This document shows, in pieces, positions 1 to 64,000 of a stretch of 64,000 nucleotides of DNA. The stretch comes from Methylophilus sp. 13 (lineage in GTDB: Bacteria > Pseudomonadota > Gammaproteobacteria > Burkholderiales > Methylophilaceae). The number at the start of each line of letters is the position of its first letter. The first letter of the stretch is position 1. Made by a program: the position numbers and the translations under genes. Under the pieces are notes generated by a model. It saw nothing but the letters and a program-made list of their open reading frames with translations. It was not told the origin of the DNA and did no database searches. The stretch is taken from contig NZ_JADKYR010000002.1 of NCBI RefSeq assembly GCF_015354335.1, forward strand, positions 248,001-312,000, in the 5' to 3' direction.

Positions 1-567
1 ATCTAACTCCTTATCGGGATGATTGATTTTTAACATGTCTCTGGTCTTCCTAGCAGTGCCCACAAAGCCATTGCTTACCCCTGTGGCTCTAGAGACCTCA
101 GCCTTGGACTTGGTGGTGCCAATGGTCAACCGCCACGCCGCCTCACACTTCTCTGTAGAGCACATAGGCAGCTTGTCCCTTGAGTTGCGTCTGGCAGCTT
201 CCAACATTGCATCCTCAAGCTTGCCGCTGAAGACAACCACAGGGATTGCTGCCTTGGTCTCCAGTTTACGGTATGCTGACAGCCGATGATGACCATCAAT
301 GACGCACCAAGCATCGCCAATCCAGTAGACAACCAAGGGCGCTAAAGGCTGGTCAGGGTGTCGCGTAATAGCTTGCCCTAGTGACCTGACGTGCCAGTCG
401 TCTATTTGTTGCTGCCATCTATGCAGGAATACAGGTCGACACTCATGGATATCCTTGAGCTTCAGTTTAGTGACCTTCTGCGCTGGTGGGGGCTGGCCTT
501 TGTCGATGCGTTCTTTAAGCTTGGCTTTAGCAGCTAATAAGCTGTCATTGTTTTCAATACCAATCAT
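1..567 (-). CDS. ParB/Srx-like nuclease-domain protein, 3' part outside window
   Basis: The frame is open from an ATG at 567 to the window edge, giving 189 codons without a stop, so the C-terminus is missing. Residues near the middle read WCVIDGHHRLSAYRK, the GHxRxxA signature of ParB/sulfiredoxin-like domains. It is preceded by KDIHECRPVFLHRW, which resembles the usual start of that domain. Such proteins act in plasmid partitioning or as phage- and element-borne nucleases or regulators. The start overlaps the stop of the upstream 58-aa gene by ATGA, so the two are probably translated together. An integrase and a resolvase follow on the same strand, so this is cargo of the integrative element ending at 4787. 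The family is fairly clear; the precise role is not. Confidence 0.7.
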   Translation of the reverse strand, partial: MIGIENNDSLLAAKAKLKERIDKGQPPPAQKVTKLKLKDIHECRPVFLHRWQQQIDDWHVRSLGQAITRHPDQPLAPLVVYWIGDAWCVIDGHHRLSAYRKLETKAAIPVVVFSGKLEDAMLEAARRNSRDKLPMCSTEKCEAAWRLTIGTTKSKAEVSRATGVSNGFVGTARKTRDMLKINHPDKELD

Positions 568-740
568 GCCGACACCTGCTGAGATAGTGCCTTATGCTGG
601 GACAGAATCAAAGCCAACGCCTGATTGTTGTTTAAGACTACGCCATGCTTGCCAGCATAGTTACGCTGGAAGTCCTTGAGATAGTCGAAGGTTGTTAAAG
701 GGAATGCGATGTGTCTGTACACCGCGTGTGATTCATTCAT
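564..740 (-). CDS. 58-aa small protein upstream of the ParB-like gene
   Basis: This short frame starts at ATG 740, nine bases after a GGAG ribosome site, and ends in TGA overlapping the next start (ATGA). The protein begins MNESHAVYRHIAFPLTTF and contains a long helix-prone segment (GVVLNNNQALALILSQHKAL) that could be a small DNA-binding helical unit. I do not recognise a family. The good ribosome site and the translational coupling are the reasons to believe it. It may be a regulator or accessory factor of the downstream ParB-like protein. Confidence 0.55.
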   Translation of the reverse strand: MNESHAVYRHIAFPLTTFDYLKDFQRNYAGKHGVVLNNNQALALILSQHKALSQQVSA

Positions 741-1299
741 TTCATATGCTCCGTTTTGATTGATTTAAAGATGAGAGAAACAAGCCAATTTTCGAGCTGA
801 AAATTACTTGGGGCTTCTCTAGTAGTGGGGGGAATTAATTAACCCTTACAAATCAGTCACTTACTCAAAGTGCAAAATTGACCAATTTTCAGCTTAGATT
901 TGCCTAATTTTTAAGCAGATTTGAGACTGATTCGGATGAGTTTCATCCTTTGGATTGAATACAAATCTCTTGCCCTCTCCCTGTAGTTGGGTAGGGCTTT
1001 CTGACCGTCTGGGGACGACCAAAAAACTTGTGTGTATTACCACCATGGGGGTGATTAGCCAAGGCCATTTCCAGCCACGTGGAGACACTTTAAGCTCGAG
1101 GCAATGGGGTTGCTTGGGTTGGGGCGAGATGATGAGCTGTAGCGCGTTTCTGAGCGTTTATTTGGAGTGTGCGCTGGTGAGGTTGTCAGGCTGGAAGGGT
1201 TTTGCTTGAGGTGAGAGCTTAAGCTGTTAAAATCTATAAAAAATAATTCTTACCTAATTGAAAAGTTGGTTAGGTGCCTTTTGTCACAGGGGAGAGTTC
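741..1299. other. Intergenic region with short repeats, no convincing gene
   Basis: This 559-bp stretch separates the leftward ParB-like operon from the rightward HEPN gene. It holds a small hairpin at 787-805 (AATTTTC, 5-nt loop, GAAAATT). The word CCAATTTTC occurs twice, at 785-793 and 882-890. These could be operator or promoter elements of the leftward operon. Open frames in it have no ribosome site and no recognisable protein character. Confidence 0.4.
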
Positions 1300-2175
1300 A
1301 TGCCTAGTAAATGGATTACGGTTGCGCCTTTTTCCAATCCCAATATTGCACCGAAGATTGAGTTACCATTTAACTTAGGTCATGGTGTGTCCATAGCTGA
1401 AATCCCACCTGCTATATTTGCCTTGCAACAAAATGATAGTGTGAGTAAAGCATTTAAAGAGTCTCTCGAGAGCAAAAGATATTGTTTATTGATTGAGTAT
1501 GAAGCTGAGTCACTGGGTCAAGAGCAAATAAACGCTTCTGAAAAACTATGCTTCGCTCACAAAACTTTGTGGCTCCTAAAGAATGCAAGCTTTGGAGTCG
1601 AAGGTTATGGACACATCAACTTGATTGAGAACGAATACATTGTGCGACAGGCGGTGAAGACTTCGATATGTTACCTATCAGGGAATGATGTATATGAGCC
1701 GCTAGATAATGGTGACTTTGATGATTACATCAAAATATTCAACACATTGATAAGCTTAAAAAGAGGAACACCTTTAACGGTTACCTTGAAGTCTATTATA
1801 AAAGGCGTAACCGAGTTTCAATGGGAGTGGAGATATCTTTGCTTTTGGGTGGCTTTAGAAGCTCTTTTTGGAGCTGAGACAGAGATTCGATACAGACTAT
1901 CCCAAAGAATGGGTTTGTTCTTAGGCACGGATTTGAAAGAAGCGTCTGAAATATATGAGTTTATAAAAAGGGCTTATGTTTACAGGAGCAAGGTAGTACA
2001 CGGTTCTGAACTGAAAAAGTTTAATGGGGATGAATCTTTGGATTTAATGGCAGAGCTAGAGCGCCAGTTGAGAAAGGCAGTGATTAAAATATTATCGAGC
2101 CAAAACTTAATCACAATATTTGAGGGAAAAAGTAGAGAGTCATATCTGGATACGTTAGCTTTCAAGTCAAACTAA
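1300..2175 (+). CDS. HEPN-domain (Apea-like) protein
   Basis: I chose ATG 1300, which has a GGGGAGAG ribosome site, over the in-frame ATG at 1258; this gives 291 aa. The C-terminal third has the layout of an Apea-like HEPN domain: a conserved helix with FWVALEALFG, then YRLSQR, then AYVYRSKVVHG. The last segment supplies the R-x4-H motif typical of HEPN ribonucleases. Many HEPN proteins act in toxin, abortive-infection or antiphage systems by cutting RNA, but some are inactive. The gene has no partner antitoxin beside it. It lies inside the tRNA-Ser-associated element, is AT-rich compared with the core, and converges with the resolvase gene with a 9-bp overlap. The domain call is fairly good; a defence role is inference. 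Confidence 0.6.
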   Translation: MPSKWITVAPFSNPNIAPKIELPFNLGHGVSIAEIPPAIFALQQNDSVSKAFKESLESKRYCLLIEYEAESLGQEQINASEKLCFAHKTLWLLKNASFGVEGYGHINLIENEYIVRQAVKTSICYLSGNDVYEPLDNGDFDDYIKIFNTLISLKRGTPLTVTLKSIIKGVTEFQWEWRYLCFWVALEALFGAETEIRYRLSQRMGLFLGTDLKEASEIYEFIKRAYVYRSKVVHGSELKKFNGDESLDLMAELERQLRKAVIKILSSQNLITIFEGKSRESYLDTLAFKSN

Positions 2176-2745
2176 TGAGTTGTTACAGGCTCGCTTAACC
2201 GAACTCAAAGAAATGCCAAAGTGTTTAGCTGTCTCAGCAATAGAAGCGTTGTTATCTGCTCTCCATTGAGCCACTTGGCTGTCCACTATCGTCTTCACTT
2301 TACCAAGGTTCTTGCCTTCGGCCCTAGCTCGCTTAATGCCTGCTAGTTGGCGCTCTCGGATGTTCTCACGCTCCAGCTTGGACAATCCTGCAAGCATGGT
2401 CAACATAAATTCACCGAAGGGCGTGGAAAGGTCAAAGTGTTCTCTCAGAGATATGACCTTCACCCCTTTCTTTTTGAAGGCTTCTACGGTGGTTAGTACG
2501 TCGATAGTGTTACGGCCTAGACGGTCAATGGCTGTCACTACAAGCGTGTCATTCTTATCTGCAAACTTCATGATGGTGGCTAGTGATGGCCGTTCTAAAG
2601 CTGGGACTGTGCCGGACACTGCTGCATCCTGATACCACCTAACATCCTTATACTTTGCTTCGATGGTCATGCGTTGATTATCGCAAGTCTGGTCTTCTGT
2701 AGACACACGGCCATAGCCGATGATTACTCCCTTGTGCTCGCTCAT
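2167..2745 (-). CDS. Small serine recombinase (resolvase/invertase type)
   Basis: A 192-aa serine recombinase. The N-terminal catalytic domain contains GYGRVSTEDQ with the nucleophile at about Ser15, a VVTAIDRLGRN segment with the conserved arginine, and a LERENIRERQLAGI helix. The C-terminal helix-turn-helix follows (SIAETAKHFGISLSSVKRA). ATG 2745 is preferred because AAGGAAG lies five bases upstream; in-frame ATGs at 2769 and 2802 are less well placed. Length and domain order match Tn3 resolvases and Hin/Pin-type invertases. In this element it may resolve multimers or invert a segment, while integration is probably done by the tyrosine integrase at 3416-4657. No transposase gene is beside it. 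Confidence 0.85.
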   Translation of the reverse strand: MSEHKGVIIGYGRVSTEDQTCDNQRMTIEAKYKDVRWYQDAAVSGTVPALERPSLATIMKFADKNDTLVVTAIDRLGRNTIDVLTTVEAFKKKGVKVISLREHFDLSTPFGEFMLTMLAGLSKLERENIRERQLAGIKRARAEGKNLGKVKTIVDSQVAQWRADNNASIAETAKHFGISLSSVKRACNNSLV

Positions 2746-3211
2746 TAGTGCTTCCTTTGGTTGGCTCATTAAGTATGGCTCATAATGTACTGCATGGCTC
2801 AATTAATGTCAACAGCAATGAACCAATCAAAGAGGTAAGGTTTAGCTATGGTCTGGAGTGGCTCACAGGGTACACCTTATGAACCAGTTGGTAATGAGTG
2901 GAGTAAGGACAGCGACTCCTGCTGCCGCTAGTGTTGGGAATTGACTGGCCGTCATGCGCTGGTGATTACCTACAGGTTCTAACTGAGGAAAGGGCTAGGA
3001 GAAACCTAGGTTATCCAGCCGCCGGAAAGGAAACAATTAAAGTATGGATTCGGAAAGGGATTGCTACAGCCACAGCTCGAAGGGGTGGCACGGGGGAAGC
3101 GGCCTACTCCTAAATCTATTAATAACCTCAAACAAATTTGCTGTAGAAATTTTTATTATTCCCGATTCCAAGGCATATAATGCCTCTATCGCATTAATCA
3201 GAAATAGCGCT
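2746..3211. other. Intergenic stretch inside the integrative element
   Basis: This 466-bp stretch is bounded by the leftward resolvase and a small rightward gene. It probably contains the resolvase promoter. A 60-codon frame at 2931-3113 has no ribosome site and no family resemblance. I see no RNA gene, clear repeat or other convincing element. Confidence 0.35.
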
Positions 3212-3394
3212 ATGAGTGATATAACAAAGGTAACTGAAGTAATTGAACTTCGTGTAGCAGCAGACGTGAATAAATATCTAAAACTTGGATGGTGTCTTCT
3301 TCGCATTTCATCAGATAATAGCGAAGGTGCAATTCAGCCAAATCAGTTGTATACGCTAGGCTGGGCTCAAGGTGGGGAAGCTATCCATAATTAA
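3212..3394 (+). CDS. 60-aa small conserved-type protein
   Basis: The frame is longer upstream, but the part that looks like protein starts at ATG 3212 (MSDITKVTEVIELRV). It contains VNKYLKLGWCLLRI and ends with a YTLGW segment. This pattern (VNxYLxxGWxLL then a short stretch and LGW) is, from memory, that of small proteins found on phages and mobile elements, whose function is unknown. No strong ribosome site is visible. It precedes the convergent integrase gene by 21 bp. Confidence 0.45.
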   Translation: MSDITKVTEVIELRVAADVNKYLKLGWCLLRISSDNSEGAIQPNQLYTLGWAQGGEAIHN

Positions 3395-3415
3395 ATTCAT
3401 ATCGAAAGGTATGTT

Positions 3416-4657
3416 TTACTTCATCTGATGGAACGGATAGGACACCTTCTCCAAGGCCTCCCGCTTAATCTCTAGCTCATTGCCATCTGAATACAGGCCA
3501 TAAGTGATGTTGGGCTTTTCATGGCCTACAATGTCCGCTGCAAGGTTCTCAGATACTCTGGCGTTCTCTAGCGCCGTCACCAGTGTTTTGCGGATTGAGT
3601 GGAAGACATAATCACCATTGAACCCTAGGGCTGTCTTCAGCCGCCCAAATCGCTTACCAATAGCATTCGCTCGTTTACCGTGTTTATCAGCCTTCAGCCC
3701 TGAGATTAAATAGCCATCCTTCGAGCCTTTCTTTAAACGAGCAACTACAGGCATGATGGCTGAATGAATAGGAACTAGGCGCACCCCTGCTTTAGTCTTG
3801 GCTGCAACAATACTGAAGCTGTTGTCAGTCACCTCGGTTATCTTCAGACTGCAAAGCTCCTCAATACGTGCGCCTGTGTATGCTCCAATGGCAATAAGGT
3901 CTGCTAGGATTGGGTCGGCCTTACTGGCTTTTGTCCATAAGTCCACGACCTGCTGTTTAGTAAACGGAAGCCATGATTCCGTCTCTTTATCTGGTTCCCC
4001 AAGGACATCCATGAACGGGTCTACCGACCGTGGAGCTGCCCTCCTATGCTTGAGAAACTTCCAGAAATTCCTTGCAGCCCACACTTGGCGTTTACGACTT
4101 GAGTAAGTCTCTCCGTTGTCTTCCAGCTTATCAAGCCAGTTTAATACCGAATCATCGTGAATTGAATCAATCGTAGGGAAGTGAGTTAAGAATGCCGCTA
4201 CATCCTTGGTCATCTGGTCAATAGTTTTGGGCTTTAGCTTGAGCTGCTTCTTCCATGGTTCAAAGAAGGTATTGGACGGTTTGGAGAGACCTGAACCCAC
4301 GCTGTAAAACTCAGCGGCCCTCTTCAAGCCGCGTGAGTCTGCAATCTTCTCGGCTTCCTCGACTAAAACCTCTTCGAGCGTTCGCCTTCTTTCTGCATCC
4401 TGCTGAGCCTGCATCTCAGCGCGGAATTGGACGGCCTTTGCCAAGTGGGCAGTGTCGCTGTTTCTAGCCGCCTCAAGTTGCAACTTCCAGCCAGCAACCC
4501 ATTGGGAAGCAATCAACTCCGCTTTGCGCTTGTCCGTAGTGCCTGTGGACTTTTTGAAACGTAACTGGTCTGGTATTCCGTTAACCCCCCTAAGTGCTGT
4601 TGGAATATCCAAGACAGCATCCCAATTATTTCGACCTTCTCTGATGTACTTTGGCAT
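3416..4657 (-). CDS. Tyrosine recombinase (integrase)
   Basis: A 413-aa phage-type integrase. The C-terminal catalytic domain has the expected residues: R264 in TGARIEEL, H353 and R356 in HSIRKT, H379 in GHEKP, and a tyrosine at 389 (386 is an alternative) in TYGLYSDG. The N-terminal part (residues about 1-60, with RFKKSTGTTDKRKAELIA) is the arm-binding type seen in element integrases, followed by a core-binding helical domain around 125-210. The gene begins 110 bp from a tRNA-Ser 3'-end remnant (4768-4787), the usual position of an integrase next to its attachment site. It very probably integrates and excises the element that extends left beyond the window. Confidence 0.92.
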   Translation of the reverse strand: MPKYIREGRNNWDAVLDIPTALRGVNGIPDQLRFKKSTGTTDKRKAELIASQWVAGWKLQLEAARNSDTAHLAKAVQFRAEMQAQQDAERRRTLEEVLVEEAEKIADSRGLKRAAEFYSVGSGLSKPSNTFFEPWKKQLKLKPKTIDQMTKDVAAFLTHFPTIDSIHDDSVLNWLDKLEDNGETYSSRKRQVWAARNFWKFLKHRRAAPRSVDPFMDVLGEPDKETESWLPFTKQQVVDLWTKASKADPILADLIAIGAYTGARIEELCSLKITEVTDNSFSIVAAKTKAGVRLVPIHSAIMPVVARLKKGSKDGYLISGLKADKHGKRANAIGKRFGRLKTALGFNGDYVFHSIRKTLVTALENARVSENLAADIVGHEKPNITYGLYSDGNELEIKREALEKVSYPFHQMK

Positions 4658-4767
4658 GTGTTTATTATGGCGTAAAATCTCATTCTACCCCACGTTTTTA
4701 CCCTACACAAACACTCTAGAATGTAGTAATATCAATGCATTCAAGGGGATAGGTGGGAGTGGATTTA

Positions 4768-4787
4768 GAATCCCCCCTTCTCCGCCA
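4768..4787 (+). repeat. Attachment-site remnant: 3' end of a tRNA-Ser
   Basis: The 20 bases end in CTTCTCCGCCA, which is a tRNA-Ser acceptor strand (pairing with GGAGAAG), discriminator G and CCA. The GAATCCCC before it looks like the end of a T-arm. No complete tRNA precedes it, so this is probably the duplicated core at the right end (att) of the element carrying the adjacent integrase. The intact tRNA-Ser should lie at the other end, outside the window. Confidence 0.6.
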
Positions 4788-4829
4788 GTCATCTCAGGCA
4801 TGAGAAATCCGTAGCTGGATTCTGATGAC
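4788..4829 (+). terminator. Possible orphaned tRNA-Ser terminator
   Basis: GTCATC (4788-4793) pairs with GATGAC (4824-4829), with a weaker inner pairing of AATCC and GGATT, and the hairpin is followed by ATTTTAG. It begins right after the CCA of the tRNA-Ser remnant, so it may be the terminator the host tRNA had before the element inserted. The stem is imperfect. Confidence 0.35.
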
Positions 4830-4888
4830 ATTTTAGTCACGCCTGTTTAATGTTCACCCATTCATTCTATTTGCTTAGAACAACCACA

Positions 4889-5287
4889 CTACTCGACATC
4901 GAGTCGACTCATTTTTTGCTTGAAGCTGTTTACAGAAAAGTCAGCCGCGGCAAGACATGCGGCCATATCAAATTGATTGTCGCTGATATCAATATAGCCC
5001 ATTCCCCAGTCAGCATATAGCCTCCCTGGCAGATCACCGCTGAGGATCATCACGATATTTTTGTGTCGCCGATCACGCAGGATATTCGCTAGCAGCGCAT
5101 CGACACTGGCCGCTTCTCCTTCAAAATATTGCGTGAAATTTAAGCCATCAAACAGTAATACACCGGTAATTCCATCACGGCTGTTTGCAGCACGCGAAGT
5201 TTTAACGATGTCAGGCACCACCAATACGTCGTAGTGCTCTTGGTTTAATACGCTTGTATACAGAACAAATTTCATGGCTGTGCTCAT
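4889..5287 (-). CDS. BLUF-domain blue-light photoreceptor
   Basis: This 132-aa protein is a stand-alone BLUF domain, which binds FAD and senses blue light. The key residues are visible with the right spacing: Y10 (LYTS), N35 (AANSRDGITG) and Q53 (NFTQYFEG). A tryptophan follows near residue 99 (YADWGMGY), at the position of the semi-conserved Trp. The DRRHKN segment also fits the family. There is no EAL, GGDEF or other output domain, so it must work through a partner, as short BLUF proteins usually do. It lies just right of the integrative element and has no operon partner. The start could be ATG 5287 or ATG 5275; neither has a clear ribosome site. Confidence 0.88.
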   Translation of the reverse strand: MSTAMKFVLYTSVLNQEHYDVLVVPDIVKTSRAANSRDGITGVLLFDGLNFTQYFEGEAASVDALLANILRDRRHKNIVMILSGDLPGRLYADWGMGYIDISDNQFDMAACLAAADFSVNSFKQKMSRLDVE

Positions 5288-5783
5288 GTTTTGAGATACT
5301 TAATGATATACGATAAATAATTGATCAATATATATTTAAAGCGTCATGTTTGATCTCGTCTGATCGTCGCAACAGTTCTAGCAAGCGCGCAAGCCCCGTC
5401 CTGACTGATCCGACAACCCCGTGGCATCAATAACTGCCTGGTCCTGCATCAAGCTCGACTACGTTGTTTAACGTATTAATCAACCATGACTTCGGTGCGA
5501 GCATAGTAACAAGCAAGCTTGGCAGTAAACCGTGCAATGGTGATCAGCCCTTCTGTTTCTCTTTTCTTCAGGCCCGCGAGATCGGTGGTCAGAGTAAAAG
5601 AGTAACAGGTCATAGAGCGCACTTCCCCATATTCAGCCAGCCCCCCATAGGCGGCATGCACACCTCTTATTTCGTCATTCAGCCGCTCTCAAGCCTTGTT
5701 CGTTGAGCCAACGACTATCACGCCTAGCAGCGCCATGTTAACGAGCTCACTTGCACATTCTTAACCCAGTGGAGTCTTTCAAT
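5288..5783. other. Intergenic region, possible decayed sequence
   Basis: This 496-bp stretch lies between the divergent BLUF and amidase genes. A 61-codon leftward frame (5476-5661), followed beyond its stop by more protein-like sequence in another frame, gives the impression of a decayed gene, but I could not assign a family. The first 60 bp are very AT-rich (5300-5345) and probably hold the BLUF promoter. Confidence 0.3.
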
Positions 5784-7235
5784 ATGTCAGAGCATACTTG
5801 TAGTCCCGGTTGTCAGCATGGCGTTACCCCAGGTAATGAAGCACACATCAAAGAAGAGTTTCACGAGGCAAGGAGGTCTTTTTTAAAAGATGCCTTTGCC
5901 GTCGGCAGCACCACTGCCGCGCTTGGCGCGATGGGGATTACCATGTCGTCAAACGCCTTTGCCCAGAGTCCCAAGGTCGGTACGGGCCGCGCCAATCATT
6001 TTTATGTCCCTGCCAATGACAAAACGGTCCATTGGGGATTTTTCAGTAAATCCCTCAAACCGTTAATTGAGGTCGAGTCTGGTGACTATGTGACCCTGGA
6101 AACCCTGACCCACCATGCCAATGATGATGCCGAACGGATGGTGAGAGGCGATGCGGGCGCAGAAAGTGTGTTTTACTGGGATAGCAAACGCAAAGGAGTA
6201 GACCGTCGCGGGATAGGCGCCATGAATGCCAAAGTGGGCGCAGGGGGTGGCTTAGGTGTCCATATTTGTACCGGGCCGATTGCAGTTAAGGGCGCTGAGC
6301 CGGGTGATATTCTGGAAGTCCGCATTGTGGATGTCACCCCCAGACCCAGCGCTAACCCCTTATACAAGGGCAAGGCCTTTGGCAGTAATGCTGCTGCCTG
6401 GTGGGGGTTTCATTACGGTGACACGATAGAGGAGCCAAAAAAACGTGAAGTGATCACCATTTATGAAGTCGATGCGACCGGGGAAAGAAACTATGCATCC
6501 GCAGTGTATAACTTCCGCTGGACGCCACAAATCGATCCATTCGGAATTGTGCACCCCATCATTGACTACCCCGGCGTCCCGGTCGACCATAAAACCATCA
6601 AAGAAAATCACAATGTACTGAAAAACGTCCGTATCCCTATCCGTCCGCACTTCGGTACCATGGGGGTCGCGCCGAGTGAAGCCGACATGGTCAACTCGAT
6701 TCCACCCAACTACACCGGCGGCAACATAGATAACTGGCGCATTGGTAAAGGCGCCACGCTCTACTACCCGGTATCGGTGTCAGGCGGCTTATTTTCGGTC
6801 GGCGATCCGCATGCGTCACAAGGCGATTCCGAGCTGTGTGGCACGGCCATCGAGTGTTCTCTGACCGGCACTTTTCAGCTGATTTTGCATAAAAAAGCCA
6901 GCCTGCCCGGCACGGCACTGGAAAGCCTGAAATATCCACTGCTGGAAACGCAAGATGAATGGCTGCTTCATGGATTCAGTTATCCAAACTACCTGGCGGA
7001 CTTGGGGCCAGATGCGCAGAATAGTATTTTTGCCAAATCCTCGGTCGATTTAGCCTTGCGCGATGCCTACCGCAAAATGCGCGATTTCTTGATGACTACC
7101 CAAGGATTGAGTGAAGACGAGGCGATCTCACTGATGTCAATTGCGGTTGACTTTGGCATTACGCAGGTGGTGGATGGCAACTGGGGCGTGCATGCGTTGG
7201 TGAAAAAAAGCATTTTCCCGCCGCGCAAAAATTGA
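5784..7235 (+). CDS. Tat-exported acetamidase/formamidase family protein
   Basis: A 483-aa member of the FmdA/AmdA family, which hydrolyses formamide or short amides to ammonia and the acid. ATG 5784 is chosen because GGAG lies nine bases upstream; a longer frame from 5751 has none. The N-terminus carries a twin-arginine-type signal: EARRSFLKDAF followed by a hydrophobic stretch and SNAFA, so the protein is probably folded in the cytoplasm and exported. The mature part has family features such as GGLGVHICTGPI and a long HASQGDSELCGTAIE segment. It is longer than cytoplasmic formamidases (about 400 aa) because of the export extension and a Cys-containing start (CSPGCQHG). It stands alone, so its substrate is unknown. 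Confidence 0.85.
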   Translation: MSEHTCSPGCQHGVTPGNEAHIKEEFHEARRSFLKDAFAVGSTTAALGAMGITMSSNAFAQSPKVGTGRANHFYVPANDKTVHWGFFSKSLKPLIEVESGDYVTLETLTHHANDDAERMVRGDAGAESVFYWDSKRKGVDRRGIGAMNAKVGAGGGLGVHICTGPIAVKGAEPGDILEVRIVDVTPRPSANPLYKGKAFGSNAAAWWGFHYGDTIEEPKKREVITIYEVDATGERNYASAVYNFRWTPQIDPFGIVHPIIDYPGVPVDHKTIKENHNVLKNVRIPIRPHFGTMGVAPSEADMVNSIPPNYTGGNIDNWRIGKGATLYYPVSVSGGLFSVGDPHASQGDSELCGTAIECSLTGTFQLILHKKASLPGTALESLKYPLLETQDEWLLHGFSYPNYLADLGPDAQNSIFAKSSVDLALRDAYRKMRDFLMTTQGLSEDEAISLMSIAVDFGITQVVDGNWGVHALVKKSIFPPRKN

Positions 7236-7263
7236 TCATGCGCCAGAGCATCAGCCTGATAAA

Positions 7264-7300
7264 TTGCTAATGGAAAGGCAACGCGCCTCTCCGTTAGCAA
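7264..7300 (+). terminator. Long hairpin after the amidase gene
   Basis: TTGCTAA pairs with TTAGCAA, extended inward by GGA/TCC and AGGC/GCCT with small mismatches, around a 5-nt loop. It lies 28 bp after the amidase stop. The following sequence has only a short T run (ATCTATTT), so it is a probable but not strong terminator. Confidence 0.5.
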
Positions 7301-7373
7301 ATCTATTTAAGAAGAAGGATGCGTTCTAAGAAAAAACAGGATTGAGCAGAGCAGCGTGCAATGCATGCGGTGA

Positions 7374-7928
7374 CTAGATTAAAGCACGAATCTCGGGCAA
7401 ATTGCGCCACCAGCCATACACGTCCATGCCGCAGCCAAATACGTAGCGGTTTGGCACCACCAACCCGACCACATCGGCTTGCAATGGCTTTTGCAAGCCA
7501 TTGTCTTTTTCAGTCAGCACCGCGGTGAGCACGTGGCGCGCACCTGCCGCATGGCAAAAGCGCACCACTTCTGCCAAGGTAATCCCCTCATCCAGAATAT
7601 CGTCCACAATCACCACAGTTTGGTCACGCAGGTCTAACTCGGGCTGCTTGCTCCAGACAATTTCATGGCCAGCCGTGCCGTGATAGCGATTGGCCTGCAA
7701 GTAGTCTATTCGTGCTGGCAGATTGAGTCGCGCCATTAATTGACCGGCCAGATAAAGGCCGCCACGCATCACGCAAAGCAACACGATGCTTTCGCTAGCA
7801 AGGTCTTGCATGCGCTGCTGCAACTGTAACGCAACGCGCTCCATGGCGGCGTTGACCTCTTCTGCGGTAAATACCACCTGCGACTGCGCCAGCCAGTGCG
7901 CCGGCGGTTGATCCTGCGGTGCAACCAT
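7374..7928 (-). CDS. hpt: Hypoxanthine-guanine phosphoribosyltransferase
   Basis: A 184-aa type I phosphoribosyltransferase. The PRPP-binding loop is clear (VVIVDDILDEGITLAEV), and the N-terminal IVLLCVMRGGLYLAGQL segment matches the hypoxanthine phosphoribosyltransferase pattern. It salvages hypoxanthine and probably guanine to IMP and GMP using PRPP, in the cytoplasm. It follows galU by only 5 bp, so both are probably on one leftward transcript that may begin at uvrB. Specificity within the family cannot be fixed from sequence alone. Confidence 0.85.
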   Translation of the reverse strand: MVAPQDQPPAHWLAQSQVVFTAEEVNAAMERVALQLQQRMQDLASESIVLLCVMRGGLYLAGQLMARLNLPARIDYLQANRYHGTAGHEIVWSKQPELDLRDQTVVIVDDILDEGITLAEVVRFCHAAGARHVLTAVLTEKDNGLQKPLQADVVGLVVPNRYVFGCGMDVYGWWRNLPEIRALI

Positions 7929-7933
7929 GCGCG

Positions 7934-8803
7934 TTAGAGGCTCAGGGTTTTCAGATACGCTCTGAAGCTGTCGGCGATTTCGGGATGTTTGAGACCCAAC
8001 TCAACGTTGGCCTGCATAAAGCCGAGTTTGCTGCCGCAATCATAGCGTTTGCCCTTGTAGCGGTACGCCATGACTTTCTCGTACTGCATCAAGGCAGAAA
8101 TACCGTCTGTCAGCTGAATTTCGCCGCCTTTGCCTGGCTTGACGTGCTCCAGGCACTCAAAAATGCGTGGGCTCAACACATAACGACCGACCACGGCCAG
8201 GTTGGAAGGCGCTTCTTCCGGTTTTGGTTTTTCTACCATGCCTTTCACTTCGAGCAAGTCATCGGTTTTTGCCACGGCATCCACCACACCATAGCTGCTG
8301 GTTTCTTCCGGTGCAACCGTTTCAATGCCCAAAATGGAGCATTGCTGCTCTTCATACATGTCTACCATTTGCTTCGTGATGGATACATCACCAACCAGCA
8401 AATCGTCCGCAAGTAAGACTGAAAATGGCTCATCCCCGACCACAGGCTTGGCGCAAAGCACGGCATGGCCCAGGCCCAATGCTTGTGACTGGCGGATAAA
8501 CACGCAGCTGACCCCTTTGGGCAGAATGCTGTGCACGATATCCAGCAGTTTTTGCTTGCCGGCCGCCTCGAGTTCGGCTTCCAGTTCATAGGCCTTGTCA
8601 AAGTGGTCAGCAATCGAACGTTTGTTGCGACCCGTGATAAAAATTAACTCGGTTGCGCCAGCGGCAATCGCCTCTTCGGCTGCATATTGAATCAGCGGCT
8701 TATCGACGACAGGCAGCATTTCCTTAGGGCTAGCCTTGGTCGCTGGCAAAAATCGGGTCCCTAGCCCTGCCACCGGGAAGACTGCTTTTGTAATTTTTTT
8801 CAT
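7934..8803 (-). CDS. galU: UTP-glucose-1-phosphate uridylyltransferase
   Basis: This 289-aa protein has the usual GalU length and landmarks: the nucleotide-binding start [23 protein letters not shown], then [21 protein letters not shown], and [14 protein letters not shown]. It makes UDP-glucose from UTP and glucose-1-phosphate for cell-surface polysaccharides and glycosylation. The ATG has a weak upstream site in an AT-rich leader. The neighbours are a small sugar transporter-like gene upstream and hpt 5 bp downstream. Confidence 0.95.
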
Positions 8804-8855
8804 GGTCGTATCCTAATAAATAAAAATAGTTATAACAAAAGAATAAAGGTGTGAC

Positions 8856-9122
8856 TCAAACTTTTAATATAGATTTCAACTTTAAGCAAAGAACAGTCCC
8901 TGCCAGCAATGCCGTCACCGCATTGGCGATAATCACCGGCCAATCTCCGATCAAGAGACCATAAATCAGCCATAACACCACGCCAGAAGTGAAAATGGTG
9001 TACATCGGCAACGAGATGCCGCTTAAATCCCTGGTACGCCATGATTGCAAAACTTGTGGGATAAAGGCTAACGTGGTGCACACGGCAGCGATTGATCCAA
9101 TACAGGTGTTTACTATGCTCAT
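8856..9122 (-). CDS. SemiSWEET-type small sugar transporter
   Basis: An 88-aa membrane protein with three hydrophobic segments and a PQ-loop motif ([18 protein letters not shown]), the pattern of bacterial SemiSWEETs. These work as homodimers and move sugars down their gradient across the inner membrane. Its start overlaps the uvrB stop by four bases (ATGA), so it is probably translated from the uvrB transcript. galU begins 52 bp further on. The substrate is unknown; the link to UDP-glucose synthesis is only positional. Confidence 0.85.
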
Positions 9123-11152
9123 TTCAAATCTTCTACTTCGGCACCAAAGGCCTGTAACTTGAGTTTTTTGAGTTGATCCCTGAATTGGGCCGCCTTTTCA
9201 AACTCAAGGTTTTTGGCCGCGTCGTGCATGGCTTTTTCAATGCGCTTGATTTCCTTGGTCAGCATTTTTTCGCTCATGCTTTCATAGCTGGCCTGTTCCT
9301 GCGCAGCCTTGCGTTCACGCTGGGCCTCATCCTTGTCATAGACGCCATCAATGATGTCTTTAATGCGCTTGGTGACGCCTTTGGGCGTAATGCCATGCTC
9401 CGCGTTAAACGCCAATTGAATCTTGCGGCGACGGTCCCCTTCATCCATCGCCAGTTTCATGCTGCGTGTGATGCTATTGGCATAAAAAATGACGCGCCCA
9501 TTCAAATTACGCGCCGCACGGCCCGCTGTTTGAATCAATGACCGCTCAGAGCGCAAAAAGCCCTCTTTATCGGCATCCAGCACGGCCACCAGCGACACCT
9601 CGGGGATGTCCAGGCCCTCACGTAGCAGGTTAATGCCGACCAGCACATCAAACTCACCCAGGCGCAAGTCACGGATGATCTCCACGCGTTCCACCGTATC
9701 GATATCGCTATGCAAATAGCGGACCTTGACGCCATGTTCGCTCAGGTAATCCGTCAGGTCTTCAGCCATGCGCTTGGTCAGGGTTGTTGCTAGCACGCGT
9801 TCGCCCACGGCGACACAGCGTTTGATCTCGCCGAGCAGATCATCTACCTGAGTATCGGCAGGTTTGACGGTAATTTCAGGGTCTACCAGTCCGGTTGGCC
9901 GAGCAATCATTTCCACCACTTGCTGCTGATGCTCTTTTTCGTAATTGGCAGGCGTGGCCGAGACAAATACGCATTGCCGCATAATACGCTCAAACTCTTC
10001 AAACTTGAGCGGACGATTATCCATAGCCGAGGGCAGGCGCCAGCCATAATCCACCAGGTTAGCCTTGCGTGAGCGATCACCCAGATACATACCGCCAATT
10101 TGCGGCACGGTCACATGGCTCTCGTCTATGATCATCAGCGCTTCAGCGGGCAGGTAATCAATCAATGTCGGCGGCGGGTCGCCGGGGTTGCGGCCCGTCA
10201 AATGACGGCTGTAGTTTTCAATGCCTTTGCAAAAGCCGATTTCGTTAAGCATTTCGAGATCAAAACGCGTGCGCTGTTCGATGCGCTGCGCTTCTACCAG
10301 CTTGTTTTCACTCAGGAAAAAACTGACGCGCTGACGCAGTTCTTCCTTGATGGTTTCCATGGCCCTTACCGTCGCTTCACGCGCGGTCACATAATGGCTG
10401 GACGGGAAAATACGGAAATTGTGTATCTTGTTAAAAATCTGGCCCGTCAGCGGATCAAACAACTGAATGGTATCAATCTCGTCATCAAACAGATTGATTC
10501 TGACCGCCGTTTCACTGTTCTCTGAAGGGAACACGTCAATAATGTCGCCCCGGACACGGAAGCAGCCCCGGCTAAAGTCAAAGTCGTTGCGGTCATACTG
10601 CATGGCAATCAGGTGCGCAACAATGTCTTTTTGTGCAATCTTTTTACCCTGATGAATATGCAACACCATGCCATGGTATTCGCCTGGATCACCAATACCG
10701 TAAATGGCCGAAACAGTAGCCACAATCACGGCATCTTCGCGCTCGAGCAAGGCTTTGGTCGCTGACAAACGCATCTGCTCAATGTGTTCGTTGATGCTGG
10801 AGTCTTTTTCGATAAACAGGTCGCGCGAAGGCACGTAGGCTTCCGGCTGGTAATAATCGTAATAGCTGACGAAATACTCGACGGCATTATTGGGGAAAAA
10901 CTCGCGGAACTCGCTATAAAGCTGTGCAGCCAAGGTTTTATTCGGTGCCATGACAATCGCCGGTTTGCCGGTGCGCGCAATCACGTTCGCCATGGTGTAG
11001 GTCTTGCCAGAGCCTGTCACCCCCAGCAAGGTTTGAAACTTGAGGCCGTCATGAATCCCCTGCGTCAATTTTTCAATTGCCTGTGGTTGATCCCCAGCCG
11101 GCGGAAAGGGCTGGTGTAATTCATATTTACTACCGGGGAAAGTAACGATCAC
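9119..11152 (-). CDS. uvrB: Excinuclease ABC subunit B
   Basis: A 677-aa UvrB of normal length. Visible are Walker A ([13 protein letters not shown]), the beta-hairpin region after [18 protein letters not shown], the helicase motifs ([35 protein letters not shown]) and a C-terminal UVR domain ([16 protein letters not shown]) that contacts UvrC. It is loaded by UvrA at damaged DNA and recruits UvrC for nucleotide excision repair. The gene is divergent from the protease gene at 11315. I see no clear LexA-type operator in the 162-bp gap. Confidence 0.98.
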
Positions 11153-11314
11153 AACAACAGTCTGTGCATGGGATAAATAATATAGATTCTATTTTAACTG
11201 CTTTTGCGCAGGCAGGCATATGATTTACAATTTTCTCAACTACTTTGCGCCTGAACTTTTATCGCAATCACCAGTCAGTTAAACCACAATGAATCATATT
11301 CTTTTGGGGGTCGC

Positions 11315-12325
11315 GTGAAATTCCTTTTAATAGCCATTTTGGCACTCGGTACACCAGCGGCGCAAGCCTACAATCAGCAAGCCCTGATGGAAGCTTACTT
11401 TGGCGTGGTCATGATCCGCGGCTACAATCAGGAAGGTGGCATGGCGTATGGTTCCGGCGTGGTGGTCAGCGACAATTCAGTGGTGACCAATTGCCATGTC
11501 TTGCGCGCAACCAAACAGCCCTGGGTCTCGCGTGGCGAAGACAGCTACCCAATCACCAGCGTACGCGCAGATGCCTGGCATGATTTGTGTCTGGTGACCA
11601 CTAGCAATATGCCCTTCAAGCCAGTCCCGCGCGGCAACAGCCTGGCCTTGAGTCGCGGCCAGGAAATCACCGCGATTGGACACTCAAATGGTGTGCCTGC
11701 ACCCATCACCTCTATTGGTGAAATTCAGGGCTTGTATCCCACGCCTGCCGGCAATATGATCCGCAGCAGCGCCAAGTTTCTCATGGGAGCCAGCGGCAGC
11801 GGCTTGTTTGACATGGATGGCAAACTGGTAGGCATCAATACATTTAAAACGGCAGGCAATGGTGGCAGCATTCACTTTGCATTGCCCGTCGAGTGGCTGG
11901 AGACCCTGGAGAAAATGCCAGCCAGCAACGTCTTTCCTGTGTCAGGCAAAGCATTGTGGGAGGAAGACGAAGACAAAAAACCCTACTATATGCGTGCTGC
12001 CGTGCCCGAATCCCGTCAAGATTGGCCTGCACTGGCACAAGTCAGCCAGCTTTGGACCCAGCAAGAAACAAGCAGCCCAGATGCCTGGTTTAGTCTGGGG
12101 CTGGCAGAAATGTCACTCAAGCACTTTGATGTCGCCGCCTCCGCCTTTAGCCAAGCCGTCAAACTGGACAAACAGTTTGTTGAGGCCTGGTTTAGACGTG
12201 GTGAAATGGCCCAGAAACTGGGCGACCAACACACTGTGCATGAGATTGAGGGCCAGTTACAACAAATAGATCCCACCCTGGTGCCTGTCTACCAGGCTTA
12301 TCTCGGCTGCGGCAAACAATGTTAA
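11315..12325 (+). CDS. Exported trypsin-like serine protease with TPR repeats
   Basis: A 336-aa protein starting at GTG 11315 after a GGGGG ribosome site. Residues 1-18 form a signal peptide (MKFLLIAILALGTPAAQA). A trypsin-like fold follows with a plausible triad: H61 (VTNCHVLRA), D90 (AWHDLCLV) and S160 (GASGSGLF). Residues about 240-320 contain two tetratricopeptide units (AWFSLGLAEMSLKHFDVAASAF and EAWFRRGEMAQKL). The combination suggests a periplasmic or secreted protease with a protein-binding tail. The active-site serine context GASGS differs a little from the usual GNSGG. It is monocistronic; the substrate is unknown. Confidence 0.8.
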   Translation: MKFLLIAILALGTPAAQAYNQQALMEAYFGVVMIRGYNQEGGMAYGSGVVVSDNSVVTNCHVLRATKQPWVSRGEDSYPITSVRADAWHDLCLVTTSNMPFKPVPRGNSLALSRGQEITAIGHSNGVPAPITSIGEIQGLYPTPAGNMIRSSAKFLMGASGSGLFDMDGKLVGINTFKTAGNGGSIHFALPVEWLETLEKMPASNVFPVSGKALWEEDEDKKPYYMRAAVPESRQDWPALAQVSQLWTQQETSSPDAWFSLGLAEMSLKHFDVAASAFSQAVKLDKQFVEAWFRRGEMAQKLGDQHTVHEIEGQLQQIDPTLVPVYQAYLGCGKQC

Positions 12326-12460
12326 ATCTTCCTGTCATCATTTTCGCCTCACCGCCCCGCCCGGGGCGACCAGCTTAAAACAACTGGCGCGCCTCGCGCG
12401 CGCCTTTCACTTCCCTATCCGCTTGTTTTTGCGTAAAATATTGCGTTTTTCATTTTTTTG

Positions 12461-12480
12461 CAGGCTGCATACGCAGCCTG
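12461..12480 (+). promoter_or_regulatory. Hairpin in the aminotransferase leader
   Basis: CAGGCTGC and GCAGCCTG form a perfect 8-bp stem with loop ATAC, 34 bp before the TTG start of the aminotransferase. A T run lies before it, not after it, so it is not a rightward terminator. It may affect transcript stability or translation. Confidence 0.35.
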
Positions 12481-12514
12481 CTTATTAAGCATACGACCCA
12501 ACAAGGAAGTGATC

Positions 12515-13729
12515 TTGAACCAAGCTGCTGCCAACGTGCTGTCCGCACGCGTGTTATCCATTAAAGAATCGCCCACCCTGGCCATTACAGCCAAAGCGGC
12601 CAAATACAAGTCCGAAGGCCGTCCTATCATAGGCCTGGCGGCAGGCGAACCTGATTTCGACACGCCACAACATATTAAAGATGCAGCCAAGGCAGCAATT
12701 GATGCCGGGTACACCAAATACACCCCTGTGAGCGGGATCCCTGCCCTCAAAAAAGCCATCGTCAACAAATTCAAGAACGAAAATGGCTTTGATTACGCAG
12801 TCAATGAAGTAATTGTTGGCGTCGGTGGCAAGCAAACCATTTTCAACCTGTGCCTTGCGGTGTTAAACCCAGGCGACGAAGTCATCGTGCCTGCCCCTTA
12901 CTGGGTCAGCTATGCCGACATTGCCATGGTCGCAGAGGCAAAACCGGTGATTATTGAATGCGGGATTGAGCAAGGCTTTAAACTGCTGCCCGCGCAACTC
13001 GAAGCAGCAATCAACAGCAAAACCAAACTGGTGATGTTTAACTCACCTTCCAACCCAACCGGCGCAGTCTATAGCCTGGACGAGCTCAAGGCGCTGGGCG
13101 AGGTGCTGCTCAAACATCCACATGTGCTGGTCGCAACTGATGACATGTATGAACACGTCAACCTGACCGGCGAAAAATTCCACAACATCCTCAATGCCGC
13201 GCCAGGCCTCAAAGACCGCTGCATTGTGCTCAATGGGGTGTCCAAAGCTTACTCCATGACCGGCTGGCGTATCGGTTATGCCGCAGGCCCGGCCTACATC
13301 ATCAAGGCGATGGAAATCCTGCAAAGCCAGTCTACCAGCAACCCAACCTCGATTTCGCAATATGCGGCCGAGGCAGCCCTCAGCGGTTCGCAAGACTGCA
13401 TCAAGCCCATGGTTGCGGCTTTCCGCGAGCGCCACAAATATGTGGTGGATCGTTTTAACGCCATGCCAGGCTTGAGCTGCCTGATGGCAGGTGGCGCATT
13501 CTATGCCTTCCCGGATGCGCGCCAAGCCATTGCCAACCTGCACCAGGCTGGCAAAATCAAGGAAACTACCGATATGGCACTCGCTGAGTACCTGCTCGAA
13601 GAACATAATGTGGCAGTGGTGCCTGGCTCCGCATTTGGTGCAGAAGGCTACTTCCGCATCTCGTTTGCCACCAGCATGGAAAACTTACGCGAAGCATTAG
13701 ACCGCATCGAGCACGCACTTAAGGTTTAA
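12515..13729 (+). CDS. Pyridoxal-phosphate aspartate aminotransferase (class I)
   Basis: A 404-aa enzyme of the AspC/AatA Ib type. The TTG at 12515 is chosen because AAGGAAG lies five bases upstream and the protein then starts like family members (NQAAANVLSARVLSIKESPT). The longer frame from ATG 12458 begins at the edge of a hairpin. The Schiff-base lysine is in LNGVSKAYSMTGWRIGYAAGP. Other landmarks are AAGEPDFDTP, YTPVSGIPALKKAI and the NPTGAVY loop. It transfers the amino group of aspartate or glutamate to the matching keto acid in the cytoplasm. The gene is followed by a strong terminator. Confidence 0.92.
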   Translation: MNQAAANVLSARVLSIKESPTLAITAKAAKYKSEGRPIIGLAAGEPDFDTPQHIKDAAKAAIDAGYTKYTPVSGIPALKKAIVNKFKNENGFDYAVNEVIVGVGGKQTIFNLCLAVLNPGDEVIVPAPYWVSYADIAMVAEAKPVIIECGIEQGFKLLPAQLEAAINSKTKLVMFNSPSNPTGAVYSLDELKALGEVLLKHPHVLVATDDMYEHVNLTGEKFHNILNAAPGLKDRCIVLNGVSKAYSMTGWRIGYAAGPAYIIKAMEILQSQSTSNPTSISQYAAEAALSGSQDCIKPMVAAFRERHKYVVDRFNAMPGLSCLMAGGAFYAFPDARQAIANLHQAGKIKETTDMALAEYLLEEHNVAVVPGSAFGAEGYFRISFATSMENLREALDRIEHALKV

Positions 13730-13754
13730 CAAGATAGTCCCAAATATAGTCACC

Positions 13755-13778
13755 AAAAAGCGCCTGCGGGCGCTTTTT
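13755..13778. terminator. Bidirectional rho-independent terminator
   Basis: AAAAAGCGCC and GGCGCTTTTT form a 10-bp stem with loop TGCG. It lies between the aminotransferase and the convergent exported-protein gene and should end both transcripts. Confidence 0.9.
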
Positions 13779-13819
13779 GCTTTTGCATCGCAACACCTGT
13801 CACAAAATCAGTGTAGCGC

Positions 13820-14575
13820 TCAAAACAAGCGTATCAGCCTAAAACTCCATAGTTTTTCTGCGCTTTGCGCAGGGTTCAAGGTCGAGACTGCCATACCCAT
13901 CTGCAAGGTATAACGCTCGCTCGCATCGAAATGTACTTGTGGCGTCAATCGGTAACGCCAAGTACCGCCGCGGCTGATTTCCTGATTTATTTCCATGCCC
14001 AAGGTCACGCGCGTCGATGCATCATAAAACACCGAGTGATTAAGCAAATAGCCAGCCCTGGCACGCCGATTGACATCCTGTACACGCAGTCCCAGCATAC
14101 TCAGCGACGACCATGGCTCAGTCCATCGTTTGGCGACAATATAGGTTGCATCGACAGAAACAGTTTTACTATGTTTATGCATATCAACAAAAGCCTGCCA
14201 ACCGGTGGCCATGCCTCGCGCAGAGGAAACCTGCAGCGTCTGCTGAATGGCCAATTTATAGCGTTCGTGCCGCGTATTCTCGATAGGCAATTCCAACTCC
14301 ACCCCAATGTCGTCCGCCAGGCCATATTCAAGCTCAGGCGCCCAGCTGACATCCCCAGTCGCCGCACTCACATCCACCAGCGCATTTACCTCCAGATCGC
14401 CCTGCTTCACCCCCAACGGTCGCACCAGGTCATAGACCATAGGCTCAGGCACTCTCAACACACGGTCACTATGCGCAGCATCCGATTCAAGAAATAGCGC
14501 TTCTTCAGAAGCCTCCGAAACAAGGGCGCTGGTTAACAGCAACACATAAGCACAAACAACAGCACAGACGTTCAC
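13820..14575 (-). CDS. Exported beta-strand-rich protein of unknown function
   Basis: This 251-aa protein begins with a signal peptide (MNVCAVVCAYVLLLTSALVSEA). After an acidic segment the rest alternates polar and apolar residues in short strands (LEVNALVDVSAATGDVSWAPELEYGLADDIGVELELPI, shown in pieces: ELEYGLADDIGVELELP and TRVTLGMEINQEIS). It ends in an aromatic residue (FRLIRLF), as outer-membrane barrels do. A small outer-membrane barrel is therefore likely, but no named family is recognised. It is convergent with the aminotransferase and sits next to the ancestral tRNA-Asn site. Confidence 0.6.
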   Translation of the reverse strand: MNVCAVVCAYVLLLTSALVSEASEEALFLESDAAHSDRVLRVPEPMVYDLVRPLGVKQGDLEVNALVDVSAATGDVSWAPELEYGLADDIGVELELPIENTRHERYKLAIQQTLQVSSARGMATGWQAFVDMHKHSKTVSVDATYIVAKRWTEPWSSLSMLGLRVQDVNRRARAGYLLNHSVFYDASTRVTLGMEINQEISRGGTWRYRLTPQVHFDASERYTLQMGMAVSTLNPAQSAEKLWSFRLIRLF

Positions 14576-14801
14576 AATTACATTTATACAAATATAAAAA
14601 CCACATCATACCAAGCAAGCGACCAACGCTCCAAGTGATTCCTCCTCACACAGGTTATTCTTGTTTGACATGCGCAGGAAAGCCTTTGGAAGCAAACAGC
14701 AATGATCAGGCGTTTGCAAAATAAACAAAGAGAGAGATAAAGAATGCATCAGGATAAGGTGATCCGATATTGCGAAGCGCTAGGCAATGCTGCAGAAAAG
14801 C
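14576..14801. other. Host intergenic region left of the tRNA-Asn element
   Basis: This stretch lies between the exported-protein gene and the stranded terminator. It probably holds the promoter of the leftward gene. A 36-codon frame from 14745 runs into the terminator and is not convincing. Nothing else is visible. Confidence 0.35.
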
Positions 14802-14833
14802 AAAAAGGCCTCGCATTTCTGCAAGGCCTTTTT
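14802..14833 (-). terminator. Original tRNA-Asn terminator, now stranded
   Basis: AAAAAGGCCT pairs with AGGCCTTTTT around a 12-nt loop, with a T run on either strand. It ends four bases before the left 7-bp repeat of the inserted element. Joining the two flanks without the element would place this hairpin directly after the CCA of tRNA-Asn on the minus strand, so it is most simply the tRNA's ancestral terminator. No gene of its own is evident next to it. Confidence 0.75.
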
Positions 14834-14837
14834 CTAT

Positions 14838-14844
14838 TTGGCTC
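14838..14844. repeat. Left attachment repeat of the tRNA-Asn element
   Basis: TTGGCTC, identical to 19302-19308. Left of it is host sequence (the stranded terminator), right of it the element. A short core is what large serine recombinases typically leave. Confidence 0.7.
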
Positions 14845-14917
14845 ACCATCTTAGATAAAACTGATAACTGGATTCTAACTTGTAAAATTTGAATCTATAC
14901 ATACGCACCAACTTGAA

Positions 14918-15655
14918 TTATTCAGACGCAGTTTTTTTTGTAGGCACACCTACGTTTTTTGCTTTTCCTAATTTTTCTTTGAGATCTCTGATTGATTGAG
15001 TTCTTTTTAATTTTTCATCTGGGATTACGTAAATTTCATGCAAAATGGCTTTAAATGTTTCAAGAAAAAGCTGTAAGTTACGACTATCCCACGCTATCCA
15101 ACTTTGTTCATGAACATGATCACTGGTCATATCTTTTATGTGACCTAAAATTTCAAATAAAACAGGATCAATAAATAAATATTTTTTTCTTAAACTTTCA
15201 ATTTTATCGTCGTAATTCGCACCTTCAACCCTCTGCAGTGCAAGTAGCTCGTAAATACCTTTGCGTGTGCATGCAGATGCGCCAGTTAGATAATTCATTT
15301 TTGCGCAACCTTCAGCTTCTGAAATCAACTCTCTTATTTCTTTGGGGATACGGTTATCGACAACAAAAAATGATGTAGGTACCGAATAAAAAAATTCCTG
15401 ATCTAAATCCACGTCATCTTTAAATCTGCCAAAACCGTAAGATGAATCTTGAAGGTTTGAAAAAGTCAAATGCATTGATATATGTTGGCAGCTTTCACAA
15501 ATAACTCTCCATATGTAGCAAATTTTGTCACTAGTCCAATGAAAACCCTCGGAACCAAGATTTCTATATTTAACATGACGCCTATTGCAGTAAGGGCAAT
15601 TGTAGATATCGTGTGTAATAAAATATTTTGAATCTAGATGGGAGTGATCTTGCAC
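14918..15655 (-). CDS. DUF4145-domain protein with N-terminal zinc finger
   Basis: A 245-aa protein. Residues 20-56 hold two CxxC pairs (CPYCNRRH at 20-23 and CESC at 53-56), which look like one zinc finger. From about residue 100 it matches the DUF4145 layout: a segment VVDNRIPKEIRELISEAE, then a helical NYLTGASACTRKGIYELLA, and a tail with WDSRNLQLFLETFKAILHEIY. DUF4145 is a HEPN-like domain often found alone on mobile elements or next to restriction and defence genes. The protein's function is unknown. It is the only leftward gene in the element and so the likely cargo. Very low GC and A/T-ending codons set it apart from the core. Confidence 0.75.
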   Translation of the reverse strand: MQDHSHLDSKYFITHDIYNCPYCNRRHVKYRNLGSEGFHWTSDKICYIWRVICESCQHISMHLTFSNLQDSSYGFGRFKDDVDLDQEFFYSVPTSFFVVDNRIPKEIRELISEAEGCAKMNYLTGASACTRKGIYELLALQRVEGANYDDKIESLRKKYLFIDPVLFEILGHIKDMTSDHVHEQSWIAWDSRNLQLFLETFKAILHEIYVIPDEKLKRTQSIRDLKEKLGKAKNVGVPTKKTASE

Positions 15656-15687
15656 TGGTTTATTCCTGATGGTTAGTTGAACTGTAA

Positions 15688-15708
15688 CCCCGTTTATGTA
15701 ACACGGGG
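15688..15708. repeat. Hairpin in the element's divergent intergenic region
   Basis: CCCCGT pairs with ACGGGG around a 9-nt loop (TTATGTAAC). It lies between the leftward DUF4145 gene and the rightward replication genes. It could be an operator, a leftward leader structure, or part of the origin nicked by the replication initiator; the sequence does not decide between these. Confidence 0.4.
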
Positions 15709-15767
15709 GGCTCTAAATACATAAACAACAGAATAAAATAAAAATTTATCCTTGTGTTTTAATTTGA

Positions 15768-15796
15768 TTGACATTTAAATATTATTATTTTAGATT
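15768..15796 (+). promoter_or_regulatory. Sigma70-type promoter of the replication/recombination genes
   Basis: TTGACA (15768-15773) and TAGATT (15791-15796) are separated by 17 bp in an AT-rich stretch, 32 bp before the ATG of the first rightward gene of the element. Confidence 0.65.
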
Positions 15797-15828
15797 CATT
15801 TGAAATTCAAACAACATACGGATAAATT

Positions 15829-16263
15829 ATGAAATCAGCTCATTTACATGATATGTGGTCAAGCCCCGACAACGGGCGACTAGTTTCCAAGCAAATTTCA
15901 CTTCGTTTACCTGTTCATATTGCTGCAAAAATAGCTGCATTGAGTGAACTATACCCTCAAAAAAATCGCACTCAAATTATTGCTGATTTATTAACTCTTG
16001 CTTTGGACGATCTCGAAAAAAATTTACCATATTCAATACATGAAGCACCAAGACATGTACAAGATCAAGAGAGGGATGTCTCACAACATTTAGGTTACGA
16101 GATTGAGACAATCTATGAGCTAGGCGGTGCACGTGCGCAATTTCGTTGTGCTGCCAATAAGTACTATTTGGAGTATGAGAAAGAGCTAGGAAATGAAAAG
16201 CCAACAGCACTATATGGCTCAATTTATGGCTCCCAAGATTATTTGGAAAATCTGGATAAATGA
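15829..16263 (+). CDS. Ribbon-helix-helix-type small DNA-binding protein
   Basis: A 144-aa protein. Residues 20-66 (KQISLRLPVHIAAKIAALSE and NRTQIIADLLTLALDDL) have the strand-helix-helix layout of CopG/Arc-type regulators. The remaining 75 residues are unassigned. The gene is first in the rightward set of the element, 32 bp after a good promoter, and its stop overlaps the replication initiator start (ATGA). It probably controls replication copy number or expression of the set. This is inferred from fold and position. Confidence 0.6.
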   Translation: MKSAHLHDMWSSPDNGRLVSKQISLRLPVHIAAKIAALSELYPQKNRTQIIADLLTLALDDLEKNLPYSIHEAPRHVQDQERDVSQHLGYEIETIYELGGARAQFRCAANKYYLEYEKELGNEKPTALYGSIYGSQDYLENLDK

Positions 16264-17333
16264 ATTTCAAATATCTTCTTTCCAGCTTCGACACCATTGA
16301 GTGTGCCTATTACTTGATCCCGCTCGATCAGGCCAGACTTGACTTTCTGGACTTAGCATCCCAGAAAGAGGCATTAATCAAGGCTAAGATAAACAAGCCC
16401 AAGCCAATTAAGCTCGGTTGTGAAGATTTCTTGCTTGCTTCACATGGCACATCAAGCGGCTATCCATTTTTGATTGAAAATGATGTGTTCATCATTCAGT
16501 TTGGCGAATTTAACCGTCCAAACTTCTTCGTCAAATTTCGCAGTATTGCCTTATGGCATAACAGCTTGCTGGATTTGCATAAGCGTTTTTTAAACTGGGC
16601 TGCATCCGTAGGGTTGACTCAGGCACAGCCTGAGCGATTGTCGCGCGTGGATTATGCGTTTGACTACCATCTGCCAGTGGTCGATTTTGATGAAGATAGT
16701 TTTGTATCTCGTTCAACTAAAGACAGCCAATATCGCAAAGATGGCAAAGTCCAGACGTTTAAATTCGGCACTGAAAACGTGGTGCTAAGGGTTTATAACA
16801 AAGTCGATGAAATCAATGAGCAAAGTCAAAAAAACTGGCTTTTCAAATTGTGGGGGATGGATCAGGATGTCTGGCGTGTTGAATGGCAGGTCAGAAAAGA
16901 TCAGCTCCGCAAAATAGGCATTTCATCTATGCAATCTCTTGAGGAACGTCAGGCAGACCTTTTGCGATTGCTTTCAACCAATCACACTACATTAAGAATT
17001 AAAGCAGATGACAGCAACCGATCACGGTGGGATATGCATCCACTCTGGCTTGATTTGTTAGCCCAAATTGATCAACTTCAAGGTTTAGGCGTCAAGCGTG
17101 AACATAAGCCGCTTGATCTTTACGATGAGCGATTAACTCGCATTGCAATGAGTGTTTATGGCTATCTTAAAAGAGTGGCTGCAATCGATGTTTTATATTC
17201 AGGGAATCAAAAGTCATACATGGATGAAACGTTTCAGCATTTATTCAATATCGTTTCTGAAATTCATGATCCATTGACATGGCAACAAGAGGTTGACCGT
17301 AGAGCGAATGAAATGAGGTTAGGCGAATGGTAA
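16260..17333 (+). CDS. Rolling-circle-type replication initiator (Rep_trans-like)
   Basis: A 357-aa protein with the motifs of replication initiation factors of plasmids and integrated elements: RVDYAFDY at 129-136, RVYNK at 177-181 and WRVEWQVR at 205-212. In the family a tyrosine nicks the double-strand origin and stays bound to the 5' end; I cannot say which tyrosine does so here. It is coupled to the preceding regulator gene by ATGA and to the following gene by a 7-base overlap. Its presence suggests that the element replicates after excision, or is a captured plasmid replicon. Similarity by motif is good, but exact family assignment needs a profile search. Confidence 0.7.
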   Translation: MNFKYLLSSFDTIECAYYLIPLDQARLDFLDLASQKEALIKAKINKPKPIKLGCEDFLLASHGTSSGYPFLIENDVFIIQFGEFNRPNFFVKFRSIALWHNSLLDLHKRFLNWAASVGLTQAQPERLSRVDYAFDYHLPVVDFDEDSFVSRSTKDSQYRKDGKVQTFKFGTENVVLRVYNKVDEINEQSQKNWLFKLWGMDQDVWRVEWQVRKDQLRKIGISSMQSLEERQADLLRLLSTNHTTLRIKADDSNRSRWDMHPLWLDLLAQIDQLQGLGVKREHKPLDLYDERLTRIAMSVYGYLKRVAAIDVLYSGNQKSYMDETFQHLFNIVSEIHDPLTWQQEVDRRANEMRLGEW

Positions 17334-17533
17334 TTGCATTAAGTAAATTGATTGAAATGATCAACGAGCGCAAAAACATGGTGCTTCTAGTGGCTGAGTC
17401 GAGTTTGCCTGAAAACCAGTTTAGAGCATTCAGAAAATTTTTATTGATTCAGTTCGGTGATAAGGGCTTGGAAGGGGAGTTGCAAAAGATATACACCGAG
17501 AGTCATTTTGATGAACGGAATGGGCGGGAATAG
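17327..17533 (+). CDS. 68-aa small protein of unknown function
   Basis: It starts at ATG 17327 inside the last codons of the replication initiator (7-base overlap) and ends at 17533. The sequence is helix-rich (SKLIEMINERKNMVLLVAE and ENQFRAFRKFLLI). No family is recognised. The overlap implies translational coupling, so a role in replication or recombination is plausible. Confidence 0.55.
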   Translation: MVIALSKLIEMINERKNMVLLVAESSLPENQFRAFRKFLLIQFGDKGLEGELQKIYTESHFDERNGRE

Positions 17534-17562
17534 ATTATGCACGAAAGGGGGTGCCATCATGA

Positions 17563-17712
17563 TTGAGCAAGCAATCCATAGAGCTGCTGATCATTCTGTA
17601 TCAACAGCAAGCCGATGAAAATGTAAGTGAAGTAGAGTTGCAGCATATCAGCACGTTTTTTCCAGAAATTTTAGCTGAGATATTGCAGCGTATTGAACAA
17701 GACCAGGAGTAA
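17563..17712 (+). CDS. Possible 49-aa small protein with TTG start
   Basis: This frame reads SKQSIELLIILYQQQADE and continues helically to EILQRIEQDQE, ending six bases before the recombinase ATG. The only start is TTG 17563, directly after an in-frame stop, 12 bases from GGGGG. An ATG at 17559 in another frame has better spacing but encodes only 19 codons. Either the TTG is used or one base is missing. The protein-like character and the coupling to the recombinase make it worth keeping. Confidence 0.35.
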   Translation: MSKQSIELLIILYQQQADENVSEVELQHISTFFPEILAEILQRIEQDQE

Positions 17713-17718
17713 ACCAAA

Positions 17719-19344
17719 ATGGCGGTTGCACTTTACGCGAGAGTTTCCACAGTCAGGCAAGCTGAAAAGGATTTATCCATCCCTGATCAGATTAATCAAA
17801 TGCGTGACTGGTGTCAGGCAAATGGCTATGTCGTGGCGATGGAGTATATCGAGCCAGGTGCGTCCGCCACCGATGACAGGCGACCAGTCTTTCAGCAAAT
17901 GATTGCAGACGCTACGAGCGACAGCGAACCTTATGAGGCCATCATTGTGCATAGTCGGTCACGCTTCTTTCGCGATATGTTCGAGTTTTTGAACTATGAG
18001 CGCAGATTAAAACGGGCGCATTGCAAGCTGGTTTCAATTACTCAGATTACAAGCGATGATCCTGCCGGCGAAATGGCTAGCAAAATATTCAGCTTATTTG
18101 ATGAATACCAGAGCAAAGAGAACGGCAAACACACAATCCGCGCCATGAAAGAAAATGCCAGACGCGGTTTTATGAACGGATCACGCGCACCCTTTGGCTA
18201 TCGTGCGATTGAAATCGAGGTCATGGGCGCCAAGGGCAAAAAGAAAAAGAAAATTGACATTGATCCGGTTGAATCTGAAATCGTCAAAAAGATTTTTCAT
18301 TTGTACCTGTTTGGCAACGAATACGGTCACATGGGGGCAAAAGAAATTGCTACCTATCTGAATGATAAAAACATCAAGCTACGCACTCAAAAATGGAACC
18401 GTGGCCGAGTGCATGAGGTGCTAAGCAATAAAGCCTATATTGGCGAGTATTACTTTAACAAGCGCAACAACAAAACAGGCGAGCTGAAATCATCAGACGA
18501 ATGGATCAAGGTCGAGATACCTGCCATTATTGAGGCGAGCACGTTTGAGGACGCACGCATCCGCAGAGCGGAGCGCGCGCCCGCAAAAGTGCCGCCGAGG
18601 TTGGTCAATTCCCCGACACTGCTCACTGGCATATTGAAATGTGGCATCTGTGGTGCAGGCATGACGCTGGCAACGGGTAAAGGCGGGCGATATCGGTACT
18701 ATAAATGCAATACACGCATTGGGAAGGGCAATCATTTGTGCACCATGCCTGCCGTTTCAATGGAAAAACTGGACAATCTTGTGCTGACCACCCTTGCAGA
18801 CAAGGTTTTTACGCCGGAGCGAGTATCGACCATGATGCAGGAGATGCGCAAACGGGTTGTCCAGCGCAATAAAGAACAGTCCAACAACGCGCAGCCGCTA
18901 CAAAAAGAACTGGAAGAGTTAAACCAGCGCAATGAGCGTTTGTTTGAAGCGGTGGAGAAGGGCTTTCTGCCAATGGACGAAACACTGCAAGCCAGATCAA
19001 GAAGCATCCAAACCAGACGACAGGATATTTTGCTTGAGATTGCATCCATGAAGCGGCAGCAGGATATGCCAGTCGATGCGCTCAATCAAAAGAACATCAA
19101 AGTATTTATTCAGGTGCTTAAAGAGAAACTCACAGATCGCAAATCAAATTTCGGCAAACAATACTTAAAAGGGCTGATCCAGCAAATAGTGCTTAAAGAT
19201 GGAGAGGCGACCATATCAGGAAGTTATGACGCCATGGCAAGTGCGATTGTTGAGACGAAAAAAATGGGCACTGAATTAACAGTGCCCACTTTTGCATCTA
19301 GTTGGCTCCTCAACCTGGGCTCGAACCAGGGACCTACGGATTAA
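17719..19344 (+). CDS. Large serine recombinase (site-specific integrase)
   Basis: A 541-aa large serine recombinase. The catalytic domain has YARVSTVRQ with nucleophile S10, HSRSRFFRD and a GEMASKIFSLFDEYQS segment. A Recombinase domain follows (about 150-290, with GSRAPFGYRA and VHEVLSNKAYIGEYYF). A zinc ribbon comes next (CGICGAGM and YYKCNTRIGKGNHLC) and then a coiled coil at about 370-450. AGGAG lies nine bases before the ATG. The last coding part overlaps a terminator hairpin and then the antisense of tRNA-Asn: residues after SSW are encoded by the host tRNA as far as the stop at 19342-19344. It should integrate the element into tRNA-Asn; excision normally needs an additional small factor, perhaps one of the small upstream genes. 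Confidence 0.92.
   Translation: MAVALYARVSTVRQAEKDLSIPDQINQMRDWCQANGYVVAMEYIEPGASATDDRRPVFQQMIADATSDSEPYEAIIVHSRSRFFRDMFEFLNYERRLKRAHCKLVSITQITSDDPAGEMASKIFSLFDEYQSKENGKHTIRAMKENARRGFMNGSRAPFGYRAIEIEVMGAKGKKKKKIDIDPVESEIVKKIFHLYLFGNEYGHMGAKEIATYLNDKNIKLRTQKWNRGRVHEVLSNKAYIGEYYFNKRNNKTGELKSSDEWIKVEIPAIIEASTFEDARIRRAERAPAKVPPRLVNSPTLLTGILKCGICGAGMTLATGKGGRYRYYKCNTRIGKGNHLCTMPAVSMEKLDNLVLTTLADKVFTPERVSTMMQEMRKRVVQRNKEQSNNAQPLQKELEELNQRNERLFEAVEKGFLPMDETLQARSRSIQTRRQDILLEIASMKRQQDMPVDALNQKNIKVFIQVLKEKLTDRKSNFGKQYLKGLIQQIVLKDGEATISGSYDAMASAIVETKKMGTELTVPTFASSWLLNLGSNQGPTD
19265..19288 (-). terminator. Replacement terminator for tRNA-Asn, carried by the element
   Basis: TGGGCACTG and CAGTGCCCA form a perfect 9-bp stem with a 6-nt loop. 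On the minus strand it is followed by seven T residues and lies 14 bases after the tRNA CCA, so it is a strong terminator for tRNA-Asn. It lies inside the coding end of the recombinase, on the element side of the right repeat, so the element brought it in. Confidence 0.85.
19302..19308. repeat. Right attachment repeat of the tRNA-Asn element
   Basis: TTGGCTC, identical to 14838-14844. It includes the complement of the tRNA-Asn 3' end GAGCCA plus one base, so recombination there keeps the tRNA intact. Confidence 0.7.
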
Positions 19345-19378
19345 CAGTCCGGCGCTCTACCGACTGAGCTATTGAGGA
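19303..19378 (-). tRNA. tRNA-Asn (anticodon GTT), CCA encoded
   Basis: On the minus strand, TCCTCAA (19378-19372) pairs with TTGAGGA, followed by discriminator G and encoded CCA (19305-19303). The D-arm AGCTCAG-type, the anticodon arm GGACTGTTAATCC with GTT, and the T-arm GGTTCGAGCCC are all visible. The length is 76 nt. The 3' end is the insertion site of the element on its left. A good promoter lies upstream. Confidence 0.97.
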
Positions 19379-19402
19379 ATCGGTACGTCGTTTGAAGGCG
19401 CT

Positions 19403-19431
19403 ATATTACTGAGACCACGCCCCTTGGTCAA
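19403..19431 (-). promoter_or_regulatory. Sigma70 promoter of tRNA-Asn
   Basis: On the minus strand, TTGACC (19431-19426) and TAATAT (19408-19403) are separated by 17 bp, and the tRNA begins 25 bp further on. The GC-rich spacer resembles stable-RNA promoters. Confidence 0.8.
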
Positions 19432-19599
19432 CCACTTTTTGCGAAATATTTTATATTTTTTTGGCCACAGGCCAGCCATCTGCAAAATGCCACTCACGCT
19501 GCAAATTTTCGGCAAATTTTTGTAATATTCAGCTTGTCCAAGCTTGACAGACTTAGGCATGTAAGGTTATGAGGATATAATATTTCCAGGAGAATAAAG

Positions 19600-20145
19600 A
19601 TGCATAGCATGGTGGCAAAAATTTCACACCTGGATGGTCAGGTCGAGGCGGTCAACGCAATGGGCCAGCACCGGCCACTGAGCGCTGGGGACTGGTTACG
19701 TGAGGGTGAGCGTATTGTGGCGCAGGATGGCGCTCAGGTTTCGCTGGAGACTGCGACTGGTGAACGCTTGCAGGTGCAAGGTCTGCAAACCATGACACTG
19801 AGCGCGCAATTGACGGCGGATTATCTGCCGCATGCCAGTGATGATGCGATTGATGCACAATTGTTGCAACATGTCCTCTCCTCATTACAGGCGGGCGATA
19901 CCGAACTGGATATTTCTACCCTCTTACAATCACCGCTGGAGTTTGCCGCTTTTGCGGCCCCAGCGGATCATCCGCCACAAGCGGATGCCTTGCATATCGC
20001 TGACTTGATCCCTGAACAAGCCGCCGCTGAACATGGTCCATCCAGTTTAGCGCCTAACGATAGTGTCGCGTTGATGGTTGCCACCGCATTGCCTAGCGAG
20101 ATCGCGCTGCAGCAGCAACTATTAAAAGACATGGATCAGCACTAA
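19600..20145 (+). CDS. Small protein resembling an adhesin retention module
   Basis: A 181-aa protein starting at ATG 19600 with CAGGAG nine bases upstream. Residues 1-70 (VAKISHLDGQVEAVN, LSAGDWLREGERIVAQDGA, then TGERLQVQGLQTMTL) resemble the first beta domain of LapA-type RTX adhesin retention modules, or a FecR-like fold. Residues 90-120 (LQHVLSSLQAGDTELDIST) resemble the helical segment that follows it. There is no transmembrane segment, no double-alanine cleavage site that I can see and no large adhesin downstream. The gene ends at a strong terminator. It could be a free-standing relative or the remnant of an adhesin gene. The family assignment is tentative. Confidence 0.55.
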   Translation: MHSMVAKISHLDGQVEAVNAMGQHRPLSAGDWLREGERIVAQDGAQVSLETATGERLQVQGLQTMTLSAQLTADYLPHASDDAIDAQLLQHVLSSLQAGDTELDISTLLQSPLEFAAFAAPADHPPQADALHIADLIPEQAAAEHGPSSLAPNDSVALMVATALPSEIALQQQLLKDMDQH

Positions 20146-20165
20146 TCTTGTGAGTGATGTCTGCT

Positions 20166-20194
20166 AAAAGCCTTGCATTGTTGCAAGGCTTTTT
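20166..20194 (+). terminator. Rho-independent terminator
   Basis: AAAAGCCTTGCA and TGCAAGGCTTTT form a 12-bp stem with loop TTGT, followed by a further T. It ends the transcript of the preceding small gene. Confidence 0.9.
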
Positions 20195-20396
20195 ACTTAT
20201 GCGGGCCTGCGCTCTTACCAACAAGTCATCAAACGGCGTCTCTTTGTCAGGCAAACGCCGAGGATAGATTTTTTTACTTGCAGACGGCCCTGTGGCAAAC
20301 TTAATGGGCGTAGACACGGTCTATATTGTTGATTTCCGCAACAGCAGGCGATATCCCTCTCCGGCGGCGGGAAGGTAAGGTGGTAGAAAGATCAAT

Positions 20397-21872
20397 ATGT
20401 CTGATTTGGCACTGACGCTGGCGCGTATCCAGTTTGGTTTTACGATTTCGTTTCACATCATCTTCCCGGCCATAACCATAGGTTTGGCCAGTTACCTGGC
20501 AGTCCTCGAAGCACGCTGGCTCATGACCAAACAAAGCGTGTATCTGGATCTCTACCACTTCTGGATTAAAGTGTTCTCGCTATGTTTTGGCATGGGCGTG
20601 GTATCTGGCCTGGTGATGGCTTACCAGTTTGGCACCAACTGGGCTGGCTTCTCCAATGTCGCCGGCGGCGTGACCGGTCCTTTACTGGCTTATGAAGTGC
20701 TTACCGCCTTCTTCCTTGAGGCGGGTTTTCTCGGCGTGATGCTGTTTGGCTGGAACAAGGTCGGGCCAGGCCTGCACTTTCTGTCAACCTTGATGGTCGC
20801 GGTTGGCACCTTGATCTCTGCCACCTGGATTCTGGCTTCGAATAGCTGGATGCAAACGCCACAGGGCTTTGAGTTAATCGCCGGTAAAGTAGTGCCGGTG
20901 GACTGGTGGCAGATCATATTCAATCCCTCATTCCCTTACCGGCTCATGCACATGGTCATCGGTGCCTATCTGGCCACAGCCTTGCTGGTGGTGGCGACAG
21001 CTGCCTGGCACTTGCTCAAGCAGCGGGATCACGCCAGCATCCGTAAAATGTTGTCCATGGGGTTATGGCTGATTCTGCTGATTGCGCCTTTGCAAGCATT
21101 TATTGGCGATATGCATGGCTTGAATACCCTCAAATACCAACCCGCCAAAATCGCCGCGATTGAAGCGCACTGGGAGAACAAAGGCAATGAACCGACGCCG
21201 CTGATTCTGTTTGCCTGGCCAGACATGCAACAGGAAAAGAATCATTTTGTCCTCGAAATCCCGGTGCTTGGCAGCCTGATTTTGCGTCACTCATTGACCG
21301 AGCAGATTCCTGCACTCAAGCAATTCGCCCCTCAAGATCGGCCCAATGCCACCATTATTTTCTGGACCTTCCGCGTGATGGTGGCGCTGGGCTTGCTCAT
21401 GATCTTGCTGGCATTCTCCTCCGTGTGGCTACGCTTGAAACAACAACTGTATCAACAGCCGCTGTTCCTCAAGTTTGCAGTGGCCATGGGGCCCGCAGGC
21501 ATTATTGCCATCCTGGCAGGCTGGTTCACCACCGAAATCGGCCGCCAGCCCTGGGTAGTGTATGGCGTGTTGCGTACTGCAGAGGCGGTGACGCCGCACC
21601 CTGCCAGCGAGGTGGCACTGACCTTGGGCCTGTTTGTCATCATTTACCTGTTAGTGTTTGGCATGGGCACGCGCTTCATGCTCCGGCTGCTCAAAGCAGG
21701 CCCTAGTACCGGGGAGGCACTGCACGGCGACGCCATTTCACCGCAGCTTGACCACGCCACTGCATTTACGCTGGCCCCTGAGTTTCACCCGGAGACGAAG
21801 ACACCCGCTTCGGCGCAGTCAGCAAAGCACCAGGCTGGCACTCAGGCTGACGATCAATCAAAGGATCAATAA
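20397..21872 (+). CDS. cioA: Cytochrome bd-type (cyanide-insensitive) quinol oxidase subunit I
   Basis: A 491-aa CydA-family protein with about nine membrane segments. The start (LALTLARIQFGFTISFHIIFPAITIG) contains a haem-ligand histidine. GRQPWVVYGVLRT marks the quinol-side loop end. The loop between GDMHGLNTLKYQP and the next helix is short, as in the CioA group rather than the long Q-loop of E. coli CydA. It oxidises quinol and reduces oxygen to water at low oxygen or with cyanide present. The next gene starts directly after its stop (TAAATG). The last 50 residues are polar and variable. Confidence 0.93.
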   Translation: MSDLALTLARIQFGFTISFHIIFPAITIGLASYLAVLEARWLMTKQSVYLDLYHFWIKVFSLCFGMGVVSGLVMAYQFGTNWAGFSNVAGGVTGPLLAYEVLTAFFLEAGFLGVMLFGWNKVGPGLHFLSTLMVAVGTLISATWILASNSWMQTPQGFELIAGKVVPVDWWQIIFNPSFPYRLMHMVIGAYLATALLVVATAAWHLLKQRDHASIRKMLSMGLWLILLIAPLQAFIGDMHGLNTLKYQPAKIAAIEAHWENKGNEPTPLILFAWPDMQQEKNHFVLEIPVLGSLILRHSLTEQIPALKQFAPQDRPNATIIFWTFRVMVALGLLMILLAFSSVWLRLKQQLYQQPLFLKFAVAMGPAGIIAILAGWFTTEIGRQPWVVYGVLRTAEAVTPHPASEVALTLGLFVIIYLLVFGMGTRFMLRLLKAGPSTGEALHGDAISPQLDHATAFTLAPEFHPETKTPASAQSAKHQAGTQADDQSKDQ

Positions 21873-22874
21873 ATGGACTTGTCTCTCATATGGGCTGCGA
21901 TCATTCTGTTTGGCATCATGATGTACATCATCATGGATGGCTTTGATCTTGGTATAGGCATTCTTTATCCCTTTTTTAAAGACAAAAGCGACCGTGACCT
22001 CATGATGAACACGGTGGCCCCGGTGTGGGATGGTAATGAAACATGGCTGGTGTTGGGGGGCGCCGGCTTGCTCGCCGCCTTCCCCTTAGCCTATTCAGTG
22101 ATTTTGAGTGCGTTTGCGCTGCCTTTGCTGCTGATGCTGATGGCACTGATCTTTAGAGGGGTGGCGTTTGAATTCAGGTTTCGCGCCAAGGACAGCGAAA
22201 GGCACTTCTGGGACAAGGCATTTACCGGCGGATCGGTTGCGGCGACCTTCTTTCAGGGCATGACGCTAGGGGCTTACCTGCAAGGAATCCCCATGTCAAA
22301 CCAGGCCTATGCGGGTGGCTCACTGGACTGGATTTCACCGTTTTCGCTGTTTACCGGCCTTGGGCTGCTGGTCACCTATGCCCTGCTCGGCAGCACCTGG
22401 CTGATCATGAAAACCGATGGCGCGCTACAGGCCAGCTGTTACCGCCTGTCAAAACACATCGCCACCGCCTTGTTTGCCATCATTTTCATCATCAGCGTGT
22501 GGACGCCATGGATGGATAGCCGCATTGCTGAGCGATGGTTCAGCATGCCGAATCTGTTATGGCTGTCGCCCGTGCCGTTGCTGGTAGGGTTGTGTTTTTA
22601 CCGCTTGCAGCGTGCGCTGAGCCAGCACGCTGAAACCCGCCCATTCCTTTACACACTGGCACTGGTTCTGCTGGGCTATGCCGGGCTGGGCATCAGCATC
22701 TGGCCTAACATCATTCCGCCCGACTTGCCGATACAAGCTGCCGCAGCGCCGCATATCAGCCAGATGTTTGCATTGATAGGCGCACTGGTGATCATCCCGA
22801 TTATTTTAATTTACACCGCCTGGGGCTACTATATTTTCAGGGGCAAGGTGAATAGAGATGAGCACTACCATTAA
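21873..22874 (+). CDS. cioB: Cytochrome bd-type quinol oxidase subunit II
   Basis: A 333-aa CydB-family membrane protein. Characteristic parts are MYIIMDGFDLGIGILYPF near the start, APVWDGNETWLVLGG and RGVAFEFRFRAKD. About eight membrane segments are visible. Its ATG follows the subunit I stop without a gap. It forms the oxidase heterodimer in the inner membrane and has no cofactor ligands of its own. The 3' end overlaps the next small gene by 17 bp. Confidence 0.95.
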   Translation: MDLSLIWAAIILFGIMMYIIMDGFDLGIGILYPFFKDKSDRDLMMNTVAPVWDGNETWLVLGGAGLLAAFPLAYSVILSAFALPLLLMLMALIFRGVAFEFRFRAKDSERHFWDKAFTGGSVAATFFQGMTLGAYLQGIPMSNQAYAGGSLDWISPFSLFTGLGLLVTYALLGSTWLIMKTDGALQASCYRLSKHIATALFAIIFIISVWTPWMDSRIAERWFSMPNLLWLSPVPLLVGLCFYRLQRALSQHAETRPFLYTLALVLLGYAGLGISIWPNIIPPDLPIQAAAAPHISQMFALIGALVIIPIILIYTAWGYYIFRGKVNRDEHYH

Positions 22875-23037
22875 GCACACAACAGGGACAAAGTCTGTTC
22901 AGGCAGACACCCCACGCCCCAACTGGCGCAAGCGTGTAGGCTGGCTATGCCTGATCTGGCTCGCCAGCATTGCGGCATTGGGCGTAGTCAGTTTATTGCT
23001 GCGCTTTTGCATGCGTCTGGCAGGCCTGCATACTTAA
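22858..23037 (+). CDS. DUF2474 family small subunit of the bd oxidase
   Basis: A 59-aa single-pass membrane protein starting at ATG 22858 inside the end of subunit II (17-bp overlap). The core reads NWRKRVGWLCLIWLASIAAL followed by LLLRFCMRLAGLHT, which matches the DUF2474 family, a group of short proteins encoded after cio-type subunit II genes. By analogy with CydX it may stabilise the oxidase complex. The polar N-terminus and one helix fit. The family assignment is from memory of the pattern, but position and sequence agree. Confidence 0.85.
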   Translation: MSTTIKHTTGTKSVQADTPRPNWRKRVGWLCLIWLASIAALGVVSLLLRFCMRLAGLHT

Positions 23038-23363
23038 GAATCTCATCAAAACAGGCGCGCCTCCTCTGCTGAATAGGTCGGCTTGCGCACACCCGGCCGC
23101 GCATCGCTCAGAAAATCCTTCTTGCCCCCTTCCCCTGCTCTTTTCACCATGGCGAAAAGGATGAGACAACAGGGATTTCAAAGCGCATATGCGTTGAAAA
23201 ATCGTGTGCATCAAACCGCCCTTAGAGACAATTTTTGTCATCAGTCCCTCTTATTGAGTGTCTACAGCACGGAATTTTTCTTGCCTGATCAAATCCAATC
23301 CCATTACTATGCATGTATCCAGCCTGTTGAAAAACTGACAATCCGCTGCCTGCAACCCCCTGT
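23038..23363. other. Intergenic region before pqiABC
   Basis: This 326-bp stretch separates the bd oxidase operon from pqiA. I see no clear terminator or RNA gene. The pqiABC promoter should lie here. Open frames in it lack ribosome sites. Confidence 0.35.
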
Positions 23364-24644
23364 ATGACGACCCAGCAACCGACAAAATGGCGACGCTTGC
23401 GTGCCTGCCCAGCCTGTGACATGGTCAGTGCCATTCCGGTACTGCGGCCGGGTCAGCACGCCAGTTGCCCGCGCTGTGGTCATGTGCTGGCACGCCGCTA
23501 CCTGCATCCGGTGCAACGCAGCATTGCGCTGGCGGCAAGCGCGCTCATCACGCTGTTGATTGCGGTGGCGTTCCCGTTTATCCGTGTCGATGCCGGCGGG
23601 CTGGATAACCAGATCGCACTGTCACAAACAGCCTCCACCTTGTTGCAATCGCATCAACCCATTGTGGCTTTTATTGTAGCGTGCACGGCAATTGTGCTGC
23701 CTGGCTTGTACCTGACCGGGGTGATTGCCATGCAGGCCAATGTATTACGCACGGTACCCAAAGCCTACAGTGATGTGATTGCGCGCCTGTTTTCACAACT
23801 GCACCCATGGATGATGGCGGATGTTTTTATCGTCGCCGCGCTGATCAGCCTGGTGAAGCTGACCGGCATGGCGGATGTGCATCTGGGCGCCTCGTTCTGG
23901 GCGTATTGCGTGTTTGCGCTACTCTTGCTGATGACGACACGCTCGGTGGATATAGACTGGCTGTGGTACCGGCTGGCAGGCGAACCGGAAACCCCGGAAG
24001 ACATCCGTTGCGGCATCACCGCCGCCGAGCAGCATGTCACCGGCTGCCCGACTTGTGGGCTGATCAACCACCTGGCTAGTTATCCTGATAACGAAGGCCA
24101 TCATGCCAGCTGCATCCGTTGCGGCACGCTCTTGCATGCGCGCAAGCCGCACAGCCTGCAGTTCACCTGGGCGCTGTTGCTCACCGCCATCATTTTATAT
24201 ATCCCGGCCAATGCCTACCCGATGATGATTACCACCGCGCTGGGGCAAAGCCATGCAGCCACCATTATCGGCGGCATGATGGAGCTCTGGCAGCATGGCT
24301 CGCAACCGATTGCGGTCGTAATTTTTGTCGCCAGTGTACTGGTGCCCATCCTCAAAATGCTGGTGTTAATCCTGCTATCGTGGCTGGTCAAACACCCAGG
24401 GCCACTCAATGCCCTGCAAAAAACCCGGCTCTATCATCTAACCGAATTTGTCGGCCGCTGGTCCATGGTGGATGTGTTTGTGGTCGCCATCATGGTGGCA
24501 CTGATCCAGTCCGGCAACCTGATGTCGGTATTGCCCGGCCCCGCCGCGCTGGCCTTTTGCGCCGTGGTGATTACCACCATGCTGGCCGCAATGGCGTTTG
24601 ATCCGCGCCTGTTATGGGATACTCAAGGAAAACAACATGACTGA
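23364..24644 (+). CDS. pqiA: Paraquat-inducible protein A family membrane protein
   Basis: This 426-aa protein has two tandem halves, each beginning with a zinc-ribbon-like pair: CPACD to CPRCG at about residues 14-40, and CPTCG to CIRCG at about 230-255. Each is followed by four membrane helices (MLELWQHGSQPIAVVIF type). That layout defines PqiA. It works with the PqiB and PqiC proteins in lipid movement between the membranes. Its stop overlaps the pqiB start by 8 bases. No upstream SoxS-type regulation can be read from the sequence. Confidence 0.92.
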   Translation: MTTQQPTKWRRLRACPACDMVSAIPVLRPGQHASCPRCGHVLARRYLHPVQRSIALAASALITLLIAVAFPFIRVDAGGLDNQIALSQTASTLLQSHQPIVAFIVACTAIVLPGLYLTGVIAMQANVLRTVPKAYSDVIARLFSQLHPWMMADVFIVAALISLVKLTGMADVHLGASFWAYCVFALLLLMTTRSVDIDWLWYRLAGEPETPEDIRCGITAAEQHVTGCPTCGLINHLASYPDNEGHHASCIRCGTLLHARKPHSLQFTWALLLTAIILYIPANAYPMMITTALGQSHAATIIGGMMELWQHGSQPIAVVIFVASVLVPILKMLVLILLSWLVKHPGPLNALQKTRLYHLTEFVGRWSMVDVFVVAIMVALIQSGNLMSVLPGPAALAFCAVVITTMLAAMAFDPRLLWDTQGKQHD

Positions 24645-26295
24645 TACGTCTGATGACAATTTATTGGCCCGGGTAGGCAAGCAGGCTAGGGTTTCACCGA
24701 TCTGGATCGTGCCCATTGTCGCGTTGCTGATAGGCTGCTGGCTCATTTATGACAACTATACGCGTGCTGGCAAGCAAATCACGCTCTCAATGTCCAACGC
24801 CGAAGGCATAGAAGCCGGCAAAACCAAAATCAAGGTACATAGCGTCGATATCGGTCTGGTCGAGCAAGTCAAACTGTCCGAAGACCTTGGGCACATCCAG
24901 GTCATCGCCCGCATCGCGCCAGATGCGCAACCGCTGCTGGTCAAAGATACGCAATTATGGGTAGTCAAACCCCGGATCGGCCTTGAGGGCATCAGCGGCC
25001 TCAATACCGTGATCTCAGGCGCCTACATCCAGTTGCAACCGGGCAAGGGTCATGAAGAAACAGACGAATTTACCGTGCTCGACCAGCCCCCCATTTCATT
25101 GAATGGCGCCGGCGGCGTACATATTAATTTGATCGGCACCGTCGGCAACGCCTTGCGCATTGGTGACCCGGTCACCTATCAGGGCCTGCGCGTGGGCCGG
25201 GTGGCGAGCGCCACCTTTGACCCCAAGCAACGCAAAATGCAGCATGAGTTGTTTATCGAGCAGCCCTACGACGTGTTGATCACTGAAAACACGCGCTTCT
25301 GGACCACCGTTGGCATAGACCTCAAGTTGGATTCCGAAGGCTTCAAGGCCAGCATCCCCACCGTGGAGTCGCTGATTGCAGGCGGGGTTAGCTTTGGCCA
25401 TGCCGACAACCGGCCCATGGGTAAACCGGTGCCGTCCGAAACCACCTTTGAGCTGTATGCCAATGAAGAAGCTGCCCGCCAGCAAACCTACGACCAATAT
25501 CTGGAATATGTGCTTCTGGTGGATGATACGGTGCGCGGACTCTCCAGTGGCGCGCCGGTCGAGTTCCGCGGCTTGCGCGTAGGCACGGTGATGCAAGTGC
25601 CGTGGAAATTCAACTCGCCCGCACGCAAACAGGACTTTAACTATGCGATTCCGGTGCTGATTCATCTCGAACCTGGCCGTCTGGCAGACAGTGGCAAGGC
25701 AGACCTCAATGAGTGGAAATCCCGCCTCGGCATCATGCTCAAAAACGGTCTGCATGCCACGCTCAAATCTGGCAACCTGCTGACAGGCTCATTGTTTGTC
25801 GACTTGAACATGGACAAGCACGCACGCAAAGTCAACTACAAAGCCAAAACCTTTGAAGGCTTGCCAGTGTTGCCCACGAGCGCGACCAGCCTGGCACAGA
25901 TCGAAGAGAAACTGTCTGATCTGCTGGATAAACTGAATAAGCTCAATGTGGAGCCGGTATTAAGCGGCCTCGATAAAAACCTGCAACAATCCGAGCAAAC
26001 CTTGCGGGAGATTCGTGCGCTGAGCCAGCAAGTGAACCAGTTTGTGGCACAACCAGAGTTCCAGCAAATGCCGGCCAACCTGAACCAGACCATGCAAGAA
26101 CTGCGCACCACCATCAAAGGCCTGTCGCCCGAGTCACCGGCTTATCAGGAGCTGAGCAGCACCCTGCAACGGCTGGAAAAGGTCTTGCGCGAAGTCCAGC
26201 CGCTGGTGCGTACGCTGAATGAGCAGCCCAATGCCATCCTGTTTGACCGCAAACCCGGTAACGACCCGCTGCCACTGGCACCGGCAACTCCATAA
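24637..26295 (+). CDS. pqiB: MCE/MlaD-domain intermembrane transport protein
   Basis: A 552-aa protein with one N-terminal membrane helix (IWIVPIVALLIGCWLIYDNY) and three MCE repeats (at about 40-135, 160-225 and 285-390; for example GIEAGKTKIKVHSVDIGLVE and YQGLRVGRV and FRGLRVGTV). A long helical C-terminal region ends the protein. PqiB forms a hexameric tube spanning the periplasm. ATG 24637 overlaps the pqiA stop; an in-frame ATG at 24598 lies deep in pqiA and is not preferred. It is followed closely by pqiC. Confidence 0.93.
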   Translation: MTDTSDDNLLARVGKQARVSPIWIVPIVALLIGCWLIYDNYTRAGKQITLSMSNAEGIEAGKTKIKVHSVDIGLVEQVKLSEDLGHIQVIARIAPDAQPLLVKDTQLWVVKPRIGLEGISGLNTVISGAYIQLQPGKGHEETDEFTVLDQPPISLNGAGGVHINLIGTVGNALRIGDPVTYQGLRVGRVASATFDPKQRKMQHELFIEQPYDVLITENTRFWTTVGIDLKLDSEGFKASIPTVESLIAGGVSFGHADNRPMGKPVPSETTFELYANEEAARQQTYDQYLEYVLLVDDTVRGLSSGAPVEFRGLRVGTVMQVPWKFNSPARKQDFNYAIPVLIHLEPGRLADSGKADLNEWKSRLGIMLKNGLHATLKSGNLLTGSLFVDLNMDKHARKVNYKAKTFEGLPVLPTSATSLAQIEEKLSDLLDKLNKLNVEPVLSGLDKNLQQSEQTLREIRALSQQVNQFVAQPEFQQMPANLNQTMQELRTTIKGLSPESPAYQELSSTLQRLEKVLREVQPLVRTLNEQPNAILFDRKPGNDPLPLAPATP

Positions 26296-26306
26296 GGACA
26301 GTTTTC

Positions 26307-26909
26307 ATGCATATGCCTTTTTCTTTCTTGCGTACGACAATTTGCCTGCTCTGCAGCCTGTCGCTGACCGCTTGTCTGGGCAACCGCCCGCCGGTCAATA
26401 CCCAGCGCTACAGCCTGCCAGAAGTCAGTCTGCCAAATACCACCACCCCTACGCGCATCCTTATTCTGGGCAATCTGGTGCTGGCCGATGCGCTGGACAG
26501 CGACCGTATTCTGATCCAGCTCGATGACATTACCATTCAGCCCACGCGCGACCATTTATGGAGCGCCTCGCTGTCTGAAGAACTACGGCAAGGCCTGCGC
26601 AGCCGGCTCGCCCAACGCCTGCCAGACACGCTGGTCACCGATGCCTTGCCCGGCACCAAACTGCAAGCCAGCCGCCTGCAATTGCGCATAGATCAGTTTC
26701 AAGGACATATGCGTGGCGAAGCGATCATGAGCGGCCAATGGCAATGGCTGTCAGCAGATCAACGCCCGCTCAAAATCCAGCCGTTTCAATTTACCACCCC
26801 GCTCACAGAAAACGGTTACCCGGCGCTGGTCCGCGCACTGGGGCAAGACTTGGACAAATTATCTGACCAGATCGCCAGCCAGATCAAAGCAATGCCAACC
26901 CAACCCTGA
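26307..26909 (+). CDS. pqiC: PqiC-type lipoprotein (ABC transport auxiliary family)
   Basis: A 200-aa lipoprotein. The signal ends in LSLTACLGN, a lipobox with the acylated cysteine near residue 23. The mature part (QRYSLPEVS, then RILILGNLVLADALDS and LWSASLSEELRQGL) matches the ABC-type transport auxiliary lipoproteins. It starts 11 bp after pqiB and probably anchors the PqiB tube at the outer membrane. Confidence 0.88.
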   Translation: MHMPFSFLRTTICLLCSLSLTACLGNRPPVNTQRYSLPEVSLPNTTTPTRILILGNLVLADALDSDRILIQLDDITIQPTRDHLWSASLSEELRQGLRSRLAQRLPDTLVTDALPGTKLQASRLQLRIDQFQGHMRGEAIMSGQWQWLSADQRPLKIQPFQFTTPLTENGYPALVRALGQDLDKLSDQIASQIKAMPTQP

Positions 26910-26940
26910 AACATGAGTTAGTACCCCCCGCCCTTCCACT

Positions 26941-26971
26941 CAAACAGCGCCCCAGACAAGCGCGCTGTTTG
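26941..26971. terminator. Hairpin after pqiABC
   Basis: CAAACAGCGC and GCGCTGTTTG form a 10-bp stem with an 11-nt loop, 31 bp after pqiC. There is no T run behind it, so it may be a stability hairpin rather than an intrinsic terminator. Confidence 0.5.
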
Positions 26972-27104
26972 GCCTAGAACACATCACCCGCAACCACACC
27001 TTCGTTAGTAATTCTTTGCGTTTCTTAATCCATTTCCCCACAAGAGAGACAGGAACTTTTCAGGTAAACTGGCTTGTTAGATTTACTCTTGATGGATAAC
27101 AGTC

Positions 27105-28673
27105 TTGCAACGCTTTCTCCTCTGTGCCCTGATGCTGCTCTTGACCTGGCTGCCCACGCAAGCCCAGGCAGACGCGCAATTGTCGGGCACAACCTGCATG
27201 AGCAGCGAGGGCGAAATCGTAGGTAATATTCCGCTGCAAGGCGGCCGCTTTGTGTGTCAGGGCGTGCTCAAGATCACGCAGGCCGGTCAGTATGTGATTG
27301 ACTTTAAAAACACCTCTACCCTGGCCCAGTTCCAGCACGAAATTTCTGATGGTCACCACACCATGCATGTGCTGTCAGGCGGACTCAGTAGCGAACATAC
27401 AGACCAGCTTCTGCTCAGGCATGGCCGCCTCGTAGCACTGCAGCCGGGGACCTACCGGCTCATTACCTGGCTGCAATCCCCTTATTATCTGGCGCAACCA
27501 GAAGTGTTTGTGACTGACCTCGCCAGCCACCAGCAACAAACCAATGTCAGCACTGCCGTGAGCCTGTTGCTGCTCGGCATTTTGCTGGGGATTTTCAGTT
27601 ATTACATGGCCATTGGCATCATGCCCGGCCACGTCACCGAGCGCATGTATGCCTTGTTTATTCTGGGCAACCTGATTTTTCAAAGCGCGGTGCTCGGCCT
27701 GTTCAAACAATTGTTTGACTGGCACTGGTTCTACCTGACCAGCCTGCCTATCCTGTTTTCCAATCTCGCTTATATCAGTTTTGTCTGTCATTTACTCGGC
27801 ATCAGCCCGTTTCGCCATAGCCGGCTTTATCAGGTTTCGATTGCGGCCAGGCTAACGCTACTGGCGCTCATGGTGTTCGCCATGATCTACCCCAACTGGA
27901 TGCTGGAAATGGACAGGCTGGGCGTGGCCATTTTCCTGGTCTTTGGACTGGTGTGTGGCATCCGTTTGAGCTTGCAAGGTCAGCGCGTGGCCCAGTTATA
28001 CCTGCTGGCCATTTCCATTTTTGGCGTGCTAGGTGGTTTGACGATTACCGCAGATCGCCTCACCTCAAACGCCTGGACCGTAGAGCAACTCGGCCTCATC
28101 GCAGTGACCGTGGAAGCCGTCGCGCTTTCACTGCTGGTGGCATACCAGATCAACCGTCTGCACAAAGAAAAAGAACACATGCTGGCCGAACTCGAATCCA
28201 CGCGCTCGCTGGCCATGACAGACCGCCTGACTGGCGTACCCAACCGGCATGCGTTAGAGAATCAGATGCTGCATTTTCCCGAGCATGGTTGCCTGATGTT
28301 CCTTGATATCGACAACCTCAAGCATGTCAACGACCAATATGGCCACGAGGCCGGAGATCAGCTGCTCAAGAGTTTTAGCCGCATCCTGACGAACAAGCTG
28401 GATACGCATGGCAAGCTTTACCGCCTGGGGGGGGATGAATTTGCCATCGTCTGCCATGAGGATGATGTGGAATGGTGCCAGCACCAGTTGGAATACACGC
28501 ACTTGCACCTGCAAAAAGAAGGCATCGTTGGCGCGGGCACCAGCGTAGGCATCGTGTTTGCCCACGAAGCCACAGATACCGAATCGCTGATGCGCATCGC
28601 TGACAAACGCATGTATGCCGATAAGCGCGCACGCAAAAATCGCAAAGAAATGGTCCAGGTCTTTACGCACTAA
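27105..28673 (+). CDS. Membrane-bound diguanylate cyclase (7TMR-DISM-type sensor)
   Basis: This 522-aa protein starts at TTG 27105. It has a signal peptide (LLCALMLLLTWLPTQAQA), an extracytoplasmic beta-rich domain (about 25-140), seven predicted membrane helices (about 150-345) and a C-terminal GGDEF domain with the intact motif LGGDEF. The arrangement matches 7TMR-DISM sensors, which bind an unknown ligand outside and control cyclic-di-GMP synthesis inside. A short coiled linker (LHKEKEHMLAELEST) precedes the cyclase. No inhibitory RxxD site is obvious to me. The gene stands alone between pqiC and an antiporter gene. Confidence 0.87.
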   Translation: MQRFLLCALMLLLTWLPTQAQADAQLSGTTCMSSEGEIVGNIPLQGGRFVCQGVLKITQAGQYVIDFKNTSTLAQFQHEISDGHHTMHVLSGGLSSEHTDQLLLRHGRLVALQPGTYRLITWLQSPYYLAQPEVFVTDLASHQQQTNVSTAVSLLLLGILLGIFSYYMAIGIMPGHVTERMYALFILGNLIFQSAVLGLFKQLFDWHWFYLTSLPILFSNLAYISFVCHLLGISPFRHSRLYQVSIAARLTLLALMVFAMIYPNWMLEMDRLGVAIFLVFGLVCGIRLSLQGQRVAQLYLLAISIFGVLGGLTITADRLTSNAWTVEQLGLIAVTVEAVALSLLVAYQINRLHKEKEHMLAELESTRSLAMTDRLTGVPNRHALENQMLHFPEHGCLMFLDIDNLKHVNDQYGHEAGDQLLKSFSRILTNKLDTHGKLYRLGGDEFAIVCHEDDVEWCQHQLEYTHLHLQKEGIVGAGTSVGIVFAHEATDTESLMRIADKRMYADKRARKNRKEMVQVFTH

Positions 28674-28921
28674 GCCTGCGCGACAAAGCGCCGTTGGTTT
28701 TTTTGCGACGGAATTGACACAGATGCAACCCTGAACGCCAATGCGCGCCCTGATACATGCCATCCGCGCCTAAATCCGTTACACTCTATTCTGCACGCGC
28801 GCTACGCTAAGCCTACACCGTCCGTGACTTTAATCTTGATGGTTCAAACCAAAAGAAGTCCTCGCGCAACGCCCCCATTGATCTTGCCTTATGGCGCGCT
28901 GCCCAACCATAAGAGAAACCA

Positions 28922-30139
28922 ATGCCATTACTGACATCGCTACTGATTCTGATCGTCACCGCCCGCCTGCTCGGGCAAGTGTTCAGTCGCTTTAGCCAAC
29001 CCGCCATTATTGGCGAAATGTTGGCCGGGGTGTTGCTTGGGCCCAGCCTGCTCAACCTGATCACGCCCAGCCCAGCGCTGTCTGGCATCTCTGAGTTTGC
29101 CGTGTTCTTAATCGTGCTGTCGGCCGGGCTGGAGATGAACTTCAAGGAGGTCATAGACTCCATGCGCGGCAAAGGCGCAGTCATTGCGCTGCTGGGCTTT
29201 TTGCTGCCACTCACGGGTGGCATTCTGGTCGGGGTCGGCTTTGGTCTGGATGTCAGCCGTACGGTGTTTCTGGGCCTGTGTGTCTCGATTACAGCGCTAC
29301 CGGTCACTGTTAGCATTCTGCAAAGCTTCAAACTGCTGGACTCCACCATCGCACGCTATTCAGTCGCCACGGCGATCTTTAACGATATCGCCGCGCTGCT
29401 GGTGTTAGGGGTGATTCTCAACCTGCCCGAGCAAAAATCCTACCAGGCCGTGGCCGCTGCCACGTTTAACGCGAGCTGGAAGCTGATTTTGCTCATGACG
29501 CTGATTGTCAGCATTAGTGTGCTGATCAAGCAGGTCATTCAAAGAGGCATTCTTATCGACCAACTGTCAGAAAAGCTGGTCACCATCATCGGCAACGAGG
29601 CCCTGTTCGGCTTGCTGCTCCTATTGGTACTCGTATTTGGTTCAGTCAGTGCCGCGCTCGGGTTTCACTTTATCATCGGCGCCTTCTTTGGTGCCCTGCT
29701 CATAGACCGCACCTTCTTTTCACCCGAGCGCTACAAAGAACTAGAGCTCACATTGAGCTCCATCACGGGTGGCTTTCTGGCCCCGGTATTTTTTGCCTAT
29801 CTCGGGCTGGAATTCAAAATCCAGGTCATTGATTCAGTCTGGTTTGTCGCTGTGGTGCTGGTAGTGTCGATTGTGACTAAAATCCTGGCCGGTTGGCTGG
29901 GGGGCCGCCTCATCGGCCTCAGCAAAAGCGATGCACTAGGCATCGGCTTTATCCTCAATGGCCGCGGCGTAATGGAGCTGGTCATCGCCAGTATCGCCTA
30001 CGAACGCGGCTTTATCGGGCAGGACTTGTTCTCGGTGCTGGTGTTGATGGGCGTGGTGACAACGCTGATCACACCGCTCATGTTCCGCAAATGGGTGATG
30101 CCAAAACTCCCCAAGACAACGAATACAAGTAATCCTTAA
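28922..30139 (+). CDS. CPA2-family cation/proton antiporter
   Basis: A 405-aa membrane protein with about twelve helices. The start (LGQVFSRFSQPAIIGEMLAGVLLGPSL) and the EFAVFLIVLSAGLEMNF segment are typical of Kef/NapA-type exchangers, and ATAIFNDIAALLVLG holds the conserved ND pair. It lacks the C-terminal TrkA-N domain of Kef channels, so simple Na+/H+ or K+/H+ exchange is likely. Its stop abuts the stop of the convergent FAD oxidoreductase gene with no spacer. Confidence 0.88.
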   Translation: MPLLTSLLILIVTARLLGQVFSRFSQPAIIGEMLAGVLLGPSLLNLITPSPALSGISEFAVFLIVLSAGLEMNFKEVIDSMRGKGAVIALLGFLLPLTGGILVGVGFGLDVSRTVFLGLCVSITALPVTVSILQSFKLLDSTIARYSVATAIFNDIAALLVLGVILNLPEQKSYQAVAAATFNASWKLILLMTLIVSISVLIKQVIQRGILIDQLSEKLVTIIGNEALFGLLLLLVLVFGSVSAALGFHFIIGAFFGALLIDRTFFSPERYKELELTLSSITGGFLAPVFFAYLGLEFKIQVIDSVWFVAVVLVVSIVTKILAGWLGGRLIGLSKSDALGIGFILNGRGVMELVIASIAYERGFIGQDLFSVLVLMGVVTTLITPLMFRKWVMPKLPKTTNTSNP

Positions 30140-31138
30140 TCAATAACAAGGCTCGCAGGTTTTTATCATCGCCTGCGCGAGCTGGTAGCCGCTCATCCAT
30201 GCGCCTTCTACCTTGCCGCCATTGAGCCAGTCGCCACACATACCCAGTTGCTGGGCGGCATCCCAGGCAAAGCCCTGGTGCAGATAATTGGCACAATCCG
30301 CATAGCGCCAGCGGTGCACACTGTGTTCCATGGGCGCTTCACCACCCAAGGCCTGGAATGCCGCCAGCAACGCCACCGCAACCTCCTCTGGTGCACGCTC
30401 AATATTCGCCTCGGACCATTCAGCGCTGGCATGTAACACCCAGACCTCTTTGACCGCACTGCCCTCAGGCACACGCCCCGGCTTGCTACTGTCTCTCGCC
30501 ACCCAACTCAGCGGCCCCGCATTCACAAACAAGCCATCAAACGGCAAATCAAGCGTATGCGCATAGCGCCCCATCAAGGCCCAGCAGCCACGCATGTTTA
30601 CACTGGCCGCCAGCGCCTGCATCTCCAGATTAAAGCCTAGCAGCGCCTGTGCCTGCGGTGCCGGAATCGCCAGCACAACCTTGTCAAACACCTGCGGATA
30701 CGCGCCGTGCTCTTTGCTGTGCACGCGCCATTTCCCCTCGGCAAAGGTAATCTGCTGCACCGTCTGCTCCAGCTCTACGGTTAAAGACTGTGCCATCTGC
30801 CGCGCTGGTCGCGTATTGCGCGGCACGCCAACATAACGCTGTTTTTCAGACAGCTTGGCGCGTAAACCGGCCTCATTCGCCTCGTAAATGCGCCCTTGCC
30901 ATTCAGCCACCACGCCCGCCTGCAACCACTTTTGCACCTGTGTCACAAACGGCTGCTGGCTCACCGTAAAATACTGTGCGCCATGGTCACACTGCCAGCC
31001 CTCGCCCAATCGCGTAGACACGCGCCCCGAAGGCCCACGGCTCTTTTCAAACACCGTCACCAGATAACCGGCCTGTTGCAACGCCTGGCTGCAAGACAAG
31101 CCCGCCATCCCCGCACCAATCACCGCAATATTTTTCAC
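30140..31138 (-). CDS. FAD-dependent oxidoreductase (renalase-like)
   Basis: A 332-aa flavoprotein. The N-terminus holds the dinucleotide fold IAVIGAGMAGLSCSQALQ, followed by FEKSRGPSGRVSTRL and CDHGAQYFTV. The C-terminal end has a second FAD segment (MCGDWLNGGKVEGAWMSG). The pattern fits the NAD/FAD-dependent oxidoreductases related to renalase. I chose GTG 31138, which overlaps the stop of the upstream Trp-rich protein gene (GTGA), over a GTG at 31159. The substrate is unknown. The stop abuts that of the antiporter gene. Confidence 0.82.
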   Translation of the reverse strand: MKNIAVIGAGMAGLSCSQALQQAGYLVTVFEKSRGPSGRVSTRLGEGWQCDHGAQYFTVSQQPFVTQVQKWLQAGVVAEWQGRIYEANEAGLRAKLSEKQRYVGVPRNTRPARQMAQSLTVELEQTVQQITFAEGKWRVHSKEHGAYPQVFDKVVLAIPAPQAQALLGFNLEMQALAASVNMRGCWALMGRYAHTLDLPFDGLFVNAGPLSWVARDSSKPGRVPEGSAVKEVWVLHASAEWSEANIERAPEEVAVALLAAFQALGGEAPMEHSVHRWRYADCANYLHQGFAWDAAQQLGMCGDWLNGGKVEGAWMSGYQLAQAMIKTCEPCY

Positions 31139-31386
31139 GCCACCCACCCCTGTTTCCACACTGCGCGGTCTTGCAACGCATGCCAGTCAATCACCTGCAC
31201 GCGCCCAGTCATGACCGCTTCTAACTCAACGGTTTTAATCACTTGCGTCTCCTCATCACCCATCTTCTCATCGCTTACGATGAGCTTGGTCACCATAAAG
31301 TGTTTTTCTTTATTCACGGGCTTTACCGCTGTCCACTTAGAATGTAACAGCTTTTTAGGGTTAAGCCGCAATGGTTTTGTTTGCAT
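31135..31386 (-). CDS. TIGR02450-type Trp-rich small protein
   Basis: This 83-aa protein has the spaced tryptophans and segments of the TIGR02450 family: LNPKKLLHSKWTAVKP, KEKHFMVTKL, and a C-terminal DRAVWKQGWV. Its function is unknown. ATG 31386 is preferred over a GTG at 31422; neither has a strong ribosome site. It overlaps the FAD oxidoreductase start, suggesting a joint transcript. Confidence 0.8.
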   Translation of the reverse strand: MQTKPLRLNPKKLLHSKWTAVKPVNKEKHFMVTKLIVSDEKMGDEETQVIKTVELEAVMTGRVQVIDWHALQDRAVWKQGWVA

Positions 31387-31565
31387 GATCGTGTGACAAC
31401 GTAAATCCAACAATTTATCCACTATTTAGAGAGATTTCTAACGCATGCTAACCGTTGCAAGCCCCCCCCCCGAACTCGGGATTGAGCAGCTCACTGATTT
31501 GTCAGTCCTGCACCGCAGGCAAAATGCAAGAGTTTTACGCTCAAAAGCCATGACTCTCTTAGTGA

Positions 31566-31593
31566 TTGACGTTCACAAAATATGGCATATACT
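31566..31593 (+). promoter_or_regulatory. vapBC promoter
   Basis: TTGACG (31566-31571) and TATACT (31588-31593) are separated by 16 bp, with GGAG and the vapB start following. The -10 element lies inside a palindrome (31585-31605). Confidence 0.75.
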
Positions 31594-31605
31594 ATTTGTA
31601 TATGC
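31585..31605. promoter_or_regulatory. Palindromic operator of vapBC
   Basis: Half-sites GCATATAC and GTATATGC are perfect mirror complements separated by TATTT, and cover the -10 element. This fits autorepression by a VapB-VapC complex. Confidence 0.7.
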
Positions 31606-31622
31606 AAAAAGGAGTGCCTATC

Positions 31623-31892
31623 ATGTCAAGTCCATCCAAAGCCCCTCACCGAGAAGCCAAGCTGTTCCGCAACAACCGCAGCCAAGCTGTGCGCATCCCG
31701 GTTGAGTTTGAGCTACCAGGTGATCGTGTATTAATTCATCGTGAAGGCAACAAGCTGATTATTGAACCAGTAGCACGTCCCGCCAACCTTGCCGAACTAT
31801 TGGCGCAATGGCGTCAGGAGCCACCACTCGCGCCAGAAAATCAATTCCCGGATATTGAAGATATGCCCGCCAAGCCGGAGGACATATTTTGA
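31623..31892 (+). CDS. vapB: VapB-type antitoxin (AbrB/MazE fold)
   Basis: This 89-aa protein starts at ATG 31623 with AAAGGAG upstream. Residues 12-50 (EAKLFRNNRSQAVRIPVEFEL and GDRVLIHREGNKLIIEPV) form the swapped-hairpin DNA-binding fold of VapB/AbrB antitoxins. The C-terminal part (LAQWRQEPPLAPENQFPDIED) would wrap the toxin. It overlaps vapC by four bases (TTGA). A perfect palindrome over the promoter is its likely binding site. Confidence 0.9.
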   Translation: MSSPSKAPHREAKLFRNNRSQAVRIPVEFELPGDRVLIHREGNKLIIEPVARPANLAELLAQWRQEPPLAPENQFPDIEDMPAKPEDIF

Positions 31893-32293
31893 GTGGCTAC
31901 TTGCTAGATACCAATATCATCAGCGATCTGATTCGTAATCCTTCAGGTGCCGCCGCACGCCATATTGAGCAAGTTGAGGCTAAAGACATCTTTACCAGCA
32001 TTATCGTCGCCGCCGAGCTGCGTTATGGCTGCGCAAAAAAAGGATCAGTCAAACTTACAGAAAAAGTAGAAAATCTACTCGCCACCATCACGGTGATCCC
32101 ATTAGAGAACCCAGTAGATACCGAGTATGGACGCATCCGCGCAGAACTTGAAGCAGCAGGCCAAACCATCGGCATGAACGATTTACTGATTGCTGCACAA
32201 GCCTATACTTTAAAGCTAACACTTGTAACGGATAATCTGCGAGAATTTAGCCGTATTCACGGCCTCAAAATTGAAAACTGGCAGGAGCGATAG
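31889..32293 (+). CDS. vapC: VapC-type PIN-domain toxin
   Basis: A 134-aa PIN-domain ribonuclease starting at TTG 31889, coupled to vapB. The acidic active-site residues are D7 (LLDTNIISDL), E43 (AAELRYG), D98 (GMNDLLIAA) and D115 (LVTDNLREF), all present, so the toxin should be active. VapC toxins cut tRNA or rRNA when the antitoxin is lost. The pair begins an AT-richer accessory stretch and may help to keep it. Confidence 0.92.
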   Translation: MSGYLLDTNIISDLIRNPSGAAARHIEQVEAKDIFTSIIVAAELRYGCAKKGSVKLTEKVENLLATITVIPLENPVDTEYGRIRAELEAAGQTIGMNDLLIAAQAYTLKLTLVTDNLREFSRIHGLKIENWQER

Positions 32294-32369
32294 CTGATGA
32301 AGGTTTTAATTTTACTCTGACACCAATCTACGTATGGAAATCATCAACCTTCAATAACTCTAGGCAATC

Positions 32370-33038
32370 ATGCGAAAAATCACTCTGCTTATTTTTATCG
32401 CAATAGTCGTTGCGATTACAGGAAAAGCTGTAGCAACTGAAATTAATGATAATTCAAATAAAGAGGTGAACATCGCCTCATTCAGAAAGGTCATGGAAAC
32501 TGGTCATAAACTACCTATTGATAAAAATATTAAACTTCAAATGGTATGGAAAGAAAATACGCCAGTTAAAGAACTGGACTCTCTGACAGGCGATACGAAA
32601 ATAGTTGCCCTATATAAAGTTTTATTTTTGGTTAATAAAAACGAAAAGTTTATCTTTGATCAAACTGAAACAAACTCACATCAATTGGCAGCTAGTCTTC
32701 TGAGTAGAGTGGAGGCTTTATCAAATATCAAAGAGTTAGTTGGCAATTCTGAATTAGAGCTTGCTATAAAAGAATATTTAAATAATGAACTTGCTGATTT
32801 GACGTTAGTTCATTCAAGTACTTTAAGCCAAGATGAATATTCCAAAGCAAGGAAAATAAGAAATGAAAAGCTTTGGTCAAATCTAACTGGAAATGAGGAC
32901 TTTAACAAAACATTCTCCATCAACACCAACAACGAGCAACAAAATCAGCTAGTAAGAAACGTCGCAAACCTAACCTCATGGCTTGCATACTCTAAGATTT
33001 GCATGACTCATAAAGAAGATCTATGCGTGAAGTTATAA
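32370..33038 (+). CDS. Exported protein of unknown function
   Basis: A 222-aa protein with a signal peptide (ITLLIFIAIVVAITGKAVA). The mature part is rich in Lys, Asn, Glu and short helices, and two cysteines near the end (KICMTHKEDLC) could form a disulfide. No family is recognised. Its codon and base use is AT-rich like the other genes of this island. A strong terminator follows at 33113. Confidence 0.6.
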   Translation: MRKITLLIFIAIVVAITGKAVATEINDNSNKEVNIASFRKVMETGHKLPIDKNIKLQMVWKENTPVKELDSLTGDTKIVALYKVLFLVNKNEKFIFDQTETNSHQLAASLLSRVEALSNIKELVGNSELELAIKEYLNNELADLTLVHSSTLSQDEYSKARKIRNEKLWSNLTGNEDFNKTFSINTNNEQQNQLVRNVANLTSWLAYSKICMTHKEDLCVKL

Positions 33039-33112
33039 ACCATTTCACATAACTCTCTGCAGGTCCTTTGATTGTAAAAACCTCTTTTAAAAAGGAATTC
33101 ACTTTTGCACTC

Positions 33113-33143
33113 CCCCATGTTATTTGACATGGGGTTTATTTTT
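33113..33143 (+). terminator. Rho-independent terminator
   Basis: CCCCATGT and ACATGGGG form an 8-bp stem with a 6-nt loop, followed by TTTATTTTT. It lies 75 bp after the exported-protein gene. Confidence 0.85.
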
Positions 33144-33250
33144 AGACAAGTGAACGAACCTTTTACAAGACTTGGGATGGAATATTAAATAGAATCAATC
33201 GTGTATGAACCTTTAGATTCTGCTTATTTTATTTTGCAAGACCTGACCCC

Positions 33251-33548
33251 AAGATTGATTGCTGTGCTTATTGCTTAGGGATTCACCCCAAATCACTCCG
33301 CGCTGCTGGCGAAAGCAACTCACGCATTGATCAACTAGGCGGCTGGCAAGTGAGTGACCAATATACCGAAAAAGAGCGCGCAGCCCTGGCGTGGACAGAT
33401 GCGGACCAACATCACGACCTCAGGCACACCAGATGATGTTTTTAACGCATTAAAGGCGCATTTTACTGATCAAGAAATCTCGGACCTAACATTTGCGATT
33501 ATTACTATGAATGAGCTGAATAGATTGGGCATAAGTATGCGTAAATAA
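33251..33548 (+). pseudogene. Remnant of an AhpD-like carboxymuconolactone decarboxylase family gene
   Basis: Translation from 33251 gives KIDCCAYCLGIHPKS, then LRAAGESNSRIDQLGGW and KERAALAWTDA; after a frame change near 33400 it continues as GTPDDVFNALKAHFTDQEIS and ends in [13 protein letters not shown]. These pieces match the order of the AhpD-like family, including the CxxC (CAYC) and ERAALAW. The N-terminal part is missing and the frame is broken, so it is a decayed copy. Confidence 0.8.
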
Positions 33549-33558
33549 TTTTAAGTTT

Positions 33559-33918
33559 GTGGCTTGCGAAGGCAAAAACCTCACAGAAAGACTTCAAGAG
33601 ATTGAAGTCTTTCTTTATTCATTTTGGCCTGCATATGATTTACAAAGGCTTCCAACCAGAATAGCCCAAAGAAGAAAACCAACCGAACACGACTTCTACA
33701 TCCTCGCAGTAGCAACCAGAATAGATACCATGGCCGTTGGTGTCAGCCTGGCGTTTATGGATGTGAATATATTTATCACCGCCGCAGCCAGAATGATAAA
33801 CTTAAGCACACAGATCATTTTTATATATTCTCTCTATTTTAATATTCATAAAATGGCATTATTAGCTTTACACAAAGCACTTAGATTAATACCTTTTAAT
33901 GTAATAGCGAACCTTTGA
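33559..33918 (+). pseudogene. Probable remnant of an MntP-like manganese exporter gene
   Basis: An open frame of 119 codons from GTG 33559. Only the central piece looks like a known protein: [20 protein letters not shown] resembles the MntP motif with an SIDAMAVG core, preceded by HDFYILA. In functional MntP that Asp-containing motif occurs twice in a six-helix protein. Here the serine is replaced by Arg and the flanks do not fit, so this is most likely a fragment or fusion remnant. It could still be translated, but a function is not suggested. Confidence 0.5.
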
Positions 33919-33936
33919 CTATATAAGGAGAACCCA

Positions 33937-35424
33937 ATGAATGAAGAACTTGTAATTGACTCGGCGTTTACATCAGAAGAAATAGAAGACTTAGATACAT
34001 CAAATGTCGATCAAGCTCTCATTTCTGAAATTTCTTCTTGGAAGCGAGAAGGAAAGGCTGAAGATAATGATAGATATTTTTGGCATGTGAAAGAAGTAGA
34101 TCAGATCGCAAAAGGAGAAAAGTATTTTGTTATAGGTAGAAAAGGAGCCGGAAAAACAGCGCTCTCAGAATACTTTAATAGACAAAATAAATTTGACATA
34201 TTTGCAGAGAAACTAAGCTTTAAGAATTTCCCATTTAATCAGTTATATTCAAATAAAAATCTAAAATATACGGCTCCAAATCAATATATAACACTATGGA
34301 AGTATCTAATTTACAGCACTATTTGTAGACTGATGCTTAAAAATGAAGCGGTTGACTCACATATTAAAAATGAATTATCACAACTTTATAATGATGAAAC
34401 ATCTTTAGGTCGCAGAATAAACAAATGGATTGGTAAAGAATTTGGAATATCGCTTTTTGGATTATCACTAAAAATCACGAAAAAAGATCACATTCCAGAA
34501 GATTGGATAGAACATGTTGATTTATTAGAAGATTTAATTATGCAACATGCTGGCTCGGCAACGTATTTTGTTTTATTTGATGAGCTTGATGAGGATTACA
34601 GAGATATTGTTAAAGATGAGCAATATCAACAATACTCATCCTTAATAACCAGCCTTTTTAAAGCAGTGCAAGATGTTCGAATGGTATTTTCAAACAATAA
34701 CGGCCCTAAAATCTATCCTGTAATCTTCTTACGGGATGACATATATGAGATCGTTCAAGATGCTGACAAAAATAAATGGGGCGATTTCAGAGTAGATTTA
34801 AACTGGGACACTGAAAAACTTAAAAAAGTTATTGCTTTTAGAATATCCAGAGCTATCAATCCTAATTGTCAAAGTATTCTAACTTTTGATGATGCATGGA
34901 ATAAAGTTTTCGGAAAAAGGAGAATTGGTGTTGGAAGCAGAGGTAGAAATCAAATTGATACTTTTGAATTTATTTCCAGAAGTACATTATTACGACCTCG
35001 TGACTTTGTAGTTTATCTCCAAAACTGTGCAGAAGCAGCAGACGGGCGAAGAATCATTACCCCAGAAATTATTAAGAAAGTAGATAAAGCTTTTTCGAAT
35101 TATTTGAGAGAAGAATTTACTGATGAACTATTCGCTATATTGCCTGATATTTCGAATATATTTGATGCTATCTCTCAACTTAGAAAATGGAACTTCTCAA
35201 TCTCAGAGATAGAAACTGCTTATAAGTCTCAATTAAAAAATGGCTTCATAACAGAAAAAAATGTTAAGTTTGTTCTGCAAGTTTTATATTTGTTCAGTGT
35301 AATTGGCAATACCCCTAAAACTGGACGATATGTATTTCGTTACCAAAATCGCGAAGCCAGACTGAACTTCAATGAACGTGTAGTAGTGCACCGAGGCCTG
35401 TTTAAAGCATTACAAATCCTCTAA
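33937..35424 (+). CDS. P-loop ATPase of the Sll1717 type
   Basis: A 495-aa protein with AAGGAG upstream of its ATG. Residues 67-74 form Walker A (GRKGAGKT) and residues 210-220 Walker B (YFVLFDELDED). The LRDDIYEIV and RPRDFVVYLQNC segments follow, as in the Sll1717-like P-loop ATPases. Function is not established; such genes are common in variable genomic islands, and a defence role has been considered likely for similar stand-alone ATPases. The gene has no effector partner here. It is much more AT-rich than the flanking core genes, and it follows two decayed genes, which points to horizontal transfer. Confidence 0.75.
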   Translation: MNEELVIDSAFTSEEIEDLDTSNVDQALISEISSWKREGKAEDNDRYFWHVKEVDQIAKGEKYFVIGRKGAGKTALSEYFNRQNKFDIFAEKLSFKNFPFNQLYSNKNLKYTAPNQYITLWKYLIYSTICRLMLKNEAVDSHIKNELSQLYNDETSLGRRINKWIGKEFGISLFGLSLKITKKDHIPEDWIEHVDLLEDLIMQHAGSATYFVLFDELDEDYRDIVKDEQYQQYSSLITSLFKAVQDVRMVFSNNNGPKIYPVIFLRDDIYEIVQDADKNKWGDFRVDLNWDTEKLKKVIAFRISRAINPNCQSILTFDDAWNKVFGKRRIGVGSRGRNQIDTFEFISRSTLLRPRDFVVYLQNCAEAADGRRIITPEIIKKVDKAFSNYLREEFTDELFAILPDISNIFDAISQLRKWNFSISEIETAYKSQLKNGFITEKNVKFVLQVLYLFSVIGNTPKTGRYVFRYQNREARLNFNERVVVHRGLFKALQIL

Positions 35425-35452
35425 TTTTGTTAGAAAGCCGCTAATGCTCAAT

Positions 35453-35481
35453 AATGCCCCTGCAGTTCGGGGCATTTGTTA
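35453..35481 (+). terminator. Terminator of the ATPase gene
   Basis: AATGCCCC and GGGGCATT form an 8-bp stem with an 8-nt loop, followed by TTGTTATT. It lies 28 bp after the stop. Confidence 0.7.
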
Positions 35482-35591
35482 TTACTTTATTTTCAGAATA
35501 AATATCTCACAAACATATAAGTCGAAACACTTAGCATCCCTTACAACCATCCGCGTTAAAATACCGCCACACTCGTTTTATTAGAATTGTT

Positions 35592-36629
35592 ATGGACAAA
35601 CGTATCCCCGTCACGCTGCTCACTGGTTTTTTGGGCAGCGGTAAAACCACTTTGCTCAACAAGCTTCTGCATAACCCGGCGATGAAAGACACCGCAGTCA
35701 TCATTAACGAGCTCGGCGAAGCAGGTTTAGACCAGATTTTTGCCAATAGCCAGATTTCGCAAACCATTGAGAGCGAGCATATTGCCGATAACACGGTGTT
35801 GTTGAGCTCTGGCTGCTTGTGCTGCTCACTCAAAAATGAGCTGGCGGACACCATGCGCGATTTGTTTTTTAAGCGCAGTTTGCAGGCGGTGCCGGAATTT
35901 AACCGTCTGGTGATTGAAACCACGGGCATGGCTGACCCGGGCCCGATTTTGGCTAACCTGATGAATGAGCCGGTAATTGAGTCGGTGTATCGCTTAGATG
36001 CTGTTGTGGTGACGATTGATGCGGCGTATGGTTTGCAGCAGATTGCAGAGCAGAAAGAAGCACTCAAACAAGCTGCCGTGGCAGATGTGTTGCTGATTAC
36101 CAAGCGTGACACCGCGACGCCGGAACAGATTGAAGCCTTGCAGGCAAAGCTGAGCGAGATCAACCCGAATGCGACGCAGAAATTTGTGTTGCATGGCGAG
36201 ATAGACCCGATGCAGATTATTGATGTAGGCTTATTCGACTTTGCCAGCAAGCAGGCGAGCCCGCAGCGTTGGTTGCGTGCCCCGGCCAGTGGGTTTAGTG
36301 CGGCGAAAAAAGGCACCTTGCCCAAAGCGCCTGCGCATGATGGGGTGAGCACGTTTACCGTGTATTTACCCAAGCCGATGGCTTATGCGGATTTTAAAAG
36401 TGTGATTTTAAAGCTGTGCCAGACGCATGGTGAAAAGCTGCTGCGCATGAAAGGCATTTTGCATGTGGAAGATGCGCCTGCCCCGCTGGCGATTCACGCG
36501 GTGCACTTTACGCCCTACCCGCCCACCTTGCTTGAGGGCTGGGATGAAGAGGAGCCAATTAGCCGCGTGGTGATTATTGGCAAGGGGATTGATGAAGAGG
36601 CTGTGCGTGAAATGTTGACGCAGTTCTAG
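35592..36629 (+). CDS. CobW/COG0523-type G3E GTPase (metal chaperone family)
   Basis: This 345-aa protein has Walker A GFLGSGKT at residues 12-19, the metal-binding CxCC motif (C75, C77, C78 in SGCLCCSL), TTGMADPGP and ITKRDTAT as the G-protein specificity motif. A C-terminal CobW_C domain follows (about 240-340, with KGILHVEDA). These GTPases insert or store zinc or other metals. There is no sign of a Zur box, so the metal cannot be named. It stands between the accessory island and core genes. Confidence 0.88.
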   Translation: MDKRIPVTLLTGFLGSGKTTLLNKLLHNPAMKDTAVIINELGEAGLDQIFANSQISQTIESEHIADNTVLLSSGCLCCSLKNELADTMRDLFFKRSLQAVPEFNRLVIETTGMADPGPILANLMNEPVIESVYRLDAVVVTIDAAYGLQQIAEQKEALKQAAVADVLLITKRDTATPEQIEALQAKLSEINPNATQKFVLHGEIDPMQIIDVGLFDFASKQASPQRWLRAPASGFSAAKKGTLPKAPAHDGVSTFTVYLPKPMAYADFKSVILKLCQTHGEKLLRMKGILHVEDAPAPLAIHAVHFTPYPPTLLEGWDEEEPISRVVIIGKGIDEEAVREMLTQF

Positions 36630-36696
36630 CCGTTTGTGTTTTAAACCGCTGGGCATTTAAAGAGTTTATTAATCGCTATTTACGTTTGGAGTTTTC

Positions 36697-37221
36697 ATGG
36701 CGAAGTTTTTGGAAAAAATTTTAGAGAGTTTGATTTTTAAGAGCCGCTGGCTGATGGCGCCGATGTACCTCGGCCTGGTCGGCGGGCTGGTCATTTTACT
36801 GGTTAAATTTGGCCAGGAGTTTATGCATATTGCCGGGCATCTGGGCTCGCTCACCGAGCAGGAAACCGTGCTCTCGCTATTGGCGCTGGTGGATATCACC
36901 TTGGTGGGTAACTTGCTGATTATGGTGATTTTTAGCGGCTATGAAAACTTTGTGTCGCGCATTGATACGGCTGATAGCGAAGACCGCCCTGAATGGATGG
37001 GTAAAGTCGATTACTCCGGCCTGAAACTCAAACTGATTGGCTCGATTGTAGCGATTTCTGCCATCGACCTGCTTAAGGCTTTTGTGCACCAAAGCTCTGG
37101 TACCGCCACGTTTAGCACCGAGCAAATGGCGTGGCTGGTGGGCATTCACCTGACCTTTATCATCACCGGCGTGTTGTTTGCCTGGATGGATAAAATTGCC
37201 GGACATGGGGATGACCACTAA
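36697..37221 (+). CDS. YqhA/UPF0114 family membrane protein
   Basis: A 174-aa protein with four membrane segments and the family's typical strings: FKSRWLMAPMYLGLV, LALVDITLVGNLLIMVIFSGYENFVSR and KLKLIGSIVAISAIDLLKAF. The function of the family is unknown. The gene is followed by a strong terminator. Confidence 0.9.
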   Translation: MAKFLEKILESLIFKSRWLMAPMYLGLVGGLVILLVKFGQEFMHIAGHLGSLTEQETVLSLLALVDITLVGNLLIMVIFSGYENFVSRIDTADSEDRPEWMGKVDYSGLKLKLIGSIVAISAIDLLKAFVHQSSGTATFSTEQMAWLVGIHLTFIITGVLFAWMDKIAGHGDDH

Positions 37222-37274
37222 ACCCAGACTTGCTTGACTGAACACCGTTGCTAGTCTTTAAAAGGCTAAACTAC

Positions 37275-37298
37275 AAAACCCGCTGCGGCGGGTTTTTT
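37275..37298 (+). terminator. Rho-independent terminator
   Basis: AAAACCCGC and GCGGGTTTT form a 9-bp stem with loop TGCG and further T residues. Confidence 0.9.
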
Positions 37299-37400
37299 GT
37301 TGTTTGCGAGACCTATTAAATCTTGCAAAAATAATAGCCTTAAAGGAACCTGTTAGCTATCGCGTTAATCATATTAACAACTTTATTGGGGTGGCTAACT

Positions 37401-37718
37401 ATGAAAATTCCTGTCTTCACTTTTATTGTTTTTTTGATTCCATCACTGTATCAAAACACGCATGCAGACGAACATGCGACAACACCGGATTGCAACAAGC
37501 TGCCGCCTAATTACAGTTTGAGCTATCTGGATGAAAACACCGATGGTGTGATTTCGTTACAAGAGTATTTGCAAGGCGACCCGACGCATCAGAAAAAGAT
37601 GTTTGAGCATATGGATGCCAATCATGATGGTGTGCTGGATGTGGCGGAGCAAAAGGAAATCGAGCAGGTGTATCAACTCATGCATGAAAAGCGTGCAGCG
37701 GGGAGCCACAAAACCTGA
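37401..37718 (+). CDS. Exported EF-hand calcium-binding protein
   Basis: A 105-aa protein starting at ATG 37401 after GGGGTGG; a TTG 15 bp earlier in frame is not needed. It has a signal peptide (IPVFTFIVFLIPSLYQNTHA) and two EF-hand loops, DENTDGVISLQEY and DANHDGVLDVAEQ, both with the calcium-ligand positions filled. It probably binds calcium in the periplasm. A bidirectional terminator separates it from the convergent PEP-CTERM gene. Confidence 0.87.
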   Translation: MKIPVFTFIVFLIPSLYQNTHADEHATTPDCNKLPPNYSLSYLDENTDGVISLQEYLQGDPTHQKKMFEHMDANHDGVLDVAEQKEIEQVYQLMHEKRAAGSHKT

Positions 37719-37724
37719 GCCAAT

Positions 37725-37752
37725 AAAAAAGCCCCATTACTGGGGCTTTTTT
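37725..37752. terminator. Bidirectional rho-independent terminator
   Basis: AAAAAAGCCCC and GGGGCTTTTTT form an 11-bp stem with a 6-nt loop. It serves both the EF-hand gene and the convergent PEP-CTERM gene. Confidence 0.93.
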
Positions 37753-37764
37753 ATATGCGGCTGA

Positions 37765-38244
37765 TTAAGCCTTTTTAAAACGGCGGGCGACAATCGCGCC
37801 CAAACCCACGAGCATCAAGGCCATGCTTTCTGGCTCTGGCACTGGGGTGACTACTGAGGAAAATGGCGTCAAGTTCGCATTGAAGCTATAGTTACCACCG
37901 CCATTGATGTTGAATCTTAGGCTGTAAGTACCTGAGGCCAGGTTGCTAAAATTGAATCTATAGACATCACCGCTGGCAGCAGTAAAATCTGCCAGGCCTT
38001 TAATCAGCGTATCGTTTTTGTAAAGCCCAAACACAAAGTCCTGGTTACCGTTTTTCTGAAGGGCACCGTCTAGGTCGAGTGAGCCCAGAAGATTAAAAGC
38101 GGTATTCTGTGGAGCAAAGTCAATGATTTCAGTTTTACCCGAAGCTGCTCCTGGCTCATCGTAGCCATTTGTGATTGTAATCGTAGCTGCATTTGCATTT
38201 AAAGCTGCAAACATGACCCCTGCACAAGTCAGTTTCCAAAACAT
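37765..38244 (-). CDS. PEP-CTERM sorting-domain protein
   Basis: This 159-aa exported protein has an N-terminal signal (MFWKLTCAGVMFAALNANA), a beta-rich body, and a C-terminal sorting signal: PVPEPESMALMLVGLGAI followed by basic residues (ARRFKKA). Such proteins are processed by an exosortase and reach the cell surface or matrix. No exosortase gene is in the window. The function of the body is unknown. Confidence 0.9.
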   Translation of the reverse strand: MFWKLTCAGVMFAALNANAATITITNGYDEPGAASGKTEIIDFAPQNTAFNLLGSLDLDGALQKNGNQDFVFGLYKNDTLIKGLADFTAASGDVYRFNFSNLASGTYSLRFNINGGGNYSFNANLTPFSSVVTPVPEPESMALMLVGLGAIVARRFKKA

Positions 38245-38548
38245 ATTTATATCCCCAATTTGTTTATATAGTTACTACGATAACAATTATACTTTAAAGT
38301 AACATTTAAGCCTAATCCCCTGATCAGACTAAACTCAGGCTTGGTTGCGATTCATACATCGACGATAGTCCATCTCAAGCATTCTTTCTGCCAGCGGATC
38401 AGCGTCTATAGCGTGTTTGTTTGATCTATTGAATACAGACACTAACCCGTCTCTTATCCCAGCATGCCTTTACACCTGATTAGTCTCTAATCCTATTGGT
38501 ATCGCGATAATAATTACAAGATAAATTTATATCAATGAGGGTGTAAAA
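38245..38548. other. Divergent intergenic region
   Basis: This 304-bp stretch lies between the PEP-CTERM gene and the chemotaxis receptor gene and must hold both promoters. A GAGGGTG ribosome site precedes the receptor's GTG. A GCGATAA sequence near 38501 recalls a flagellar sigma -10 element, but I see no matching -35. Confidence 0.35.
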
Positions 38549-41056
38549 GTGAACTGGAATATTTTTAATAAGCTTGGCAAACAACCTTCTCAGGAAACAC
38601 TGCTCCGGCAGCTGGATCAAGAAGGACAACTGCGCGCGATTGATAAAGTCATGGGCGTGATTGAATTTGACCTGGAGGGAAACATCCTTGCGGTCAACGA
38701 CAACTTTGCGGCGGTGACGGGTTATAGCAGGCAGGAGCTGGTCGGCCAGCACCATCGGCTGCTTGTGGATGCCGCGTATCAGGCAAGCCCGGAATATCAG
38801 GCACTCTGGCAAAAGCTTGTGCGCGGCGAGCCAGATCAAGGCCTATATTTGCGCAAGGGCAAAGACGGCAAACAAATCTGGCTGCAGGCCAGTTATAACC
38901 CGATTCTAGACAAACAGGGCAAACCATTCAAGGTTGTTAAATACGCCACTGATATCTCGGCAGAAAAACGCAAGAACGCTGACTTTGCAGGCCAGATTTC
39001 TGCGATCGACAAGGTGATGGGAGTGATTGAATTTGACCTTGACGGGAGAATCATTGCCGTGAATGACAACTTTGCCGCAGCCACTGGCTATAGCAAGCAG
39101 GAAATCATCGGCAATCACCACAGCATGTTTGTTGAATCCGCTTATAAAAACAGTGCGGAATATAAACAGTTTTGGGACAAACTGGCCAAGGGTGAGGCCG
39201 ATAACGCGCAATACAAACGCATCGGCAAAGGCGGCCGAGAGGTTTGGCTACAAGCCAGTTACAACCCCATTTTTGATGCGACAGGCAAACCCTTCAAAGT
39301 CGTCAAATATGCCACCGACATCACCGCTGAAAAAAGAAAAAATGCGCAGTTTGAAGGCCAAATTTCGGCCATCAACAAGGTGATGGGCGTGATTGAATTT
39401 GACCTCAAAGGGAATATCACACATGTAAACCCCATTTTTGCCGCAGTCACCGGTTACAGCGCGCAGGAAATCATCGGCAATCACCACAGTATGTTTGTCG
39501 AGCCGGCTTATAAAAATAGTCAGGAATATAAACAGTTCTGGGAAAAACTGGCGCGCGGCGAAGCCATGAGCGGCCAATGCAAGCGCTTGGGCAAAGGCGG
39601 CAAAGAGATCTGGTTGCAAGCCAACTACAACCCGATTCTGGATGCCGCTGGTAAGCCGGTGAAGGTGATTAAATACGCCACCGACATCACGGCAGAAATC
39701 GTTAAAAATGCAGACTCTGCCGGACAAATTGCGGCCATTAGCAAAGTGATGGGGGTGATTGAATTTGATTTAAAAGGCACGATCACCCATGTCAATGACA
39801 ACTTTGCAGCCGTCACTGGCTACCGCCCGCAGGAAATCATCGGCAACCACCACAGTATGTTTGTGGAGTCAGCTTATAAAAATAGTCACGAATATAAACA
39901 GTTCTGGCAAAAACTGGCACGTGGTGAACCTGATAACGGCCAATATCTGCGTGTAGGCAAAGGGGGTAAGCAGGTCTGGCTACAAGCGAGTTATAACCCG
40001 ATATTGGATATGGAAGGCAAACCCTTGAAGGTGGTGAAATACGCGACTGACATCACCGACAAAATGCTAGAAGCACAAGCCATGAAACAGGCGGTCGATG
40101 AAACCGGAGAGGTGGTGGCATTAGCTAAAGCGGGTGACTTGACCAAGCGCATCAAGACAGATGACAAACAAGGAGAGATCAGGGAATTGTGCCTGGGGGT
40201 CAACAGTATTGTCGACACCATGGCTGAGATCCTCGCTGCCATCAAAATTGCCGGAGAGACCATCAAGACCGCCGCCAGCGAGATTTCTGTGGGTAATAAT
40301 GATTTGTCTCAACGTACAGAAGAGCAAGCCAGCTCGCTGGAAGAAACCGCGGCCAGTATGGAACAGATTGCCTCTACGGTAAAACAGAATGCTGAAAATG
40401 CCAAACAGGCTAACAGCATGAGCGCCCAAGCCAGCGAAATTGCTGCACGCGGTGGCGAGGTATTTGGCAAGGTGGTCATCACCATGTCTGAAATTACCGA
40501 GAGCTCCTCACGGATTGAGGAAATTATTTCAGTGATTGATGGCATTGCTTTTCAGACTAATATTCTGGCCTTGAATGCAGCCGTGGAAGCCGCCCGTGCG
40601 GGGGAGCAAGGCCGTGGCTTTGCCGTCGTCGCCAGTGAGGTGCGTAACCTCGCCCAACGCTCAGCCAGTGCGGCCAAAGAGATTAAACAACTGATTGTAG
40701 ACTCTTCTGAAAAAGTCTCGAGCGGCTCTCAATACGTCAATCAGGCTGGTAGTACGATGGAGGAGATGATAGGCGCGATACGTCAAATTTCGGACTTAAT
40801 CACTGAAATCACTTCTGCTTCGCGTGAGCAAAGCATAGGCATCGAACAGGTGAATACCGCAGTGACGCAATTGGACGAAGTCACGCAACAAAATGCCGCC
40901 CTGGTCGAAGAAGCGGCCGCTGCGGCCATGTCACTGGTAGACCAGGCCGAGCAATTAAACGAGAAAGTCAGTCACTACAAATTGAATCACAGTGGCAATA
41001 CTGCCGGACAACAAAATCAGTTCACGCTACAAAACACTCAAAAAAGACGGGCGTAG
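38549..41056 (+). CDS. Soluble methyl-accepting chemotaxis protein with four PAS domains
   Basis: An 835-aa receptor starting at GTG 38549. Four near-identical PAS domains (period 122 residues, from residue 30) each begin with [10 protein letters not shown] and contain NHH-type and YNPI segments, ending in KYATDI. A short HAMP-like region (about 520-570) follows. The signalling domain has the conserved hairpin ([20 protein letters not shown]) and a second segment ([16 protein letters not shown]). No membrane segment is visible, so it is cytoplasmic, like Aer-2-type receptors. The PAS domains could bind haem or flavin, or stack as a relay. The tail lacks a CheR-tethering pentapeptide. Confidence 0.93.
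38636..40099 (+). repeat. Four tandem 366-bp coding repeats (PAS domains)
   Basis: Units begin at 38636, 39002, 39368 and 39734 and each encodes 122 residues. Units 2-4 are more alike than unit 1, for example in the NHHSMF string. They arose by internal duplication inside the receptor gene and could recombine to change the PAS number. Confidence 0.9.
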
Positions 41057-41083
41057 CGGCGCATATCAGCGCCACTACCCGTC
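41045..41083. terminator. Imperfect hairpin between convergent genes
   Basis: GACGG..GTAG..GGCGC pairs with GCGCC..CTAC..CCGTC in a long stem with small bulges, overlapping the receptor stop region. There is no clear T run. It may end transcription or protect the 3' end. Confidence 0.4.
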
Positions 41084-41182
41084 ATGAAACGGATGCCCGG
41101 AGCGTATGGGCAGCCTTTTTAGGCATAAACGGCTGGCTTCCCCTTGATGCCCTGTTCTGGCTGGCAATCAAGGGAGCTCACC

Positions 41183-43066
41183 CTACAATTGCACGCGGCT
41201 ACCCAGCTCAATCACGCTATTGGCCGGGATATTGAAAAACTCGACCGCACTGCTGGCATTGCGCGACATCACCGAGAATAACTGGTCACGCCAGCGTGGC
41301 ATGGCACCGCCTACATCCGGCACAATAATCTCGCGGCTCAAGAAATAAGAATTGGTGAACGGATCCAGCGTCTTGCCATCCAGCGCCACCGAGCGCAAGG
41401 CTTGCGGAATATCAGGATGTTGCATAAAGCCATACCGTAACTGGATTTGCCAGAAGCCTTCTGCCAGCCGCGTCACCCTCACACGCTCTTCTGCGCTCAT
41501 AAACGGCACCTCCTCAAACGTGACATTCACAAACAGGTTATGTTGATGCAACACCTGGTTATGCTTGAGGTTGTGTAACAGCGCTTGTGGCACAGTCTCA
41601 AGATTGGAGACCATGTAGACGGCCGTGCGCTGGACGCGGGGTAGCGTACAGTGTGCCAGTGACTCGATAAAAGGCAGCAGTTTGGGGTCAGACTGCGCAA
41701 TGCCGTTGAGCAGGCTAAAACGGCCTTTTTTCCAGGTGGTCATGAACAGAATCAACACCACACTGAGCGCAACCGGAAACCAGCCACCTTGCATAAACTT
41801 CATGGAGGCAGAACTGAGCAAAATACCATCTACGCTCGCCAATACGGCCGTCAACAAGCCTGCCAGCCACAGCGGAAACTGCCAGCGCTTGCACATAACG
41901 ATAAACATCAGGATGGTGGTAATCAGCATGGTGCCCGTCACGGCAATGCCATAGGCCGAGGCCAGTGCCGATGAGCTTTGGAAAGCCAGACAGACAATGA
42001 TGACGGCGATCAGCAGCGCCCAGTTGACGGAGGGCATGTAGATTTGGCCGGACTCGCTGGCTGAAGTGTGAATAATGCGCATACGAGGCAAAAACCCTAA
42101 TTGAATCGCCTGACGTGTCATGGAGAAAGCGCCAGAAATCACTGCTTGCGAGGCAATAATGGTGGCCAGAGTGGCCAAAATCACGGCGGGAATCAGCAAG
42201 GGCTCGGGAAACGACAGGTAAAACGGATTGTTGACGGCTTCAGGATGATGCAGCAGCAAGGCGCCCTGGCCCAGATAATTTAAAATCAGGCACGGAAATA
42301 CCAAGCCCAGCCAGGCCAACTGAATGGCCGGACGGCCAAAGTGACCCATGTCTGCATACAAGGCCTCGGCCCCGGTCACGGCCAGCAAGATGGCGCCAAT
42401 CGCGATAAACACACCAGCCCCGCGTGATTGCAGAAACTGCCAGGCATACTGCGGATGAATGGCCTGCAATACTTCTGGCGCCTGGCTAATTTGCCAGACA
42501 CCGATACAGGCCAGCGCCAGAAACCAGCTAATGACCACCGGGCCAAAAAAACGCCCGACGGCATGCGTGCCATGGCGCTGAACCCAGAACAAGCCGATCA
42601 GGATGCCGATTGAGATCGGCAGCACCTGCGCAGCCAGGGTGGGCGACGCCACTTGCAGGCCTTCTACGGCAGACAGCACCGAAATGGCCGGCGTCAGGAC
42701 ACTGTCGCCATAAAACAGCGCCGCCCCGAGGACGCCGAGTAATAACAGCACAGTGCTACGCTTGTCTTGTGGACGCAAGCTGGAGACCGCCAGCGACAGC
42801 AAGGCCATGACGCCGCCCTCGCCTTTGTTATGAGCCCGCAGCACGAGCAGGACGTATTTAAACGTCACCACAAACATGAGTAACCAGAAAATAGACGAAA
42901 TCGCGCCAAGGATATTGGGCTGGTTGAGCGGCACACCGGTGCTCTCGCTAAAAATGACCTGTACGGTATAGAGCGGACTGGTTCCGATATCGCCATAGAC
43001 GACACCGATCGCCCCTAAGGCCAAGGCGGCCAGACTGCTTTTTTTGGTGGAAAACGTTTCCATCAC
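41183..43066 (-). CDS. kup: KUP-family potassium uptake protein
   Basis: A 627-aa KUP/HAK protein with twelve predicted membrane helices. The N-terminal signature [20 protein letters not shown] is conserved, as are [14 protein letters not shown] and [16 protein letters not shown]. The C-terminal cytoplasmic part starts near residue 450. It imports potassium by proton symport. A KdpE-like regulator and KdpD-like kinase lie 103 bp upstream on the same strand, which suggests they are linked. Confidence 0.95.
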
Positions 43067-43169
43067 ATCCCCTTATGGTTGATTGATGGCGCAAGTGTGC
43101 AATCAGGCGTATATCAATCGCATATACATGATGCAATGTTTACAACGCCTATGGTCATGGCGACAATGA

Positions 43170-43862
43170 TTAAGCCAGCCGGTAGCCGATCCCCAGCTCA
43201 GTTAAGACGACTTTAGGCTCAGCGGGCTGATCTTCGAGCTTGGCGCGTAAACGGCCGATGTGAATACGCAGGTATTGCGTATCGTTGAGATATTCTGGCC
43301 CCCACACCGCTTGCAGCAATTGAGCATGGGTAAAAATGCTGCCAGGTTTACTGGCCAGTTGCATGAGCAAGGCGTGCTCGATGGGCGTCAGGTGCAAGGG
43401 CGCACCAGCCTTGGTCACAATTCCGGTGGCACGGTTAACGCTGATACCGGCGTACTGATACACATGGTCGCGCATTTGCATCATGGCAGAACGCCTCAGG
43501 GCCGCCTGTAATCTGGCCAGCAATTCCTGCAAGCCAAATGGCTTCATCAAATAGTCATCTGCGCCCAGATTAAGACATTGCACTTTGTCTGCCTCATCCT
43601 GCCGTGCGGACAGCACCAGTATCGGCACGTCGGAATAACTGCGCAGATGCGGAATCAGTTGTTCGCCCTGCCCGTCTGGCAAGCCAAGATCAAGTATCAC
43701 CATGGCAAAGCCGCTGGCCTGTCTGGCCTGAGCCAGGTCACGTGCATGCTGCACGTGATAGCCATGCGCAGACAGCGCGGGCAGCAGAAACTGGTAAACA
43801 CCAGGATCATCTTCGACCAGCAACAGATGTGGGTGCGTAGAGTGATCGACTGGTTGGCTCAT
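43170..43862 (-). CDS. KdpE-like OmpR-family response regulator
   Basis: A 230-aa regulator. The receiver has the acidic pair in LVEDDPG, the phosphoacceptor D58 in VILDLGLPDGQG, and a conserved lysine in LMKPFGLQELLARL. The winged-helix DNA-binding domain follows (HAQLLQAVWGPEYLNDTQYLRIHIGRLRAKLE). The strings match KdpE more than other members. Its start overlaps the kinase stop by ATGA. No kdpABC genes are visible, so the neighbouring kup is the plausible target. Confidence 0.88.
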   Translation of the reverse strand: MSQPVDHSTHPHLLLVEDDPGVYQFLLPALSAHGYHVQHARDLAQARQASGFAMVILDLGLPDGQGEQLIPHLRSYSDVPILVLSARQDEADKVQCLNLGADDYLMKPFGLQELLARLQAALRRSAMMQMRDHVYQYAGISVNRATGIVTKAGAPLHLTPIEHALLMQLASKPGSIFTHAQLLQAVWGPEYLNDTQYLRIHIGRLRAKLEDQPAEPKVVLTELGIGYRLA

Positions 43863-45421
43863 CCGGCATCCCCTGCACTCAAGCTGGTGGCGGGCACAAA
43901 TGGAAACAACATACGCACACAGGTGCGCCTGGCAACTGCCGTTTTATCTAACGGCGCTGCATTTAATGGGGGCTGATCTGACTGCTGCGTCAGTTGCAAT
44001 TGCCCTTGATGCAACTGCATGATGGTATTGACGATACTCAGGCCAAGGCCAAAGCCACGGCTACCACTGCCCGCAGGACGGCACGAGTGAAACGAGGCAA
44101 TCTCAAAATCTGGTGCAAAGCCGGGACCTTCGTTGATGACAGATAGTACCAGCCAATCCCCTTCCCTTGCCAGCTGCAATGCCACGGGCGTCTCGGTGCT
44201 GCGCCATTGCAAGGCGTTATCCACCAGATTAGAGAGCGCATGCGCCACCAGCACCGCATCCATATGCACCAGCCATTCTTCGCCCTCTGCAACAGCGGCA
44301 AAGGCCAGTGATACGGGGGGCGTGCGCTGCAAGTAGCGGTGCATCACATGTTGAATCACCTCTTGCAACGATTGCCATTCGCGATGCAAGGCGCGCTCGC
44401 CCGCTTCTAGCTTGACCAGAGTCAGGATATTTTCAGTGGCCTGGCTTAAATAACCGGCTTCTGCCTGGATGCTTTGCAATAACTGTGAGGACTGTGCCGG
44501 CGCCAGCGTAATCTCTTGGTCGGCCAGCACATTGGCCGCGCCCAAAATCGCCGTGAGTGGCGTACGCATATCATGCGACAAAGCGGTCAGCAGCGATTTT
44601 TTGAACTGGGCCTCAGTGGTCTCGCGGGCGGCGTCTGCCAGGGCAATCTGCTGCCTGAGCTTGAGCGTAGCGTCAGCACATTGCTGTACCAGCCGTTGTA
44701 AAAAATGCAGGTCAGGCGCGTGACCGACAGGCACAGCCACCACCAGCACTTCGTGCTGCGGGAAACCAAACGGTAATAAACATTGACCCAGCGCTGGCCA
44801 ATCCTGAGTGCCTGCGCCGATGGCACGCTGGTAATCGAGTGCCCATTGCACACTGGAAGGCTGAACAAGCAGCGTGGACTCACCAGCCAGGCGCTGCAAT
44901 TGCATGTCGGGCGCCAATTGCACAACACAAAGCTGCCAGCCAAATCCCTGTTGCACATGCTGGCAAGCGGCCTGCAACAACGCTGCAACGCTCAAGTGGC
45001 TGGATAACACTTCGGCCAGTGATTGAAAAAAACGGGATTGTTGTGCGGCCAATTGTGCCTGTTGCCTTTGCCGCTTGAGCTGTTGCATGGCCCGGCTCAC
45101 CGTCAATGCCAGCACGGCAAACACCATGAGCATCACCCACGATTGCAGGCTAGCCACGCGCAAGGTGTACAGCGGTTCAATAAAACAGTAATTGATCAGC
45201 AGGACAGCGGCAATCGCCGTCAGCATGGCGGTGGCAAAGTGCAGGAAATAGGCCGCCCACAACACCCATAGCATATACAGCAAGGTGAGCAGCGTGACAC
45301 CCAGGCTGGCAAAATGCCAGACACCCACCCAGGTGGTGAGCGCTATGCCCGACCACAACACCAGCTGATATTGCCAGTCTGGCCGATGCGACGTTGTGGA
45401 GGTAACAAAGCCGTCTGCCAT
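43859..45421 (-). CDS. KdpD-like sensor histidine kinase lacking the KdpD N-terminal domains
   Basis: This 520-aa kinase has a four-helix DUF4118 membrane region (about 20-110), a GAF-like region (about 135-250), a dimerisation domain with the phosphorylated histidine in LSHDMRTPLTAILG, and an ATPase domain (VDNALQ, GFGLGLSIV). Full KdpD proteins are about 900 aa and begin with a KdpD and a Usp domain; both are absent here. It is co-transcribed with the regulator downstream. It may sense potassium or turgor through the membrane part. That it controls kup is inference. Confidence 0.87.
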   Translation of the reverse strand: MADGFVTSTTSHRPDWQYQLVLWSGIALTTWVGVWHFASLGVTLLTLLYMLWVLWAAYFLHFATAMLTAIAAVLLINYCFIEPLYTLRVASLQSWVMLMVFAVLALTVSRAMQQLKRQRQQAQLAAQQSRFFQSLAEVLSSHLSVAALLQAACQHVQQGFGWQLCVVQLAPDMQLQRLAGESTLLVQPSSVQWALDYQRAIGAGTQDWPALGQCLLPFGFPQHEVLVVAVPVGHAPDLHFLQRLVQQCADATLKLRQQIALADAARETTEAQFKKSLLTALSHDMRTPLTAILGAANVLADQEITLAPAQSSQLLQSIQAEAGYLSQATENILTLVKLEAGERALHREWQSLQEVIQHVMHRYLQRTPPVSLAFAAVAEGEEWLVHMDAVLVAHALSNLVDNALQWRSTETPVALQLAREGDWLVLSVINEGPGFAPDFEIASFHSCRPAGSGSRGFGLGLSIVNTIMQLHQGQLQLTQQSDQPPLNAAPLDKTAVARRTCVRMLFPFVPATSLSAGDAG

Positions 45422-45436
45422 CTGCTGCTCCGGGCG

Positions 45437-46354
45437 CTAGCGGCCGTAAATATCCTGATTTTTATAATTGGGCCCAAAGAACTCTTTCATCAAAAAGTCT
45501 TCGAGCCCCGCGCTGTCTGCAGGCCGCGCTGACAGCGTGACAGTACGGCCCAGGCGGTTGGATATCCAGTCAAAATCACCGTTATAGTGCTCACGGATGA
45601 TACTGATCATTCGTCTGACCATCACCAGGCGGATATCTTCACCACTGCGCGCTTCCACCTCGTAGTACTGCGTATTGGCCGAGGTGTAATCATTGACCCA
45701 GCCCTTGAAGCTGAAGGTTGCATTCAAGGGATCCATGCGGCGGATCTGGAACAAGCCGTTGGTGCCGAACTTGAGATTGTTCATGATGTTTTTGGTACGG
45801 CGCTCATCCTCGGAAGGACCACGCTCGGCCGCTGCAGCAGCATCATTGGCCTGTTTGGCCGAGATCTCATCCGCATAACGGTCGGTCTGCTTGCGCTTGA
45901 TAAAACTTGAAAAGTCTTCCACCGGCGGTGGCGGCAAGTTTGGCGTAGGCTCTGGCCTGGGTTGCGGCTTGGGCTCGGGCAATTTAAAGGCGCTATCCGG
46001 CCGCTGTGACTGAATAATCTTTTTAGGCAGCTTGAGCTCAGATTTGGGCGGTGGCTTCGGTTTGGGTTCAGGCCGCGGTTGCGGAGTGGGCGGAATCTCA
46101 GGCGGCGGCGACACCACTTTGGGTTTGGTCGGCGCCGGCACGCCCAAGTCGAGCACAATATTCAGCGGCGCTTGCGCGGGCTCCTCAAGCGGCTTGAGCA
46201 AATCGAGTAAAAAGCCCCAGAACAGGATGGCGTGTATCAGCAGCGACACCAAAATCGCCCACATCAGGCGTGCCGGGATGCGCAACACGCGCTCGCGTTG
46301 CTTGGGCTTTAGCCAGTTAGGCGTACTAAATGGTTCAAAGGGAGAAGGCTGCAT
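45437..46354 (-). CDS. TonB-like proline-rich membrane-anchored protein
   Basis: A 305-aa protein with one membrane helix near the N-terminus (LMWAILVSLLIHAILFWGF), a long periplasmic stretch rich in Pro, Lys and Glu, and a globular C-terminal part (about 200-300). The layout resembles TonB, but the end is longer than a TonB domain and lacks its usual YP motif that I would look for. No exbB or exbD gene is beside it. It may be a spanning or force-linking protein of unknown partner. It is encoded 37 bp from the hrpA stop. Confidence 0.65.
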   Translation of the reverse strand: MQPSPFEPFSTPNWLKPKQRERVLRIPARLMWAILVSLLIHAILFWGFLLDLLKPLEEPAQAPLNIVLDLGVPAPTKPKVVSPPPEIPPTPQPRPEPKPKPPPKSELKLPKKIIQSQRPDSAFKLPEPKPQPRPEPTPNLPPPPVEDFSSFIKRKQTDRYADEISAKQANDAAAAAERGPSEDERRTKNIMNNLKFGTNGLFQIRRMDPLNATFSFKGWVNDYTSANTQYYEVEARSGEDIRLVMVRRMISIIREHYNGDFDWISNRLGRTVTLSARPADSAGLEDFLMKEFFGPNYKNQDIYGR

Positions 46355-46393
46355 GAACAGGGTTGGTCACAGGTTAGCAGTGGTCACGCGATA

Positions 46394-49300
46394 CTATTGC
46401 ATTTCTTGCCAGAGTTTTTCAAGACGTTTGATTGAGACAGGATAAGGCGTCCTTAATTCCTGCGCAAATAATGATACACGCAACTCCTGTAATTGCCACG
46501 CAAAGTCTTGTAACTGGATGGTTACAGGCAGATGCGCCTTGCGCAATTGCTCAATTTTTTGCTGCCAGCGCTGCTCCAGTTGCATCAGCGCCTGCGCATG
46601 GCGGCCATCACGCTCTATGCTGGTCGGATATTTGTCTATGCGCAGCTTGATCGCCTTGAGATAACGCGGCAGATGCGGCAATTGCTCCCACGGGGTCCGG
46701 CTAAAAAAACCGGGATACAACAAACCCTGTAATTGTTGCTCGCAGTCGCGTTTGATTTTCTGCGTCACCGGCGTCATTTTCTGTAACTGGGCAACCAGCA
46801 CCTGATACTCATTGGCAATCAGTTGCGCCTGCCGGGTCAGCGCCTCGGTCACCGCTGGCAAGCGGGTCCGCGCCCGTGTTTTAAGTTGCATAAACTCGGC
46901 ATTGCTGCGCGGCAAGTCGTCCTCGGCAATAAAGGCGCGGTCAGCAATACATTGCAGCATGTCTTCACGCAACTGGTCAGGATTCATGATGGCGCGCAAC
47001 AGCAAGGCATACTGGTTAAAGCCTGGCAGGCCTTTTTCCAGTTGTTTGACCTGCTCCTTAAGCTCAAAACGCATCAGGCGGCAGACGCCTTTACGGTGAG
47101 CGGCCAAGGCGGCTTCTGGCGTATCAAACAGCTTGATGGCCACGCTGTCACCATTGTCTTCCAGGCCCGGATAGCCAGTCAGTTGGCGGCCATCTTTGCT
47201 AAAGGTAAGGGTGGCTGGCAAGTCGCCAAAATCCCACTGCTTGAGCCCGGATTTTTCAATGCCGGGCGAGCCGGTTCTAAACGTCAGTTGGGCGGCCGAA
47301 CCCAGTTGTTTTTTGAGCTGGTTCCAGTCGCGGCCCATGCCTAGCTCACGGCCTTTTTCGTCAACCACGCTAAAGTTCATGCGGTGATGCGGTTCCAGGC
47401 CCGCCAGGTCAAACTCTTCCGGCTTGAGCTTAAGCCCGGTTTTTTGCTGGATAAACTCAGCCAGAGCGGGCAGTAATGGCTGTGCAGTCTGTTTGGCTTC
47501 GAGGAAGCCGGTCACAAACTCCGGCACTGGGACACAGACGCGGCGCAGGGTTTTGGGCAAGGCTTTTATCAGTGCCGTCACCTTGTCACGCACCATGCCC
47601 GGCACCAGCCATTCAGTCACGGTGGCATCAAGCTGATTGAGCAAGGCCAGCGGTATCGTCGCTGTCACCCCATCCAGCACATGCCCGGGTTCAAAACGGT
47701 ATTTGAGTGGCACGGTTTCGCCGTCAACCACCATGGTCTCGGGAAACTGTACCTCGGTAATGGCACTGGCGCCATGGCGCATCAGCGACTCACGCGTCAA
47801 GTACAACACCTTGGGGTTGGCTGTTTCAGCATCCTGCCGCCATTTTTCAAATGCAGCGCCATTATAGACACGGTAAGGGTCTGCAATCGGCGGCACCACC
47901 TGGTCATAAAACACAAACAACTGGTGTTCGTCGACCAGCACGTCCTGACGTCTGGCTTTATGCTCCAAAGCCTCCACTTCGGCGATCAGGCGACGGTTAG
48001 CTTCAAAAAACGGGGCCCGCGTGTCAAATTCCATATTGGCCAGGGCTTCACGGATAAAAATTTCACGCGCTTCGTCCGGCGCAATCGGCCCATAATGTAC
48101 GCGGCGTTTGGGCACAATGGTCAGCCCGTACAAGCTCACGCGCTCCCAGGCCACCACTTGCGCGGTTTTGCGGTCCCAGCGCGGGTCGCTGTAATGGCTT
48201 TGTGTAATGCCACGGCCGCCGCCTTCATGCGCAATTGGTTCTATCCAGTCCGGGTCAATTTTTGCAACGCAACGGGCATACAGCTTGGTGGTGTCGACTA
48301 ACTCGGCGGCCATCACCCACTTGGGGCGGTTTTTCTTGAGCACCGAACCCGGTGCAACGGTAAAGCGGATCCCGCGCGCGCCGGCATAGGTCTCGCTATC
48401 GCCATCTTTAAAGCCGATATTGCCAAGCAAGCCGGACAGTAACGCACGATGGATTTGCGCATAATTCGCTTCTTGCTGATTAGGCTTGATATCAAGCTCA
48501 TCCACCATTTCCAGCAACTGCGCATGCAGCTCACGCCATTCCTTCAGCCGTAAAAACGAGAGAAAATTCTGGTGGCACTGATTGAGCAAATCACGGTTGG
48601 ACTTTTTGCTTTTGAGCGCCTGCTCATACCAGTCCCAAAGTTTGAGATAACTCATAAAGTCAGAGTCATCCGCCTTGAATTTGGCATGCGCATTGTCGGC
48701 GGCCTCGCGTTTATCCATGGGCCTCTCCCGAGGATCCTGGATGCTGAGTACGCTGGCAATGATCAGAATCTCACGCACGCAGCCTTCTTTTTTTGCGGTC
48801 AGAATCATGCGCGCCACACGCGGATCCAGCGGCAAGCGCGCCATCTGCCGACCCAGCTCGGTGATCTCACGACGCTCGGTCACCGCCCCCAGCTCTTGCA
48901 GCAACTGATAGCCATCGCTGATCAGGCGTGAAGAAGGCGCCTCAATAAACGGGAATTCACCGACATCCCCCAGCCGTAAATCCGCCATGCGCAAAATCAC
49001 GCTGGCTAGCGAGCTACGCAGAATCTCGGGATCGGTAAACGCCGGACGCTGGTTAAAATCATCCTCGCCGTACAAACGCACGCAAATGCCGTTAGACACA
49101 CGCCCGCAGCGCCCTGCCCGCTGCTTGGCTGCCGCTTGCGAGATTTTTTCAATCTGCAATTGCTCGACTTTGGCGCGCGGGCTATAGCGGTTGACTCGGG
49201 CCAGTCCGGTATCAATCACATACTTGATGCCAGGCACGGTCAGCGAGGTTTCCGCCACGTTGGTCGCCAGCACAATGCGGCGCTGGCCGCTGGGCCGGAA

Positions 49301-50446
49301 AATCTTTTGCTGGTCTTCTATACTCAAGCGCGCGAATAGCGGCAAAATCTCAATCGACTTCAGTTTGGGCGAGCGGCCCTGATATTTACGCAGATGCTCG
49401 GCGGTGTCACGGATTTCACGCTCACCCGGCAAAAATACCAGGATATCGCCATCCCCCAGACGCAACAAATCCTCGGCGGTATCAAGGATGGCATCCTCCA
49501 TGACCTCCTCTTCGTCATCCTCTTCCAGCCAGCGCGTCTCGGTACGCGGCGGCTTGCGCTTGATGCCCATCAGGTCCTGCGCAAAACGGTCTATGTCATC
49601 CAGCCCGTCATCAATCGGCACTTCCACGGCCACCATGGTGGTTTTGTTACCCAGCGGCCGGTAACGGATTTCGACCGGATAAGTCCGGCCAGACACTTCA
49701 ATCACTGGCGCGCCATCAAAGTGGTTCGAGAAGCGGTCTGCATCAATCGTCGCTGAGGTGACGATGATTTTCAAATCTGGCCGTTTGGGGAGTAACTGTT
49801 TGAGATAGCCCAACAGAAAATCAATATTCAGGCTGCGCTCGTGCGCCTCGTCGATAATGATGGTGTCATAGCCGTTAAGGAATTTATCGCTCTGCGTCTC
49901 CGCCAGCAAAATCCCGTCCGTCATCAACTTGACGTAACTGCGCTCGGACAACTTGTCGCTAAAGCGCACCTTGTAACCGACCACCTCACCGAGCGGACTT
50001 TGCAACTCCTGCGCAATCCGCGACGCCACCGAACGCGCAGCAATCCGGCGTGGCTGCGTATGGCCAATCAAGCCACTCACACCGCGCCCGAGTTCGAGGC
50101 AGATTTTAGGCAATTGTGTGGTCTTACCAGAGCCGGTTTCACCACAAACAATCACCACCTGATGTTTGGCAATCGCCGCCGCAATCTCATCCTTTTTGCC
50201 ACTCACTGGCAACTCTGGCGGGTAATCAGGCCGGGGTAACGCCGCCTGACGTGCCTGTAACCGCTGCTGGGAAGCCTGCACCTTGTGTGCAAGTTCCACC
50301 AGCGCTTTATCCACGGGTTTATTTTGTTTTAAAGCATCGCGTAGCTGCTGCAAACGACGTTTGAGCGGAAAGCGATCAGCCAGCATGCACTGGGGGAGTT
50401 GTTTTTCGAGTTGGCTGATGAGTTGGATGGGAGAGACGGCGGTCAT
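46394..50446 (-). CDS. hrpA: ATP-dependent RNA helicase HrpA
   Basis: A 1350-aa DEAH-box helicase of the usual HrpA length. Motifs in order are GETGSGKTTQLPKI (I), TDGILLAE, DEAHERSLN (II), IVTSATID (III), TNVAETSLTVPGI (V) and QRAGRCGRV (VI). The long C-terminal region with helicase-associated and DUF3418 domains follows. HrpA rescues stalled ribosomes and acts on RNA structures. It is preceded by a non-coding inverted-repeat element and has its own start near 50446. Confidence 0.95.
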   Translation of the reverse strand: MTAVSPIQLISQLEKQLPQCMLADRFPLKRRLQQLRDALKQNKPVDKALVELAHKVQASQQRLQARQAALPRPDYPPELPVSGKKDEIAAAIAKHQVVIVCGETGSGKTTQLPKICLELGRGVSGLIGHTQPRRIAARSVASRIAQELQSPLGEVVGYKVRFSDKLSERSYVKLMTDGILLAETQSDKFLNGYDTIIIDEAHERSLNIDFLLGYLKQLLPKRPDLKIIVTSATIDADRFSNHFDGAPVIEVSGRTYPVEIRYRPLGNKTTMVAVEVPIDDGLDDIDRFAQDLMGIKRKPPRTETRWLEEDDEEEVMEDAILDTAEDLLRLGDGDILVFLPGEREIRDTAEHLRKYQGRSPKLKSIEILPLFARLSIEDQQKIFRPSGQRRIVLATNVAETSLTVPGIKYVIDTGLARVNRYSPRAKVEQLQIEKISQAAAKQRAGRCGRVSNGICVRLYGEDDFNQRPAFTDPEILRSSLASVILRMADLRLGDVGEFPFIEAPSSRLISDGYQLLQELGAVTERREITELGRQMARLPLDPRVARMILTAKKEGCVREILIIASVLSIQDPRERPMDKREAADNAHAKFKADDSDFMSYLKLWDWYEQALKSKKSNRDLLNQCHQNFLSFLRLKEWRELHAQLLEMVDELDIKPNQQEANYAQIHRALLSGLLGNIGFKDGDSETYAGARGIRFTVAPGSVLKKNRPKWVMAAELVDTTKLYARCVAKIDPDWIEPIAHEGGGRGITQSHYSDPRWDRKTAQVVAWERVSLYGLTIVPKRRVHYGPIAPDEAREIFIREALANMEFDTRAPFFEANRRLIAEVEALEHKARRQDVLVDEHQLFVFYDQVVPPIADPYRVYNGAAFEKWRQDAETANPKVLYLTRESLMRHGASAITEVQFPETMVVDGETVPLKYRFEPGHVLDGVTATIPLALLNQLDATVTEWLVPGMVRDKVTALIKALPKTLRRVCVPVPEFVTGFLEAKQTAQPLLPALAEFIQQKTGLKLKPEEFDLAGLEPHHRMNFSVVDEKGRELGMGRDWNQLKKQLGSAAQLTFRTGSPGIEKSGLKQWDFGDLPATLTFSKDGRQLTGYPGLEDNGDSVAIKLFDTPEAALAAHRKGVCRLMRFELKEQVKQLEKGLPGFNQYALLLRAIMNPDQLREDMLQCIADRAFIAEDDLPRSNAEFMQLKTRARTRLPAVTEALTRQAQLIANEYQVLVAQLQKMTPVTQKIKRDCEQQLQGLLYPGFFSRTPWEQLPHLPRYLKAIKLRIDKYPTSIERDGRHAQALMQLEQRWQQKIEQLRKAHLPVTIQLQDFAWQLQELRVSLFAQELRTPYPVSIKRLEKLWQEMQ

Positions 50447-50535
50447 AGGGGTGAGATTTTATCATGGCATGCTAATTGGCATGCAGCCTAGCTGCTTACA
50501 TATAACTTAAGTTTCTCTAGTTTAATGTATGTTTT

Positions 50536-51184
50536 TTCGCCTTAATGGCGAGTTACTTTTTTTGCTTGCCCCAAAAAAGTAACCAAAAAGAGGGCACCCA
50601 GCCATCCCGGCCTTCGGCTGCCTTGCGTTGTTGGCTTCGGCCGCTACGCTTAACATCGCTACGCGAGTTAGCCTACGCCGTAACAGACTGCTTAGCAGTC
50701 TTAGTTATCAACAAAGTAAGCGGTCACGAAACTCGCCCTAGCAGCTTGCCCACCCCGCAAGCTGCCGCGGAGCTCAGACAGTCGCTCCCTTCTTCCTTAC
50801 TTTTTTCCGCTACTCAGCGTGATGGGATGGGATTTGTCTCGCCAAACTACGAGCGTAGAAGTTTGGACCGTTCAAAAAAATAACTCTTTTATTTATTTCA
50901 CTGATCGCTGCGCCCATCAGGTGTTCGGGGTCCCCATCTGCCGCGCCGAGTAGCGCAGGCAAAATAAGATGAAGCGAGCGGCTGTCCGAATCCCGCGGTG
51001 GCCTGCGTTTTGTGCAGGCCGCTAGGATGAGTTCTGCGAGCGCTTATGCCTAAGTCCGGCAAAGCAACGGACGAAAGTCCTAAACCGAGCAACGCAGGAA
51101 ACAAGCGGAAGTTGGGGTGCACTTTCTTTTGGTTACTTTATCTTTGTGCAAGCAAAGAAAAGTAACTCGCCTACAGGCGAAACA
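50536..51184. repeat. About 650-bp non-coding inverted-repeat element
   Basis: The arms 50536-50600 and 51113-51184 are inverted copies of each other. Each contains the motif GGCGAGTTAC, then a T-rich/TTGC stretch and a reversed GTAACC, so each arm is also a hairpin. The left one reads GTTACTTTTTT, a 10-nt loop and AAAAAAGTAAC. The inner part is GC-richer. Two frames (50545-50883 plus, 50898-51122 minus) have no ribosome site and no homologous character. The whole looks like a dispersed repeat rather than a gene. Confidence 0.75.
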
Positions 51185-51214
51185 GAACATCACATACAAC
51201 ACACACCAATCCGC

Positions 51215-51232
51215 GTGGGCATTCATGCCCAC
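51215..51232. repeat. Short palindrome next to the inverted-repeat element
   Basis: GTGGGCAT and ATGCCCAC are mirror complements separated by TC. This is of the REP type that is often found dispersed in proteobacterial genomes. It lies 30 bp right of the large element. Confidence 0.6.
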
Positions 51233-51350
51233 CCTACAACTTCTACTTTTCACCTAAGATTGAACGGGATGCAGGGCAAAGAAATTAACTCGCCGACAGA
51301 GGAAAATGACCTATCCAACATTCATAAACCTCTAATTAAAATTCTAAAAA

Positions 51351-51770
51351 TTACTTCCTCACGCACTCCTCGACTCCCGTATTGCCACCTTTAAACCCAG
51401 GCTCAAAATAAAACTTCCTAAAACTCAACTGCCCCTTGGCATTCTTCTTAAACTCGGCAATCCCGGTTCCATAATCATGCGTCTTGCCGCCATATTCGCC
51501 ATTTTCCATCGGCAAGGCAAAATGCATGGCCGCATGCATGCCGTGCACGGCAGCGTGGCCTTTATAGGTGCCATAGTCCGGCACAGCCAGTTCAAAATCA
51601 TAGCTGGCATCCGCGCCTTTACTATGTTCCGGGCGCAATTTCATGGTAACTGTGCCGGTGTATTTGCCTTCATGTGCATCGTCACCGGTACAGCTGTAAA
51701 CACCGCTTAAATCCATCGCATAGGCGTTGATTGCAACAAAAACGCCGACCAATCCAAGCATCCATTTCAT
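51351..51770 (-). CDS. Exported small beta-rich protein of unknown function
   Basis: This 139-aa protein has a signal peptide (MKWMLGLVGVFVAINAYA). Two cysteines (YSCTGDDA near the start, EECVRK at the end) are placed to form a disulfide. Repeated short strands (KYTGTVTMKL, YGTYKGHAAV) suggest a small barrel-like fold. No family is recognised. It is followed on the same strand, 22 bp upstream in position 51793, by the ligase gene. Confidence 0.6.
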   Translation of the reverse strand: MKWMLGLVGVFVAINAYAMDLSGVYSCTGDDAHEGKYTGTVTMKLRPEHSKGADASYDFELAVPDYGTYKGHAAVHGMHAAMHFALPMENGEYGGKTHDYGTGIAEFKKNAKGQLSFRKFYFEPGFKGGNTGVEECVRK

Positions 51771-51792
51771 TGTGTGATCCTTTCTGTGTCAA

Positions 51793-52638
51793 TTATTCCG
51801 GTGGCCGTACCCGTACAAAGCGCGCAAATTTGGGTTTGCCGTTTTTGGTGAGGTCGCGGTAGGAATAGGTCACCTGGCTGCCGATCGGCGGCGGGTTTGC
51901 GCGATCGCTATCTTTAAAGCCGGTGCCAAGTTTAAAACGTATCCCTTGCGCGGTTTCTACCAGTAACGCGCCCATTTTACCTTGGTATTTACCTTTGCCG
52001 GGCACGTAGGCAATGACTTTGGCTTCGGCATCCAGCTGTGGCTTGAGTTTGAGTAGCACATGGCTACGGCCGGTCAGATAAGGTGCATCGGCTTGATGCA
52101 ACATGAGGCCCTCGCCTTTGCGGGCCACCACCCAGTCCAGCGTGCGTTTGAGGGCAGCGGCATCTGCCACGCGAAACTGTTTGATGGCTTTGAGATACGG
52201 GCTCTGCTGACGCTTGACCAGTTGCTCGATGTGCTGGGCACGTTGAGTGAAAGTGCCTGGGGCCATTGGCAGTTCAAACACATAATAGGCCACATGACGC
52301 CACTCCGCTTCATCAGGCTGGGCGCGGCGCACGGTGGCAGAGAGTCGTTCAAATTGTGCGCGGGCGATCCACAGTTCACCATCTAGGGGCTGTTGGGGGA
52401 ATTTTTGCACAAACCAGGCCGGCGCGTGGATGGGATGGCCCTGTCGACTGATCAGTTGTTTGCCATCCCACACGGCGCGTATGCCGTCCAGCTTTTCGCT
52501 GACCAAGTAGTCCTTGACAGTGATGCCTTCGTGGTAAACCTGTGCCAGCAGGATTTCTGGTACCTGCGCATAGGCTGGCATGCCAGACTGACTGATCAGC
52601 CACAGTAAAAAACAGATGCGCATCCATATCATCATCAC
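51793..52638 (-). CDS. Exported minimal ATP-dependent DNA ligase (LigE-type)
   Basis: A 281-aa DNA ligase with an N-terminal export signal (FLLWLISQSGMPAYA). The nucleotidyl-lysine motif is SEKLDGIRA with K49, followed by DGELW (motif III), YYVFELPM and GEGLMLH (motif IV) and KLKPQ (motif V). The adenylation domain is followed by a short OB domain and nothing more. Such secreted ligases seal nicks in DNA taken up or outside the cell. It stands just before an exported orphan gene. Confidence 0.88.
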   Translation of the reverse strand: MMMIWMRICFLLWLISQSGMPAYAQVPEILLAQVYHEGITVKDYLVSEKLDGIRAVWDGKQLISRQGHPIHAPAWFVQKFPQQPLDGELWIARAQFERLSATVRRAQPDEAEWRHVAYYVFELPMAPGTFTQRAQHIEQLVKRQQSPYLKAIKQFRVADAAALKRTLDWVVARKGEGLMLHQADAPYLTGRSHVLLKLKPQLDAEAKVIAYVPGKGKYQGKMGALLVETAQGIRFKLGTGFKDSDRANPPPIGSQVTYSYRDLTKNGKPKFARFVRVRPPE

Positions 52639-52757
52639 CGCCCAGATTGTAAATTTAATTTAACAATCGTAAGTTAGCGGAATTTAACTAGGTAGGCAAT
52701 ACACGGATGGCCCAAATAAGCCTCACAGAGGCTGCTGGTGCACACAATCAGACACGG

Positions 52758-53474
52758 CTATAACAACTGGCACCACAATTTGTCGTGATGCATGACGTCC
52801 ATCCACAGCGCCACCAGGCTGAGGGCGACCAGCAAGCCGCCACTCAGGCGCATGCCTGCCGCTTCACTGAACCAGCGCGGCAGGCTTTGCTGGCCCGCGC
52901 GCCAGAAAAAGGGGGCCAAGGCGAGGATGGTGGCGGAACCGGTCGCGAAGGCAATCATGACCAGTGCGCCTTGCAGCCATTGCGACTGGAGGGAGGCCAG
53001 CATCACCGCCGAGTACAGCAAGCCGCAAGGCAGCAAGGCCCAGACGATGCCGGTCACAAAATAGCCCGACCTGGCATGCGCGGTATGTTGCTTGATCCAT
53101 GCCCAGACCAATTGCGCCCGCTGCACCGCCCATTGTGGCTGTCGGCCGAGGATAAGCAGCAACACGCCCCAGGCGAAGATCAGCGTATGCGAGAACGTCC
53201 ACAATGGTTGAAACAGATGGCTCTGATTGGATAACCAGGCCAAACCGCGCAAGGTTTCGGCAGCAATCGCGCCGAGCAAGCCATAGCCGAGCATACGGCC
53301 CAGGTAAAAACTCCAGGGGATGGTCTGTACGACACGCAGAGGGATGGAACGCGGGGGACTAGAAAGATTCGGCGGCGTTTGCATGGCGCCGCAAGCAGCG
53401 CCACACATCAGCACACAGTGCGGGCCGCCTGCCAGCCCCATGACAAAAGCAGTCAAGAGTAAACTGGCTAACAT
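52758..53474 (-). CDS. SafE/TauE-type membrane protein linked to cbb3 oxidase genes
   Basis: A 238-aa protein with six membrane segments, beginning FVMGLAGGPHCVLMCG, the conserved start of the COG2836-type sulfite exporter family that is often encoded near cytochrome oxidase assembly genes. Another family string is LLPCGLLYSAVMLASLQS. It probably acts in metal or redox handling for cytochrome maturation; the substrate is unknown. It follows hemN by 9 bp on the same strand. Confidence 0.82.
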   Translation of the reverse strand: MLASLLLTAFVMGLAGGPHCVLMCGAACGAMQTPPNLSSPPRSIPLRVVQTIPWSFYLGRMLGYGLLGAIAAETLRGLAWLSNQSHLFQPLWTFSHTLIFAWGVLLLILGRQPQWAVQRAQLVWAWIKQHTAHARSGYFVTGIVWALLPCGLLYSAVMLASLQSQWLQGALVMIAFATGSATILALAPFFWRAGQQSLPRWFSEAAGMRLSGGLLVALSLVALWMDVMHHDKLWCQLL

Positions 53475-53483
53475 GCCAGCAGT

Positions 53484-54869
53484 TTAAAGGATTTTGGAAA
53501 ACCTTGCACGGTTGGCATCGTGCTGCAAATAACGGTCAAACACCATGGCAATGGCGCGCACAAAATACCAGCCCATTTCGGTGACTTTGAGGCCATCGTC
53601 TTCGAGTACGACCAGGCCTTGTTTCTCTTTCTCGGCCAATTGCGCAATTTCTGCCTGAAAATATTGCTTGAAATTGACCATGTAAGACAACTCAATGGAT
53701 TCGTAACTCAGTTCACCATGGCACATGACCGCCATGATCACGGCACGGCGGATCAGGTCATCGCGGCTTAATGCCAGCCCACGCACGATAGGTAACTGGC
53801 CTTGGTCAAGAAAGTCGTAATACTCTTCGAGGGTTTTGGCATTCTGGCTGTAGGTAGCACCGATCTTGCCAATCGCGGAGACACCCAAAGCCAGAATATC
53901 CTGATCAGCCATGGTGCTGTAACCCTGAAAGTTGCGGTGCAACCTGCCCTGCTGTTTGGCAATCGCCAGCGGGTCGTCAGGCAAGGCAAAATGATCCATG
54001 CCGATAAAGACATAGCCTGCCAGCATCAGCTGCTGAATCGCTTCTGACAGCATTTGGATTTTATCTACGGCATGTGGCAAGTCCGCTTGCAAAATCCGGC
54101 GTTGCGGCTTGAAACGTGACGGCAAGTGCGCGTAGCCATATAACGCGATACGGTCTGGCCGCAATTGGATGATCTGGGCGATGGTCTGGCGGAAGGTCGC
54201 CGGGGTTTGTTTGGGCAAGCCGTAAATCAAGTCGGTATTGATAGACGCAAACCCCAGGTCGCGCGCATGTTGCATCAGGCTTTCAACCTGCGCATAAGAC
54301 TGCACCCTGTGCACGGCCTGCTGTACCTCGGCATCAAAGTCTTGCACGCCAAAACTCAGGCGGTTAAAGCCCAGCTCGCGCAAGTGTTGCAAGCGTTGCT
54401 GATTGACGGTACGTGGATCAATTTCAATCGAGTATTCACCGTCTTTGGCAAAGGCAAACGCCTGCTTGAACATCTGCATGAGTTGGGTCAACTCGGCATC
54501 ATTGAGAAACGTCGGCGTGCCCCCGCCCAGATGCAACTGGTTGACGGTTTGCTTTTTGGCAAACTTGTCCAAGTGCAAATCAAGCTCGCGTTGCAGGTAG
54601 TTGAGGTAAACCGCGCCTTGCTCATAGCGCTTGGTGACTATCTTGTTGCATGCACAATAAAAACACAGCGAGGCACAAAACGGGATATGCACATACAACG
54701 AGAGCGGCTGCGTCCAGTTGCTGATATTGCGCTGCTCGGCCGCCTTGAGATAAGCAGCGGCGTCAAACGCCTCAACAAAGCGGTCTGCTGTCGGATAAGA
54801 GGTATAACGAGGCCCGGAGACGTCATAGCGCTCAATATGCTCTTGAGTAATCAGCAACGGGGAGTTCAT
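53484..54869 (-). CDS. hemN: Oxygen-independent coproporphyrinogen III oxidase
   Basis: A 461-aa radical SAM enzyme. The iron-sulfur motif is CASLCFYCACNK (CxxxCxxC). HLGGGTPTFLND and the TDLIYGLPKQT string are typical, and a HemN C-terminal domain follows. I chose ATG 54869 (MNSPLLITQEHIERYDVSGP), which gives the usual length; the longer frame from 54968 runs through the intergenic region. It decarboxylates coproporphyrinogen III under low oxygen. The gene is divergent from fnr and shares with it a Fnr-type palindrome at 54961-54976. Confidence 0.95.
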   Translation of the reverse strand: MNSPLLITQEHIERYDVSGPRYTSYPTADRFVEAFDAAAYLKAAEQRNISNWTQPLSLYVHIPFCASLCFYCACNKIVTKRYEQGAVYLNYLQRELDLHLDKFAKKQTVNQLHLGGGTPTFLNDAELTQLMQMFKQAFAFAKDGEYSIEIDPRTVNQQRLQHLRELGFNRLSFGVQDFDAEVQQAVHRVQSYAQVESLMQHARDLGFASINTDLIYGLPKQTPATFRQTIAQIIQLRPDRIALYGYAHLPSRFKPQRRILQADLPHAVDKIQMLSEAIQQLMLAGYVFIGMDHFALPDDPLAIAKQQGRLHRNFQGYSTMADQDILALGVSAIGKIGATYSQNAKTLEEYYDFLDQGQLPIVRGLALSRDDLIRRAVIMAVMCHGELSYESIELSYMVNFKQYFQAEIAQLAEKEKQGLVVLEDDGLKVTEMGWYFVRAIAMVFDRYLQHDANRARFSKIL

Positions 54870-54960
54870 GGTTTCTGGCAAATTCTTTCCTATCAGTATC
54901 CCGAAACTAGACTTTACGGGTTCATCTGGCGTTACTGTGCCATAAACCAATGCAGGGCTT

Positions 54961-54976
54961 TTTGACACACGTCAAA
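54961..54976. promoter_or_regulatory. Fnr-type binding site between hemN and fnr
   Basis: TTTGACACACGTCAAA is a perfect palindrome apart from its four-base centre. It differs from the consensus TTGAT-N4-ATCAA only by C for T (and its mate) in each half. Its centre lies at -41.5 from the predicted fnr start (about 55010), the class II activator position. Confidence 0.6.
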
Positions 54977-54997
54977 TGCAGCTTGCGTCGCCTGCTG

Positions 54998-55003
54998 CAT
55001 AAT
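54998..55003 (+). promoter_or_regulatory. -10 element of the fnr promoter
   Basis: CATAAT, with no good -35 at the usual distance, as expected for an activated promoter. The Fnr-type palindrome sits in its place, and the ribosome site GGAAGAGG follows at about 55020. Confidence 0.5.
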
Positions 55004-55034
55004 GCGCCTAAATACAAAAGGAAGAGGTCACACC

Positions 55035-55826
55035 ATGTTCAATGAAATCGCAACCGAAGAGGCGTATAATTTGCCGCATGTTCAACGTCAGTCAAGGACG
55101 CCCTCCATGCAAGCAGAATCCAGTTTCAAGGTTGCCTGCTCCAATTGTAACTTGCGTGAACTGTGCCTGCCGGTAGGCTTGAGCACAGATGAAATGACTA
55201 AACTGGATGGCATGGTTGCCACCCGTAAAAAGATCAAGCAAGGCGGTCACTTGTATAGCAGTGGCGATGCCTTCACCACGCTTTATGCGATCCGCACTGG
55301 GTTTTTCAAGACTTGCGTCGTTTCGGAAGATGGCCGTGAACAAGTCACCGGTTTTCAGATGGCTGGTGAAATCATGGGCTTGGATGGCATTGTCAGTGAC
55401 AAGCACAACTGCAACGCCATTGCCCTCGAAGACGCCGAAGTCTGTGTCATGCCCTTCAATCATGTCGAAGACCTGTCGCGTGAGATTCCTGTCTTGCAAC
55501 GCCATGTGCACAAAATCATGAGTCGCGAGATCGTGCGCGAAAACGGCGTCATGATGTTGTTGGCTAATATGCGCGCCGAAGAACGCCTGGCGGCGTTTCT
55601 GCTCAACTTGCTGCAACGCCTGCATGCACGCGGCTACTCCAAAAGCGAATTGATTTTACGCATGACGCGTGAAGAAATCGGCAGCTACCTGGGCATGAAA
55701 CTGGAAACAGTGAGCCGTACTTTCTCCAAATTTAGTGATGAAGGCATTATTGAGGTCAAGCAAAAGAATATCCGTATTCTGGACCACGAAAAGCTTAAAA
55801 CCATCTTCAACGCCAGCACCTGCTAG
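55035..55826 (+). CDS. fnr: Fnr-type oxygen-sensing transcription regulator
   Basis: A 263-aa Crp/Fnr regulator. The four cysteines that bind the 4Fe-4S cluster are C35, C38 and C44 (CSNCNLRELC) and C126 (KHNCNA), with Fnr spacing. The cyclic-nucleotide-like fold and a winged helix follow. The recognition helix reads ETVSRTFSKF with the E-xx-SR residues of Fnr. ATG 55035 has GGAAGAGG upstream; an in-frame ATG at 55002 lies in the promoter. It should switch genes such as ccoN and hemN on at low oxygen. A Fnr-type site in its own promoter suggests autoregulation. Confidence 0.95.
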   Translation: MFNEIATEEAYNLPHVQRQSRTPSMQAESSFKVACSNCNLRELCLPVGLSTDEMTKLDGMVATRKKIKQGGHLYSSGDAFTTLYAIRTGFFKTCVVSEDGREQVTGFQMAGEIMGLDGIVSDKHNCNAIALEDAEVCVMPFNHVEDLSREIPVLQRHVHKIMSREIVRENGVMMLLANMRAEERLAAFLLNLLQRLHARGYSKSELILRMTREEIGSYLGMKLETVSRTFSKFSDEGIIEVKQKNIRILDHEKLKTIFNASTC

Positions 55827-55856
55827 GCGGTTGCTGACGTCTGTAAGCGCTGAGGG

Positions 55857-56711
55857 ATGCCACTGCCTTCGTCTCCATTTGAGGCCTTACAGCGTATGGC
55901 CGCGCAACAAGCCTGGCAATATATTTATCCTGTCTGGTCCCGCCGTGCGCAGGGCCTTTCCATCGGCATAAACCTGCACCCGAATCAATGCTGCAACTGG
56001 CATTGCATTTATTGCCAGGTGCCAGGGCTGCATCGCGGCCCCTCCCCGGTCATTCAAATAGAGCGCCTGCAACAAGAATTAAGCACCTGCTTGCACTGGC
56101 TAAGACAGCACTTACACGCAGCAAAGCGTGTATTGTCGGAAGATGTGCAGGATATTGCCTTTGCCGGAGACGGCGAACCGACCACCTCGCCGCAATTTTA
56201 TGAAGCATTAGCACTGGTTGAGCGGTTGTTGAGCCAGACATCACCAACAGACCGTCCGGCACGGGTCAGGCTCATTACCAATGGCAGCCAAATGCATCTG
56301 GCCACGACACAGCAAGCCTTAAAGGTACTGCAACAGATGGGGGGAGAAGTCTGGTTTAAGCTGGACGCAGGCAACGATGCAGAAATGCTGGCAGTGAATG
56401 ATGCGCGTTTGCCACTTAGCCTGCATCTGCAACGGCTGCAGGCTTGCAGCATGGCTTGCCGGACTTGGGTGCAAACCGCTGTGATGCAGCGACGTATCGC
56501 GGACCAACTGGTCACCACCCCCGCATTGGCCGGCTATGTGCAGGCGTTGCTACCACTTAAAGAGAACATTGAAGGCATTTTGTTGTATGGCATCGCCAGA
56601 CCTAGCCAGCAAGACACGCTGGCCAGCATTCAAGCACCAGACATCCGGCTGTTACAGCAGTATGCTGAGGCTTTGCGCACGCAGGGTTTCAACGTGCGCC
56701 TATTTGCCTAA
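55857..56711 (+). CDS. Radical SAM protein of unknown substrate
   Basis: This 284-aa protein has the radical SAM motif CNWHCIYC (CxxxCxxC) in a context NLHPNQCCNWHCIYCQVPG, then a GDGEPTTSP string that is typical of the family around the SAM site. It lies 30 bp after fnr on the same strand and ends before the convergent fixH-type gene. It may modify a protein or RNA. Its place between fnr and the cbb3 genes suggests a role in low-oxygen metabolism, but nothing in the sequence identifies the substrate. Confidence 0.83.
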   Translation: MPLPSSPFEALQRMAAQQAWQYIYPVWSRRAQGLSIGINLHPNQCCNWHCIYCQVPGLHRGPSPVIQIERLQQELSTCLHWLRQHLHAAKRVLSEDVQDIAFAGDGEPTTSPQFYEALALVERLLSQTSPTDRPARVRLITNGSQMHLATTQQALKVLQQMGGEVWFKLDAGNDAEMLAVNDARLPLSLHLQRLQACSMACRTWVQTAVMQRRIADQLVTTPALAGYVQALLPLKENIEGILLYGIARPSQQDTLASIQAPDIRLLQQYAEALRTQGFNVRLFA

Positions 56712-56790
56712 ACGCTGATCCCCTACCCGCAATGCTCGCGCCTGAATCAGGTCTTAGACGCGCGTCAGCGCTGAGAGACAGGCAGACAGT

Positions 56791-57105
56791 TTACTGTTCA
56801 GCAGGCTTCAGGCCGGTCTGCGCATGGTTACGCGCCTGGATGGCGGGCGCCATGGCATCTGTCTGGCCGTCTTGCGCTTGCGCATCCAGCGTTTTGTTGA
56901 TTTCTATGCCCTTGCGGTAGTAATCATCAATCGCTGGATCAGGATGCGTAATCGCCAGATACAAGGTGATGAAAGAAGCCACAATCACGGCAGAAGGGCC
57001 GCCTATAATCATCCAGACATAAGGGTTGTGATACCATTTTTTCTGGTCAACCGCTTTAGCGGCCGGTTTCTGCTGTGCTTGGTGTTGTGACAATCTCTGC
57101 TCCAT
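56791..57105 (-). CDS. ccoH: FixH/CcoH family protein
   Basis: A 104-aa membrane protein with a polar N-terminus, one membrane helix (WMIIGGPSAVIVASFITLYLA) and a periplasmic tail starting THPDPAIDDYYRKGIEINK, the usual FixH beginning. The beta domain of longer FixH proteins is not present, so it is a short version. It assists maturation of cbb3 oxidase. Its ATG shares one base with the ccoG stop (TAATG). Confidence 0.82.
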   Translation of the reverse strand: MEQRLSQHQAQQKPAAKAVDQKKWYHNPYVWMIIGGPSAVIVASFITLYLAITHPDPAIDDYYRKGIEINKTLDAQAQDGQTDAMAPAIQARNHAQTGLKPAEQ

Positions 57106-58550
57106 TAGTTGCTCGGCACAATAAAGACCGACTTTTCTTTGACCGCTTCGCTGGTTTGTAAATCCGTCATTTCGAAAAAGATTTTATGCGAACCAGCTCT
57201 GGTGACCCCATCAGGCAACTCCAGCTCAATCACCACATTGCGTGTCTCAAACGGCCGCAAGCCTTTGAAGTCCTGGCTATTCTCGTCAGCAAAATGCACC
57301 ACCAAGCCTTCGAGCCCCGTGACCTTCAATGCATAGTCATGCACGGCTTCGGTATCATTTTCAAGCTTGAGGTTATACACGTTCTCAATCATGCCTTCAT
57401 CAGTGTAGCGAGACATGACGGCACGATCACGTAACACATCCAGCCTGAAATCAGGCTTGAAGTAGAGACTGACCACCATACCGATGGTGAGCGCCAACAA
57501 AATCGTTGTATAAATTATCACGCGTGGGCGTAGCAAACGTTGCAGCATTTGCTGACGGCTCCAACGGTTGGTGATGCCGTTCTGCGTGGAGTATTTGATC
57601 AAGCCCTTGGCATAGCCCATTTTGTCCATTACATCGTCGCACGCATCAATACAGGCACCGCAACCAATACACTCGTACTGCAAGCCTTTACGGATATCAA
57701 TTCCGGTCGGACACACTTGCACACAGATACTGCAATCGATACAACTGCCCAGGCCATTGGCATTCTCGCCAGCTTTTTTAGAGCGTGCACCACGCGGTTC
57801 ACCGCGTGCCTCGTCATAGGTCACAATCATGGTGTCATCATCAAACATGGCACTCTGAAAGCGGGCATAAGGGCACATATATTTGCAGACTTGCTCACGC
57901 ATATAGCCTGCATTGCCATAGGTGGCAAAGCCGTAAAAGCAAATCCAGAACGTTTCCCAGCCACCCAATTGCCAGTTCACAATATTGGGCACCAGCTCGC
58001 GAATGGAGGAGAAGTAACCGACAAACGTCACGCCTGTCCACAAGCCAAAGGTGATCCAGGCAAACTGCTTGAGCGATTTGCGCGTGAACTTGTTCAGAGT
58101 CCATTTGCTATCATCGAGGCGCATACGTGCGATACGATCGCCCTCGATTTTATTTTCCATCCACATGTAAATCTCGGTATACACCGTTTGCGGACAGGTG
58201 TAGCCACACCACAAGCGACCGGCAATGGCCGTAAACAGAAACAGCGACAGCGCAGACACAATCAGCAAAAACGACAGATAGATCAAGTCCTGCGGATGAA
58301 AAATCAGGCCGAAGATATAAAAGCGTTTGGCATCAAGGTCAAACAGCATGGCCTGACGACCATCCCATTGCAACCAGGGTACGCCATAAAAAAACAGTTG
58401 CGTAGCCCACACCATGACCCAGCGCCAGTTATTGAACATACCGGAGACGCTACGGGCATAGATCTTATCTGCGGATTTATAAAGTGACAAAACCACCTCC
58501 TGTTCAGGGATGGTGGTTTTGTTCACAGCGTTTTGTTTAATATCGCTCAT
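57105..58550 (-). CDS. ccoG: cbb3 oxidase accessory protein CcoG (RdxA/FixG)
   Basis: A 481-aa polyferredoxin-like membrane protein. Two 4Fe-4S motifs are visible (CIDCSICVQVCP and CIGCGACIDACDD), with an N-terminal membrane region that carries FTAIAGRLWCGYTCPQTVYTE, and a C-terminal immunoglobulin-like domain (about 370-480). CcoG acts in copper reduction for cbb3 assembly. It follows ccoP by 17 bp. Confidence 0.94.
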   Translation of the reverse strand: MSDIKQNAVNKTTIPEQEVVLSLYKSADKIYARSVSGMFNNWRWVMVWATQLFFYGVPWLQWDGRQAMLFDLDAKRFYIFGLIFHPQDLIYLSFLLIVSALSLFLFTAIAGRLWCGYTCPQTVYTEIYMWMENKIEGDRIARMRLDDSKWTLNKFTRKSLKQFAWITFGLWTGVTFVGYFSSIRELVPNIVNWQLGGWETFWICFYGFATYGNAGYMREQVCKYMCPYARFQSAMFDDDTMIVTYDEARGEPRGARSKKAGENANGLGSCIDCSICVQVCPTGIDIRKGLQYECIGCGACIDACDDVMDKMGYAKGLIKYSTQNGITNRWSRQQMLQRLLRPRVIIYTTILLALTIGMVVSLYFKPDFRLDVLRDRAVMSRYTDEGMIENVYNLKLENDTEAVHDYALKVTGLEGLVVHFADENSQDFKGLRPFETRNVVIELELPDGVTRAGSHKIFFEMTDLQTSEAVKEKSVFIVPSN

Positions 58551-58567
58551 GGGTTATCTGCATTCGC

Positions 58568-59464
58568 CTATTTGTTGGAAAGACCCCAAACATAAGCAGT
58601 CAGCAGATGAATTTGCTCTGGGCTGAATTTTTCTTTCCAGGCTGGCATCACGTTGTTTTTACCTTCATGAATACGCTTGATGATCGCGGCTTCACCTTGA
58701 CCATGCAACCAGATGTTGTCTGTCAGGTTAGGTGCACCAATCGCCTGGTTGCCCTTACCTTCTGGGCCATGGCAAGCAGCACACACCACAAATTTTTCTT
58801 TACCGGCATTGGCACGACCAGAGTCATGAATACTGCCAGACAAGCTCAATACGTAGTTGGCGACGTTTTTCACATCTTCTTCAGAACCAACAGCAGCAGC
58901 CATGGGAGGCATGATGCCATTACGACCATTGTTGATAGTCAACTTGATCGTATCAGGTGAACCACCATACAACCAGTCATTGTCGGTCAGGTTAGGAAAG
59001 CCACGGCTCCCTTTGGCGTCTGAACCATGACAAGCAGCACAGTTGTTGAGGAAAATACGCTTACCAATGTCGCGGGCTTCAGGAATCTTGGCCACTTCTT
59101 CTACCGGCATGGCTGCATATTTGGCATACAGCGGGGCGATCTTGGCATTGTTCTTTGCCACTTCAGCTTCGTACTGCTTGACTTCCGACCAGCCGAACTT
59201 GCCATTGTAAGTCCCCAGGCCAGGAAACAGGTACAGATAGGTCAGGCCAAAAATTACGGTAATGATAAATAACCCTACCCACCACATTGGCAGCGGATTG
59301 TTCATCTCCTTGATGCCATCCCATTCGTGACCATTGGTGTTATCGCTATCCAAAGGCACTTTGACGCGGCTTGCGAAAATCAGCAAACCGACACAGAAAG
59401 CAATCCCGCCCAAGGTAATGGTCGAAATCCAGATCGGCCAAAAACCATTTACAAAATCATTCAT
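58568..59464 (-). CDS. ccoP: cbb3 cytochrome c oxidase subunit III (dihaem)
   Basis: A 298-aa protein with membrane helices at the N-terminus (WPIWISTITLGGIAFCVGLLI and LFIITVIFGLTYLYLF) and two c-type haem sites, CAACHGSDAKG and CAACHGPEGKG. Both haems should be attached in the periplasm. It passes electrons to CcoO and on to CcoN. It follows ccoQ by 30 bp. Confidence 0.96.
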   Translation of the reverse strand: MNDFVNGFWPIWISTITLGGIAFCVGLLIFASRVKVPLDSDNTNGHEWDGIKEMNNPLPMWWVGLFIITVIFGLTYLYLFPGLGTYNGKFGWSEVKQYEAEVAKNNAKIAPLYAKYAAMPVEEVAKIPEARDIGKRIFLNNCAACHGSDAKGSRGFPNLTDNDWLYGGSPDTIKLTINNGRNGIMPPMAAAVGSEEDVKNVANYVLSLSGSIHDSGRANAGKEKFVVCAACHGPEGKGNQAIGAPNLTDNIWLHGQGEAAIIKRIHEGKNNVMPAWKEKFSPEQIHLLTAYVWGLSNK

Positions 59465-59494
59465 GATGTTTTCCTTAACCTTTCCGCGCAGTGT

Positions 59495-59632
59495 TTAGTC
59501 TTGGTCGAACGGCAGATTTTGCGCGTCCTTGAATTGCGCGGAGTTGCGATTGCGCCATGCCCAAATCAAAATTGCCACAAACAGGACGAAACTCAGTACT
59601 GTAAAAAATATGCGTAGTATGTTGATATCCAT
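59495..59632 (-). CDS. ccoQ: cbb3 oxidase small subunit CcoQ/FixQ
   Basis: A 45-aa protein starting at 59632 (MDINILRIFFTVLSFVLF) with a single helix followed by IWAWRNRNSAQFKDAQNLPF and an acidic end. The charged stretch after the helix and the position between ccoO and ccoP identify CcoQ, which stabilises the complex. Confidence 0.92.
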   Translation of the reverse strand: MDINILRIFFTVLSFVLFVAILIWAWRNRNSAQFKDAQNLPFDQD

Positions 59633-59643
59633 GGCGCGTCTCC

Positions 59644-60270
59644 TTATTTCAGGTGTGTACCCAACACTTGCAGGTAAGCCACCAGTGCGTCCTGCTCGGT
59701 TTTGCCTTTGATTTCATCCCCTGCAGCCTTGATCTGCGCGTCGGTGTATGGCACGCCCACTTTACGCAGCGCAGCCATATGGTCACCAATGGTTTTGTCG
59801 TCAACCAGGTTTTCTTCCAACCATGGATAGGCTGGCATGATGGACTCAGGCACGACATCACGTGGATTGTGCAGGTGCACACGGTGCCAGTCATCACTGT
59901 ACTTGCCCCCTACACGGTGCAAGTCAGGACCCGTACGCTTACTGCCCCACTGGAACGGGTGATCATAAACATACTCACCAGCAACCGAGTAATGGCCATA
60001 ACGCAGCGTTTCAGCGTGGAAAGGACGAATCATCTGTGAGTGGCAGTTGTAGCAACCTTCACGCAGATAAATGTCACGGCCAGCCAGTTGCAACGCGTTG
60101 TAAGGCTCCAGACCACGGATAGGCTCGGTGGTTGACTTCTGGAAGAACAAAGGCACGATTTCGACCAGACCACCAAACGAGATCGTGATGAAGGTCAGCA
60201 CGATCAGCAGGAAGTTGCTGGTTTCAATCTTTTCGTGAAAATTGCCACTATTGTTTTGATGCGTAGCCAT
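59644..60270 (-). CDS. ccoO: cbb3 cytochrome c oxidase subunit II (monohaem)
   Basis: A 208-aa protein with one membrane helix at the N-terminus and one c-type haem site ([12 protein letters not shown]). ATG 60270 with AAGGAAT upstream is preferred over ATG 60294. The mature domain contains [14 protein letters not shown], as in the family. It begins 10 bp after the ccoN stop. Confidence 0.95.
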
Positions 60271-60280
60271 AGTGAATTCC

Positions 60281-61717
60281 TTAAGCGTGAGCAACCACAG
60301 CTGGCACTTCTACAGTGACTGCTTTGCCGTTAGTTGCTGTTTTATATGTATTCCACAACATGATGATCAAACCGCTCATGTACAGGAAACCACCCAATGC
60401 ACGTGTGAAGTAGTATGGGAACTTGGCTTTCACACTTTCAACGAAGGTGTACGCCAATGTGCCGTCAGCGTTCATGGCACGCCACATCAAGCCTTCCATC
60501 ACGCCGGAAATCCACAACGCAGCGATATACAACACCACGCCGATGGTTGCCATCCAGAAGTGCACTTCAATCGCTTTCACGCTGTACATTTGTTTTTGAC
60601 CAAACAAACGTGGAATCAGGAAGTACAGGGAACCGATAGACACGAAACCAACCCAGCCCAGCGCACCCGAGTGCACGTGACCCACGGTCCAGTCAGTGTA
60701 GTGAGACAAGGCGTTCACAGTCTTGATCGCCATCATCGGACCTTCAAAGGTACTCATACCGTAGAAAGACAGGGAAACGATCAGGAAACGCAAGATTGGG
60801 TCTGTGCGCAGTTTGTGCCATGCGCCAGACAAGGTCATGATACCGTTGATCATGCCACCCCAGCTTGGTGCAAACAGGATCAGAGACAACACCATACCCA
60901 AGGACTGTGTCCAGTCAGGCAAGGCAGTGTAATGCAGGTGGTGAGGACCCGCCCACATGTAAGTGAAGATCAGTGCCCAGAAGTGAACGATAGACAAGCT
61001 GTAAGAGTAGACAGGACGCTCAGCTTGTTTAGGCACAAAGTAGTACATCATGCCCAGGAAGCCCGCAGTCAGGAAGAAACCTACCGCGTTGTGACCATAC
61101 CACCACTGCACCATCGCATCCTGTACCCCGGCGTAAGCAGAGTAGGACTTCATGAAACCAGCAGGAATCGCAGCACTTTCAACGATGTGCAACAAAGCCA
61201 CCGCCAGAATAAATGCACCGTAGAACCAGTTAGCTACATAGATATGCTTTACTTTACGGATACCGATAGTACCGAAGAAGTTGACTGCATAAGCAATCCA
61301 TACCAAGGCAATCAGGATATCGATTGGCCACTCCAGCTCGCCGTACTCCTTACCCTGGGTGTAACCCAAAGGCAGAGAAATGGCAGCAGCCACGATAACA
61401 GCCTGCCAGCCCCAGAAGGTGAAGCTGGACAACTTGTCGCTGAACAAACGTGTCTGACAGGTACGCTGAACAACATAGTACGAGGTAGCAAATAAAGCAC
61501 AGCCACCAAACGCGAAAATCACTGCATTGGTATGCAGTGGTCTCAAACGGCCAAAAGAGGTAAACGGCAGGCCCAGGTTCAGCTCTGGCCACACCAGCTG
61601 GGACGCAATAATCACGCCCATCAGTGTACCCACAACACCCCAAACCACTGCCATGATTGCGAACTGGCGGACTACACTATCGTTGTAGGTCGCAGCCTTC
61701 ACGGTTGCATTTTGCAT
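60281..61717 (-). CDS. ccoN: cbb3 cytochrome c oxidase catalytic subunit I
   Basis: A 478-aa haem-copper oxidase subunit with twelve membrane segments. ATG 61717 with GGGAG upstream is chosen over 61753. Conserved strings are [21 protein letters not shown] near the start, [19 protein letters not shown] (the copper-site region), [13 protein letters not shown] and a C-terminal haem-ligand region with [14 protein letters not shown]. It reduces oxygen with high affinity at the low-spin and high-spin haem b sites. A Fnr-type site lies about 98 bp upstream of the start. Confidence 0.96.
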
Positions 61718-61808
61718 GGATTTCTCCCAATGATTAAAACAAACACCCAACACTAAAAAAACTTCTAGTTGTTCACCCTGATATTCTCAGAGATGTCACA
61801 AATTTGAT

Positions 61809-61822
61809 TTGACTCACATCAA
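61809..61822 (-). promoter_or_regulatory. Fnr-type binding site upstream of ccoN
   Basis: On the minus strand it reads TTGATGTGAGTCAA, one base from the consensus TTGAT-N4-ATCAA. Its centre is 41.5 bp from a predicted start at about 61774, and GAATAT (61786-61781) lies in the -10 position. This suits class II activation of ccoNOQPGH at low oxygen. Confidence 0.72.
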
Positions 61823-61858
61823 TACTGCTTAAGAATCCCCGTTCTTGCTTGAGAATTC

Positions 61859-61996
61859 CTAATCCTGCTCGAGAATTCTGGACCCCTCTTCCTCAAGGTC
61901 TTCAAATTGCCCGGTTTGAATGGCCCACCACAAGCCACCCAAAATCACAAACACCAGCAACACTGCCAGTGGAATCAGTAAGTATGCAATTTCCAT
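61859..61996 (-). CDS. ccoS: cbb3 oxidase maturation protein CcoS
   Basis: A 45-aa protein starting at ATG 61996 (MEIAYLLIPLAVLLVFVILG) with one helix, then GLWWAIQTGQFEDLEEEG. The length, the WWAI..GQFDDLE-type motif and the place between ccoI and ccoN identify CcoS, needed for inserting cofactors into the oxidase. It follows ccoI by 10 bp. Confidence 0.92.
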   Translation of the reverse strand: MEIAYLLIPLAVLLVFVILGGLWWAIQTGQFEDLEEEGSRILEQD

Positions 61997-62006
61997 TGAG
62001 CGATGC

Positions 62007-64000
62007 CTAACCTTTCTGCCAGGCCGACTTATCCCAGTCGGTCAATCGCAATGCATTTAACAGTACCAGTAACGAACTGGCCGCCATCCCCAACCCGGCT
62101 AACCAGGCAGGCAACAGCCCCATAATCGCCAAAGGCACACCGGCCGCGTTATACAACGCCGCCCACAACAAATTCTGTTTTACGATGAGGATGGTTTTTT
62201 TGCAGTGTGAAATGAGCGAAACCAGCACGCCGATATCATTGCCCAACACTACCATATCGGCCTGTGCCTGCGTCAAAGGGACGCCGGAACCCATTGCAAT
62301 AGAAGTATGCGCTGCTGCAATGACAGGGCCGTCATTCAAACCATCACCTACCATCAACACTTTCCGCCCCTGTTGTTGCAGCTGCTTGACATGCTGCAGC
62401 TTATCTTCTGCTTTTTGTAACCCTGCTGCTCGCTGGATACCCAGTTGTGATGCAAGGTTTTTAACGGCCGCTATTCTATCACCAGATAACAGTTGAATAT
62501 CAAGCCCGGATGCAATTAATTGTGAAACAGCCGCCTTGGCGTGTGGCTTCACTTGCTCAGACAACGCTAATGTTGCCAACATTTGGCCATTGCTAGCCAG
62601 ATAGACCACTCGCAACGCCTCGTGTTCCGGCTTGACCGTGATCCCGCAAAATTCAGCATTGCCCAATTTTAATGGCATGGAATCACCAGACTGTGTGATC
62701 AAGGTCGCAGACATGCCACCCCCCACAATTTCTTGCCAGTCCTGCATCTCCAGCTGGTCACTCGCGTCTTGCCGGGTGGCAAATCCGTGCAAGGCCTGCG
62801 CCACAGGATGCAGGGAATCACGGCTCATGCTGGCAATCACATCCAGCAGCCACTGATGGTCTTGCCCGGCGGCCATTTCGACCGCGCTGACCTGTTGCAA
62901 GCTCTCGGTCAAGGTTCCGGTTTTATCAAACACAATAGTGTCAATTTCGCTGAGGGCCTGAATCGCCTGCAGACGGCGGATCAGCACACCGCCTTTGGCA
63001 AACGTGCCCGCACTGGCCAGCATGGCCGCAGGCGTTGCCAGCGACAAGGCACAAGGGCAAGTCACTACCAGCACCGCCACTGCTGACATAATCGCTTTGG
63101 CCGGATCGGTGGTCCACCAGAAAACCAGGGCATACAGCGCGGCCAGCAGCACGCCCCACAAGAACGGTTGCGCCACTTTATCAGCCAGCAAAGCGATGCC
63201 AGGTTTCTCGGTTGAAGCAGAGGCCATCAGGTTCACCAGCGCATGATACTGCGTACCCTCACCCACTTGCTCCACCTGCATTTCAATCGCCGAAGTCAGG
63301 TTACCCGAACCGGCAATCACAGTTGCACCGGCAGGTTTCAATACTGGATCTGACTCACCTGTCAGCATGGATTCATCGGCACTGGTATTGCCTACCAGCA
63401 CCTTGCCGTCGGCGGCAAACACTTCACCAGGGCGCACATATAAGACATCGCCCACATTGATGTTGCTGGCGGCGATTTGCACCCATTCGCCCGTTTCATT
63501 CTTTTTGAGCACCGCATGTGGCAAGCGTCGCATCATGTTTTCCAGCGCGCCTGCCGTACGATTGCGCAGCTTCACATCCAGCCAGCGGCCAACCAGCAAA
63601 AAGCTGACAAACATGGTCAGAGAATCGTAATAGACCACATCGCCCCACCAGCCACCCGGCACAAACGTGGCCAGCGTACTCATGATAAAGGCAGCCAGTA
63701 TGCCCAGTGACACCGGCACATCCATGCCTAACTGGCGTTGTTTGAGACTGTTCCAGGCCTGGGAGAGAAACGGTGTCGCAGAAAACAGCATCACGGGCAG
63801 TGTCAGCACCCATGACGCCCACTTCATCAACTGCACCATGTCAGGCGCCATGTCATTACTGCCGGTCCAATAAGTCGGATAGGCATACATCATGACCTGC
63901 ATCATGCAGAAGACGGCGACCACCAGGCGCCACAGCATCTTGCGCTGCTGCACGGTTCTGTCGCTGATGGCGTTGTATTCGTTAAGCGGAAGCGCTGGGT
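62007..64000 (-). CDS. ccoI: Copper-exporting-type P-type ATPase CcoI, N-terminus outside window
   Basis: At least 664 codons of a P1B-type ATPase; the frame is open at the right edge, so the N-terminal metal-binding domain lies outside. The transmembrane metal site is VTCPCALSLATPAAM, the phosphorylation motif FDKTGTLTE, and the hinge motif GDGLNDGPVIAAAHTSIAMG. The TGESDPVLK string is the actuator domain. CcoI supplies copper for the CcoN active site. It is the first gene visible of the leftward set ending in ccoH. Confidence 0.93.
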   Translation of the reverse strand, partial: PALPLNEYNAISDRTVQQRKMLWRLVVAVFCMMQVMMYAYPTYWTGSNDMAPDMVQLMKWASWVLTLPVMLFSATPFLSQAWNSLKQRQLGMDVPVSLGILAAFIMSTLATFVPGGWWGDVVYYDSLTMFVSFLLVGRWLDVKLRNRTAGALENMMRRLPHAVLKKNETGEWVQIAASNINVGDVLYVRPGEVFAADGKVLVGNTSADESMLTGESDPVLKPAGATVIAGSGNLTSAIEMQVEQVGEGTQYHALVNLMASASTEKPGIALLADKVAQPFLWGVLLAALYALVFWWTTDPAKAIMSAVAVLVVTCPCALSLATPAAMLASAGTFAKGGVLIRRLQAIQALSEIDTIVFDKTGTLTESLQQVSAVEMAAGQDHQWLLDVIASMSRDSLHPVAQALHGFATRQDASDQLEMQDWQEIVGGGMSATLITQSGDSMPLKLGNAEFCGITVKPEHEALRVVYLASNGQMLATLALSEQVKPHAKAAVSQLIASGLDIQLLSGDRIAAVKNLASQLGIQRAAGLQKAEDKLQHVKQLQQQGRKVLMVGDGLNDGPVIAAAHTSIAMGSGVPLTQAQADMVVLGNDIGVLVSLISHCKKTILIVKQNLLWAALYNAAGVPLAIMGLLPAWLAGLGMAASSLLVLLNALRLTDWDKSAWQKG

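Follow-up and report, generated by a model that had tools for sequence, protein, structure and literature searches.

A small element inserted at tRNA-Asn in Methylophilus, with a Rep_trans-like initiator and a large serine recombinase

Described systems and the family of the element

The RS1 satellite and inovirus prophages carry a Rep_trans-type initiator and a few small regulators within a few kb, and they integrate by XerCD at dif. The element studied here, which lies in a 64,000-nucleotide stretch of Methylophilus sp. 13 DNA (the window), has a comparable content but integrates at a tRNA gene with a large serine recombinase that it encodes itself, and no phage partner was identified in the scans made. 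Its layout also recalls the tRNA-targeted defence islands of E. coli, which encode an integrase, an excisionase and a rolling-circle Rep according to the available text of PMC12458937: both combine an integrase with a rolling-circle initiator at a tRNA 3′ end, carry defence cargo, and leave immobilised copies with recombinase remnants. In the same text, however, the E. coli islands appear as prophage-like, with 16–20-nt repeats, an HUH Rep, AlpA-like excisionases and large cargo, whereas a serine recombinase, a 7-bp core, a Rep_trans-like fold and sizes of 4.4–7.1 kb are found here. The Rep_trans/MobT integrative mobilizable elements, as presented in parts of PMC5704250, are likewise small and integrating, with a Rep_trans protein and sometimes a serine recombinase, and the recent serine recombinases of such elements disrupt dispensable genes according to the same source; the present element differs in its lack of a recognised relaxase, its betaproteobacterial hosts and its tRNA target. 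PICMI satellites share the minimal gene set, a size of about 6 kb, defence cargo and reported rolling-circle replication, but in the sections of PMC10803314 that describe them they have AlpA and a primase and sit by fis, none of which applies here. Finally, the tmRNA IntY islands, one of which was moved by a jumbo phage, resemble the element in their RNA-gene target, defence cargo and lack of transfer genes, while they are larger and use a tyrosine integrase with AlpA, as far as the accessible portion of PMC12595487 goes.

A search for the same gene order, which the original prediction had proposed for tRNA-Asn, showed that it recurs in 16 complete copies of 4.4–7.1 kb, all from Betaproteobacteria, and the window element is one complete member of an element family. 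The order left arm, cargo, hairpin with GTAACACGGGGGG, regulator, Rep, recombinase and right arm is kept in all 16, and to the right of the right arm lies a tRNA or tRNA-3′-half-like sequence, the targets being tRNA-Asn, tRNA-Arg(ccg), tRNA-Arg(acg) or tRNA-3′-half-like sites. As had been anticipated, no named family of such layout turned up in the open-access literature. The pairing of Rep_trans with an integrase at a tRNA, which had been called unusual, is not unique, because a genome of the same genus (G073) has its tRNA-Asn site occupied by an element with Rep_trans and a tyrosine integrase (L078). The searchable parts, i.e., two arms, hairpin, Rep and recombinase, define a small kind of element, often with defence genes.

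Insertion site and gene content

The element is bounded by TTGGCTC cores at 14838..14844 (attL) and 19302..19308 (attR), both assigned from the sequence and from comparison with an empty site, and their spacing of 4464 bp is the element length. A 7-bp repeat by itself is weak evidence, and TTGGCTC is absent from the 20 largest repeat families listed for the window, out of at least 60. Decisive is the empty site of a same-species genome (G060), in which window positions 14300–14844 correspond to L060 6138–6678 (94.7%) and positions 19299–19900 to L060 6669–7270 (98.7%), with both alignments meeting at the core. A chance repeat is thereby ruled out, and both the visible ends and the clean joining of the host flanks claimed at the outset are confirmed: the missing joined site in element-free relatives had been named beforehand as counter-evidence, and this close relative without the element shows exactly that site.

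The insertion lies between the intact tRNA-Asn (GUU) gene (19303..19378, minus strand, from a tRNA gene call) and the tRNA's own terminator. The latter, recognised by eye at about 14798..14834 as the host-side half of attL, lies directly beside the tRNA gene where G060 has its empty site, and therefore the element parted the two. A hairpin between A- and T-runs (19266..19287, by eye) likely terminates transcription in both directions, including that of the tRNA. The GC content of the element is 41%, against 52–54% in the 5-kb flanks.

The large serine recombinase (17719..19344, plus strand, 541 aa), identified by domain search, matches Resolvase PF00239, Recombinase PF07508 and zinc-ribbon PF13408, all above Pfam gathering scores. 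Its final codons lie inside the tRNA, and the frame would end otherwise in the circle (545 aa). The left arm (14845..14871, plus strand), a presumed attP half-site located by an arm profile and present in many Rep-less copies too, scores 17.7–36.7 bits in the 16 complete copies, on 9 of which the profile was trained. The right arm, AGTGCCCACTTTTGCATCTAG (19281..19301, plus strand, from arm comparison), is presumed to be the other attP half-site, and the host half-site is probably the tRNA-Asn T-arm, GGCTCGAAC. Such use of the universal T-arm suggests a way for serine recombinases to target tRNA genes. Among plasmids, 15 recombinase matches reached 1e-40 or better, and the rest of the element was not seen around them in the two regions opened. 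A phage record with a 39%-identical recombinase (MT839362) was dropped because it is an unverified 4.3-kb scaffold with no Rep seen by eye in its ORFs.

Rep (16260..17333, plus strand, 357 aa) is a Rep_trans-like rolling-circle initiator by profile and structure model. The profile evidence for the Rep_trans identity predicted earlier is borderline (PF02486, E 1.1e-5, 25.5 bits, below the gathering score of 29.6), and the fold supports it: for a model with pLDDT 81.9 and pTM 0.70, the best PDB match is 4CIJ, a solved initiator of the Rep_trans family whose chains fill the top four places (E 4e-12 to 2e-11, probability 1.0), the superposition being loose (TM 0.42–0.56, rmsd about 8). As to the catalytic tyrosine, several tyrosines, e.g., Y136 and Y179, are invariant, and the profile match between Rep and 4CIJ (E 0.008) places no Tyr. 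Comparison with M. methylotrophus gave dN/dS values of 0.045 for Rep and 0.040 for the recombinase, showing both genes to be under purifying selection. Plasmids yielded 3 distant Rep matches.

Rep is preceded by a small regulator (15829..16263, plus strand), ribbon-helix-helix-like by eye and matching none of the Pfam families with a credible E-value, which is one of at least three types found at that place. Between Rep and the recombinase, all on the plus strand, are a 68-aa small ORF conserved in comparison with relatives (17327..17533), a block conserved at the nucleotide level (17517..17562) and, from sequence comparison, a second small ORF of 49 codons with an inferred TTG start (17563..17712), which might be a directionality factor. 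RNA folding of the block, about 48 bp, is no better than that of shuffles (z −0.2), and its interpretation as a reading frame is suggestive. The minimal coding content noted originally holds for the five proteins scanned against Pfam. The cargo gene (14918..15655, minus strand, 245 aa) is a candidate defence gene from PADLOC and Pfam searches. Its match to PD-T7-4 (E 2.1e-5, residues 14–236) is weak, at a level that host proteins also reach by chance, and the match to DUF4145, under which the protein had been listed, is present but below the gathering score (E 0.009; 16.5 bits against 23.1). Plasmids gave no match to it.

The conserved hairpin plus GGCTCTAAATACAT (15688..15722, plus strand), found by pattern search and alignment, is a candidate double-strand origin or Rep nick site. 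The letters of GTAACACGGGGGG are identical in 16 of 16 complete copies while those around them vary, and among 187 genomes of one bacterial family the hairpin occurs exactly at 21 places, against 0 for a reversed-pattern control; one mismatch adds 4 places, against 1 for the control. As single-stranded DNA it is mildly stable against shuffles (z −1.9), and its left stem is broken in L120 and L124, suggesting that sequence matters more than pairing. That the hairpin instead controls the cargo gene as its promoter or operator seems very improbable: it does lie just upstream of the minus-strand cargo in the window and many relatives, but its distance from the cargo start, taken from longest ORFs, varies (about 33 bp in the window, 88 in L130, 108 in L128), and neighbouring cargo ORFs in L127 and L131 face the opposite way. 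Across the order, 1 of 399 sampled genomes has the hairpin (L160/L164), with the family's Rep not seen by eye within 8 kb; a different serine-recombinase-like ORF is present in that region.

Lifestyle of the complete element

We consider it likely that the element is intact and autonomous, integrating and replicating as a rolling circle, with Rep limited by the regulator and one cargo gene on board. The recombinase would act on attP, in which two inverted arms flank TTGGCTC, and join it to tRNA-Asn at the acceptor end and T-arm, keeping the tRNA whole and supplying it with a new terminator in place of its own. Once excised, the circle would be copied as a rolling circle by Rep nicking in or beside the hairpin, the small regulator would limit Rep, and the cargo might act against phages. 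This reading draws directly on the exact insertion, the empty site, the conserved order, the hairpin and arms, the Rep_trans-like fold and the selection on both genes, while we infer excision, nick site, replication, regulation and cargo function. The element offers a very small model for studying the spread of elements without transfer genes.

The viral structure matches of the Rep model are headed by inovirus (Inoviridae) Reps, and this fold is one reason to consider a phage satellite, whose helper would most plausibly be filamentous and inovirus-like and would export single-stranded circles made by Rep. The RS1/CTX pair is a precedent for the packaging of such circles by a helper's export machinery, and 4.4–7.1 kb would suit a filamentous particle. 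Defence cargo is also known from satellites in the portions of PMC10803314 that treat it. We nevertheless hold a satellite unlikely, since the five proteins scanned matched no capsid, no inovirus coat or Zot/pI-type morphogenesis gene, and no AlpA, primase or capsid-redirecting gene of the PICI/P4/PICMI type. Moreover, no Rep relative was confirmed in viral_contigs, by a search reaching close relatives only, phages gave 8 distant, partial Rep matches, and the hairpin had 0 matches in viral_contigs in its long form and 1 repeat-rich, chance-like match in its short form. Less probable still is an integrative mobilizable element moved by a resident conjugative system, with Rep also serving as a MobT-type relaxase at the hairpin. 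The absence of a relaxase pointed out originally is true by profile for canonical domains in the five proteins scanned, with the qualification that Rep_trans-related MobT proteins are relaxases in Firmicutes (parts of PMC5704250). Against mobilization of this kind, however, no second mobilisation gene was recognised, and MobT is tied in those parts to Firmicutes and their coupling proteins, whereas the relatives here are Betaproteobacteria.

Rep-less copies and defence cargo

In the 187 genomes, 13 of the 21 exact hairpin places are without Rep, and the left end recurs at 61 places in 41 genomes, so that some small tRNA-linked loci in that family can be traced to their source. Of 19 Rep-less hairpin loci, 12 have the left arm, with scores of 18–34 bits, above both controls (the opposite strand gave at most 10.9, and 1900 permuted scans at most 16.4). 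The right arm reaches at least 12 bits in 3 of the 19 (L132, L135 and L160) and was not found in the other 16, with L139 borderline at 9.5 bits. Among 28 further left-end regions, none has a Rep or recombinase, and one (L209) has the hairpin, with two changes. Truncation is taken as the default on the basis of the right-arm scan and these 28 regions, and, judged from sequence, the Rep-less copies look mostly like right-truncated elements that retained their cargo; a reading of them as proven cassettes is rejected on the same grounds.

The retained exact hairpins, the left arms, the three right arms and a Rep-less copy of about 2.5 kb present in G069 and absent from G066 would fit non-autonomous cassettes that complete elements continue to move in trans, comparable to miniature transposons. 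This is doubtful, since most of the pattern is accounted for by simple truncation, the right arm was not found in most of these loci, the further left-end regions have so little of the element, and L130 has an apparent recombinase tail, seen by eye and not matched by tblastn at 1e-4. At 7 loci there are two left ends, one with an Asn-like and one with an Arg-like core, spaced 56–58 bp apart. An inner second attP there was rejected: right-half scores exceed the null mean, yet only 2 of 7 pass the 95% point. It is rather unlikely that complete elements provide Rep and recombinase in trans to Rep-less cassettes with left arm, hairpin origin and core, those with dual left ends being movable by either of two integrases; if such a two-tier system were true, recurrent insertions, each followed by loss of some parts, would assemble defence genes into tRNA-linked arrays.

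The cargo of some relatives is clearly defensive (Thoeris, Mrr, OLD/Gabija-like and PDC-M36A), and these relatives in other bacteria, together with the many worn-down copies, suggest that elements of this kind deliver defence genes.

Insertion at tRNA-Asn and the genes of the element

The window holds an intact member of a class of small integrating elements that encode a rolling-circle initiator. It lies between two TTGGCTC cores (14838-14844 and 19302-19308) that are 4464 bp apart, the right one overlapping the 3' end of a tRNA-Asn gene (19303-19378, minus strand). In the same-species genome G060 the tRNA terminator continues straight into the tRNA and no element is present, and therefore the element has slipped between tRNA-Asn and its terminator. 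The original prediction of a 4464-bp element with TTGGCTC ends at tRNA-Asn is thus borne out by the cores and the empty site, and the joined site that it expected is the terminator-tRNA junction of G060. A hairpin of the element's own, seen by eye between A- and T-runs (19266-19287), can be used by the element side and the tRNA side alike. The 27 bp right after the left core (left arm) and the 21 bp right before the right core (right arm) resemble a pair of inverted attP half-sites for a serine recombinase. Complete copies have on their tRNA side a sequence resembling a T-arm, such as GGCTCGAAC or ATTCGAAC, at a nearly fixed spacing from the core, and the T-arm would, judging from sequence, be the host half-site for the recombinase.

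The product of the cargo gene (14918-15655, minus strand) matches PD-T7-4 along residues 14-236 of 244 (E 2.1e-5), and its DUF4145 match is below the Pfam gathering score. The regulator (15829-16263), which appears ribbon-helix-helix-like by eye, has no believable Pfam match, and its place in relatives is taken by one of at least three proteins that look unrelated by eye. The initiator, Rep (16260-17333), is assigned to Rep_trans by a sub-threshold profile match and its predicted fold; the expected profile match thus remained below threshold, but the AlphaFold2 model (pLDDT 81.9, built on a 17-sequence alignment) is best matched by the solved initiator structure 4CIJ, whose four chains rank first (E 4e-12 to 2e-11) with a loose superposition (rmsd about 8). 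Inovirus Reps top the viral structure list for the same model. Rep is followed by two small ORFs and then by the large serine recombinase. In comparison with M. methylotrophus, Rep has a dN/dS of 0.045 and the recombinase one of 0.040. In the integrated form, the recombinase frame extends into the tRNA and encodes 541 aa, while in the presumed circle it would have a different end and encode 545 aa. Between the two small ORFs lies a strongly conserved block (17517-17562). In the window its frame 3 translates as EWAGIDYARKGVPS-stop, and by eye relatives differ there by several synonymous changes; this frame lacks a start of its own.

Complete copies, conserved hairpin and cargo

Sixteen complete copies were found (the window, L061-L067 and L117-L124), two of which, L119 and L120, share one Azonexus contig. 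They measure 4.4-7.1 kb from end to end, and all have the order left arm, hairpin, Rep, recombinase, right arm. By a profile trained on eleven arms, the right arm scores at least 21.9 bits in all but L124, which has the minimum of 13.3 bits. In 10 of the 16 the right end adjoins an intact tRNA as called by ARAGORN, tRNA-Asn in the window, L061, L117, L119, L122 and L123 and tRNA-Arg in L063, L064, L065 and L067, and the other six adjoin sequence resembling a tRNA 3' half. Two further loci, L069 and L070, are partial copies, and L068 has Rep, with recombinase, hairpin and right arm not found there. Among 187 genomes of Methylophilaceae, the bacterial family of the host, any Rep match occurs in 28, of which 17 hold the longer Rep type only; relatives of the short type occur in 10, in partial form in two of them, and another genome holds a fragment. 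A scan of 84,980 named species that used only two peptide patterns found 17 loci in Methylophilus, Methylotenera, Methylobacillus, Nitrotoga, Thiobacillus, Azonexus, Dechloromonas and Zoogloea, with one labelled Methylophilaceae only and one Pseudomonadota only; the six genera looked up are placed in Betaproteobacteria.

A ThiC-like gene (by eye) adjoins the locus used by the complete copy L066 and the Rep-less L128 of G069. ARAGORN called no tRNA at this locus in L066, L128 or L151, and the last of these, a relative in G066 without an insert, has a T-arm-like sequence.

The hairpin reads CCCGnnnATGTAACACGGGG and mostly then GGCTATAAATACAT in the bacterial family. Every one of the 16 complete copies has a version of it ahead of the regulator; GTAACACGGGGGG is identical throughout, and L120 and L124 have a broken left stem. 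Exact matches numbered 21 places in 20 of the 187 genomes (reversed-pattern control, 0), and 25 places with one mismatch allowed (control, 1). In viral contigs the hairpin was not found, and a shorter form gave one repeat-rich match. Because its position, conservation and hairpin form fit, we propose it as a candidate double-strand origin that Rep would nick.

The element kind often carries defence genes. Among 30 cargo proteins from 27 loci, larger ones chosen by hand, 12 matched PADLOC at E 1e-3 or better and eight at 1e-10 or better, against 2 and 0 of 10 window host proteins. The stronger matches are an Mrr-type nuclease (L061), PDC-M36A (L067), a DrmA-like ATPase (L123), a T5orf172 protein (L130), Thoeris ThsA and ThsB (L133), Thoeris ThsA (L129) and an OLD/Gabija-like ATPase (L153); the weaker ones are a TIR-like protein (L121), GmrSD (L128; Pfam E 1.5e-12), AbiGi (L160) and the window cargo gene. 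The remaining 18 had no match, and one of them, from L064, is a transposase.

Copies without Rep

Rep accompanies 8 of the 21 exact hairpins and is absent from 13. When these 13 and six loci from other searches were scored, the left arm was present at 18-34 bits in 12 of the 19, compared with 10.9 bits for the best opposite-strand score and 16.4 for the best of 1900 permuted scans. At four of the seven loci without a left-arm hit (L132, L134, L135 and L160) the available upstream sequence was shorter than 1.6 kb, and at L157 1.5 kb was fetched; L139 and L153 had more and the arm was still not found. The right arm reached at least 12 bits in 3 of the 19 (99% point of permuted scans, 10.5; opposite-strand maximum, 3.3). 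A profile of the left end, derived from 22 arms including Rep-less ones, had hits at 61 places in 41 of the 187 genomes (E 0.01 in each genome, paired ends counted twice); chance alone would give about two. None of 28 further left-end regions has Rep or recombinase to the right, with at least 6 kb of sequence there in 15 and less in 13; one (L209) has the hairpin with two changes, and in four (L198, L200, L207 and L212) the right arm scores weakly, at 11-13.5 bits. Because these regions lack both genes and right arms are rare or weak, the default reading is that Rep-less copies were truncated from the right with their cargo kept. Another possibility is that they move in trans: one Rep-less copy is polymorphic, with about 2.5 kb in G069 versus 71 bp in G066. 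In L161 two Rep-less units lie in tandem beside tRNA-Arg (5722-8499); by eye, one and the same host terminator and core stand at the start of both, as though the target site was re-formed between one insertion and the next.

Paired left ends, one with an Asn-like and one with an Arg-like core 56-58 bp apart, occur in both orders (L119, L130, L133, L138, L163, L196 and L220), which suggests that target specificity has switched or doubled.

Parallel elements and other mobile regions

The original prediction had also called the combination of a rolling-circle initiator with a large serine recombinase and no relaxase unusual for a tRNA-targeted element and had known no named family of this layout; it was right on the object and its oddity, and no named family matching the element kind was found in the literature searched. 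A parallel exists in the same genus, where the tRNA-Asn site of G073 (L078 1708-7362) holds an element of about 5.6 kb whose Rep matches Rep_trans (PF02486, E 4e-29) and which also has a tyrosine integrase and a duplicated tRNA 3' part. Longer Rep relatives at eight loci (L071-L077 and L079; open frames of 424-480 codons, 26-33% identity to the window Rep) are all followed by an integrase-like ORF, and seven have a tRNA (Arg, Lys, Phe or Ser) in the fetched stretch. The integrase of L077, whose Rep itself had no Pfam match, is the sole one confirmed by Pfam, and we read the eight as a putative sister kind with tyrosine integrases. Given these parallels at tRNAs, the arrangement of cargo and Rep with an integrase next to a tRNA seems to have been reached with two unrelated recombinases. 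The closest published idea in the literature searched, from PMC12458937, is that defence islands arise from waves of integrase-plus-Rep elements that are later immobilised; the element family fits this picture, but its own parts differ from those described there and its size is far smaller.

Elsewhere in the window, a PIN-domain toxin-like gene and an ORF of 495 aa, which by eye resembles a P-loop protein and has no Pfam match, adjoin a CobW-like gene (31889-35424), and this region may be another exchange site because a similar arrangement is seen by eye near L155, a diverged copy of the hairpin. Near the left end of the window, a small resolvase and a tyrosine integrase (2167-4657) mark another mobile region.
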